This document shows positions 1-40,221 of a DNA stretch of 40,221 bases, piece by piece. Position 1 is the stretch's first letter; the number at the start of each line of letters is the position of its first letter. The stretch comes from an uncultured Verrucomicrobia subdivision 3 bacterium (GTDB lineage Bacteria > Verrucomicrobiota > Verrucomicrobiia > Limisphaerales > UBA11358). A model generated the notes under the pieces. That model was not told the origin of the DNA and made no database searches. It was given only the letters and a program-made list of their open reading frames with translations. The stretch lies in assembly GCA_903917705.1 (NCBI GenBank), contig CAIXBQ010000035.1:1-40221 (forward strand), given 5' to 3'. Position numbers and translations under genes: made by a program.

Positions 1-108
1 CCCAGGAGGTTCCGTTTGGAGGCGGCGAATGACCAAGTCAGCCTCGCCGCTACGATCAAGTTTTGCTCGGGGTCTTGCCATCCGCCAACGCTAACTGCAT
101 ATCTCAAC

Positions 109-897
109 TTATACCAGACTATTTGCGTAGTTGGTATTAATCAACGCCACCGAACACCATGCCCGCCGTTCACTTTGCAACTCGCTCAGGGTGAACATCG
201 GCACGAGTTTGTAGCTCACCGTAACGATCATTAGCACAAACACCCCGATCACACCAAGGTGGGCATGCGCGTGCATCGCCGCCAGGGGCTGGAAGGCGAA
301 GAAAGTCCAAAATTTGGAGGCCGTTACAAATAGTCCGGCCGCTACGGTGGCTGACAACCAAAGCAACGCGGAAGTGATGCCGAACTTGATGGTGTTCCAA
401 CGTTTCACCTTCGCAAGAGTGCAGGCCAGATTGAAAACAAAAAGCCCAGCTCCCAAGGTCAGCACCGAACCAAATGCTCCGACCATCGCCATGTTGAAAT
501 TCCAAAACGCCCAGACCATGCCGACAAAGCCAATGACATGCGCCGCAATTTGAAATTTCACCAGCTTTTCGCTGAATAGCTGCGTCTCCAAAGTAACCGG
601 CACGAGCTGATACATTGCCCCCATGACGATGGAACAGATGAAGCCGAGCACGAACAAATGCGTGACGGCGATGAGGTGCGGCGTGTAATGATACATCGCT
701 AACAAATCGGGCTGCGCCAGCAACGCTCCTCCGCTGGCCAGCAACGACAGCACTCCTGTCAGGACAAAACACAGCGGCAGTCGAACGGCTGCGGCTTGCA
801 TGCCGGCGAGACCGGGGGTCGACGCCGGGCGCGCCAACTTCTGCGGCGGCGGTTTGGATTCAACGATGGCGGATTTTGGTAATATAGCTTCCATCAT
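109..897 (-). CDS. Heme-copper-oxidase/NnrS-like membrane protein, C-terminally truncated
   Basis: About 262 residues from the ATG at 897 (MMEAILPKS), which has a GAGGAG Shine-Dalgarno just upstream; the frame is open further upstream but that part overlaps the DUF2249 gene. Several hydrophobic segments carry spaced histidines (YHYTPHL, THLFVLGF, AAHVIG and MHAHAHLGVIG). This resembles the heme-ligand pattern of cytochrome oxidase subunit I-like or NnrS-like proteins associated with nitric oxide metabolism. Family members I know of are longer, roughly 400 residues. Here similarity seems to stop after RRAWCSVALINT, followed by a short unrelated tail and TAA, so the gene may be truncated or a pseudogene. 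It is third in an overlapping operon with the cupin and DUF2249 genes. Haem binding is inferred, and the exact subfamily is uncertain. Confidence 0.68.
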   Translation of the reverse strand: MMEAILPKSAIVESKPPPQKLARPASTPGLAGMQAAAVRLPLCFVLTGVLSLLASGGALLAQPDLLAMYHYTPHLIAVTHLFVLGFICSIVMGAMYQLVPVTLETQLFSEKLVKFQIAAHVIGFVGMVWAFWNFNMAMVGAFGSVLTLGAGLFVFNLACTLAKVKRWNTIKFGITSALLWLSATVAAGLFVTASKFWTFFAFQPLAAMHAHAHLGVIGVFVLMIVTVSYKLVPMFTLSELQSERRAWCSVALINTNYANSLV

Positions 898-1372
898 TTT
901 GCTCCTCAGATTCACCGGCAAATCCACGTTCTTCGAGCTGCGCGTAAAGATGCATTGGACGCCGCTCCATGTGGGCGCGCAATTCAGCGCCAGCGGGCAA
1001 GACCGCGACGGCTTCAAGGATTTTTACCATTGGCTGCGGGGGTTCGAGACCGCGCGCATCCACGTCGATGATTTCCGTTGGCTCAGGATTTGCCGCGCTG
1101 CAGGGCGGACGGACCGGCGGAACGAACTTGGTGACTTCCCCGCTGCGTCGCGTGAACAACACTTCCCAATTGCCAGATGAGATCTGTTTTGATTCGTGCT
1201 CAAAACCCTGATTGCCCAACACCGAGAAAAGCGGGGTGGGTTCAAACGGGGCGAGCATCCGCAGTTTCTCGTTTGGTTGCAATTTTGCAACCGCACCCAT
1301 GACCTTGGAAAACGGCTCACGTCCATTGCGCAAGTCTTCCCGGACATCCAGCGTGACAACTTTCTCACTCAT
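860..1372 (-). CDS. Tandem DUF2249 domain protein
   Basis: The start at 1372 is fixed by an ATGA overlap with the cupin stop; the longer open frame upstream is antisense noise. The 170-residue product has two DUF2249-like halves. The first begins MSEKVVTLDVRE with later PFEPTPLFSVLG and WEVLF; the second begins EIIDVDARGLEPPQPM with MERRPMHLYAQLEERGF. Each half has the family pattern of an N-terminal D-x-R strand, a Pro-rich turn and a C-terminal 'GFxxE...DGSYxxxI' strand. DUF2249 proteins are small TusA/SirA-like cytosolic proteins often encoded beside nitric-oxide and denitrification genes. The biochemical function is unknown. The 3' end overlaps the oxidase-like gene by 38 bp, which suggests coupled translation. 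Confidence 0.8.
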   Translation of the reverse strand: MSEKVVTLDVREDLRNGREPFSKVMGAVAKLQPNEKLRMLAPFEPTPLFSVLGNQGFEHESKQISSGNWEVLFTRRSGEVTKFVPPVRPPCSAANPEPTEIIDVDARGLEPPQPMVKILEAVAVLPAGAELRAHMERRPMHLYAQLEERGFAGESEEQNDGSYITKIRHR

Positions 1373-1728
1373 GGGGTGGCGGAAGCGGTTTCCGTTTTTG
1401 AAAGCGTCAGCAGCATGGAAAATTGCTTCGTAGCGCTCACGGCGTGCCGCAAGTTGGGCGGCATGTAAATCAGATCGCCCGCTTTGGCCGGGTGCGGTTT
1501 GCCGCCCAGGGAAAATTCGCATTCGCCGGACAAAATCTGGACGACGGCAGATTGCGTGGACGTGTGTTCGGTCAGTTCCTGGCCTTCCGTAAAACCGAAT
1601 AACACCACGCGCGTGGTGGCTGTGCGCAACAGCGTCCGGCTGACGATGCCGTTCGCAGCAAACTTGGTTTCGTCGCTCAACGACAGGATTTTCTCCTGCG
1701 CCACATCGATCAATGGTTTCTCGCTCAT
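1369..1728 (-). CDS. Small cupin-domain protein
   Basis: A single-domain cupin of about 119 residues starting MSEKPLIDVAQEK. The cupin core is visible as GQELTEHTSTQSAVVQILSG, then GDLIYMPPNLRHAVSA; His of TEHTS and His of LRHAV are the likely metal ligands. The frame is open further upstream, but the start at 1728 fits a predicted transcription start at the same base (see the 1735-1776 regulatory entry), so the mRNA may be leaderless. It is the first gene of the cupin-DUF2249-oxidase-like operon. Such small cupins near nitric-oxide genes may bind a metal or act as sensors; no substrate can be named. Confidence 0.75.
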   Translation of the reverse strand: MSEKPLIDVAQEKILSLSDETKFAANGIVSRTLLRTATTRVVLFGFTEGQELTEHTSTQSAVVQILSGECEFSLGGKPHPAKAGDLIYMPPNLRHAVSATKQFSMLLTLSKTETASATP

Positions 1729-1734
1729 GCAAAG

Positions 1735-1776
1735 AGTATCGCATGGGCTGCACATGAAGGAATTGACGCAGGTCAA
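1735..1776 (-). promoter_or_regulatory. Fnr/NnrR-type activator site and promoter of the cupin operon
   Basis: Positions 1763-1776 read TTGACGCAGGTCAA, a perfect 5-4-5 palindrome matching the TTGAC-N4-GTCAA sites of Crp/Fnr-family nitric-oxide and anaerobic regulators such as NnrR and DNR. On the minus strand a GATACT -10-like hexamer lies at 1740-1735. The palindrome centre (1769.5) is 41.5 bases from base 1728, the usual class II activator spacing, which puts the transcription start on the A of the cupin ATG. The regulator itself is not in this window. Confidence 0.6.
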
Positions 1777-2293
1777 ACTTGCCACCGTTTTTTACTGAGA
1801 GTCTTGCGAAGCATTGCATTACGCAGAGGTCAACCGAAGTTCAAGAATCAACACTGCTCGCTTACGGGGGGAAGTGTGCCGTGACCGGTTTCGTTGTGAA
1901 GAACTTTTGATTGGCCATAATATGCAAAACAACTGTCAGTAAAAGTGTCAGTAAAACATAAACCAACGGCTGACAAAAAGTTCCAGGCATTACTTGAAAT
2001 GTCAGTAAAATGCATTAGCATCCCTTGTAAATACGTGGTTTTTGAGTCCAAATCCCACCCTTTCCGCCATCTTGATTTTTAAGGCATTTTGATTGCCCAA
2101 ACTTTTAGGGGAAACTCGTAATCCTCCCTGGCAATCAAGACGTCGCCCGCCATCAGGCTGGACAATGAGTCAAGATTTGCGCAGGCAAAGACCAAAGCAA
2201 AGGTTTTCCCCCTGCCCGCAATAAAAACACTTTCACGCAACGGTTGAAGATTAACATTGAATTCGCCTGGTGGGTTTGCTAATTAGCCAGCTA
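1777..2293. other. Divergent intergenic region
   Basis: No convincing gene. It holds the TGTCAGTAAAA repeats and otherwise AT-richer sequence that must contain the promoter for the plus-strand selenoprotein genes. A 6-bp hairpin, TTAGCC (2283-2288) with GGCTAA (2296-2301), places the presumed ATG at 2294 in its loop, which could affect initiation. Confidence 0.4.
1934..2011 (+). repeat. Three copies of a TGTCAGTAAAA element
   Basis: TGTCAGTAAAA occurs at 1934-1944 and 1946-1956 as a tandem 12-mer, and again at 2000-2010. They lie between the cupin operon (minus) and the selenoprotein gene (plus). A related TTTTTTACTGAGA lies at about 1787. They could be binding sites for a regulator; nothing else supports this. 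Confidence 0.4.
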
Positions 2294-4396
2294 ATGGCTA
2301 AGCGAAAACAAGGTTGCTGGTCATGGCATTGGCGGGGAAACGTTCGGGCGGTTTGCTTGACGACCACGCTGCTGGCGGTGCTTTGTTCAGGGCTGATTCT
2401 TCGCGCGGATGATTTTACGCTTTTTAGTTCCCCGGCTACCAACACGACGATCGCCTCGCTGGAATATCTGGAAACGGATTACAGCGTCGTCAATTGGGGC
2501 GTCTCAATGTCGACCCGATCTGCTCCCTTCAAAAATGAGGCGGCGGCGGCGGGCAAAATCGTTCGCGGCAGCTTGAATTTCGGCGGCGATGTCGGCAATT
2601 CCAATTCCATCGACTTCGTCTGGCAGCGCGACGCCGGCAAGCTTTTCCTGGACCTCAATCACAATCAGGATCTGGCCGACGACCCCGCCGGCATCTATTC
2701 GGCGCGGGCGGTAAAGCCAGTTTACTACCAAACCTTCACGAACATCCACCTGCCGCTCAATACTACGGCCGGCAAATGTCAGGTGCTGGCGGACTTCAAC
2801 TTCTGGGACTATAGTTCGCAGCCAAGTTGCAGCCTCGCGGTGCGCTCATTCTGGCAGGGCAGGGTGACGCTACAGGGCCTGGACTGGCAGGCGGGCATCG
2901 TCCATAATATCTTGAACCGAGGCGGTTCCTTTGGCAGCGGCCAGTTGCTTTTGCGGCCGTGGGAAAAACGGAGACAAGCTTTCAGCGCCTACGGCAATGC
3001 GCCTGACGCCGTTCCGTTCACGCAAAAACTTTTTGTGGATGGCCACGCGTATCAAGTGGATTCGATCACTGCTTCAAAAAATGGCGCAGCCAGCCTTGCG
3101 TTGCGATTCACCGAACAGGCCGTCGCGCAGGGTGAATTAAAAATCAACGGCAAATACCTTCAACGTCTGATCCTGTCGGGCGGGCCGTATCTGGTGATAC
3201 TGGATCACCCGGCCGGCGTCGTGCGAGTCCCGGCCGGTACCTACAATCAGCCCACGGTCCGGCTCGAAAACAACGGGATCGAGGCCTTTTGCAATGCGGG
3301 CACATCGCCGCTGGGCAATCGGATCCAGGTGGGCGACAAGAACCCGGTAGAGTTGAACATCGGCGGGCCGTTGACCAATTCTGTCGCCGTCAGCCGCCAC
3401 GGGGAATATTTGCAACTGGATTACCGCCTGGTTGGCGCGGGCGGCGAAACCTATCAACTCGCCAACGAAAACCGCTCCCAGCCGCCGGAGTTTGCCATTT
3501 TCAAAGGCGACAAAAAAATTGCGTCCGGCAAATTCGAGTTTGGTTGAGGGGGCACCTGTTCGCACTCATGGCGAGTGCCTCTTACCGCCGCCGGCAAACT
3601 TACCGTCGTGGCTTCGTCCGACCTCGGCGGATTGGGTTCCAAAGAAGGCACCCTTGTCGCCTACGACTGGGTGCTGCCTGGCGTGGCGCCGTTGTTGCTG
3701 CCGTGGTTGATTATTCTGGGGTTGCTCGCCTTGAGACCCAACCGGTGCGCGAGCGCCTGGCTGATCTGGTTGCCGCTTGCCTGTATCTATGTGCTTACTT
3801 TAACACCGCCGCCGTTCCTGCCGGAGGGAACCGGTTTTGTACTGGATGGCATCTCCGCACTGGCGGTGGGCCTGGCCGCCATCTGGCTCCTGTCAGATTA
3901 TCTGAAACGACAACATCGTTTGCTGACGTTCCTGTGCGTCCTGTTCGCCCTAGCCGGCTTCAGCCTGCTGGCGGCGCTGGCAAAACTTGGTGTGAGCTTG
4001 CTGTCCATCGAATCGCTTCAAACGGGCATCGTGCTGGCGGTCGGGGTTCTGGCCAGCGCGATGGCATTAAGCCTGGCCGGATTGATTTGCCGCGGCCGCC
4101 AGCGTCCGATCGGTCTTTATGCGTGGCTGTTCCTCCTGCTCGCCGGTATCTGGCTGCTGATTGCCGCGCCGTTTTTCGTGATTGCGCTGGTGGCTTTCAG
4201 CGGTGGTATTCGGTGGAGCGAATTCTTCATTCCGGTTTTTGCAGCGGCGACAGTCAATTATATGCTGCTGCTGCCGTTCCTGATTTTATCGTCGGCCAGC
4301 CCATTTTTTCGCGAACGGCTCAAGGCTTTGCTTAACGTGAAGCCGTCCGCACCGCCTTTAATTTCGCCTTTGCCCGATGCCAATTTGAAGACTTGA
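2294..4396 (+). CDS. Novel membrane selenoprotein with UGG(T)C motif (Sec418)
   Basis: Read as one 700-residue protein with an in-frame UGA (3545-3547) translated as Sec. The ATG at 2294 gives a basic N-terminus and a signal/anchor helix (about 20-38). The exported domain includes a Ca-loop-like DLNHNQDLADD (120-130). At 418 comes FEFG-U-GGTCSHSWRVP, with Cys422 four residues after Sec. The same frame stays open for a further 282 codons with about seven hydrophobic helices, ending DANLKT. The paralogue at 4429 has the same motif on both sides of its own UGA, which argues strongly against a stop. A SECIS-like hairpin follows at 3562-3578. Without Sec, the 3' half would be called as a separate gene from the GTG at 3575. 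It is probably an exported thiol/selenol redox protein anchored in the membrane; the substrate is unknown. The next gene begins 32 bp downstream. Confidence 0.88.
3545..3578 (+). promoter_or_regulatory. Sec UGA codon and SECIS hairpin 1
   Basis: UGA at 3545-3547, 14-nt spacer, then GCACTC (3562-3567), loop ATGGC (3568-3572) and GAGTGC (3573-3578): six Watson-Crick pairs. The loop begins 21 nt after the UGA, similar in position to the E. coli fdhF SECIS apical loop. Compared with hairpin 2, the third pair changes from A-U to U-A, a compensatory change, and the fifth from U-A to U-G. Confidence 0.85.
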
Positions 4397-4428
4397 ACCC
4401 GATGATCATATAGATGAAAGGAACAATG

Positions 4429-5703
4429 ATGAAATTTTCAAAAAGCCTGATTCTGGCCGGAATTTTTCTGGCCGCCTCCGCGCTTGCGCAGTCCGAACAA
4501 TGGCTGGAATATCACACCGGCACGGAAGGGCGCGCCTACCACCCGTTTCAGCTCACCACCAATCCACCCCCCGGCATCGTGCTGCCCAAGCTGAATGCTC
4601 CGCCGTTTTTTGCGCGCTGGCTCACGCCGATGGATGCCTCCGGTGGCCGCTGGATGTGTTTTGATCGTACCCGCAAGTCCGGGCCGTATGACCGTCTCTA
4701 CCTCGACAGCAACGGCAACGGCCGACTGGATGATGAAACGCCAGTGCCCGCGCGGCTGGATTCCTTCAACTCATATTTTCCGCCGGTGGCCGTGGTTTTC
4801 AAAGGCGGGGACGGGCCGGTTTCCTACCATCTCGTGTTTCGCTTCTACAAATACGAGAACAGCCCGGCACAGCTGCTGGCCTCTTCCGCCGGCTGGTATG
4901 AAGGCGTGGTAAATTTTGGCGGGCTTAAGAAGCGCATCCAGCTCATTGACGGCAACGTCAACGGCACCTTCAACGACCTCGCGCAAAATCCCTATGACAG
5001 TGACCGTATCCAGGTCGCCGGCGATAAAACCAGCGAGCGTTTTCTGGGAAAGATGCTGGAGGTGGAAGGAAAACTTTTCCGGATCGAGGCCGCTCGCGAC
5101 GGCGCGTTTGTCAAAGTACAAAATGCGGAAAGGGTCCTGCTTGGGGGGGTGCGGGTGCCGGAAACCGTTTCCGAATTCACTGCGTTCGGCGAGAACGGCC
5201 AGTTCGTGCGCAAGCCGGCGAACGGCGAATTCACCCTGCCCGCGGGCAAATATCAGGTCTTCCGCTGGACGATCAACCGCAAGGATGAAAAAGGAGCGGC
5301 GTGGACTATGTCCGGATATAATTTCCCCAAAACCGCCGGCTTTGAAGTCGCAGCCGGTAAGACCGCCGCGCTGGAAATCGGCGAACCGGTGCAGGCCGTC
5401 CTCAAGGTGGACGAAAGGTCCGGACGCCAGCTTGCCTTCAGCCTGAGTTTCGAAGGTCGCCAAAAAGAGGCCATCGAGATGATGCGTGGCGGACAGCGCC
5501 CGCCGGGGCCTAAATTAATGCTGGCCAGCGCCAACGGAACATTGTGTTACACCAATACGTTCGAGTTTGGATGAGGAGGCGTTTGTTCGCTCTCATGGCG
5601 GGAGCCCAAAAATGTGCAGCGTCCGTTGACCGGCAGCGTCAAGATTTCCAGCCCGTTTCAGGTGCTGACGAGTCCGGCGAAGTTGGAAGCCAAACAAGAA
5701 TAA
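4429..5703 (+). CDS. Novel secreted selenoprotein with UGG(V)C motif (Sec382)
   Basis: The start at 4429 is chosen because AGGA (4419-4422) lies six bases upstream; ATGs at 4414 and 4426 are alternatives. The 424-residue product has a clear signal peptide (MKFSKSLILAGIFLAASALAQ). It has a Ca-loop-like DSNGNGRLDD (93-102) and a second acidic Asn/Gly loop, DGNVNGTFND. In-frame UGA at 5572-5574 gives Sec382 in FEFG-U-GGVCSLSWREP, with Cys386, then about 34 more residues to TAA at 5701. The motif matches that of the upstream gene on both sides of the UGA. This one lacks the membrane domain and would be a soluble periplasmic paralogue. A UxxxC pair suggests redox chemistry through a selenylsulfide. 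It is followed by a strong hairpin at 5738. Confidence 0.88.
5572..5605 (+). promoter_or_regulatory. Sec UGA codon and SECIS hairpin 2
   Basis: UGA at 5572-5574, 14-nt spacer, then GCTCTC (5589-5594), loop ATGGC (5595-5599) and GGGAGC (5600-5605): six pairs including one U-G. Spacer length, stem length and loop match hairpin 1, with a covarying third pair. Confidence 0.85.
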
Positions 5704-5737
5704 ACAAACAGCCAGCAACCTTAAAGTGTTTTGGCCG

Positions 5738-5772
5738 GGAGCCGCGCGTTCCAACGCGTGGCTCCTGTTTTT
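5738..5772 (+). terminator. Long GC-rich palindrome plus T tract (terminator or REP-like)
   Basis: GGAGCCGCGCGTT at 5738-5750 pairs with AACGCGTGGCTCC at 5753-5765 over 13 positions (one G-T), followed by TGTTTTT. It lies 35 bp after the selenoprotein stop and 44 bp before the next start, a good site for an intrinsic terminator. The near-perfect palindrome might also be a dispersed REP-like repeat; only one copy is in this window. Confidence 0.65.
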
Positions 5773-5808
5773 GAGGAGCCGAATCAACGGACAACCGATT
5801 AATAAAAT

Positions 5809-8800
5809 ATGAAAACCACGAGACTGATTCTTTTGGCGGCGGCCTTTTCCTTGCTCATCGGCACGGGCTCACGATTATGGGCCCAAGCGCCCGCGACCGG
5901 CATTGTCGCGCCATCCCCCACCGGCGCCGTGGGCGCGGACGTGGCGAACAACGGAAATGAAAGCGGCAAAACCCTGCCCTGGGTGGTTAAATTGAAGCCC
6001 TTTTACAGCCGGGTCTATGTGGGGCCGGATGGCACGAACAGCGCTTTTAACGGGTTTTCCGGGCGGAAGATTCTAGACGGACTGCCGTTCGATATTGACG
6101 GCGAAATTGTGCTGTATGGCAAAAACACACCCGAGGCCGAGAATGAAGTTCAAGGGATGAAGATCGGCCTTAAATTCGACGAGCTTCATCTGATCCATAA
6201 CCTGCAATGGCATGAATATCATGGCTGTCCCGTTGCCCTCATTCGTCTGCACTACGCCGATGGTTCGAATTGCGATTTTACCATGCAATATGACGTGCAG
6301 GTGGCGGCAAACCGGCTGCTGTCGGAGGAAACGGAAACATTGACCGATGCGAATAGCAAACTGATCTGGCGCGGCCCTGGTCCATACAAAGGTGATGCCC
6401 GCTTGTTCAAGACCGTCCTGCACAACCCCTTTCCAGACAAGCTAGTGGACTCCATGGCCGCGATTTCCACCCACAGTCGTTCGTCCTACGTACTGGTGGC
6501 AGCTACGGCAGCCAAAAGCGATCCCGCGCGAGAGATATCTCCGCCCATGCCGCTAAACCAGCCCGCATGGCATTTTGACGGGACTTTGAAAATACGGGTT
6601 GTGGATGAAAAGACGGGTGAGCCTGTCACGAGCGCTGACATTTATCCCTTTATGGACGTGGACGGCAATGGCATCGTGGCCGATCCAGTATTAACCGGAA
6701 GCAACGGGGTGGCGGTGGTGAAATACCCGGTCAGCCGGACAAGTTCTATGGGAATTGGTTTGAGCAAGACCGGCTATCTGGAAAATCGCGGCTATTGGCA
6801 AAACGGTGATATTCCCGAAGAGATCACCTATCGCCTCACCGCTGGAAACACAAGGGTTCAAGGTGTGGTCCGCGCCCCGGACGGACAGCCGGTCGCCGGC
6901 GTGTCGGTGCAGTTGATTGGCGGAAACGGAGCGCGTGGTGAAAACCTCAAGACAGACGCGAATGGAAAATTTGAATTGGATTGGAACCCGCGCCAGTTTC
7001 CTGGCCAAAATGACTCGACCACGTGCGTGCTCGCCCGGGACCCGGAACACAATCTGGCCGCGGTGCAGGACCTGGACGAAGATACCGCCATTCTGGATTT
7101 GAAGCTCGCGCCGGGGCTCACGCTGGCGGGCCGCGCGGAGGCTGGCGGCAAACCGCTCACCAACGCGACCGCGCAAGTGGTTTTCTGGACCGGTCGCAGC
7201 GGCATGTGGCTGCAGGGACTGGCCCGCACCAACACTCCGGGACAGTATGAAATACCCGCGCTGCCGCCCGGCAGAAAGTATGGGGTCGTCGTTTCTGCGC
7301 CGGGTTATGGCCAGAAACAAAATAACAACTTGGATATTTCCTCCGAAGCCGGCCGCCAGGAGCTCGACCCCGTGGAACTCAAGCCGGCCAATCTCCAGCT
7401 TGCCGGCCAAGTGCTCGACGCCGACGACAAGCCGGTCGCGAGCTGCAGCGTGAGCCTTTTCGGCGAAAACCAGCCCGGCGCCAACACCCGCACGGATCGC
7501 GACGGACGTTTTTCATTTAACCACATTTGCGAGGGGACCCTCCACATCTCGGCCAACAGCCTGCGCGCCTTTGGCAATGTTTCCGCCGAGGGCGGAGATA
7601 CGAATGTCGTTTTGCATCTCGGAGAAAACATGGGTTATTCGCCGGATTCCAAACCGCACAAGCTACACGGCGTGGTGACGGATGACGGCGGCCAGCCGGT
7701 CGCCGGCGCGCAGGTGGCGGTGTTTCCAAACAACGGCGCGCGCTGGGTCAAGACTGGAACCAACGGTGAATACAGCCTGAACTGGTCGTTGCAGTCGTGG
7801 CAGATGCAAAACGGCGGGGCGACGCTCGTGCTCCGCGATCCGGCGCACAACCTGGCCGGCACGGAGGAATTGCCGGAAGAAACCACGAACCTCAATGTGA
7901 AATTAAAACCCGCGCTGGTGCTTTCCGGGCAGGTTAAAAATGCCGATGGCTCGCCCTTGGCCTTGGCGCAAGTGGGCTTGTGGCTCAAAGCGGGTAACAG
8001 CTATGACCAGCTGAACGAACAACCGACCATCCCTGTCAACGCGCAAGGCCGCTTTGAGATGATGTGCCTTCCGCCGGATGCTCAATACATCGTATATGCG
8101 TCAGCCAAAGGCTATGGCAAAGCCCAGGATCAGCTGCAGCCGGAATACGAATCAAATCGGGTGGAGCTCGCGCCGTTCGTCCTCAAGCACGCCGAACGGA
8201 TCATCGCCGGACAAGTCCTGAAGGATGACGACCAGCCGGCGTCCGGCGTCAACGTGCAACTCAACGGCGAGGGGCAGCCGGATGGTTACATGACCACCGA
8301 CAGACAGGGCCGGTTTCATTTTCAGGTTTGCGAGGGTCAAATCAGCCTGTCGGCCTATTCACAAAACGGCGGCGGGAACGCGCAGGCGACGGTCGATGCG
8401 GGCGACACCAATATCGTGATGACCATGACCACCGCATCGGGAGAATTCCGCGAGCCGCCGCGCCGCGCCGCGCTCAAGGGCAATCCGCTGCCTGATCTGG
8501 CCGTCGTCAATCTAGCCGCTGCCGCGAAAACCGGCCAACCGGTGCTGCTGTGCCTGTTTGATGCAGCCCAGCGCCCGTCGCGGCATGTCATCAGCCAGTT
8601 GAATCAGCAGGCGGCCGCGCTCAGGCAAAAAAACCTCTGCGTGCTTGGGATCCAGGCCGCTGTCATCAATGATGAACTGTTCAATGCCTGGAAGGGCGCC
8701 AGCCCGGTTGCAGTTCCAGTGGGGCGGGTCATGGAAAAAACCGCGAAAACAAAATGGGCATCCGAAACCGCCGCGCTGCCATGGTTGATTTTGACGGACG

Positions 8801-8874
8801 CCAGCCACAAGGTCGTCGCCGAAGGGTTTTCCTCCGACGATTTGGATGCTCAAATTCAGAAGCTGGCAAAATGA
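5809..8874 (+). CDS. Secreted protein with carboxypeptidase-regulatory-like repeats and a thioredoxin-like C-terminus
   Basis: 1021 residues from ATG 5809; no clear Shine-Dalgarno. A signal peptide (MKTTRLILLAAAFSLLIGTG, ending near WAQ) leads into an unrecognised N-terminal domain of about 200 residues. From about residue 255 to 870 there are repeated Ig-like CarboxypepD_reg modules (examples: VQGVVRAPDGQPVAGVSVQL, LHGVVTDDGGQPVAGAQVAV, IIAGQVLKDDDQPASGVNV), each with a DGxPVAGV turn and a 'TDxxGxF' strand. The last 140 residues look like a redoxin fold (LPDLAVVNL, VLLCLFDAAQRPSRHVISQL, LPWLILTDASHKVV), but the usual CxxC is replaced by AAQRPS, so a catalytic role is doubtful. It follows the two exported selenoproteins in the same direction and may be their partner or scaffold; that is inference. 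Confidence 0.85.
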   Translation: MKTTRLILLAAAFSLLIGTGSRLWAQAPATGIVAPSPTGAVGADVANNGNESGKTLPWVVKLKPFYSRVYVGPDGTNSAFNGFSGRKILDGLPFDIDGEIVLYGKNTPEAENEVQGMKIGLKFDELHLIHNLQWHEYHGCPVALIRLHYADGSNCDFTMQYDVQVAANRLLSEETETLTDANSKLIWRGPGPYKGDARLFKTVLHNPFPDKLVDSMAAISTHSRSSYVLVAATAAKSDPAREISPPMPLNQPAWHFDGTLKIRVVDEKTGEPVTSADIYPFMDVDGNGIVADPVLTGSNGVAVVKYPVSRTSSMGIGLSKTGYLENRGYWQNGDIPEEITYRLTAGNTRVQGVVRAPDGQPVAGVSVQLIGGNGARGENLKTDANGKFELDWNPRQFPGQNDSTTCVLARDPEHNLAAVQDLDEDTAILDLKLAPGLTLAGRAEAGGKPLTNATAQVVFWTGRSGMWLQGLARTNTPGQYEIPALPPGRKYGVVVSAPGYGQKQNNNLDISSEAGRQELDPVELKPANLQLAGQVLDADDKPVASCSVSLFGENQPGANTRTDRDGRFSFNHICEGTLHISANSLRAFGNVSAEGGDTNVVLHLGENMGYSPDSKPHKLHGVVTDDGGQPVAGAQVAVFPNNGARWVKTGTNGEYSLNWSLQSWQMQNGGATLVLRDPAHNLAGTEELPEETTNLNVKLKPALVLSGQVKNADGSPLALAQVGLWLKAGNSYDQLNEQPTIPVNAQGRFEMMCLPPDAQYIVYASAKGYGKAQDQLQPEYESNRVELAPFVLKHAERIIAGQVLKDDDQPASGVNVQLNGEGQPDGYMTTDRQGRFHFQVCEGQISLSAYSQNGGGNAQATVDAGDTNIVMTMTTASGEFREPPRRAALKGNPLPDLAVVNLAAAAKTGQPVLLCLFDAAQRPSRHVISQLNQQAAALRQKNLCVLGIQAAVINDELFNAWKGASPVAVPVGRVMEKTAKTKWASETAALPWLILTDASHKVVAEGFSSDDLDAQIQKLAK

Positions 8875-8909
8875 ATCTGGCTGATTCCGGTTGAATATGT
8901 TTTTTAAAT

Positions 8910-8979
8910 CTGCCCAAATGCTCGCGTGACGCGACGGGCAGAATACTATTGTCATTCGCGCTTCGCTGTTGGCGAAGCG
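8910..8979 (+). other. Two hairpins upstream of tRNA-Sec
   Basis: Hairpin one pairs CTGCCC (8910-8915) with GGGCAG (8936-8941) around an inner TCGCG-TGA-CGCGA stem. Hairpin two pairs CGCTTCGC (8959-8966) with GCGAAGCG (8972-8979) across TGTTG. Neither is followed by a T tract on the plus strand. They may be processing or termination structures between the 5809 gene and the tRNA. Confidence 0.45.
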
Positions 8980-8988
8980 TCCCGGCGC

Positions 8989-9085
8989 GGAGGTGTGGGG
9001 CGACCTGGTGGCGTCCCTGGTCTTCAAAACCAGTGTGGGGCTCAACAAAGTCCCAGGTGGGTTCGATTCCCATCCACCTCCGCCA
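8989..9085 (+). tRNA. selC: tRNA-Sec (anticodon UCA)
   Basis: 97 nt including an encoded CCA end. The acceptor arm pairs GGAGGTG with CACCTCC, with a non-pairing eighth position (T against C) and discriminator G, as in known tRNA-Sec. The anticodon stem CTGGT/ACCAG encloses CTTCAAA, giving anticodon TCA for UGA. The long variable arm contains TGTGGGGC and GTCCCA, and the T arm is GTGGG-TTCGATT-CCCAT. The D stem is extended, with one imperfect pair. It lies between exported-selenoprotein genes and the CPTU protein, next to selD, selB and selA. Confidence 0.95.
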
Positions 9086-9112
9086 AGTTTTTGAACGCGT
9101 GCCCTGGTTGAG

Positions 9113-9487
9113 ATGATTAAACGTATTCCACAGCCGCCGCTTAACCCCGCCATGCGGGCGCGGGAACGCCATGATTTTTGGCCGGGCTTTGTCGTGGTGC
9201 TGGCTGGGATCATTGTGACATTTTGCGGCGTGCGTCATCTGACCGGCGTGGATACCGTGGACGGAAAAACCGCGTGGGAAAGCCAGTTGGTCAAAGCCTT
9301 CTCATCCGGCGGCCTGGAGTTCCCCGATCAAGTCGCGCCGCCGCCGCCGCCGAAACTCGACGAGGTGGCCGATCCCGGCGCGGCGCTGGATCGCTGGGCA
9401 AAACAACAGGCCAATATCCAGCCACCCGCGTGGAAAATCCGGGTGGATTTGGGCGCCAAAGCGGCCTGCCCGACCTGAATAAAATAA
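9113..9487 (+). CDS. Small membrane-anchored selenoprotein ending C-P-T-U-I-K
   Basis: 124 residues if the UGA at 9476-9478 is Sec122. The apparent stop is followed by ATA AAA TAA, giving a C-terminal CPTUIK with Cys119 and Sec122 in a CxxU arrangement like a C-terminal redox centre. One transmembrane helix (about 24-45, FVVVLAGIIVTFCGV) is followed by a proline-rich linker with a run of five prolines and a short soluble tail, probably periplasmic. The hairpin at 9493-9511 has the same loop and position as those after the other Sec codons, although this gene is unrelated to them. It starts 28 bp after tRNA-Sec and precedes a NapH-like polyferredoxin by 12 bp, so the two probably share a transcript and electron flow. 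If UGA is simply a stop, the protein is three residues shorter. Confidence 0.82.
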
Positions 9488-9511
9488 CTTTCCGGCCACA
9501 TGGCGTGGCCG
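9476..9511 (+). promoter_or_regulatory. Sec UGA codon and SECIS hairpin 3 overlapping the next start codon
   Basis: UGA at 9476-9478; CGGCCAC (9493-9499), loop ATGGC (9500-9504), GTGGCCG (9505-9511): seven Watson-Crick pairs. The loop begins 22 nt after the UGA. The TAA ending the selenoprotein lies before the stem. The loop's ATG is the probable start of the downstream polyferredoxin gene, so SelB binding could compete with or couple to its initiation. Confidence 0.8.
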
Positions 9512-10411
9512 ATTATTCGCATGGAATGTCCCGTTCCCCAATGTTCCGAACGGCTGCCGGCAACGCTGGGCCGCAAGTTGTCACGCTTCCGTCCGTGGGC
9601 GCAGGCCGGCTTTCTCGGCGTGTGGCTCGCGCCGGTGGGGCGCTGGCTGCATGGCATTCCCGGCTGCGTGTTCCATTGTTATTCGTGTCCGCTGTCGTCC
9701 TTCGCCTGCCCGGTGGGCGTGATGGCGAATTATGCGGCGCTGCTGCCAGTGGTCGGGGAAGTGCCCTATCTGCTGATCGGCCTGCTGCTGCTCGTCGGCG
9801 CCGTGAGCGGCTCACTGGTCTGCGGCTGGGCGTGTCCGTTCGGCTTTCTCCAAGACTTGCTCGCCAAAATTACCACCAAAAAAGTCATCCTCCCGCCGTG
9901 GATCGGACACTTTCGTTACGTTGTGCTGGTCGGATTGGTGATTCTGCTGCCGATGATTTTGGGCCACTACGGCATTCCGTTTGAACGCCAGGTGATTTCC
10001 ATCTGCCGCTTGTGTCCCGCCGGCGCGCTCGAAGCTGGCTTGCCCTATTCCGCCCAAAGCCTGCTCGCCGGCAACGGCTGGGTGATGAGCGGACTCAAGA
10101 CGGGGATTCTGATTGCGTTTTTCGCCGCCGCAATTTTTATACACCGTCCGTGGTGCCGGATTTTTTGCCCGCTCGGCGGCCTGCTCGCGCTCTTTAACCG
10201 TTTCAGCCTGTTCCATCTCCGGTTCAATCCGAAGGAGTGTGTCGAGTGCAACCTCTGCCGCAGCCGATGCTCGATGGGGGTGAAGGTGGACCAGACCGTG
10301 AACGTCACCGGCTGCATCCGCTGTCTCGAATGCACCACCTGCGGCGCGCTCGAGCCCGGTTTTGCCCTGCCTGCAACCAATGCTGAACCGCCCAAGCCGC
10401 TGGCTACTTGA
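9500..10411 (+). CDS. NapH/YccM-type membrane polyferredoxin
   Basis: 303 residues from the ATG at 9500; ATG 9521 (MECPVPQ) is an alternative, and neither has a good Shine-Dalgarno. Several hydrophobic helices carry membrane-edge cysteine motifs (CYSCPLSSFACPVG, CGWACPFG, CRIFCPLGG), as in NapH and YccM proteins. The C-terminal part is a ferredoxin-like domain with CVECNLCRSRCSMG and CIRCLECTTCG, suited to two [4Fe-4S] clusters. Such proteins move electrons between quinol or cytoplasmic donors and exported redox partners. The preceding gene encodes a small membrane-anchored CxxU selenoprotein, the likeliest partner here (inference). The 3' end overlaps convergent selD by 8 bp. Confidence 0.88.
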   Translation: MAWPIIRMECPVPQCSERLPATLGRKLSRFRPWAQAGFLGVWLAPVGRWLHGIPGCVFHCYSCPLSSFACPVGVMANYAALLPVVGEVPYLLIGLLLLVGAVSGSLVCGWACPFGFLQDLLAKITTKKVILPPWIGHFRYVVLVGLVILLPMILGHYGIPFERQVISICRLCPAGALEAGLPYSAQSLLAGNGWVMSGLKTGILIAFFAAAIFIHRPWCRIFCPLGGLLALFNRFSLFHLRFNPKECVECNLCRSRCSMGVKVDQTVNVTGCIRCLECTTCGALEPGFALPATNAEPPKPLAT

Positions 10412-11993
10412 GCCGCTCGAGGTTTTCCTGGTAAAACATCTTCACCGGCGCGCCGCCCATCGCAATCGCGCACCACGCTGCCTCGTCCAGTTCCGCCTGC
10501 GAAATACCCATCGCGCGCGCTTTGCGAAAATGCACGTCGAAGCACGGCTGACAGCGGCTGCCCACGACCTGGCTGAACAGGATCAATTCTTTGGTCTGCT
10601 CGCTCAACGCGCCGGCCGCCTGCACCGAACGGATCAGCGCACCAAATGCCTTTTGTGATTCAGCGACCGAGCCGGCCCCTGAATCGTTCTGGAATGCGTC
10701 CGCGCAGCAGCCGTCGCCGTGGGGCGCCGACCCTTTTAGGGTGGTATTCATGGGTTTGATCTGCCGCAGTTGTGTGTCTGGATTTGGATTTGAATGGTTG
10801 GTGGTCGAAAGCAGAATCTTCCCGGCTTCGTCGGCGACAATATGGCCGATGACATAACAGCCCGCGCCGCGCTGGGCCAGCGATTGGCTCAATGTTTCCA
10901 GCCGCTCCGGCGCGATGGCGATCAGCAATCCGCCGGAAGTCTGCGCGTCGAACCCCAGGTTCACCGCCGCCTCGTCCACTCCCGGTGCAATGTGGATGGT
11001 GTCGCCGACATACTCGCGGTTGCGCTCAATCGCGCCAGGGATCACCCCTTGTCGCAGCGCATCGAGCGCGCCGTCAAACGTCGGCAGCGCATTGGAATAT
11101 ATCTCCGCGCCCAGCTGGCTCTGGCGCAGCATCCGCCGCAGGTGAGCGAATAACCCAAAGCCCGTGATATCCGTGCAGGCGGATGCGCCGGCTTCCTTCA
11201 TCGCCTCCGACGCCGCGCGATTCAGGACGGTCATGGATATTTCCGCCGCGGCCATCCCGGCCGGAAAATCGCGTCCGATTTGATGGCAAAAGACCAGCAC
11301 CCCCGTGCCCAGCGGCTTGGTGAGTACCATTACGTCACCCGCATTGGGTTGTTCCAGCGCGGCCGCAACGCTGGGATTGATCAAACCCGTGATTGCAAAG
11401 CCGAGTTTGATCTCGTCGCCCTTGACGCTGTGGCCACCGACGAGTGCAACGCCGGCCTGTTTAAAAACTTCCATCGCGCCGTCGAGCATCTGAAAAATGA
11501 TTTCGCCCGGCATTTTCTCGGAGGGAAACGCCAGCACGCTCAGCGCGGTGCGAGGTTCGCCCCCCATCGCGTAAATGTCCGAAAGGCAATTTGCCGCGCA
11601 AATCTTTCCAAACAGCCGCGCGTCGTCCACGCACGGCGTGAACACGTCCACCGTTTGCACGAGGCAGAGATCCTCCGAGATCCGGTAAATCGCCGCATCG
11701 TCGGCAGCGGCCAAGCCGGAAATCACGGCCGGGTCTTCCACCTCCGGCAGCCGCGCCAACACCGCGTCAAGCTCGGCGGGCGATATTTTTGAGGCGCAGC
11801 CGGCATTGCGCACATGCTGCGTCAACTTCACCTGCGCCGCCTCCACCGGCTCCGGGCGCTCGCCGGCGCAGGGGCAGATATTTTGCTCCCGCAACACGTC
11901 GCAGGGACAAGGCCGCCGCACGTCGCAGATGCAGTGGCCCAAAAGCTGGGAGCGCTCCATCACGCGCCGGCGCTTGGCAAAATCAATTTTCAT
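10404..11993 (-). CDS. selD: Selenide, water dikinase fused to an AhpD/CMD domain
   Basis: Makes selenophosphate for Sec-tRNA synthesis. The 529-residue protein has three parts. Residues 1-50 form an unusual Cys-rich segment (C21, C23, C29, C31, C40, C42: CIC, CPC and CPCAG). Residues 55-410 are a SelD core, with the catalytic Cys66 and Lys69 in GCASKISP (E. coli has GCGCK, so the second Cys is Ser), SDIYAMGG, GGHSVKGDE, TDITGFGLFAHL and the late DAQTSGGLL. Residues 415-529 form an AhpD/carboxymuconolactone-decarboxylase-like domain with redox C481-Q-P-C484. An internal ATG at residue 415 has no obvious ribosome site, so a true fusion is preferred. The start overlaps the selB stop as ATGA. 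Confidence 0.93.
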   Translation of the reverse strand: MKIDFAKRRRVMERSQLLGHCICDVRRPCPCDVLREQNICPCAGERPEPVEAAQVKLTQHVRNAGCASKISPAELDAVLARLPEVEDPAVISGLAAADDAAIYRISEDLCLVQTVDVFTPCVDDARLFGKICAANCLSDIYAMGGEPRTALSVLAFPSEKMPGEIIFQMLDGAMEVFKQAGVALVGGHSVKGDEIKLGFAITGLINPSVAAALEQPNAGDVMVLTKPLGTGVLVFCHQIGRDFPAGMAAAEISMTVLNRAASEAMKEAGASACTDITGFGLFAHLRRMLRQSQLGAEIYSNALPTFDGALDALRQGVIPGAIERNREYVGDTIHIAPGVDEAAVNLGFDAQTSGGLLIAIAPERLETLSQSLAQRGAGCYVIGHIVADEAGKILLSTTNHSNPNPDTQLRQIKPMNTTLKGSAPHGDGCCADAFQNDSGAGSVAESQKAFGALIRSVQAAGALSEQTKELILFSQVVGSRCQPCFDVHFRKARAMGISQAELDEAAWCAIAMGGAPVKMFYQENLERLK

Positions 11994-13936
11994 GACAATA
12001 GTTTTTTGGCTTCCGCGCCTGGCGTGCGGTTGTTGCCGGTGCGGACGGTAAACCGGATTTTATCGAGATGATCCACCAGCGGCACGGCGAACTTGCGGCT
12101 CACGCCGAGCGCATCACGGAAATCCATCGTGGAAAATGCCGGCGTTTTTTGGAAAAGTTTCAGCGCGGCTCGCTTGCCGGCTTCCACGGCGTCGCGATGC
12201 ATCCATATTTTTTCGTCCAGTCGCACCAGCACGCTGCGCTCCGCAAGCAGTTTCACGAGCGCCGCCAGACGCGGCGGCGGCTCACCCAGCGCCGCCGCCA
12301 GTTCATCCAGATTTGGCGGCGCCCAGCCGGCGGATTGCAATTTCGCGGCGATCCGATCGCACGCCTTTTGGTCGCGCTCCGGAAGCCATGAACTCCAGCC
12401 CGCCTTCGCCATCAGGGTTCCGTTGCGTTCGAGCCGTTTTGACTGAAGCAGCGATTCCGCCGCCGCGTCCAGAAAAACCGGATCGGTTTTGAGGGTCGAT
12501 CGCAGTTCTTCACGGCTGAGGCCGGCGCGCTCCGGATTGGCGTCGTGGAATTTCTGGATGGCGGCGAGCACGTTTTCCGCCAGCGCCTGAAGCACCGTGC
12601 CATGAATCCAGCCGCCGCCGCCGGCAACGATGAGTTTTTCCGCACGCAGCTGGTCCAGCGCGGCCGCAATTTCCTCAGGGCGATTCCAGCACTTCTTACG
12701 GAGGCTGGCGACGGTGGCGGGCGACTCGCTTTCGCGAACCATCTGTTCGCACCAGCGCAGCGGATTGGTGATGGCCTCGCGCCGGGCGGCAAGCAGGTCG
12801 AGCGTCCATTGTTTTTTGCGGCGCAGGCGCGTGTTGCTCAGGCCCAGGATCTGTCCGCCGCCGATGGTCGTCAGCCCCCCGCCGCCCGCGCCGGCGATGT
12901 TGGCCCGCACGACATACCGTTCGCCGGTCACGAGCGGTATCGGCGAGGCGAGGCGAAGCTGGACAAATTGTTTTTGTCCGCCCGTCATCCTGGTGCCATC
13001 CAGCATCGCCAGCCGCGCCATGACGGAAGCGGTGCCGACATGCAACTGCACTTCAAGGTAGTCCTCGATTTCGGCAGATATGGACTTCAGGATCTGCAAT
13101 TCCGCCTCGGCCATCGTGACCGGCTCGAAAGAATCTGATCCGCAAAGCACCGTGCCCCGCCGCGCGGTATCGTTATCCAGCTCCGGGATGTTTAGCGCGA
13201 TGCATTCGCCGGCGTTGCCTTCCGCGGCGGTTTCGCCATAGACCTGCATCTTGCGAACATGTCCGTGCTTCCCGGCGGGAAGCAGCATGATTTCATCATC
13301 GGGGCAAACCCGCCCGTGCGTGGGAATGCCGGTGATGACCGTGCCCGCGCCGCGGATGGTGAATGAATCCTCAACCCACATACGGAATAACCCGTCACAC
13401 TCGCGTTCGCCGCAGGCGTTCACGACCTGGTTCAGCGAATCAAAAAAACCATCATAGCCTTCGCCGGTGAGGTTCGAAATCGGGCAAATCGGCGCGTTGG
13501 CCAGAAACGTATCCGCCAGCAACCGGCGCAAATCCCGGATCACATGATCCCGGCGCCCGGCGTCCGCCAGGTCGGTTTTCGTCAGCGCCACCAGCCCGTG
13601 ACGCAAGCCCATCAGCGTGAGAATGTGCAGATGCTCATGGGTTTGCGGCATGATCCCGTCATCGGCCGCGACCACGAAAATGACGACATCGATGCCGTGC
13701 GCGCCGGCAACCATGTTCCGGATGAAATCCACATGACCCGGTACGTCCACAATGCCGACCACGCGTTTGTCCGCAAGCTGGCAGGGGGCGAAGCCGAGAT
13801 CAATCGTGAGGCCGCGCTGTTTTTCCTCGGCCAGCGTGTCGGTTTCACAGCCGGTGAGCAGCTTCACCAGCGCGCTCTTGCCGTGGTCCACATGCCCCGC
13901 CGTGCCAAGCATGATATTGCGGCGAACGGCGATCAT
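11990..13936 (-). CDS. selB: Selenocysteine-specific elongation factor SelB
   Basis: 648 residues. It delivers Sec-tRNA to UGA codons and binds the SECIS hairpin. The N-terminal GTPase shows [16 protein letters not shown] (G1), RGLTIDLGF (switch I), DVPGHVDF (G3) and TKTD (G4), followed by beta-barrel domains. The last 250 residues are the winged-helix region expected to hold RNA contacts (for example [13 protein letters not shown] and [20 protein letters not shown]). The start at 13936 overlaps the selA stop as ATGA; an internal ATG eight codons on (MLGTAGHV) would match E. coli SelB more closely. The RNA-binding domain would have to recognise the (A/U)UGGC loops found here. Confidence 0.96.
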
Positions 13937-15330
13937 GCGGCGATCCGTCCCATCGCCGCAGCGACCAGCGGCACTTGTTCATCGGTCAGGGTACGGACAT
14001 CGAGCCGCACGCGGTCAGCCTCGATGCGGCTGAAAACGCAGGCGTCATCCAGCCGCAGCCGCTGGGACAAGTCGCCGGCGCTCAGGTCGGGTAGGGAAAC
14101 CGCCACGGCAAAACTCGGAATCGCCTCGGTCGGTAATGAGCCGCTGCCGAGAAACGCCTCGCTTTCGCGGATTTCAGTTCTGATTCTGGGCTCGGCGGCG
14201 GCAATCAGGCGTGCGAGTTTTTTGGCGCGCGATTTTAAATCCGCCATCGGAGTGGCCATCATCCGATAAGTCGGGTGCTCGCTTCGCAACCGCGCCGGGT
14301 CGCGGAACAGCTGCAGCGTCCGTTCCAGCACCATCAGGCAGGTCTTATCCACGCGGACGGCGCGCATCAGCGGATGTTTGCGCAGTTTGTCAATCAGGAG
14401 TTTTTTGCCGACGATAATGCCGCTCTGGCCCGCGCCGATGAGTTTGTCGCCGCTGAATAAAACAACATCAGCGCCCGCTTCGATAGATTCGCGCACGGTT
14501 GGCTCATGCGGCAAACCGAATTGTTCCAAGCTCACCAGCGCGCCCGCTCCGAGATCGTCGATCAAGGTCAAATTGCGGCGACGGCACAGTTCCGCCAGCT
14601 CGCGCAACGACACTTCGCTGGTGAAGCCGACCACCCGGTAATTGCTCGGATGCGCCCGCAGAATGGCCGACGTGTTTTCCGTGACGGCTTTCTCATAATC
14701 TCTGGGATGGGTGCGGTTGGTCGCCCCGACTTCGACAAGGCGCGCACCGCTTTGCGCCATCACATCCGGCAGCCGGAACGACCCGCCGATTTCGATGAGC
14801 TGTCCGCGCGAGACAATGACTTCCTTCTGCGCCACCAGCGCCGCCAGCGCGAGCATTGTGGCGGCGGCGTTGTTGTTGACGACAGTCGCCGCTTCTGCGC
14901 CGGTCAGCTCCGTCAAAATGTATTCCACCAATTCATCCCGCTCGGTGCGTTCGCCGGTTTCGCGGTCCACGGCCAGGGTGCAATAACCTTTCAGTTCGCC
15001 GAGCATCGAATCCACCACGCCGCATGAAATAACCGCGCGGCCCAACCCGGTATGCAAAATAATGCCGGTGGCATTGATGGCTTCGCGCACCTTCGGCCTG
15101 ATGGCGCAGCTCAGTTTCTTCTCTGCCCGGGCCAAGACATCAGCGGCGGGGACGCCGCCGCTGCGCGACCCGGTCAGGATCTCCTCCCGCAATTCCGCCA
15201 GAGCGCGACGGAGACATTCGGTGACGAGCGGTTGTGGATGCTGCCGCAGCCAGCCAGCGATGGTTTCGTTTTTCAGCAATTCGGTGATTGCTGGAAGCGT
15301 TCGGAGCAATTCCTGTTTTTGGTCCGGCAT
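13933..15330 (-). CDS. selA: L-seryl-tRNA(Sec) selenium transferase
   Basis: 465 residues, the usual size. PLP enzyme converting Ser-tRNA-Sec to Sec-tRNA-Sec with selenophosphate. Recognisable blocks are INATGIILHTGLGRA, VVNNNAAATMLAL, LIDDLGAGAL and the PLP-lysine segment FSGDKLIGAGQSGI. The N-terminal domain (RTLPAITELL) matches bacterial SelA. First gene of selA-selB-selD, joined by ATGA overlaps. The upstream 156 bp separates it from a divergent gene that is itself a candidate selenoprotein, so the two may share a bidirectional regulatory region. No strong Shine-Dalgarno is seen before the ATG at 15330. Confidence 0.96.
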   Translation of the reverse strand: MPDQKQELLRTLPAITELLKNETIAGWLRQHPQPLVTECLRRALAELREEILTGSRSGGVPAADVLARAEKKLSCAIRPKVREAINATGIILHTGLGRAVISCGVVDSMLGELKGYCTLAVDRETGERTERDELVEYILTELTGAEAATVVNNNAAATMLALAALVAQKEVIVSRGQLIEIGGSFRLPDVMAQSGARLVEVGATNRTHPRDYEKAVTENTSAILRAHPSNYRVVGFTSEVSLRELAELCRRRNLTLIDDLGAGALVSLEQFGLPHEPTVRESIEAGADVVLFSGDKLIGAGQSGIIVGKKLLIDKLRKHPLMRAVRVDKTCLMVLERTLQLFRDPARLRSEHPTYRMMATPMADLKSRAKKLARLIAAAEPRIRTEIRESEAFLGSGSLPTEAIPSFAVAVSLPDLSAGDLSQRLRLDDACVFSRIEADRVRLDVRTLTDEQVPLVAAAMGRIAA

Positions 15331-15486
15331 ATAGCTGAATTTACGACAGCGCTGGTTATAATAAGGCGTGACGGGAGTAAGATGACTTTCCGCTGCGCCG
15401 GGGTCAATCTTCGTTCGGCCTGAAGCAGATCGGGCCCGCCCTCAATCCCATTGACGCAGCGCGGTAAAACGTGAAAGATTGCCCCC

Positions 15487-15801
15487 ATGGAAGCGAGCCA
15501 TCAAATTCCGCCTGAACCAGGCGGGCCGCAAACGAGCACGGGGCGAATCGGCCTGGGCTTGTCCCTGGTTGCGCCAGTGACGATAGCGCTGATGATGTTG
15601 CTGCATCCGGGATGAGGTTCGCCCATCACAGCCCTTGGCGGGCTGACAATCCTCGTGACGCCTCCGATTGCGCTGGCCGTCAGCATCATCGCATGGGTCA
15701 GAAACGCGAGCCGGCTCGCCGCCATGGCGGGCACGCTGATCAGCAGCTCGATCATCCTGTTGTTTCTCTTCGGCCTGCTGCTGTCGTCGCTCTGCCGGTG
15801 A
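15487..15801 (+). CDS. Candidate 104-residue membrane selenoprotein (Sec43)
   Basis: An ATG at 15487 opens 42 codons (MEASHQIPPEPGG...), then UGA at 15613-15615, then 61 codons to TGA at 15799. Treating UGA as Sec gives a compact protein with three hydrophobic segments, around residues 20-40 (IGLGLSLVAPVTIALMMLL), 50-67 (GGLTILVTPPIALAVSII) and 77-101 (MAGTLISSSIILLFLFGLLL). Hydrophobic helices lie on both sides of the UGA in the same frame. The Sec sits in LHPG-U-GSP at a membrane edge; the only Cys is at 103. A hairpin of the local SECIS type follows. The gene exactly fills the gap between selA (divergent) and the activator gene (convergent, 9 bp away). Alternatives are a nonsense-mutated pseudogene or a sequencing error at a Trp codon. 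Confidence 0.72.
15613..15645 (+). promoter_or_regulatory. Sec UGA codon and SECIS hairpin 4
   Basis: UGA at 15613-15615; CAGCCC (15629-15634), loop TTGGC (15635-15639), GGGCTG (15640-15645): six Watson-Crick pairs, loop beginning 20 nt after the UGA. The loop falls in a different codon phase and encodes different residues than in the other genes, so its similarity is not explained by protein homology. Confidence 0.75.
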
Positions 15802-15810
15802 CCCGGCGGC

Positions 15811-16596
15811 TCACGGTTTTCCCTGGCCCCGCGTGCCGGCAAGCACGGCCGCCCCCAGCGCGCCGGTGAATTGTGGTTGCGGCGCGACGCGGACCGGACA
15901 CGCCAGAACCTCCTCCAGCGCGCGCGCCATGCCGGACTGCAACGCGACCCCGCCGGTAAAAAAAACCGGCGGCGAGATGAATCGACCGGCCAGCGCCGCG
16001 ACCCGTGTGGCAATGGAATTTTGCACGCCGGCCACCACGTCCGGCAACGGCTTCCCGTCGGCCAGCAGGCCGATGATTTCCGTCTCCGCGAACACCACGC
16101 ACATGTTGCTGATAATTGCCGGCTTTGTGCTTTGTTGCGCAAGCATCGAAAGTTTTTCCCAATCCATGTCCAGCCGCAGCGCAACCATTTCCAAAAAACG
16201 CCCCGTGCCGGCGGCGCACCGGTCGTTCATCGAAAAATCGCGAACACGGCCGCCCTCTTCGAGGCTGATGACCTTGCTGTCCTGGCCGCCGATTTCGATG
16301 ATCGTGCGCGCGTCCGGCGCGAGCCGATGGACCCCGCGGGCGTGGCAGGTAATTTCCGTTATGGTGGTATCGGCGAAGCGGATGGCGTTGCGCCCGTAGC
16401 CGGTGGCGACAACCCCGGAAATCTTTGAGCGTTCCAGCCCCGCTTCGCGCAGCAACTTGTCAAAAAGTTCAGCCGCTAACCGCTCCTGTTCCACGCCCTG
16501 GTCGGCCAGGCCGGATGCAAGCGTTCGATTTTGGCTGGTGTCGAACAACACCGCCTTGATGGAACGCGAACCCGCGTCGATGCCGGCGTAAATCAT
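15811..16596 (-). CDS. BadF/HgdC-type ATPase activator of 2-hydroxyacyl-CoA dehydratase family
   Basis: 261 residues, the usual length for HgdC and YjiL. ASKHA-fold ATPase: GIDAGSRSIKAVLFDT (phosphate 1), EIGGQDSKVISLEEGG (phosphate 2) and PVFFTGGVALQSG (adenosine). The two cluster-ligand cysteines of the homodimer are in NDRCAAGTGRFLE and NMCVVFAE. Such activators couple ATP hydrolysis to injection of a low-potential electron into an iron-sulfur partner. It is the last gene of a five-gene operon and overlaps the preceding stop as ATGA; the three iron-sulfur partners are encoded upstream in the same transcript. Confidence 0.94.
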   Translation of the reverse strand: MIYAGIDAGSRSIKAVLFDTSQNRTLASGLADQGVEQERLAAELFDKLLREAGLERSKISGVVATGYGRNAIRFADTTITEITCHARGVHRLAPDARTIIEIGGQDSKVISLEEGGRVRDFSMNDRCAAGTGRFLEMVALRLDMDWEKLSMLAQQSTKPAIISNMCVVFAETEIIGLLADGKPLPDVVAGVQNSIATRVAALAGRFISPPVFFTGGVALQSGMARALEEVLACPVRVAPQPQFTGALGAAVLAGTRGQGKP

Positions 16597-17978
16597 TTGG
16601 TTCTCCTGGCCCGGGCGGTTTCAAATAGCGCCTGCAAACGCGAGCCAAGGGCCGGCAATAGGGCATCACAAACGGGAGGAATTTCAAGCTCGATTGCGGG
16701 GATCCCAAGCCGCAGCCGGACCATGGCGCGGATGATTTCGCCTTCGCGGGCGCAATGGCTCGCGCCGGGAATGCGCGAAACGACCACGACCTCGGCCCGG
16801 CTCGCCTGGCATTCGCGGACGATGCGCGCGCCGCGGTCGGCGGTGGGCCCGGCCATCGGATCGGCCAGCGCGCTGCGGGCGAGCGCCTCCAAGGGCGGCA
16901 GATTCTCGGGAATCAAATCCAGCGCATGCGAGAACATGAAATCCGAGCCGCAGATGCGTCCGCCCAGTTCTTCCAGCAGATTCATCGCGCGCAGATCCGC
17001 AACCGGATTCACCCAGTAAGTCCGCACCGCCTGCGCGTTGACACTGAACCGGCCTAGCCGGATGCGGGCCTGCGCCTCGGCCAGCAAGGCATCGAGCACG
17101 ACGATGGTTTCCGCACGATCGGAGCAGAAATGGATGGCGAGCATTTCCGCCACCAGCATCTCCAACGCGGGCAGCGGGGCGGCGGGCGCAGCATAGACGG
17201 ATTTCCGCAGCGCGCCGAGCCGGCGGCGCACTTGATTGGCAATGCGGATGCCGTTTGCCAGCAAATCATCATCCAGTGTTTCCCCCGCCAGGCCGCCGAG
17301 CGCTTCGCCAACGCGCTGTAGTTCCGACTGCACACAGTCCACCTGGATTTTTGGCGCCGCCAGATTCCCAGGAAGGTCACAAACGGGTTCGGCGGCGGCG
17401 GGCGGGCGGCGGCGCGGGATTTCCCACCACAAAATCGCATGCCCGAGGTGTTCCAACCGTTGCGCGATGGCGGAAAAATCGTCACAGACCGCGCCGGTGC
17501 TGCACACCAGCAAATCCGGCTTTGGAAAATGTTCGCCGTTCTCGAAGGCCGGCAACATCGCGCGCACTGGACAAAACGAGGCGTCAACGCCCATTGCTTC
17601 GGCCTGCTGCAACAGCCGGTCGCTGCATTCCATGAGGCACGGCGTCCACCACGCGCCGTCGGGATAAAACGCCCTCAGGCCCGGCAGCGAATACGCCATG
17701 ACCGGCACGGTGCCGAGGTCCTTCATCGTGCCGACTATCTTTTCGCCGCCGGCGCGGGCCCGATGCAGCCGCTCGTTTTCCGTCAGCAAAAAATTCCAGA
17801 GCCGGAGCGCGGCCGGCGAGTTATCGAACTGAAGTTGTTCCAGTCGATAATCTTTTCCGCGGACGACGTGGCGACGCAACGGGCCGCCGTAAGCCGGTTC
17901 GCGCAGGCCGTTCCGCTGTAATTCCTCGTAACGGTCATCCCACCCGGACAAATCCAGTTTGCGCGGCGCGACATTCAT
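16593..17978 (-). CDS. 2-hydroxyacyl-CoA dehydratase-like large subunit
   Basis: 461 residues, close to HgdA-type subunits. Clustered cysteines in the first half (WTPCLMEC, ASFCPVRAML, LVCSTGAVCDD) resemble the Cys ligands of the dehydratase [4Fe-4S] cluster, with CSTGAVCDD like the family's S-x-C-D segment. The second half has a further C-terminal domain with VVVSRIPGASHC and IPAIELEIPP. It overlaps neighbours on both sides by ATGA, and the next gene upstream is a shorter homologue, so the two look like an alpha/beta pair served by the activator. No acyl-CoA transferase or other acyl-CoA enzyme is nearby, so the substrate need not be a CoA ester. Function unknown. Confidence 0.82.
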   Translation of the reverse strand: MNVAPRKLDLSGWDDRYEELQRNGLREPAYGGPLRRHVVRGKDYRLEQLQFDNSPAALRLWNFLLTENERLHRARAGGEKIVGTMKDLGTVPVMAYSLPGLRAFYPDGAWWTPCLMECSDRLLQQAEAMGVDASFCPVRAMLPAFENGEHFPKPDLLVCSTGAVCDDFSAIAQRLEHLGHAILWWEIPRRRPPAAAEPVCDLPGNLAAPKIQVDCVQSELQRVGEALGGLAGETLDDDLLANGIRIANQVRRRLGALRKSVYAAPAAPLPALEMLVAEMLAIHFCSDRAETIVVLDALLAEAQARIRLGRFSVNAQAVRTYWVNPVADLRAMNLLEELGGRICGSDFMFSHALDLIPENLPPLEALARSALADPMAGPTADRGARIVRECQASRAEVVVVSRIPGASHCAREGEIIRAMVRLRLGIPAIELEIPPVCDALLPALGSRLQALFETARARRTK

Positions 17979-18937
17979 TGCAACGTCTCCACGAAAGCCT
18001 GGATCCGGGTAAGGTCGCGCGCCGAAAAGCCGGTGGCCTCGTCTGCCTCAAGTTGCAAGACCGGCAGGCCAAAGGTTTTGCGCAAGGTATGTGCCTCGGC
18101 CCTCCACAGATCGCAGCCGGTGAACAGCCAAAGCACAATGCCACGTACCTCCCGCGCTGCCAATCGCGGCTTTAGCCAGGAATAAAGCCGTGTGTTTGGC
18201 CGCTGGAACACATCAACCATGTGGTCGTGGTAACCGCGAACCAGCGCGTCGAAGGGATTTGTGCCGGCCGCCCAATCAAATGACGGTGACAGGCTGCGCT
18301 CGCCAGTCTTGGTGGCGTTAAAAACCACGCGGCCGCCGGCAGCTTCAATTTCGTCCAGCAATTTCCAGTGCGGCGGGAGGAACGGACCACCGACCAGAGC
18401 GAGCGCAACCGGATTGCCTTGTGCGTCCGGTGGTGGCGGCGAATATTCGCCATCCCAATGAAATCGCGACACCGCTTCGGCAAACCCGCGCGGGGAAGTG
18501 GTGGTTGCGGATTCGAGCAGACGCTGGCGCGTCGCGTTGGATTGCATCAATTCCTGCCGCAAGGTTGCCGCCGCCGGCGCGTGTCCGCCGATGGCCAGGA
18601 GGAATCGCCCCAGCCGTTCCAGTTCGGCACGATAAATCTGCTTAGCCGCTAGTGTCTCCGTTGCTGGCAGATTGAACAGAAAATCGCGCTCCAGGCCGTG
18701 AAGCTGCGCGGTGTCAAAACCGCGGCGCATCTGGTCGCAGGCTGTCGAGAATATCACAACAGAATCTGTCGCAGTTTCGGCGAACCGAACTGCCGCCTCG
18801 GCGAACGCGCAGACACCGGCAGACAGCGGCGACCCGCCGGAATGGAAGCTTTCCGACGCCCAGATACCGCGCGGGATCAGCCCGTGCGCCCGAATCCATT
18901 CGGCGGGAATCCACGGACTGGTGAGGAACACGTCCAT
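17975..18937 (-). CDS. 2-hydroxyacyl-CoA dehydratase-like small subunit
   Basis: 320 residues, shorter than the roughly 380 of HgdB. It begins in family style (MDVFLTSPWIPAEWIRAHGL, then IPRGIW) and has three conserved-looking cysteines, in SAGVCAFAEAA, FSTACDQMRRG and WLFTGCDLWRAE; these suit the ligands of a single iron-sulfur cluster. The last segment (GLPVLQLEAD) matches the family's C-terminal strand before a helical 'R..AF.E.L' tail. It overlaps the large subunit by ATGA and follows the methyltransferase by 13 bp. Probably the beta partner of the 461-residue protein. Confidence 0.82.
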   Translation of the reverse strand: MDVFLTSPWIPAEWIRAHGLIPRGIWASESFHSGGSPLSAGVCAFAEAAVRFAETATDSVVIFSTACDQMRRGFDTAQLHGLERDFLFNLPATETLAAKQIYRAELERLGRFLLAIGGHAPAAATLRQELMQSNATRQRLLESATTTSPRGFAEAVSRFHWDGEYSPPPPDAQGNPVALALVGGPFLPPHWKLLDEIEAAGGRVVFNATKTGERSLSPSFDWAAGTNPFDALVRGYHDHMVDVFQRPNTRLYSWLKPRLAAREVRGIVLWLFTGCDLWRAEAHTLRKTFGLPVLQLEADEATGFSARDLTRIQAFVETLQ

Positions 18938-18950
18938 TGGCGCGCCCCCC

Positions 18951-19757
18951 TTATCGGCCGTTTTCCGCTACGACAAGGCCCTGGATAATTTTCCCGGCCT
19001 GGGCGAGGGATTGGATGAATTTCATTTCGCCAACCAGCACCGCCGCCAGTGCCGTGTCGAAGCCGATAATTTTCAGCGCGTCATAGGTGAGTTGTTTCTC
19101 GATCATGTCGAGATAAAGCGGCATGGCGGCGGCAAAGCGACCGGTATCCTGCTCCACAAGCACGGTGCAGCCATTATTATTCAGCAGTTCCTGATATTCG
19201 CCGAGCGTAAGCAGGTTCGGAAATTTCATGAAGCCGAGAAACCGTGCGGCTTCGACGGTGGTCAATCTGGCCGGGCCTTCCATCCAGTCGGTAAAAGCAA
19301 TTTTGCCGCGCGGTTTGACAAGTCGCACGGCTTCGGCAATCAATTTTATTTTATCTTCGACGTAGCACCACGCATCTTCGCCCCAGACGAAGTCGAGCCG
19401 GCCGGCCGGCAGACCGGTGGCGCAGACGTTGTTTTCGACGAAGGCTACCTTGTCCGCCAGGCCTTCGGCGGCGGCTCGCTGGCGGCCGAGTTGCAGCATC
19501 GCTGGTGTGGCGTCCACGCCAGTCATGTGAGCAACGTTTAGAAAACGCACGAGAAACCGCATTCCCGCACCGGTGCAGCAACAGAGGTCAATCCCGCGCG
19601 AGCCGGCGGCAATACCCGCCCGCTGCGCGAGATCCATTGAGGACTGGAAGCCGCCGATGTGAATCTGCTCGCCCATGAGCAGTTCCCAGAGCCGGCCTTC
19701 AGGGCCGGAATAAACGGATTGGACGTCGGCCAGATGGATGTTTGGCGCTGTTTTCAT
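18951..19757 (-). CDS. Class I SAM-dependent methyltransferase
   Basis: 268 residues. Motif I reads GIDLCCCTGAGMRFL, a Cys-rich variant of the usual D-x-G-x-G-x-G, followed by MTGVDATPAML (acidic loop), FVENNVCATGLP and DFVWGEDAWCYVED. The body resembles small-molecule methyltransferases such as glycine/sarcosine N-methyltransferases, including GKIAFTDWMEGP. Substrate unknown. The start overlaps the YjiM-like stop as ATGA, so it is made together with the iron-sulfur reductase components. Three consecutive cysteines beside the SAM site are unusual and may matter for a soft ligand such as selenium or arsenic; that is speculation. Confidence 0.87.
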   Translation of the reverse strand: MKTAPNIHLADVQSVYSGPEGRLWELLMGEQIHIGGFQSSMDLAQRAGIAAGSRGIDLCCCTGAGMRFLVRFLNVAHMTGVDATPAMLQLGRQRAAAEGLADKVAFVENNVCATGLPAGRLDFVWGEDAWCYVEDKIKLIAEAVRLVKPRGKIAFTDWMEGPARLTTVEAARFLGFMKFPNLLTLGEYQELLNNNGCTVLVEQDTGRFAAAMPLYLDMIEKQLTYDALKIIGFDTALAAVLVGEMKFIQSLAQAGKIIQGLVVAENGR

Positions 19758-20905
19758 GATGATTGTTTTTCGCGGATGGTTTCGAAAAGTGCTTCGACGC
19801 GAGCGGAAATTCGCGCGGAGTCCGACGGCGAATAGTCCGTCGTGATTTTCAGATAGGGCAGTTGCAATTCATCCTCGGCCAGCTTGCGGACGTGGAAAGA
19901 TTCGATGTCGTAGGTGAGGCACGCCTGCCAGACGAGTTCGATGACGCAGTGCGGCCGGAATTTCGCCGCGAGCGTGCGCAGCATTTCAAACCGGCGGGTG
20001 TTCGGCGTCATCACCGAGCAGGGCAAATGGTGATATTTCTTTGCGATCGCGCGAACCGGGTCTGCTTCGTCCAAGTCCACGTCGTCGAGAATTGGCTTGA
20101 GGCCGGTGCAATTTTCCATCGCCACAACGACCGCCCCCGCGGCTTCGATCAGTTCCAGCACGCGCTCCGCGCCATGGACAATCGGCACGCCGGTCAACAG
20201 CACGCGGATTTCGGATTTCCGGGGCTGGCGCTGTTGTTGGTTAAAAAAGTTGAGCGCGTTTTCATACTGCTGCAAATCTGCTTCCATGCCAGAAATAATG
20301 CTTTTCAATTCGATTAGCTGCCGCCCTGTGAGCGGCGGATGATCACGCGTCATCAGGTCCGCCAGCTGTCGGCGCAAACCGCGCTCGCGGTTCATCAGCC
20401 GACATGCGGCGCGGAGTTTTTCATCGGTGATTTGTGTGTGAAATTGATTTTCGAGATGCGCCTTGAACTTGCGGACTTCCTGCACCCAATGCTCAAGCGC
20501 GTCCGGTTCGCCGGCTTTTTGCGGCAGTTCGAGCACATACATCGCCCTAGTGGGGCTCATCAGCTCGAACATTTTCTTTTTCCCGTCGCACGTTGTCTCG
20601 GCGACGATCAGATCCGCCCGGTTCAGAAATGGGTTTTTCCCGGTAGCGTGATAGCCGAAGGTGGATTTGATCAGCGGACACAGATTGGCGGGCAGAACCT
20701 GCTCCGCGGCGGGAATGGTCGCCGCCGAGCCGCCGCACAGGCAGACCGGCAGGGCTCCGGCAGCCAGGATGATTTCGCGCGGGGTGAATTCGCACATAAT
20801 ACCCACCACAGGCTGGCCTTTCCCTTTGGCGATCTCAACAAAGTCCTGACAGTGCTCGATCATGTCGGCAAACCAAGCTAAAGGATTTGCTGCACCATCG
20901 AACAT
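19754..20905 (-). CDS. YjiM-like / double-cubane-cluster-type protein
   Basis: About 383 residues from the ATG at 20905 (MFDGAANPLAW), preferred over the upstream 20950 because its length then matches E. coli YjiM and GAGAG lies upstream. Hallmarks shared with YjiM are GIMCEFTPREIILAAGALPV, LPANLCPLIKSTFGY, ETTCDGKKKMFE, VAMENCTGLKP, WQACLTYDIES and TDYSPSD. Relatives characterised as double-cubane cluster proteins hold an [Fe8S9] site and reduce small molecules using ATP through a YjiL-type activator; such an activator is encoded in this operon. The physiological substrate is not known. First gene of the operon, downstream of an inverted repeat at 20956. Confidence 0.92.
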   Translation of the reverse strand: MFDGAANPLAWFADMIEHCQDFVEIAKGKGQPVVGIMCEFTPREIILAAGALPVCLCGGSAATIPAAEQVLPANLCPLIKSTFGYHATGKNPFLNRADLIVAETTCDGKKKMFELMSPTRAMYVLELPQKAGEPDALEHWVQEVRKFKAHLENQFHTQITDEKLRAACRLMNRERGLRRQLADLMTRDHPPLTGRQLIELKSIISGMEADLQQYENALNFFNQQQRQPRKSEIRVLLTGVPIVHGAERVLELIEAAGAVVVAMENCTGLKPILDDVDLDEADPVRAIAKKYHHLPCSVMTPNTRRFEMLRTLAAKFRPHCVIELVWQACLTYDIESFHVRKLAEDELQLPYLKITTDYSPSDSARISARVEALFETIREKQSS

Positions 20906-20955
20906 GGTGTTCTCTCGGAGGCCAGCGGCGCTACACATAATGCGGAACAAGACCT

Positions 20956-20990
20956 TTGCCTTTCTTTACTATAAAGGCAAGCTTGTCAAA
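20956..20990 (-). promoter_or_regulatory. Inverted repeat in the promoter region of the YjiM operon
   Basis: TTGCCTTT (20956-20963) and AAAGGCAA (20973-20980) form a perfect 8-bp inverted repeat with a 9-base spacer. On the minus strand a TATAGT hexamer lies within it, and a TTGACA-like hexamer is at 20990-20985, though their spacing is short for one promoter. The position about 50 bp before the start suggests an operator. Confidence 0.45.
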
Positions 20991-21242
20991 CCATAATAAA
21001 TCTAACCAGCTGGCACCCCTGATAAAATCAGGCGCTTCGCGAGTCCTCCAAAGCCAATATTGTTGTTCGCCCAACGCTTATGCCGTTGAAATTTTTAGAA
21101 TCGGTGGAGACACCCCCCTGCCTGCTGCACGCCCCCCCCAGTCGCCATTGTTTTGAATTCCAGCCCTTCGGATCTTTCTCGATTTGATGAAACCGCTGGC
21201 GATCGGAGTCTCGCGCAACGTGTTCGTTCAACCACCCAACTT
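20991..21242. other. Intergenic region
   Basis: With the promoter segment to its left, this forms the gap between the YjiM-operon start and the end of the metalloprotease gene. No credible gene is seen. It contains long C runs near 21110-21140 and no clear terminator. Confidence 0.4.
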
Positions 21243-24200
21243 TTAATATGTCATCACACGGTAGAAACGCTGGTTGAAATTGGTCATTTGAAAATCGGTG
21301 AACTGGAAGACCCCGTTGACGTCCGCCGTATTGGTTGCCACCGGAATCCAATTCACCGGCGGCAGGTTCGTTGCCGACAGCAGCACGTAAATCTGTCCCG
21401 CCGTGCCCGTGCCGCCCAAGGTGAACACAGCCGGGCTGCCACCCAAGTTTGTGATCACCGGCGGCGACTGCGCCACAAAGTTGGCACTGACGCTGATGTG
21501 GTTGGTCACATTCACGTCCCTGCGCGGGTTGGCCGTCAAGCCGTCGCTCCAGTCCGTGAACCGGTAGCCGCTGTTCGCCACGGCGGTCACGGCGCTGCCG
21601 CCGGTGTTGTAGCTGACGGTCTGCGGATTGAGGCCACTGATGCTTCCATTGCTGCCCGCCGTGTAGGTCAAAGTGTAAGTGTTCCACTGCACCGCGAGAA
21701 TGCCGTTGGTGGCGAGCGTGTTTGTGTTCCAAGTCAGGCCGGCGGCGAGTGCGGGCAGATTAAAATTCGCGAAGCCACCGTTCCAGCCGCCGGCACTGAA
21801 CAATTTGAAGCTGTCGCCGACGGCGAGCGCATTCGTGCCGATATTGGTCACGGTGAGCAAGCCGCCCTGGGTCAAGGTTCCGGCGATGAATACCAGGTCA
21901 TTGGTCGGTCCGCCGCCATTTTTGACCAATTCCATCAAGGTTCGGCTACCGCCGAACAGGGTCACATTGTTGCTGATAGTGAACCGCCCAATGCCGCCAT
22001 TGCCGGGAACGAGCGTGCCGCCGTTCTGCACGGTGGCCGCGCCGCAGATTATTCCCGCGCCGCCGAGCGCGGCATTGGTGGCGACGAAGACGGTGCTGGA
22101 GGTGTTCGTGGTCAGCACGCCATTGACGAGCAGCGTGCCGCTGCTGATGGTCGTTGTACCGGTATACACATTCGTCCCGGTTAGCGTAAGCGTTCCCGTA
22201 CCGATTTTGATGAGGTTCAACGTGCGGCTTAGTCCCGCCCGATAACCCAGCACACCGGAGTAAACCGTGTTGCTGGACTGATTCAGGGAAAGCGTGCGCG
22301 CAGCAGTCGCGTTACCCCAATCCACCCGCACCTGCCCAGTGCCGGTCAAATTGCCGAACGTGGCCGTGCCACCATCGAAGGCATTGCCCAGCACGAGGTC
22401 GCCGCCGGCCAAATCCAAGTCCGGCGATCCGTCCTCAAAGCCGGTTGCCGTGTCCAAAACTAACAAGCCGCCGGCGACGCGCACGGTGCCGCTGAAGGCG
22501 GAGGCATTTGCTCCCGACAACTGCAAATTGTTCGCGCCTGATTTCAGAAACAAACCGGACCCGAAGAAGGCATTGACTGCGGTAATAGCGCGCGTGCCGG
22601 CGGCGGTGTTCCACTCGACGGCGGCATTATTGGTGACGGGGCCAAGGCCGAGGCTGGCGATGGCGTTGGTGAGCTTGAGCGTGCCGGCGCTGACGGACTT
22701 GCCGCCGGCGCCGGTGTTGGTACCGCTCAAAGTCAGCGTGCCCATGCCATTTTTGACGAAGCCCGCGCCCTTGATGCTGGCGCTGATGGCCGCGTCACCA
22801 TTGACCATAATGACTGCCATGCCGGAAAAGTTCAACGCGCCGGCCCCGCCGGCAATATTGTAGATGCCGCCGTTATTTTGGTTGAACACCATTTCCACCG
22901 GGGCCACGTCGTTGGTGATCGTCACAGTGCAATTGGTTGCCGTGCCGGCACCAAAGAGCGCTACGAGGTTATTCGTCCACAGGGTGTTGGTGAACCCGTT
23001 CCACCAGTTGGCCGAAGCCGAGCCCCAATTACCGTTGCCATCTTGCGCGCTGGAAACGCCAGCCCCGGCGTCCCACACGAGTCCGTTGGTGCCGACCACG
23101 CTGACGTTGACGAGGTTCGTGCTGCTGTGCAAAGGATACAAGCCGCCATAACCGGAGTCTTGCACGGCGACTGTCAGCGTGAAATTCGCCACGGTTGCAT
23201 TGCTGATGAGCGTGTTGTCCGCCACCGCAAGAATACCGGAGCTGGGGTCGAGGGTGAAGGTGTTATTGGTATTGCCGCCGATAAGCTTGAACGTAAGCGC
23301 ATCCAGCGGGCTGTCTGCGGCCGTGATATCGCCGACCAGCGAGCTGTTGGCTGCGCTGCGAATCACGCCGAACGCCTGAGCGCCAATTTGCGGCGGATAA
23401 TTCAAATCCACCGGCTGGAGATTCGCGCCGGGAATTACATTGGTGACGCCGCTACCGGGTACCAGCCAGCCAACGCCAACGTGGTCACCGCCGCCCCCCT
23501 CTTTTTGGAGCGCCTCTATATAGTAGCGCTGGCCTGCGACCAGATTTGTAATCACGGCGGATGTTTGTGAGGCATAAGTGCTCCACACGTTTTGGCTGGT
23601 GTAACTGGCAACTGAAGCGATGACCCCGGCGTTAGCCGCGTTCGTGTCGCGGCTGAATTTCAACTGGCTGCTGTCGTCAGACGCTATGAAAAACTGATAA
23701 TCGCCGGTCATGGAAGGCACCAGATAGGCACGGATGCGCGAGCCGTAGTTGTCCGCCACATCGGCCGCCGACGCGAAACTGCCCAGGGCCACCAGCGCAT
23801 CAGGCTTGACCGGATATTTTGCGTTGCCGGTGAGGTCACTAACCTGTGTGCCGCTGCCGATCGCGTTGAACATTTCCCGCTGCACCGACGTGGCGGTGAC
23901 CACCCCGGCCCCGACGATGGATAACGCGACAGTGTTTGTGCCGGACAAGGGCGGCATGCCGTTATCGGTGGTGCGGACGGACAGGGAGATATTTGTGGTG
24001 ACGCTCGCGGCGAGCGCCGTGTCGCTGGCGACGGTAATCCAGCCGTTGCTAGCAATGTCAAAAATGCCGGCGGCGTTACCGGCGACAATGGCAAAGGTGT
24101 GGGTGTCGTTGGTGTTCATGTCGGTCACCGTCACCTGTCCTGCTAGCGCGCCGGTTATGGCGTCACGGTGAACTAGGTTGGTAAAGCCGATAACGTGCGG

Positions 24201-27005
24201 AATGTAGTTCAGGAAATACGGCGCCAGATAGAGCGCGGGGATGACATTGGTCTGGCTGCTGGTGGCCGGCCCCGTCCAACCTACAGCCAGATTATCACCG
24301 CCGCCGCCTTCCTTCTGCCGGGCCTCGAGATAATATGCCTGACCCGCGACGAGCGCGCGGACGGCGGATTTCTGGCTCGCATATTTATTCCACTGGCGGG
24401 CGGAGACGTAGGCGGAGTTGCCGGTGATATCCGCAATCTTCGTCATGCTCGCGGGATTCGTTGTGGTGCTCATCCACAATTCACCGTTGTCATCAGTGGC
24501 AATGAATAAATTATAGTTGCCGGTAACCGGCGGGATCAAATAACCGCGCAGCACCGAGCCGAAACTGTCGGCGCGGCTGCTATCGCCTTCCGCCGTTAAT
24601 ATTTGCTTTTCCCAAGTAGCGTCCCCAGGAAAGCGCGCGTTGCTGGTCAGGTTGCTGACATAGACGCCGGAGCCAATGCCATCATAAACCGCGTAGCTGA
24701 TGGTGCCAGGCCGAAATGGCGAAGCATTGGTGATAATGGTGATTTGCACATAGTTCGTGGCTTTCAATACGGGAGCGCCGCTATCAGCGACCTGAATGGC
24801 CAGATTGTAAACACTTTGGACGGCCGAATCAGGATCACCCGAGACCGTGAGATTACCCGTCGCATTATCGAGTGCGAACATGGCGTTGCTGTTGCCGCTG
24901 AGTATGGACAACGTGAGGATGCTGTAGAAATCCGGGTCGCCGATGGTGACGGTGCCGACCAAGGTTCCAAGCAGGGTGTGGGCAATCAGTGTGTTGGTAA
25001 AACCGGTAATGGACGGCGTCTCGTTCACGTTGGTGACCAGCACCAGCACGCGGCGGTTCAACTCGGTCAAGGCCGGATTCAATACGTTGGTGATGTTAAC
25101 AAACATCTCAAACTGCACGGGAAATTGCGTGTTCTTTGCCAGCGCTTCGTAGTCAAGCGTCGCGGCATTAGACACGGTCAGCACACCATTCTCGTCGAGG
25201 ACAAAGGTGTTTGAGGAGTTGCCGGAGACAATGAAATAATTCAGCGGTTCCACGCCGAGATTGGTGGCTGTGATAGTACCAACGACCAGGCCGTTCGTGG
25301 AATTTTCCGCTATCGTAAAACGTGTGGACAATGTGGCGGCGGCCACCGAACCGGTGATGGCATAGTAACCAAGGCTGGCATAGCTGGAAAAACCGTTCGT
25401 AAGCGGATCGTTGCGGCCCGCGCCCGTCACGCGGAAGGTGTATGTGCCGGCAGGTAGATTGGTGGTGATGCCTGCGGTCAGGGCGTTCTGCGGATTGTTA
25501 CTGGCGATGACCGTGTCCGTGGCGTCGGCGAGTGTGACCATGACAGCGAGGTCAGCCCAGTCGTTCGTGGCGACGGGACTGGCCGTCAGGGATATCGCGC
25601 CGCCGGCGGTGGTGAAACGGAACGCATCGGTGTCGCCGGTCGTTTCAATGACGCCTTCGGCGAATGCGGCATAATTGGAATAAATCTCCAGATACCGCGC
25701 CGTGGCAAGCGTCGCGCCGGTGTCATCGGCGCGGTAGGACACATTGTTATTTGCCGTGGTGATAACATTGAGTTCGTCCTGGGTGTTGTTGGCGTCCTGA
25801 TACTCACCCTTTGCCCATTCAGTCACCGGCTCATAATAACCGGCCCCCATGATTGGCCCCCAGCCGGTCGTGCCGGGACCGGAATGGCCGTAGTCGTAAC
25901 CCGAAGTGCTGTTGCCCTGATGGCTCAAGCCCAAGCAATGGCCGCATTCATGAGCGATGACTTCTGCCGCACTCTTGCCGGAGCTGTAGAATGACCAGTT
26001 CGGCGTGTCGCCGGTCCAATTCCAGGAATTCATGTAAGAAACACCGCCCGCGCCCGGTGCGGCTGTAGTGGTGGGCGTACAAATGCAGCGCTGCCGGCTG
26101 TTTTCCGGCGCGGTCTGATAGATTTTGATGTCGGTGGTGACATTTATGTCGAATGGCATGTAGTCTTCTGACACACGCTTCCACACGTCCTTGATCTGCG
26201 CATTGCTGACACTCGGTTTAATATAGGTGATACCGCCCCACGTCGGCGTATAGCCACCGCGATAATCAATATAAAGCACCCCCGTCGCGCCCGGCAGGCT
26301 TTGCAGGGAAATGATGCCGTCGTTATAAGGAGGCACATAATCCGGTACCTGATCTGGCCTCAGCGGCGGCATCTCCTCCGCGTCATTGGTTGCCAGCAGG
26401 GCGGAATCAATTGGCGGCAGCGCCAAACACATCACTTCGTCCAAACGCCGTTGCGCCAGCTGGGATTTTCCACCCGGTCCGCTCGGTTCAATTCGCCAAG
26501 CGGTCTTACTCCCGGGAAATTCCACCACACCCGCGAAATCGCCTTGTTTGCCGGACAAGGTCTGTTTCTGAAAGAAAAACCGGCCCGGCTCCGGTGAAGT
26601 CAGTTCACCCGAAACATAAAGCAATTCGCCATGGGTGTGTTCCAGATGATGGATAGCACCGGTGGCAAAAACGCCATCGGTCAGAACAAATCGGATCGGT
26701 GAGCCGGGCGAGGCATTCGTCAGGCTTGAAAAATAATTGTAATCCCACTCTCGCTTGTACTGCCGGGCAGCGATAACGTCTTGCTTTGCGCCAGATGCAA
26801 GATATCCGGTCGCCCGGCTCACCGCGGCCGTAGTCGAATTTGCCCGGCTGAGAGCCGTTACCGTAGAAGTGGCCTCACCTGCTTCCGCAGTCGCATTTGC
26901 GGCCGTGCCGGAAAATTCAACGCGGGTGGCGTGCCGATGCCGCCACCCATAAACCGCGCTAATCCCCAGTACGGCAAGTAAACCTGTAAGCCAGAGTTTT
27001 TTCAT
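21243..27005 (-). CDS. Giant secreted metalloprotease with cadherin-like, PA14 and beta-strand repeats
   Basis: 1920 residues. An N-terminal signal anchor (MKKLWLTGLLAVLGISAVYG) precedes a propeptide-like region and a metzincin-type zinc site HECGHCLGLSH (352-362), with IMGAGYY downstream resembling a Met-turn. Then follow a prepeptidase-like module, cadherin-like repeats (examples: LVGTVTIGDPD, VTVTDMNTNDTHTFAIVAG) and two PA14-type domains containing YLIPPVTGNYNLFIATDD and YLVPSMTGDYQFFIASDD. Next come autotransporter-associated beta-strand repeats (GTGTLTLTGTNVYTGTTTIS), an InlB/B-repeat-like piece (YTAGSNGSISGLNPQTVSYN) and a C-terminal sorting-like domain ending QRFYRVMTY. Probably an exported surface protease. 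The start has no Shine-Dalgarno. Repeat boundaries are approximate. Confidence 0.88.
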   Translation of the reverse strand: MKKLWLTGLLAVLGISAVYGWRHRHATRVEFSGTAANATAEAGEATSTVTALSRANSTTAAVSRATGYLASGAKQDVIAARQYKREWDYNYFSSLTNASPGSPIRFVLTDGVFATGAIHHLEHTHGELLYVSGELTSPEPGRFFFQKQTLSGKQGDFAGVVEFPGSKTAWRIEPSGPGGKSQLAQRRLDEVMCLALPPIDSALLATNDAEEMPPLRPDQVPDYVPPYNDGIISLQSLPGATGVLYIDYRGGYTPTWGGITYIKPSVSNAQIKDVWKRVSEDYMPFDINVTTDIKIYQTAPENSRQRCICTPTTTAAPGAGGVSYMNSWNWTGDTPNWSFYSSGKSAAEVIAHECGHCLGLSHQGNSTSGYDYGHSGPGTTGWGPIMGAGYYEPVTEWAKGEYQDANNTQDELNVITTANNNVSYRADDTGATLATARYLEIYSNYAAFAEGVIETTGDTDAFRFTTAGGAISLTASPVATNDWADLAVMVTLADATDTVIASNNPQNALTAGITTNLPAGTYTFRVTGAGRNDPLTNGFSSYASLGYYAITGSVAAATLSTRFTIAENSTNGLVVGTITATNLGVEPLNYFIVSGNSSNTFVLDENGVLTVSNAATLDYEALAKNTQFPVQFEMFVNITNVLNPALTELNRRVLVLVTNVNETPSITGFTNTLIAHTLLGTLVGTVTIGDPDFYSILTLSILSGNSNAMFALDNATGNLTVSGDPDSAVQSVYNLAIQVADSGAPVLKATNYVQITIITNASPFRPGTISYAVYDGIGSGVYVSNLTSNARFPGDATWEKQILTAEGDSSRADSFGSVLRGYLIPPVTGNYNLFIATDDNGELWMSTTTNPASMTKIADITGNSAYVSARQWNKYASQKSAVRALVAGQAYYLEARQKEGGGGDNLAVGWTGPATSSQTNVIPALYLAPYFLNYIPHVIGFTNLVHRDAITGALAGQVTVTDMNTNDTHTFAIVAGNAAGIFDIASNGWITVASDTALAASVTTNISLSVRTTDNGMPPLSGTNTVALSIVGAGVVTATSVQREMFNAIGSGTQVSDLTGNAKYPVKPDALVALGSFASAADVADNYGSRIRAYLVPSMTGDYQFFIASDDSSQLKFSRDTNAANAGVIASVASYTSQNVWSTYASQTSAVITNLVAGQRYYIEALQKEGGGGDHVGVGWLVPGSGVTNVIPGANLQPVDLNYPPQIGAQAFGVIRSAANSSLVGDITAADSPLDALTFKLIGGNTNNTFTLDPSSGILAVADNTLISNATVANFTLTVAVQDSGYGGLYPLHSSTNLVNVSVVGTNGLVWDAGAGVSSAQDGNGNWGSASANWWNGFTNTLWTNNLVALFGAGTATNCTVTITNDVAPVEMVFNQNNGGIYNIAGGAGALNFSGMAVIMVNGDAAISASIKGAGFVKNGMGTLTLSGTNTGAGGKSVSAGTLKLTNAIASLGLGPVTNNAAVEWNTAAGTRAITAVNAFFGSGLFLKSGANNLQLSGANASAFSGTVRVAGGLLVLDTATGFEDGSPDLDLAGGDLVLGNAFDGGTATFGNLTGTGQVRVDWGNATAARTLSLNQSSNTVYSGVLGYRAGLSRTLNLIKIGTGTLTLTGTNVYTGTTTISSGTLLVNGVLTTNTSSTVFVATNAALGGAGIICGAATVQNGGTLVPGNGGIGRFTISNNVTLFGGSRTLMELVKNGGGPTNDLVFIAGTLTQGGLLTVTNIGTNALAVGDSFKLFSAGGWNGGFANFNLPALAAGLTWNTNTLATNGILAVQWNTYTLTYTAGSNGSISGLNPQTVSYNTGGSAVTAVANSGYRFTDWSDGLTANPRRDVNVTNHISVSANFVAQSPPVITNLGGSPAVFTLGGTGTAGQIYVLLSATNLPPVNWIPVATNTADVNGVFQFTDFQMTNFNQRFYRVMTY

Positions 27006-27348
27006 TGGGTTTTATTATTATATTTAAATTTCTGGGCACTTCAAATCACAAATCAAGATCCAATCCGGAGACAAAGAGTCAATCCGACAGTTTCGTGGAT
27101 ATTGTCACTGTCAACAGCCGCAATCGCGCACCTCCGCAACTACTTGATCGGCATGTTGGGTTGAGACATTGATCCGGATTAGATTTCCGCCGGCTTCTCA
27201 TGCCGTTGGCGACGGTACGGGGGATATTCTGAACTTCGAACAGCCGTCCGCACGCAATCGACACCTGATTTTGCAGTTGTTGATTCAGTGGTGGAATCTT
27301 TCTAAGCAATTAACTCAATGCCACTTCGCAGGCAAGGCCTCCGACTTT
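27006..27348. other. Intergenic region
   Basis: 343 bp between two minus-strand secreted-protein genes. AT-rich next to the downstream start (TTATTATTATATTTAAAT around 27008-27026), which may supply a -10 element. A 76-codon reading frame here has no recognisable features and is not called. Confidence 0.4.
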
Positions 27349-30300
27349 TCAAGGCAGTTGCGGTGTGACAATCCGATAATATCGCGCGGTATTCGTCAGA
27401 TTGATGGGAAATTGCTTGACAGAATTGCTGGCGGCGGCAGCAATGTCCTGAACCCGCTGCCACACATCGATAGACAGATTGGTGCGGCTTTGGATGGTGT
27501 AAGTCTTGTTGGAAGCCGCTTGGAAGATCAACATCGACGAATTGGTGCCGGCAGCGGCGGGAGCCAAATCCATTTTAAGATGGCTAACGGCGGAAAGCGG
27601 ATCGGTGCCAGCGATGAATTCCTGAAAGTTGCTGAAGCCGTCGCCGTCCGGGTCGGCGCTGGCACCGGAAATGGCAGCGTTCATCAATTGGGCGGGGGAG
27701 AAAATATTTCCGGCCCAGACGGTGTAGGCCGGCAATGAATCGGCCCCGCCGCTCACCGTGTTGACTGACCGGCGGACAAAGTCAATACGAGCGAAACTAT
27801 TGACTTCATTGAGCAGGCCGATTTCGCCGGTCGCCAGCTTCGTTAGCGCCGAATAGCCGGAGTTGCCGGAATAAACCAGATCGGATACCGGCCACGTCTG
27901 ACCTTCATCGTAGCTGATGCGCAAGGTCATGGCGACGCGCGAGGAAGAACTGTTGCAGTTTGCGAACACGATGCGGCTGACGCCGCTGTCATTGGTCGTC
28001 GTCAGACGAAGGATGCTGCCTTGGCACGCCGGGTCGGGAATTGTCGGCGGATTCGTGGTGTTGGTGAACAGCGCGCCCCATATCAGACCGCCGTCGGTGC
28101 TGCGGCTGAAGGTGCGGAGGCCGCTCCAGGAAAAATTGTTGTCGCGCATCGAGGCGAATAGACCGCCGTTCGGCGTCTCGACGATTTGAATTTCGCCGCC
28201 GCCGGTGCCGCAATTGCCGCCAAGTTTCCATGTAGCCCCGTGGTCATCGCTGTAAATGATCGCCGAATAATACGGGCTGCCATAAATGTAAACCGGAAAA
28301 ATTAAACGCCCAGCGTAGGCCCCGGAAGAGATCTGAATGCCGTTGCCGGGGCCGGTCAAAAATTCCGGCGCGGACGCCTTCGCGGGCCGCAGGTTGGAAT
28401 TGAGGGCTTCAACATCCATGCGCGCCGACCAGGTTGCGCCGTTATCGTCGCTGTAACGCATTTCCAATTTGATCGCCCGCCCGCCGCCGTTCGTGGTGCC
28501 ATTGTCATAAAGCACCCAGACGCGACCATTGGTGCGATCCAGCAGCAGCGCGGAATCCCCGGCGCAACGGTGCGGAATCGGGTTGGTGATGCCATAGGCG
28601 GGATAAATATCTGTGCCGCCGTCCGTGGAATACGCGGCGATAACTTGCATCGGCTGCCATGTATTGCCGTTGTCTAAGCTGCGACGGCAGACGCAGTCAA
28701 GCGGATAGGGAATATCGCCGTTGCTCGTGCGTCCGTCAGCGACGGCGATAACGGTGCCGTTCGTGGTGGTGACCATGGCAGGAATGCGATATTCGGGATA
28801 ACCCGTGCCGCTCACAAACACCGGCGTGTAATTATAAACGAACGGCGCGGGCGCGGTTGGATCAGCCACCACGCCGGCCCATTTGGCGGAAAGATAATTT
28901 TCCACGTTCGTGCGCGTGCTGTCGTCGAGCGCGGAATTGAAAATCAGAAATTCCGCCACGTCCGCCTGAATGCCGCCGGTCTGCGCGAAATTTGCGCCGA
29001 TCATCAGGCCGCTCAAATAACCGGGCAGCCCGACCGTCGCGCTGCCGGCAAATACGCCGTTGGTGTAATGTTTGAACGTGGAATTGCTGGCGTTCGTGCT
29101 GACAAGAAACGTGTGAACCTGCCAGACGTTCGTCGTGGCCGGCGTGGTGACGGTGCCGGGGCCGCTGCTCGCACTGACCTGCCAGTTGCCTGCCGACACG
29201 AGCGCGCGCGTGAAGCCGGGCGTGCTGGACGTGCCGTCGAAAAGATAGCCCGGCGGCGAGGCGTTGCGCACGCGGGCGTAAGCGATAACCGTGCGGTTGT
29301 TGGTGATGATGCCAAAGGCACTTTTCGCCGCCCAGATGCCGTCGCCGCCGCCGAAGGTGACCGCGCCCATCGCCGCGCCGCCGGACGAGCGCAAATAGTT
29401 TTTCTGAGGCGAGCCGGTAAGGTTGACGAGATTGCGCCCGGCTTGCGTGTACGTGCTGTTGGTCGCGGCGGTGCCTAGGTTCGTCCACGTTGTCACGCTG
29501 TAATTATCCAAATTGACCGCCAAACTTGAATCACCGGCGAACCACGCATAAATACCCGACGCATCCGGCGGGATCATGGTCGGCGTCCAGTTTGATTGCA
29601 GATAATTCAGCACCGCCGTGCGGTTGCCGGCGGACAAGTCGTTCGTGTAAACCATCACTTCCCCGATGTCCGCGCCGAGAAAGGTTTGCACCTGCGCGTT
29701 CGCGCCGAGAATCAAACCGCCGAGGCCGTTGAGGTTGGCATTGGTGAACACGGCTACATTTGTTCCGTTGATCCAGTGGCGAATCAGCGTCGCGCCATTC
29801 GTCGGCACATAATCAAATTCATGAAACTGCCAGGTGTTCACCGTGCGCGGCGCGGTGCCGGTGTCGGCGTTGGCGGCATTGCCGATAGGCGAAGACTGGA
29901 TGCCGGCCTGCCAGAAATTGGTGCGGACTTGCGCGCGGGTCAAGCCTGTCGAGGTTGAGCCGTCGAAAAGAAAACCGTTGCCGCTGCCGTTGACGCGCAC
30001 GGCAAAAAAAAGCGAGCGCGCATTGGTGAGAAAACCAAAATTAAATGAAGGACTCCACACCGCCTGGCTCGCGCCGTCGAAGCGCACAAAATTTCTCTGC
30101 GTTGCGCCAAGAAACGCGCCGCCGACCATTGGCGGCGAGCCGACAATTTGCGTGAGGTCGCGGTTGGTGGAGCCGGCCGTCAGGTCATCCCAGCGCGCGA
30201 CAACGGCGCTGGTCGAGGCCACCGGCATCACGCCGTGGTCGCCGCGATACCAGGCATAAAGATTAGTTTGTGCGGGCAGCACAGTTTCCGGCAGCGCCTT

Positions 30301-31158
30301 GACGCGCACCGCCTCCTGCGCCATGCGTTCACCCATGACGACAAGGCTGTCGGCGTTATAATGCAAATTCAGCCCGTCCACGTTCTGCAATGTGAGACCG
30401 GCAGACTGCGCGTAGCCGATGTCCGTACGACTGGCGGCGAGGCTTGACTGTCTTTGCGAAACGGTAAGCCGGGTACCGGAAGCATCGCTGGAAATCTCAC
30501 CAAACACGGCCTTCATGTTCGCGGCGTTCGTCAAATCGGTTTGCAGATTGGTCATCAGCATGAAAAACCGTTGGTCGGCGAAAGAAGCCTCGTAGGTGCT
30601 GTCGCTTTCGCCCTGAAGATAGAGCAGACAGGCAACCTGAAGATTGGTGTAGCCGGACGGCAGCACGAGCGCGGCGTTGCTGACGGTGTTCATCACTTTG
30701 GAAAACATGTAATGATCGGAGTTCGTCTTGCACCAGTATGAATTTCCGCCACCGCCGCGGCTGGCTTTGACGATGCCGAAGTCGCGATAGCCCGCGTCCC
30801 ACAACATCCGCGCACAGCCAACTTCCGGCCCCCAGTGATTCGTGCTGTAGGCGTAGTAGCCGCCGGTCTGGAAACAGATGTTCGTCCACTGCCCGCCGGA
30901 ATCGCCCAGCGCGGCGTCACCGGCGGGCGTGTTGTCCGAGGTGTTGTCCCAGAAAAAGGGGACGTTTGTGTCGGCGGGATAACTTTGCACCTGCGGAAGA
31001 ATCATGTTCGTTTCGGTGGTGGCCGGCGTGCCGAGGCTGTTGGACTGGCCGGTGAGGACGAAAATGCGGAGCGTTTTGCCGGACGCGCCGAACACGCTGC
31101 CGACGACAAGCACAAGCAGCCCGACGAGGCAGATATTGAATTTGCAAATTATTTTCAC
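27349..31158 (-). CDS. Secreted sialate O-acetylesterase-like and sialidase fusion
   Basis: 1269 residues from a GTG at 31158 (no ATG fits), with signal peptide ending near VFGASG. Residues about 28-285 form an SGNH/SASA esterase-like domain: VLTGQSNSLG (Ser39), LQGESD (183-186) and DGLNLHYN (D261, H266). Two LamG-like modules follow, each opening YAWYRGD or YAWFAGD. From about residue 785 comes a sialidase-like beta-propeller with the EYRIPAMV (RIP) motif and Asp boxes SLDNGNTW, YSDDNGATW, YSDDHGATW and SYDEGQTW. The end has a DPDGDGFSNFQEF calcium-loop repeat and a module ending YYRIVTP. Such a fusion could remove O-acetyl groups and then sialic acid from host or environmental glycans. The glycan specificity is inferred from family resemblance. 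Confidence 0.87.
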   Translation of the reverse strand: MKIICKFNICLVGLLVLVVGSVFGASGKTLRIFVLTGQSNSLGTPATTETNMILPQVQSYPADTNVPFFWDNTSDNTPAGDAALGDSGGQWTNICFQTGGYYAYSTNHWGPEVGCARMLWDAGYRDFGIVKASRGGGGNSYWCKTNSDHYMFSKVMNTVSNAALVLPSGYTNLQVACLLYLQGESDSTYEASFADQRFFMLMTNLQTDLTNAANMKAVFGEISSDASGTRLTVSQRQSSLAASRTDIGYAQSAGLTLQNVDGLNLHYNADSLVVMGERMAQEAVRVKALPETVLPAQTNLYAWYRGDHGVMPVASTSAVVARWDDLTAGSTNRDLTQIVGSPPMVGGAFLGATQRNFVRFDGASQAVWSPSFNFGFLTNARSLFFAVRVNGSGNGFLFDGSTSTGLTRAQVRTNFWQAGIQSSPIGNAANADTGTAPRTVNTWQFHEFDYVPTNGATLIRHWINGTNVAVFTNANLNGLGGLILGANAQVQTFLGADIGEVMVYTNDLSAGNRTAVLNYLQSNWTPTMIPPDASGIYAWFAGDSSLAVNLDNYSVTTWTNLGTAATNSTYTQAGRNLVNLTGSPQKNYLRSSGGAAMGAVTFGGGDGIWAAKSAFGIITNNRTVIAYARVRNASPPGYLFDGTSSTPGFTRALVSAGNWQVSASSGPGTVTTPATTNVWQVHTFLVSTNASNSTFKHYTNGVFAGSATVGLPGYLSGLMIGANFAQTGGIQADVAEFLIFNSALDDSTRTNVENYLSAKWAGVVADPTAPAPFVYNYTPVFVSGTGYPEYRIPAMVTTTNGTVIAVADGRTSNGDIPYPLDCVCRRSLDNGNTWQPMQVIAAYSTDGGTDIYPAYGITNPIPHRCAGDSALLLDRTNGRVWVLYDNGTTNGGGRAIKLEMRYSDDNGATWSARMDVEALNSNLRPAKASAPEFLTGPGNGIQISSGAYAGRLIFPVYIYGSPYYSAIIYSDDHGATWKLGGNCGTGGGEIQIVETPNGGLFASMRDNNFSWSGLRTFSRSTDGGLIWGALFTNTTNPPTIPDPACQGSILRLTTTNDSGVSRIVFANCNSSSSRVAMTLRISYDEGQTWPVSDLVYSGNSGYSALTKLATGEIGLLNEVNSFARIDFVRRSVNTVSGGADSLPAYTVWAGNIFSPAQLMNAAISGASADPDGDGFSNFQEFIAGTDPLSAVSHLKMDLAPAAAGTNSSMLIFQAASNKTYTIQSRTNLSIDVWQRVQDIAAAASNSVKQFPINLTNTARYYRIVTPQLP

Positions 31159-31269
31159 GGATTCAAATAAGGCGATGGCACAACCGGCGATTCAGCCTCT
31201 GCGCAGTGGGAAAAACATCCCGTCGTAAACCAAACCGGCAGGATGTCGCAACCACAGCGACCCGGGATA

Positions 31270-34200
31270 TCACGGATGCCGCAGGCGATAAAACACCGCC
31301 GGATTCGCCGGCACCAACGGGAGGTTGGTCGAGATCAGGGCATCACTACCTGGCACGTCCACCCAGTTGGTGCCGAGGCCTACATTCAGGGCGTTGGTCT
31401 GCGACTGCAGAAGCCAGCCGAGATGATCCGCGGGCCAGCTCAGGGTCATCGCGCTCCCGGTAACGCTATAGGTGATGTTCGTCGGATTCGCGGCCATGGT
31501 GGCCACCACACTCAACACGCCGCTGGCAGCGTCGAAATTCCAGTTCTTGCCGGCGCCCGGAGCGGGCGCGATGCTGGCAAAACTGCCTGCGCCGCCCGCG
31601 CTAAAGATCTGGAAGCTCTGCCCATTGGTCAACGTGCCGGACAAGTTGCTGACCACCATGCTGCCGCCCGCATAGGTCGCGCTGGTGAAACCTTGCACCT
31701 GATCGCTGGCACCGGAGGTGGCGTTCAACTTGACGAGGTTTGTGCCGCCAGCCTGGATGGTCAACGTGTTGCTGATAGTCAAGGTGCCGAGGACGGATTT
31801 GCTTGTGAATAGAGTGCCGCCATTCTCAATGGTCACCGGTGACTGAATGATGCCCGTGCCGCCGAGGGAACCGCCGGTCACCGTGACGCCGGTGCCGCCA
31901 ATCACACCATTGACAATAAGCACACCATTGCTCACGGTGGTCGTGTCGGTATAAGTGTTGGTGGCGCTCAACACAAGTGTGCCACTCAAGACAGTCACGG
32001 ACAGCGGCGCGCTGCCGCCGGAGGACTGTGTTTCAACGCCAACAATATTCGCTAACGTCAACAAACTGCTGCCGTTCTTCACAAACGCCAGCGAGCGGAC
32101 TTGCCCGCCAGTGCCTTGATGCGACAAGATCATTCCATTGAATGTTGTGTCGCCGCTGGATTGATTTATCACCAGATTGCGCGCGCCGGTGGCACCAGCG
32201 TCGGTGCGAATGGTGCCAAAGCCACTGAGCGAGGAGAGGGTCAGACTGCGGTTGCCGGAGGTGGCATCCCAGTCGCCGATGATGAAATCCTGGCCGTTCG
32301 TGACGCTCGCGCCGGTGTCCAGCGCGAAGGCGGTGCCGGCCAGCTGATTTCCGCCGGTGCTGTGCAGCCAGTAGCGTCCCGACGTTCCCTCCATGGTGCC
32401 CGGCGTCGTGCTGGGCGTGCCGCCGCGCAGCGTCAATGTGCCATTGAACGCGAGTGCGTCGACGGTGGTGAACTGGCCGAAGGCGGTGTCCCCCGTGCCT
32501 TTCCAGGTCACGCCGCCGGAGCCGGTGAGATTTCCGAGTATGGAACCACTGGAATAAGTCAGTGTGCCTGTCTGCGCGGTGATGGTCGAACCGGCCACAG
32601 TCGTGAAACCGCCGATGGTTTCGCTGGCGTTCGCTTGGAATGTGGCACCGCTGACAATGCTGACGGTTCCGGAATCAGCGATAGCTTTGCCATTTGTCAC
32701 AATCAAGGTTCCCGCGTTGACGGTCGTCACGCCGCCGTAAGTGTTGGTGCCGCTCAAGGTCAGCGTGCCGCTGCCGTTCTGCTCCAACGTGCCGACGCCG
32801 CTGATGTTGTTGGCCACCGTCGGCGCGTCGGCGCGGTTGAATTGCAAGTCGGTGGTGACGGTGATGGCACCGGTTCCCAACGAGCCGCTCGCGCCGTTGG
32901 TGCCCACCTGGACGATGCCGGCGCTGATCGTCGTCCCGCCGGTGTAGGAGTTGTTGTTGACGACCGTGAGCGTGCCGGTGCCGTTCTTGGCCAGCGCCGT
33001 GGTACCGGCGATGGCCGCGCTGCCTTGGAGCGTATAGTTGTTGGCGCTGTTGTTGAAATAGACATTGGCGGGAGCAACGTTCGCCACAGAGACATCCACC
33101 ACACTGGTTCCGGTGAGGGAATCATCAAACACCACGACCGCGCCATTGGTGTAGTCGGTCGGGCTGCCGAGCAGCGTCCAGTTCATCAAGCCGCCGATGG
33201 CGTTGGTGCTCCATTCGCTGCTCTGCGCGCCGGACCAGAAGAGCGCCGGCGTAACCACCAAGTCGACGCTGACGCCGGCGTTGTTGACGAGCGAATAATT
33301 TGCGCCGCCGGGAACCGAGCCAAGCTTGTAGGCGTTGAAACCGCTGCCTTTCAAGCTGCCGGTGTAAGTAATCAGTTGGTAGGTGCCCGGCGCTGGCGCC
33401 GTGCCGGTGATATTGATGGTGATGGAGTTGACCGCGCCGTTGTTGGTCACGCCGTCAGCCGTGGCCACGTTGAGAATACCGCCGTTGGCGACGTTAAAGC
33501 TCATCGTCCCGGTGTTGGCAAAAATCACGCTGGTCAGATTCAACGGGCCGGTGCCGGGGAGGTTCACCTTGCCGCCATCATTGACCGTGGCTGAACTGGT
33601 CACCGTGCCACCGTTGAAGCCGTTCATACTGCCGCCGCTGTTGACGGTGACCGGACAGTTCACAGTGCTGCCATTGAGGCTGAAAGTACCATTTGTCAGG
33701 ATGCTGACAAAACCGTTCGCCAGCGAGCCGGGACTGGCCACGACCAAGGTGCCGTTGCTCACGGTCGTTCCGCCGGAGTAGGTGTCCGTGCCGGAGAGCG
33801 TGACGGTGTTGGCCCCCGCCTTGACCAAGGCTAAGGTGCTGGTGCCATCTGTCAACGTGCCGCTGAAGGTCGAAACCACTGTTCCATGCGTGAGGGTCAG
33901 TGTGCTGGGCGTGCCTCCGTTATTCAACACCGTGCCGTCGGCTGTGCCGCCGTCTTCCAGGTCGCTGATGGTGGGGCTGAAGCCATTCAAGTCCAGAGTG
34001 CTGCCGGAGCCGGTGACGGTGACGGTGTTGGCGATGGCGCGCACGGAGCCGAGCGCGTTGACATGGCCGGCGATGAGCGTGCCGCCGGAAATTTTCAGGC
34101 CGGGGAAACAATTGGTGTTGGAAATTTTCAACACGCCCGCGCCGGTTTTTTCCAAGGTCGTATTTTGTCCGTCAATGCTGGCGCGCTGGCTGATGGTGCC

Positions 34201-37200
34201 AGTGAATTCCAAGCCGATGGGCGCGTTGGCGCTGGTGCCGACCTGAACCTGCCGGGTCGTCGTGGTTGAAGTGCCGGTGCCATACCAAGGCGCGCTGATG
34301 GTGGCCTTGCCCGGATCGTTCGCGCCGTCATAAACAATGCCGGCATACGGCGAGGTGCCATTATAAACAGTGAAGCCAGAATGGCCGGCAACCCTATCTT
34401 CCAACAACGAAGTGGCTCCCGCCTGCTGGCCAAAGGTCACAACCGTGGCAAACAGTAAGTTGCTGGAACCGTCGGTAGGTTTGTAGTTGCTCATGCCGTT
34501 GATATTCACACTGCCGGACTGGATTGTCGGTCCCGCCGCCCAGGAACTGGCCGTGCCGGTTGCCTTGCCGCTGCCGCAGACCACACCGCCGCCATTCACG
34601 ACGGTAAGACTGTGGGTGTTGGCGGCGGCGAGCATCAGCGTCCCGTTGCCGGTCTTGGTCAAAGCATTGCCGGTTCCCGCAATCACGTTGGAAACCGTCA
34701 GGGTTGAGGCGTTGGTCACGTTGAACGTGCCGCCGCCGGAACTGAGCGTGATTCCGCGGTTGGTGTTGGCTCCCATCGCAAACGTGTTCGTGACCATCAG
34801 CGTGCCGCCGTTGAAGGTTAAGCTATTAGGCGTCGGCGTGGTCGGATTGCCAAGCGCGGTTTCATTGGTAATCGCCAGCGTGCCGTTATTGAGAATCACG
34901 CCACCCGTGAAGCTGTTGGAGTTGTTCATGGTCAACATGCCGGAACCGCCCATCGTCAAGGTGGCGGCTCCCGCAATCTGGCCGGCACCGCCGAAGGTAT
35001 AATTTATTGCCGAGTTGTTGAGCGTGACCGAACTGGGCGTCAGGCTTCCCACCAGACTGATGGCCGGGGTGTTCGAGCCGGTGTCATCAAAAGTCACCAC
35101 GTCGTTGGCATAAAAGACGTCCTTCACGGAATTGACATTGTTCCACCAGTTCGAGGTGGTGGCGGTGTTCCACAAATTAGCCGTGCCGTCGCCCACCCAG
35201 GTCAAATTTCCCGGGCTCCCGACGACGACCAACTGCACGAGGTTGCCGCTGATGGCCACACTGAAGATTTGAGGACGCGGACCGGCGGTTAAGCCGGCAA
35301 TACTGAAGTTGCCTGCCGTCACACCCGGATCCATCGCGCCCGCCGTGATCAGCGTGTAAGTTCCAGCGTTCAATCCGCTGCCGGGCGGGACAAACTGAAG
35401 TTTCGTCACGCCGCTGGCAGTCAGAGTGCCGCCAACCGAGATCTGGTCGTTGGCGGTGTTGTTGATGTCCAAAACCATCGTATTGGTGCCGCCGGACAAC
35501 GTCAGGTTGCCGCTAAAAGTTAAGGCGCCGACAGTGTTGCTGCCGGCGGGGACGATGAGGTTGGTGCTGCCCAGCGCAGCGTTCAGGCTGCCCGTGAATG
35601 TGCCACCAAGGATTTTCAGCGTCTGACCGGGGGCGGTTGTGAATCCGCCGGTGAGCGCCGACACATCAAACGTCGTGTTGGTGATCATGGTGATAACCGA
35701 ACTGTTGGCGATGGAGCCGGATGCGCCAAGGGTCAGCGTGCCGGAAGTGAGGTACGTAGGGCCGGTATAGGTGTTGGCCGCCTGAAGCACGATGTTCTGG
35801 AATGCGGTCGCCGCGCCATAGCCGCTGGTGATGCTGCCGATGTTCAGCGTGCCGGTGCCTGAAATCAATCCCGGCACGGAGACGGTGGTGGTGGAGGTAA
35901 AGGTCAGGACCCCGTTGTTGACGACGTTATCCGAACCGAGCGAGCCATTGGCTCCCGGCCCAACCTGGGTGTTGTTGGCAGGCGTCGTGCCGCCGACCCG
36001 CACATACGTCAACCGGGCGGCCACGCCGTTTTCCACCGGGCCGCCGATGATGATGGTGCCGCCGGACAGGCCGGACTCGTCACCGCACAAAATGAAGCCC
36101 TGATCCGTGCTCGTGAACGTCGTCGCCCCCACTAGCGGCTCAATGAAGACCAGATTGCCAGAACCGGAAAAAGCATCCGCCAGATTCAAATAGCGGCCGG
36201 AACCGGTGACGATTTGCTCGGCGAGGTAGCTCGTCGTGCTGGGATTTAGGGTGATGGCGTTATTCCAAGTCCAGCCGCCAGCGTCGCCGCTCATGCCGCC
36301 GTCCGCGAGCGTGCCGCCGTTGAGCGTGATGGTGCCGGTGCCCCAGGCCGTGGCCCCGCCGCGCAGACCGCGCAAAGTCGTGCCGCTGTCCACCTGCCAT
36401 GAGCCGGTGAAATTGGCAAAACTGTTAACATCTGAAAGGCCGGTGCTGCCGCCCTGATTCAAGCTCACCACCCCGCCGCCGGAAATTTCAATAAGCCCAT
36501 CGCTGCCGGATGTGTCAGCCCGGGCGGTCGCGCCAGAGACACCGCCATTGGAAAAGCGGAGCACGCGGCCGGCCAGCACCTTCCATTGCTGGGCACCGCT
36601 GAAAACATTGGTGGCGTCATTGATCACGACACTGACATTGGCCGCTGAAAGATCAATACCCGAGGAGCCGATGATCAGCTTGCTGTTGGCCGTGGCGGTG
36701 CCGGCACCACCGATATACATGGCGCTGGCTACGGTTCCGAAGGCCGTTCCCACCGTCAGCGAGCCAGTGGCATTCGTGTAGGTAAAAGTGGTCGCGCTTG
36801 GAACGCCGGCCACAATGTATGTCCCGTTGTAACCTGTCGGCGTGATGCCGGCAAGAGTGACGGTCTGGCCGGGTTCAAAACCATGACTAGCCTTGTTGGT
36901 GATGGTGACCAGGTTGAATCCGTTGACGACCGCCTCGCTCGCTCCCGTGATGTTCGTCACGGCGGCGGCAATAGTGTTGGTGGTCAGCGCCGTGCCGGAT
37001 AGTGTGCCGATGGCGATGCCCTGCCACGAAAGCGCGCTGCCCGGCATGGCGGTCAAAAGCGAGTTCGTAACGGTGTTGGCGGAATAAGTCCCAGACCATT
37101 TGGCCACATCCGTGGCCGTGGGTGCGGTGCCCCCCCAACTGACGGCCTGATCCAGCCGGTTGGTATTGTCTGCTTTAGTATAAATGGTGGCGCGGCCAGC

Positions 37201-37263
37201 CAGCGGCAGGGCCAGCAGAACGGTCAGCACCAGCAGGGCGTGGAAGTTGAATGTTTTTTTCAT
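31270..37263 (-). CDS. Giant autotransporter-associated beta-strand repeat protein
   Basis: 1997 residues from the ATG at 37263, giving signal peptide MKKTFNFHALLVLTVLLALP with cleavage near GRA; the open frame continues upstream but without a signal sequence. Nearly all of the rest is Gly/Thr/Asn/Ser-rich beta-helical repeats of the autotransporter-associated type, seen as variants of LVKAGANTVTLSGTDTYSGG, GTGTLTVVNNNSYTGGTTIS and NGSGTLTLSGTNTYGGVTTV. The last 70 residues form a lineage-style C-terminal module ending PAVFYRLRHP. No translocator barrel is seen, so it is not a classical autotransporter. Likely a cell-surface or extracellular adhesin or matrix protein. It sits between the pseudopilin and sialidase genes. 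Confidence 0.9.
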   Translation of the reverse strand: MKKTFNFHALLVLTVLLALPLAGRATIYTKADNTNRLDQAVSWGGTAPTATDVAKWSGTYSANTVTNSLLTAMPGSALSWQGIAIGTLSGTALTTNTIAAAVTNITGASEAVVNGFNLVTITNKASHGFEPGQTVTLAGITPTGYNGTYIVAGVPSATTFTYTNATGSLTVGTAFGTVASAMYIGGAGTATANSKLIIGSSGIDLSAANVSVVINDATNVFSGAQQWKVLAGRVLRFSNGGVSGATARADTSGSDGLIEISGGGVVSLNQGGSTGLSDVNSFANFTGSWQVDSGTTLRGLRGGATAWGTGTITLNGGTLADGGMSGDAGGWTWNNAITLNPSTTSYLAEQIVTGSGRYLNLADAFSGSGNLVFIEPLVGATTFTSTDQGFILCGDESGLSGGTIIIGGPVENGVAARLTYVRVGGTTPANNTQVGPGANGSLGSDNVVNNGVLTFTSTTTVSVPGLISGTGTLNIGSITSGYGAATAFQNIVLQAANTYTGPTYLTSGTLTLGASGSIANSSVITMITNTTFDVSALTGGFTTAPGQTLKILGGTFTGSLNAALGSTNLIVPAGSNTVGALTFSGNLTLSGGTNTMVLDINNTANDQISVGGTLTASGVTKLQFVPPGSGLNAGTYTLITAGAMDPGVTAGNFSIAGLTAGPRPQIFSVAISGNLVQLVVVGSPGNLTWVGDGTANLWNTATTSNWWNNVNSVKDVFYANDVVTFDDTGSNTPAISLVGSLTPSSVTLNNSAINYTFGGAGQIAGAATLTMGGSGMLTMNNSNSFTGGVILNNGTLAITNETALGNPTTPTPNSLTFNGGTLMVTNTFAMGANTNRGITLSSGGGTFNVTNASTLTVSNVIAGTGNALTKTGNGTLMLAAANTHSLTVVNGGGVVCGSGKATGTASSWAAGPTIQSGSVNINGMSNYKPTDGSSNLLFATVVTFGQQAGATSLLEDRVAGHSGFTVYNGTSPYAGIVYDGANDPGKATISAPWYGTGTSTTTTRQVQVGTSANAPIGLEFTGTISQRASIDGQNTTLEKTGAGVLKISNTNCFPGLKISGGTLIAGHVNALGSVRAIANTVTVTGSGSTLDLNGFSPTISDLEDGGTADGTVLNNGGTPSTLTLTHGTVVSTFSGTLTDGTSTLALVKAGANTVTLSGTDTYSGGTTVSNGTLVVASPGSLANGFVSILTNGTFSLNGSTVNCPVTVNSGGSMNGFNGGTVTSSATVNDGGKVNLPGTGPLNLTSVIFANTGTMSFNVANGGILNVATADGVTNNGAVNSITINITGTAPAPGTYQLITYTGSLKGSGFNAYKLGSVPGGANYSLVNNAGVSVDLVVTPALFWSGAQSSEWSTNAIGGLMNWTLLGSPTDYTNGAVVVFDDSLTGTSVVDVSVANVAPANVYFNNSANNYTLQGSAAIAGTTALAKNGTGTLTVVNNNSYTGGTTISAGIVQVGTNGASGSLGTGAITVTTDLQFNRADAPTVANNISGVGTLEQNGSGTLTLSGTNTYGGVTTVNAGTLIVTNGKAIADSGTVSIVSGATFQANASETIGGFTTVAGSTITAQTGTLTYSSGSILGNLTGSGGVTWKGTGDTAFGQFTTVDALAFNGTLTLRGGTPSTTPGTMEGTSGRYWLHSTGGNQLAGTAFALDTGASVTNGQDFIIGDWDATSGNRSLTLSSLSGFGTIRTDAGATGARNLVINQSSGDTTFNGMILSHQGTGGQVRSLAFVKNGSSLLTLANIVGVETQSSGGSAPLSVTVLSGTLVLSATNTYTDTTTVSNGVLIVNGVIGGTGVTVTGGSLGGTGIIQSPVTIENGGTLFTSKSVLGTLTISNTLTIQAGGTNLVKLNATSGASDQVQGFTSATYAGGSMVVSNLSGTLTNGQSFQIFSAGGAGSFASIAPAPGAGKNWNFDAASGVLSVVATMAANPTNITYSVTGSAMTLSWPADHLGWLLQSQTNALNVGLGTNWVDVPGSDALISTNLPLVPANPAVFYRLRHP

Positions 37264-37367
37264 GGTTTTTTTTGAATTTAATTGGCTGAATGAAGTCTTG
37301 GCTGATTTGAACGTGACTTGCAGGAAATGGAAATATTTTGGAGTCGGAGTGTGGTTTTTGGTGTTAT

Positions 37368-38183
37368 TTATTGTGTGTAGTCCACGGTGTAATCTCCCGT
37401 GCTCACTGTTTGCACAACCCCGGGTATGCCCATGATGAATTTGGTGAATTTGGCATGCCCATCCACAAAGACCGTGTTCCACCGGTCATCAAATTTCCTG
37501 GTGTGGCGGTATTCCACAATGTTTTGCGCGGCATTGGCATCGCTGGCACTGCCGGGATCGTAGCCGTTCCAGGTCGGGAAAAAGGCCCCGTTTTCAGCTA
37601 CGGTGATCATCCTGACCGGGGATCGAACCAATGTTGACTTGATGCTGGCATACACGGTGTTACCAAAGGCATCTACCGATGATTGCACTGGTATGACCGT
37701 GAGAGTGGTGGCAATGCCAGTCGTCGTCACGACAGCCGACAAGTTGCCGGCATACGAAGATCCAAAATTATAGTAAGAATTCAACCCGCCGCCGGACGCG
37801 GGCTGATCGTTCGGACACCGGGCGACGGGAACTTCGTTGGTAGGGCCAAACCTGCCCAAATGCTGGTTGAGCGGACGCATGGTTGCATCCAAGGAAGCGT
37901 AGCCGCCAGTACCAGCCCGCCCCAGCCAGTAATACATGGTGGAGCTTCTGGGCGGAAAAGTGTCCCTGTTATCGCCGAGGTAGAGGTTTGACGCCAGCCC
38001 AATTTGCTTAAGATTGCTCAAACATTGCATCTGCTGTGCCTTCTGCTTGGCCTTGGCCAGCGCGGGCAGCAACATCGCCGCCAGGATGGCAATAATGGCG
38101 ATGACCACCAGCAACTCGATCAGCGTGAACGCGCAACACCGAGATATCATCGGCTGTCTTTTGCAAAAACGATTCATGGACAT
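37368..38183 (-). CDS. Type II secretion/type IV pseudopilin-like protein
   Basis: 271 residues. The prepilin signature [20 protein letters not shown] follows a short basic leader, where the peptidase would cut before Phe and methylate it, and the hydrophobic helix runs into [20 protein letters not shown]. The C-terminal part ends with the [11 protein letters not shown] pattern of the H-X9-DG (DUF1559-like) group that is amplified in Verrucomicrobiota and Planctomycetota. AGAAGG precedes the ATG at 38183; an ATG six bases later is also possible. It lies directly upstream of the giant secreted proteins and may help export or display them, though such genes are numerous in these genomes and often unlinked to function. 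Confidence 0.93.
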
Positions 38184-38249
38184 TGGACCTTCTATTAAGA
38201 ATCAAACGACCTTAAGTCTGTGGCTCATTGCGGTCTAACACAAACAGCC

Positions 38250-38266
38250 TGTATTTTTATAATACA
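38250..38266. promoter_or_regulatory. Candidate operator TGTATT-N5-AATACA
   Basis: A perfect 6-bp inverted repeat across TTTAT, about 70 bp before the pseudopilin start and downstream of the regulator gene. GntR-type proteins such as AraR bind TGTA...TACA-like palindromes, so the adjacent AraR-like regulator is the natural candidate. A TATAAA-like -10 on the minus strand overlaps it. Confidence 0.5.
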
Positions 38267-38365
38267 AGAATGGTCACCGGATGGCTTCAATCTGGCGGGG
38301 GGGAAAATATTGCAGGCAAGCAAACCGGTCCGGAAGTGCGAACCTGCGGCAAAGCTGGACTGATT

Positions 38366-39472
38366 TCAGCCCAGTGTGTGACCGGAAATAAATTGCGGCA
38401 TGATACGGATATCGGGGCTAGACAACGCCGATCCGCCCACGACGGCGAGCACCACACGGGAAACTTTGCGCGCATAAACGACGGGGCCGGCGGCATAACG
38501 GGCCACGGTAGGCACAAGGTTATCGAGGAAGGCGTCAGCATCGCGAGAAATCAACGCCACATCCTTGGGCAGGCGCAGACCCCGGCACAGCAGGTGGCTG
38601 ACAGCGGTAATCACATGGGCTGGACGGGAGACCAACAGCGCCGTAAAGCGGGTAGGGCGTTCGAGCAGGAGGTCGATTTTTTTGCAAACGCCCTCCGCTG
38701 TGCCGTCGTGACGGATGACGCTAGCCTGCACTCCCGCGACGGACGTGTTTTTGGCCGCCGCCATAAAACCCTGCTCGCTTTCAAGATCACCGGCCAAACC
38801 GGATTCAGGATTGAGAAACACGAGCTGCTGGTGTTTCCGTCCCAGAAACTGGCCAACGGCATGGCGACAAATAGCGCGGTAATCCACATCTACCGATGGC
38901 AGGCCGATGTTGGCATGACGCGAGCCGGTAATAACGCAGGGCAGATTGCGTTCGGAAAACCATTGCTGCATCTGCTCGTTGGAGCGGTAAATCACCCAAC
39001 CAGCCGGCCGAAGTTGCACCTGCAGCTGCGCTAGCGAGCGCTCAAGCTGGGCACCAAACGCGGCTTGACCCACACGGATTTCCAAATGATAACCCGCCTT
39101 GTTCAAGTGTTCCCGGAGACTGTCCATCCAGTAGATGGTGAACGGGGTCAGGTTTTGCAAAGCAACAGGCGTGAGCAAAACCACCTGCCGGCTCACTGTG
39201 GCAGGGTATCGCCCTCGGAGTGCGATTTCCCTTCGCCGGCCCTGTCGGGAGCGCAGCCAACCCTCACGCTGGAGTTCGTCCAACGCCTTACGAAGCGTCA
39301 CCCGGCTGACACACAGGCTTTCACATAATTCATGCTCGCCTGGCAATTGGCCGGTCCAAAGATCAGCTTGGATGCTTTCCTTCAGCAGGTTGATGGTCTG
39401 GGTCACAAGCGAAACCCTTTGTGGCAACTTTAGCCCGATTCCCGAGATTGGAAAAGTCATGTCAGGGTTCAT
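38366..39472 (-). CDS. GntR/LacI hybrid (AraR-like) transcriptional regulator
   Basis: About 368 residues from the ATG at 39472 (MNPDMTFPIS); ATGs at 39523 and 39460 are alternatives. The N-terminal winged helix has the GntR pattern LPGEHELCESLCVSRVTLRK followed by ALDELQREGWL. The rest is a LacI/periplasmic-binding-like sensor (VVLLTPVALQNLTP, CVITGSRHANIGLPSVDVDY, LVFLNPESGLAGD, DVALISRDADAFLDN), as in B. subtilis AraR. It should bind a sugar or similar ligand and control nearby genes. The downstream pseudopilin and glycan-attacking secreted proteins, with the palindrome at 38250, are likely targets. Confidence 0.9.
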   Translation of the reverse strand: MNPDMTFPISGIGLKLPQRVSLVTQTINLLKESIQADLWTGQLPGEHELCESLCVSRVTLRKALDELQREGWLRSRQGRRREIALRGRYPATVSRQVVLLTPVALQNLTPFTIYWMDSLREHLNKAGYHLEIRVGQAAFGAQLERSLAQLQVQLRPAGWVIYRSNEQMQQWFSERNLPCVITGSRHANIGLPSVDVDYRAICRHAVGQFLGRKHQQLVFLNPESGLAGDLESEQGFMAAAKNTSVAGVQASVIRHDGTAEGVCKKIDLLLERPTRFTALLVSRPAHVITAVSHLLCRGLRLPKDVALISRDADAFLDNLVPTVARYAAGPVVYARKVSRVVLAVVGGSALSSPDIRIMPQFISGHTLG

Positions 39473-40102
39473 ATCAAGCCTGAAAAAAGAGACAACATAA
39501 AAAGCAGGGGGAAGGTGGATCACCTCGCTCTATTTGCCTTCATTTTCTCCAGCGCCCGCATATTGACGGCTTAGGCGAGATGTGGCGAAAGTGGGGTAAA
39601 ACTGTGGTGCGGGAGATTGACTGGTTGGTGGAATATAATCAAGAAATCACCTTCGTCTCGATTCAGTGTCTCGATTCAGCGCATCTATTCTGCGGATCCT
39701 TCGGTGTTTCAGTTCGGCGGATCTACTGCGCCGGTGATAAAAAACATGCGTAACAAATTGTATTTGAATGATTTACAACTAAAACATATGCATTTGAAAG
39801 ATATACCATCAAAACGAATGTGCTTTAACGATAAATATGCTCAACTAATTGGTTGCGACCAATTGAAGCCGGAGACGAATGATTTATGCCCATGACGAAT
39901 GATTCCAGCACGCGACGATTGATACCATTCATGGTTTGAAATTGCACCATTCACAAGTAACTGTAACGGCGCACTATGTGCGCCGCTTTGATCGGCAATC
40001 GGCGGTCACAGACCGACGCAACAGTGGAGTTTCAAACTGGACGAGGTATGATTCGAGGCGGCGATGAATCCCTGGCATGAACCTAGAAACCGCAGTTGGA
40101 CT
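39473..40102. other. Gene-poor region
   Basis: No credible gene. It is AT-richer than the rest of the window between about 39730 and 39860. GTCTCGATTCAG is repeated at 39655-39666 and 39668-39679, and GACGAATGATT recurs at about 39874 and 39894. A 92-codon frame at 39617 has no recognisable features. Confidence 0.45.
39967..39985 (-). terminator. Hairpin downstream of the right-edge gene
   Basis: CGGCGCAC (39967-39974) pairs perfectly with GTGCGCCG (39978-39985) across TAT. It lies about 120 bp past the stop of the minus-strand gene at 40103. No long T tract follows, so termination strength is uncertain. Confidence 0.4.
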
Positions 40103-40221
40103 TCAACCGGTCGGGGTTGGGGCGGTTTGCGCGAGCCATTCCAAGGGGTCATCGGTGGTTTGACGGGAGAGCAGGCGAAGAAAACTGCCTTGGGCTTCCA
40201 ACTGCGGCGCAGTTGCTGCCA
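40103..40221 (-). CDS. 3' end of an unidentified gene, cut by the window edge
   Basis: The minus-strand frame from the edge reads AATAPQLEAQGSFLRLLSRQ followed by TTDDPLEWLAQTAPTPTG and TGA at 40105-40103. Composition and absence of stops look coding, but 38 residues are too few to identify the family. Confidence 0.4.
   Translation of the reverse strand, partial: AATAPQLEAQGSFLRLLSRQTTDDPLEWLAQTAPTPTG

Follow-up and report, generated by a model that had tools for sequence, protein, structure and literature searches.

Probable selenocysteine at a conserved in-frame UGA in a family of predicted exported GUGG proteins of Verrucomicrobiota

Two tandem genes in a 40,221-nucleotide stretch of DNA from an uncultured Verrucomicrobia subdivision 3 bacterium (contig CAIXBQ010000035.1, from here on referred to as the window) contain in-frame UGA codons, at 3545 and 5572, that are almost certainly read as selenocysteine (Sec). 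The predicted SelA, SelB, SelD and tRNA-Sec of the same window would decode both codons, giving two paralogous predicted exported proteins in which a turn of the predicted Ig-like β-sandwich holds the Sec. We refer to these proteins and their relatives as GUGG proteins after the motif around the Sec, which may act as an extracytoplasmic redox-active selenol. Electrons could pass from a co-encoded NapH-like polyferredoxin to a small CPxU selenoprotein and on to the GUGG protein, which would then be a terminal reductase or peroxidase. For the reading as a whole, comprising Sec insertion, predicted export and fold and a redox role of the selenol, with the relay favored but not required, we estimate a probability of roughly 0.7.

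The main rival, which we consider unlikely but a serious contender, also has Sec inserted, with a metal- or ligand-binding or structural role in a secreted β-sandwich and no redox catalysis. Very improbable is a second alternative, in which translation terminates at the UGA, leaving FEFG as the C-terminus of the proteins, and the remainder of the first gene encodes a separate membrane protein starting at 3575. Each is discussed below together with the evidence that bears on it.

Two tandem genes share an in-frame UGA

Gene A (2294..4396, forward strand; protein P0001) encodes a predicted exported β-rich protein that continues into a hydrophobic C-terminal region, for which about seven long helices are predicted. 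Its in-frame TGA (3545..3547, forward strand) is codon 418 and a further TGA ends the gene. Gene B (4414..5703, forward strand; P0002) encodes a predicted exported β-rich protein with Sec at codon 387 (TGA at 5572..5574, forward strand) and a 42-residue tail. Export is predicted for both proteins based on N-terminal hydrophobic stretches judged by eye. Repeats of D-x-N-x-N type, likewise recognized by eye in the N-terminal part, suggest ion binding. In both genes, FEFG is encoded 5' of the TGA and the same frame continues 3' of it with GGTCSHSWRVP in A and GGVCSLSWREP in B, and the TGA thus occupies one shared motif position, as a preliminary description of this DNA had it. The same description had expected ordinary gene calling to stop at 3547 and 5574 and to call a separate membrane protein from 3575, and this is what is obtained: ORFs 2270–3547 and 4414–5574 and a separate ORF 3575–4396. 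The source assembly of the window is 66% complete and consists of 167 contigs.

Conservation continues in frame beyond the UGA

Read-through searches were carried out in 288 and then 387 genomes, all from one phylum. The larger search yielded 21 matches, seven of which lacked a stop, covered the N-terminal part only (last position 241 of 436) and were left out; the remaining 14 span the motif, are found in 10 of the 387 genomes, the window's own included, and have exactly one TGA inside. A contig of UBA7542, a Verrucomicrobia subdivision 3 assembly and the sole relative in a contig search, carries both genes with both TGAs. In total, the GUGG family as defined here has 16 members in 11 verrucomicrobial assemblies, those with the motif being drafts, and the codon at the site is TGA in 16/16 members, never TAA or TAG, which argues against a true stop.

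The sequence beyond the TGA is conserved in the same frame. G-U-G and a Pro eleven residues further on are invariant in both protein alignments (9 and 11 rows) and a Phe in the tail is invariant as well in the 11-row alignment, which comprises B-type proteins and short forms. In five close pairs, uncorrected pN/pS is below 1 on either side of the UGA, with values of 0.31–0.63 after it, including the region beyond the hairpin described below. The in-frame conservation past the UGA that had been proposed from A and B is thus seen in relatives and is under purifying selection. Such conservation is difficult to reconcile with a stop codon, also for B and the short forms, whose tail of about 40–50 residues is too small for a separate gene. 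A Cys four residues after the Sec, which had led to the proposal of a Sec-Cys selenylsulfide, is found in 11 of the 16 members and missing in the other five (G238, G347, G371, G288 and G180). The family therefore has no common resolving partner at this position, and the selenylsulfide was rejected as a shared mechanism.

Annotated relatives end just before the UGA

Profile searches against 5.8 billion predicted proteins returned 497 and 11 relatives. Where source names are given, which is the case for few relatives, they are Verrucomicrobiota, Verrucomicrobiae or Lentisphaerae. All 131 relatives listed end exactly one residue before the UGA, with FEFG (116), FEYG (11), FAYG (3) or MEYG (1) as their last residues. 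Taken by itself, this agrees with a true stop, as does the fact that gene callers give both pieces of gene A. The preliminary description had named homologues consistently ending at FEFG, with no conservation downstream, as evidence against Sec. The first half of this is seen in 131/131 inspected proteins; the second is not, as the 16 members read from DNA have an open and conserved frame past this point, and the database ends at FEFG therefore look like annotation artefacts. Annotation cuts the GUGG family just before the UGA in all 131 inspected relatives.

Cys-containing homologues, previously suggested as a confirmation, were found neither among the motif-spanning matches from the 387 genomes of one phylum nor among the 131 listed proteins. 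A further search with residues 372–429 of P0002 gave no Cys candidate and is not counted here, since truncated relatives sharing LCYTNTFEFG should have surfaced and failed to do so as well. According to PMC13188914, nearly all selenoproteins have a Cys form.

A covarying hairpin follows each UGA

SECIS-like hairpins follow the TGA of A (3562..3578, forward strand) and of B (5589..5605, forward strand). Both were located by comparison and, in agreement with the earlier claim of matching hairpins, both have a 6-bp stem and an AUGGC loop at a fixed distance. A third hairpin (9493..9511, forward strand; 7-bp stem, loop AUGGC, z -3.5) belongs to the gene of a candidate second new selenoprotein type (9113..9487, forward strand), a small membrane-anchored protein that ends CPT-U-IK and has its TGA at 9476–9478. 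This hairpin lies 3' of the TAA of its gene, so coding cannot explain it.

In all 16 GUGG members, the bases from about +18 to +34 relative to the UGA can pair into a stem of 6–8 bp that closes a 5-nt loop, with a one-base shift in three of them. A hairpin of this kind, taken as 6 bp or more and 5 loop nucleotides at the fixed distance, can form in 16/16 members vs 55 of 6085 (0.9%) other TGAs of the same 12 sequences. In the aligned hairpins 89.6% of cells are paired, with changes on both sides in 18 cells. Their covariation of 0.542 compares with a shuffled mean of 0.190, was reached by none of 500 shuffles and is higher than in all slid versions of the helix, which is again difficult to explain by a true stop. 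By one measure the hairpins are not distinctive: four pairs have both partners changed, a number reached by 147 of the 500 shuffles. The helix that RNAalifold selects is the one found by comparison. Folded alone, the RNA of the B hairpin has a different minimum-energy fold, and just 2 of 11 tested GUGG hairpin regions have z < -2; the case for the hairpin rests on comparison, not on energy.

A covariance model was built from 13 of the 16 hairpins, excluding G238, G180 and one of G218 for register, and run over 233,850 bases. Before the first false match it recovered its training sequences, followed by six CPxU and two of the three held-out GUGG hairpins, all eight with weak E-values (0.007 to 1.3). 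With the limit at E 5, 8 of the 16 CPxU hairpins present were recovered, and the third held-out GUGG hairpin was missed. The loop differs between genomes. In the window, UBA7542, G056 and G374 the loops of A and B are AUGGC or AUGGA, and the CPTU gene, seen in three of these four, has AUGGC each time. In other genomes GUGG loops are CGGGC, CGUGN or GGGUC and CPxU loops CGGUG, CGUUG or AGGUG. Loop type thus appears to track the genome and not the gene, which would fit recognition by the SelB of each genome.

The bSECIS model given in PMC13188914 specifies a loop of 3–9 nt, a stem of 4–16 bp, a spacing of 16–37 nt, a G within the first two loop positions and a minimum free energy of at most -7.5 kcal/mol. 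All 16 GUGG hairpins lie within its size ranges (5-nt loop, 6–8 bp, spacing 19–21 nt), and the 40 nt after the UGA reach -9.8 to -16.4 kcal/mol in 16/16, the minimum-energy fold there not always being the conserved hairpin. Eight members have a G at loop position 1 or 2; the other eight, including both window hairpins, lack it. GUGG genes consequently resemble the bSECIS-decoded bacterial genes described in PMC13188914 in having an in-frame UGA, a downstream hairpin and the Sec machinery in the genome; they differ in their AUGGC or AUGGA loops (8/16) and in that no Cys homologue was found. Rfam SECIS families gave no match in the window at gathering score and none in 3400–9600 at E up to 5. 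A scan of the window's own genome for AUGGC loops returned 71 matches; of the 30 checked, four have stems of 6 bp or more, and three of these are the window sites. Separately, a third candidate TGA at 15613 is followed by a 6-bp hairpin and had no relatives in the other 24 genomes searched.

Sec machinery and co-occurrence with tRNA-Sec

In line with the local Sec system noted earlier, the window encodes tRNA-Sec (selC; 8989..9081, forward strand; RF01852 at 71.2 bits, with ARAGORN in agreement) and, on the reverse strand, SelD with a C-terminal CMD/AhpD-like domain (10404..11993), SelB (11990..13936) and SelA (13933..15330), the three proteins being assigned by matches to curated models.

Across the 387 genomes, 386 match RF01852 at E 0.001 and 139 exceed the Rfam cut-off, as Ser tRNAs match this model too. 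At a cut of at least 57 bits, which is our own choice, 24 genomes are retained (the next score is 54.2). All 10 genomes with the motif are among these 24 (p 1e-13, ancestry ignored), each with a match of at least 65 bits. Of 18 places submitted to ARAGORN, all nine above the cut were called tRNA-Sec and eight of the nine below it tRNA-Ser. The exception, G055 (53.8 bits), is a tRNA-Sec by ARAGORN and lacks a GUGG match, so the true number of Sec genomes is at least 25. With 25 Sec genomes the p value becomes 2e-13 and with all 139 it becomes 3e-5, ancestry again being ignored. Only one genome in the set belongs to the same genus as the window: G295 (97% complete), which carries a tRNA-Ser at the matching position and lacks a GUGG match.

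This co-occurrence adds to the points against a true stop. In-frame conservation by itself demands only read-through, but a suppressor or altered code that inserts Trp or Cys has a negligible probability given the tRNA-Sec, selA, selB and selD nearby, the hairpin at SECIS distance and the TGAs that still terminate ordinary genes here, e.g. selA, selB and gene A. The initial proposal of a new selenoprotein family with tandem paralogues and read-through into the membrane domain of A is supported by the homologues, the covariation and the co-occurrence with tRNA-Sec.

Predicted fold and comparison with known selenoproteins

AlphaFold2 models B with the Sec at a turn within an Ig-like sandwich and with all-β surroundings of residue 387; confidence values are 66–67 around the Sec and 36–56 in the tail. 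The model of P0001 is poor (pLDDT 61.6). No PDB structure was matched by Foldseek at E ≤ 0.001, and VIA-align of residues 325–426 gave middling Z-scores, the best being 6.6 (8ayh_C, 89 residues, rmsd 2.8), which is enough for the label Ig-like only.

Neither Pfam (up to E 0.1) nor NCBIfam (up to E 5) has a model that matches P0001 or P0002. DUF1573 is an Ig-like sandwich. The motif of the DUF1573 selenoprotein (PF07610) in Table 1 of PMC13188914 is UGC, unlike GUGG. Hypothetical protein DG (NF049953), listed in the same table, has the motif GUxG, which fits the letters of GUGG; its model has 172 positions and gave no match to P0001, P0002 and two short forms with E allowed up to 5, and a search of the window's genome with it gave no match, though controls stayed silent too. 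Thioredoxin-fold selenoproteins carry a UxxC or CxxU motif in a thioredoxin fold, from which both the GUGG motif and the all-β model differ. Table 1 of PMC13188914 (2026), which covers 119 prokaryotic selenoprotein families and subfamilies, has no matching entry, in keeping with the earlier statement that no named selenoprotein family has this motif. No description of the family was found in a literature search with most subscription papers and all preprints outside its scope. While Sec insertion is known, the GUGG family and its class of loop are not, nor is the apparent absence of a Cys counterpart.

Selenoprotein discovery as described in PMC13188914 follows two routes, Cys/Sec pairing and SECIS detection, and the GUGG family would escape both because it has no Cys form and half of its loops break the SECIS rule. 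One profile search gave this family 497 relatives, and every one inspected is annotated as a protein truncated just before its key residue. Should other Sec-only families like it be common, prokaryotic selenoproteomes would be larger than currently counted.

Genomic neighborhood and a possible redox role

The gene that follows the CPTU gene in the window (9500..10411, forward strand) encodes a NapH/NosR-like polyferredoxin membrane protein (Fer4_5). TIGR02163 and NF046105 match it over part of its length at 42.7 and 43.7 bits, far below the cut-offs of 213 and 1000, and it differs from NapH/MauN and NosR polyferredoxins also in being partnered with CPxU and GUGG selenoproteins.

Whether the Sec of GUGG proteins has a redox role is, in our view, evenly balanced. 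The polyferredoxin and CPxU genes found near GUGG genes in 5 of the 11 assemblies point to such a role, as do sister proteins: of seven motif-less relatives of the N-terminal part, five were tested and four have an AhpC/TlpA-type thioredoxin domain at their end, at the same place as the Sec domain. Both observations argue against a purely binding or structural Sec. In favor of the latter are the absence of a conserved partner Cys, a domain that is Ig-like and not thioredoxin-like, and the repeats in the N-terminal part. The specific relay from polyferredoxin through CPxU to GUGG protein is tentative, and among the 10 motif genomes searched there are five in which GUGG genes are not close to the polyferredoxin. 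Still more doubtful, though possible, is the full combination of a Sec-only Ig-like family in Verrucomicrobiota, a divergent AUGG-loop SECIS that tracks the host genome and an undescribed trans-envelope selenol relay with a NapH-like polyferredoxin and CPxU protein. The neighborhood may represent a new route for moving electrons across the cell envelope, which is directly testable.

Among the 24 genomes above the tRNA-Sec cut, a CPxU protein is found in 9 of the 10 with GUGG vs 4 of the 14 without (Fisher p 0.005, ancestry ignored); in G180, the tenth, it was searched for and none was found. The CPxU search gave 15 matches, 12 with one TGA and three with none, one of which (L081) has neither Cys nor Sec; a match on G218:C115 is omitted from the counts, the contig ending before the motif. 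No Fer4_5 polyferredoxin was seen within 1.5 kb at 6 of the 13 loci L070–L082. A second CPxU type, with the motif CP[ST]UGGxGGY, occurs in 10 of 25 genomes searched. A Fer4_5 polyferredoxin adjoins the CPxU gene in ten genomes (the window's, G056, G374, G371, G288, G347, G214, G245, G250 and G359). In G056 and G374 the pair of CPTUIK gene and polyferredoxin lies directly 5' of A and B. G371 and G288 have the polyferredoxin, a CPSU gene, the GUGG gene, tRNA-Sec and an HGD-D gene clustered, in G371 along with selA and selB. In G214, one contig carries tRNA-Sec, a CPTU protein, the polyferredoxin and a CPTUGG protein, and the GUGG gene is located on another.

Additional predicted selenoproteins

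The gene at 9113-9487 (+) encodes a membrane-anchored mini-protein ending in ACPT-U-IK, where U is the selenocysteine predicted at an in-frame TGA (position 9476), and the product is a second new type of predicted selenoprotein. The associated hairpin is located 3' of the stop codon, and relatives are found in three genomes of the phylum set (G056, G374 and G214). Besides this CPTU type, there is another CPxU family, characterized by the motif DKMCPS-U-GGxGGYxGEV, with 12 TGA-bearing matches in 10 of the 25 genomes searched. Members are encoded at loci L035 (4630-5220, -), whose protein had no match in NCBIfam, and L036 (3170-3757, -), with further loci being L072-L080 and L082. Their hairpins are strong, mostly with CGGUG as the loop, and polyferredoxin and tRNA-Sec genes often adjoin these loci.

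A third candidate is a small hydrophobic ORF at 15487-15801 (+) whose frame continues past a TGA at 15613 (LMMLLHPG-TGA-GSPITALGG, both sides in the same frame). This TGA has a 6-bp hairpin with the loop UUGGC; no relatives of the ORF were detected among the other 24 genomes searched.

Genomic surroundings

SelD (10404-11993, -) is extended at its N-terminus by a Cys-rich segment and bears a CMD/AhpD-like domain at its C-terminus, a fusion that looks unusual. Adjoining the sel genes at 15811-20950 (-) are genes for an acyl-CoA dehydratase-type activase and a double-cubane reductase (408 bits to NF040772), together with two weaker relatives; HGD-D genes are likewise close to GUGG-family genes in genomes G371 and G288. 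Between gene B, the second GUGG-family gene, and tRNA-Sec lies a CarboxypepD_reg repeat protein (5809-8874, +), the C-terminal end of which shows a weak, below-cut-off likeness to AhpC/TSA (16.3 bits). Three consecutive giant ORFs of 1920, 1269 and 2070 aa were called at 21243-37482 (-).
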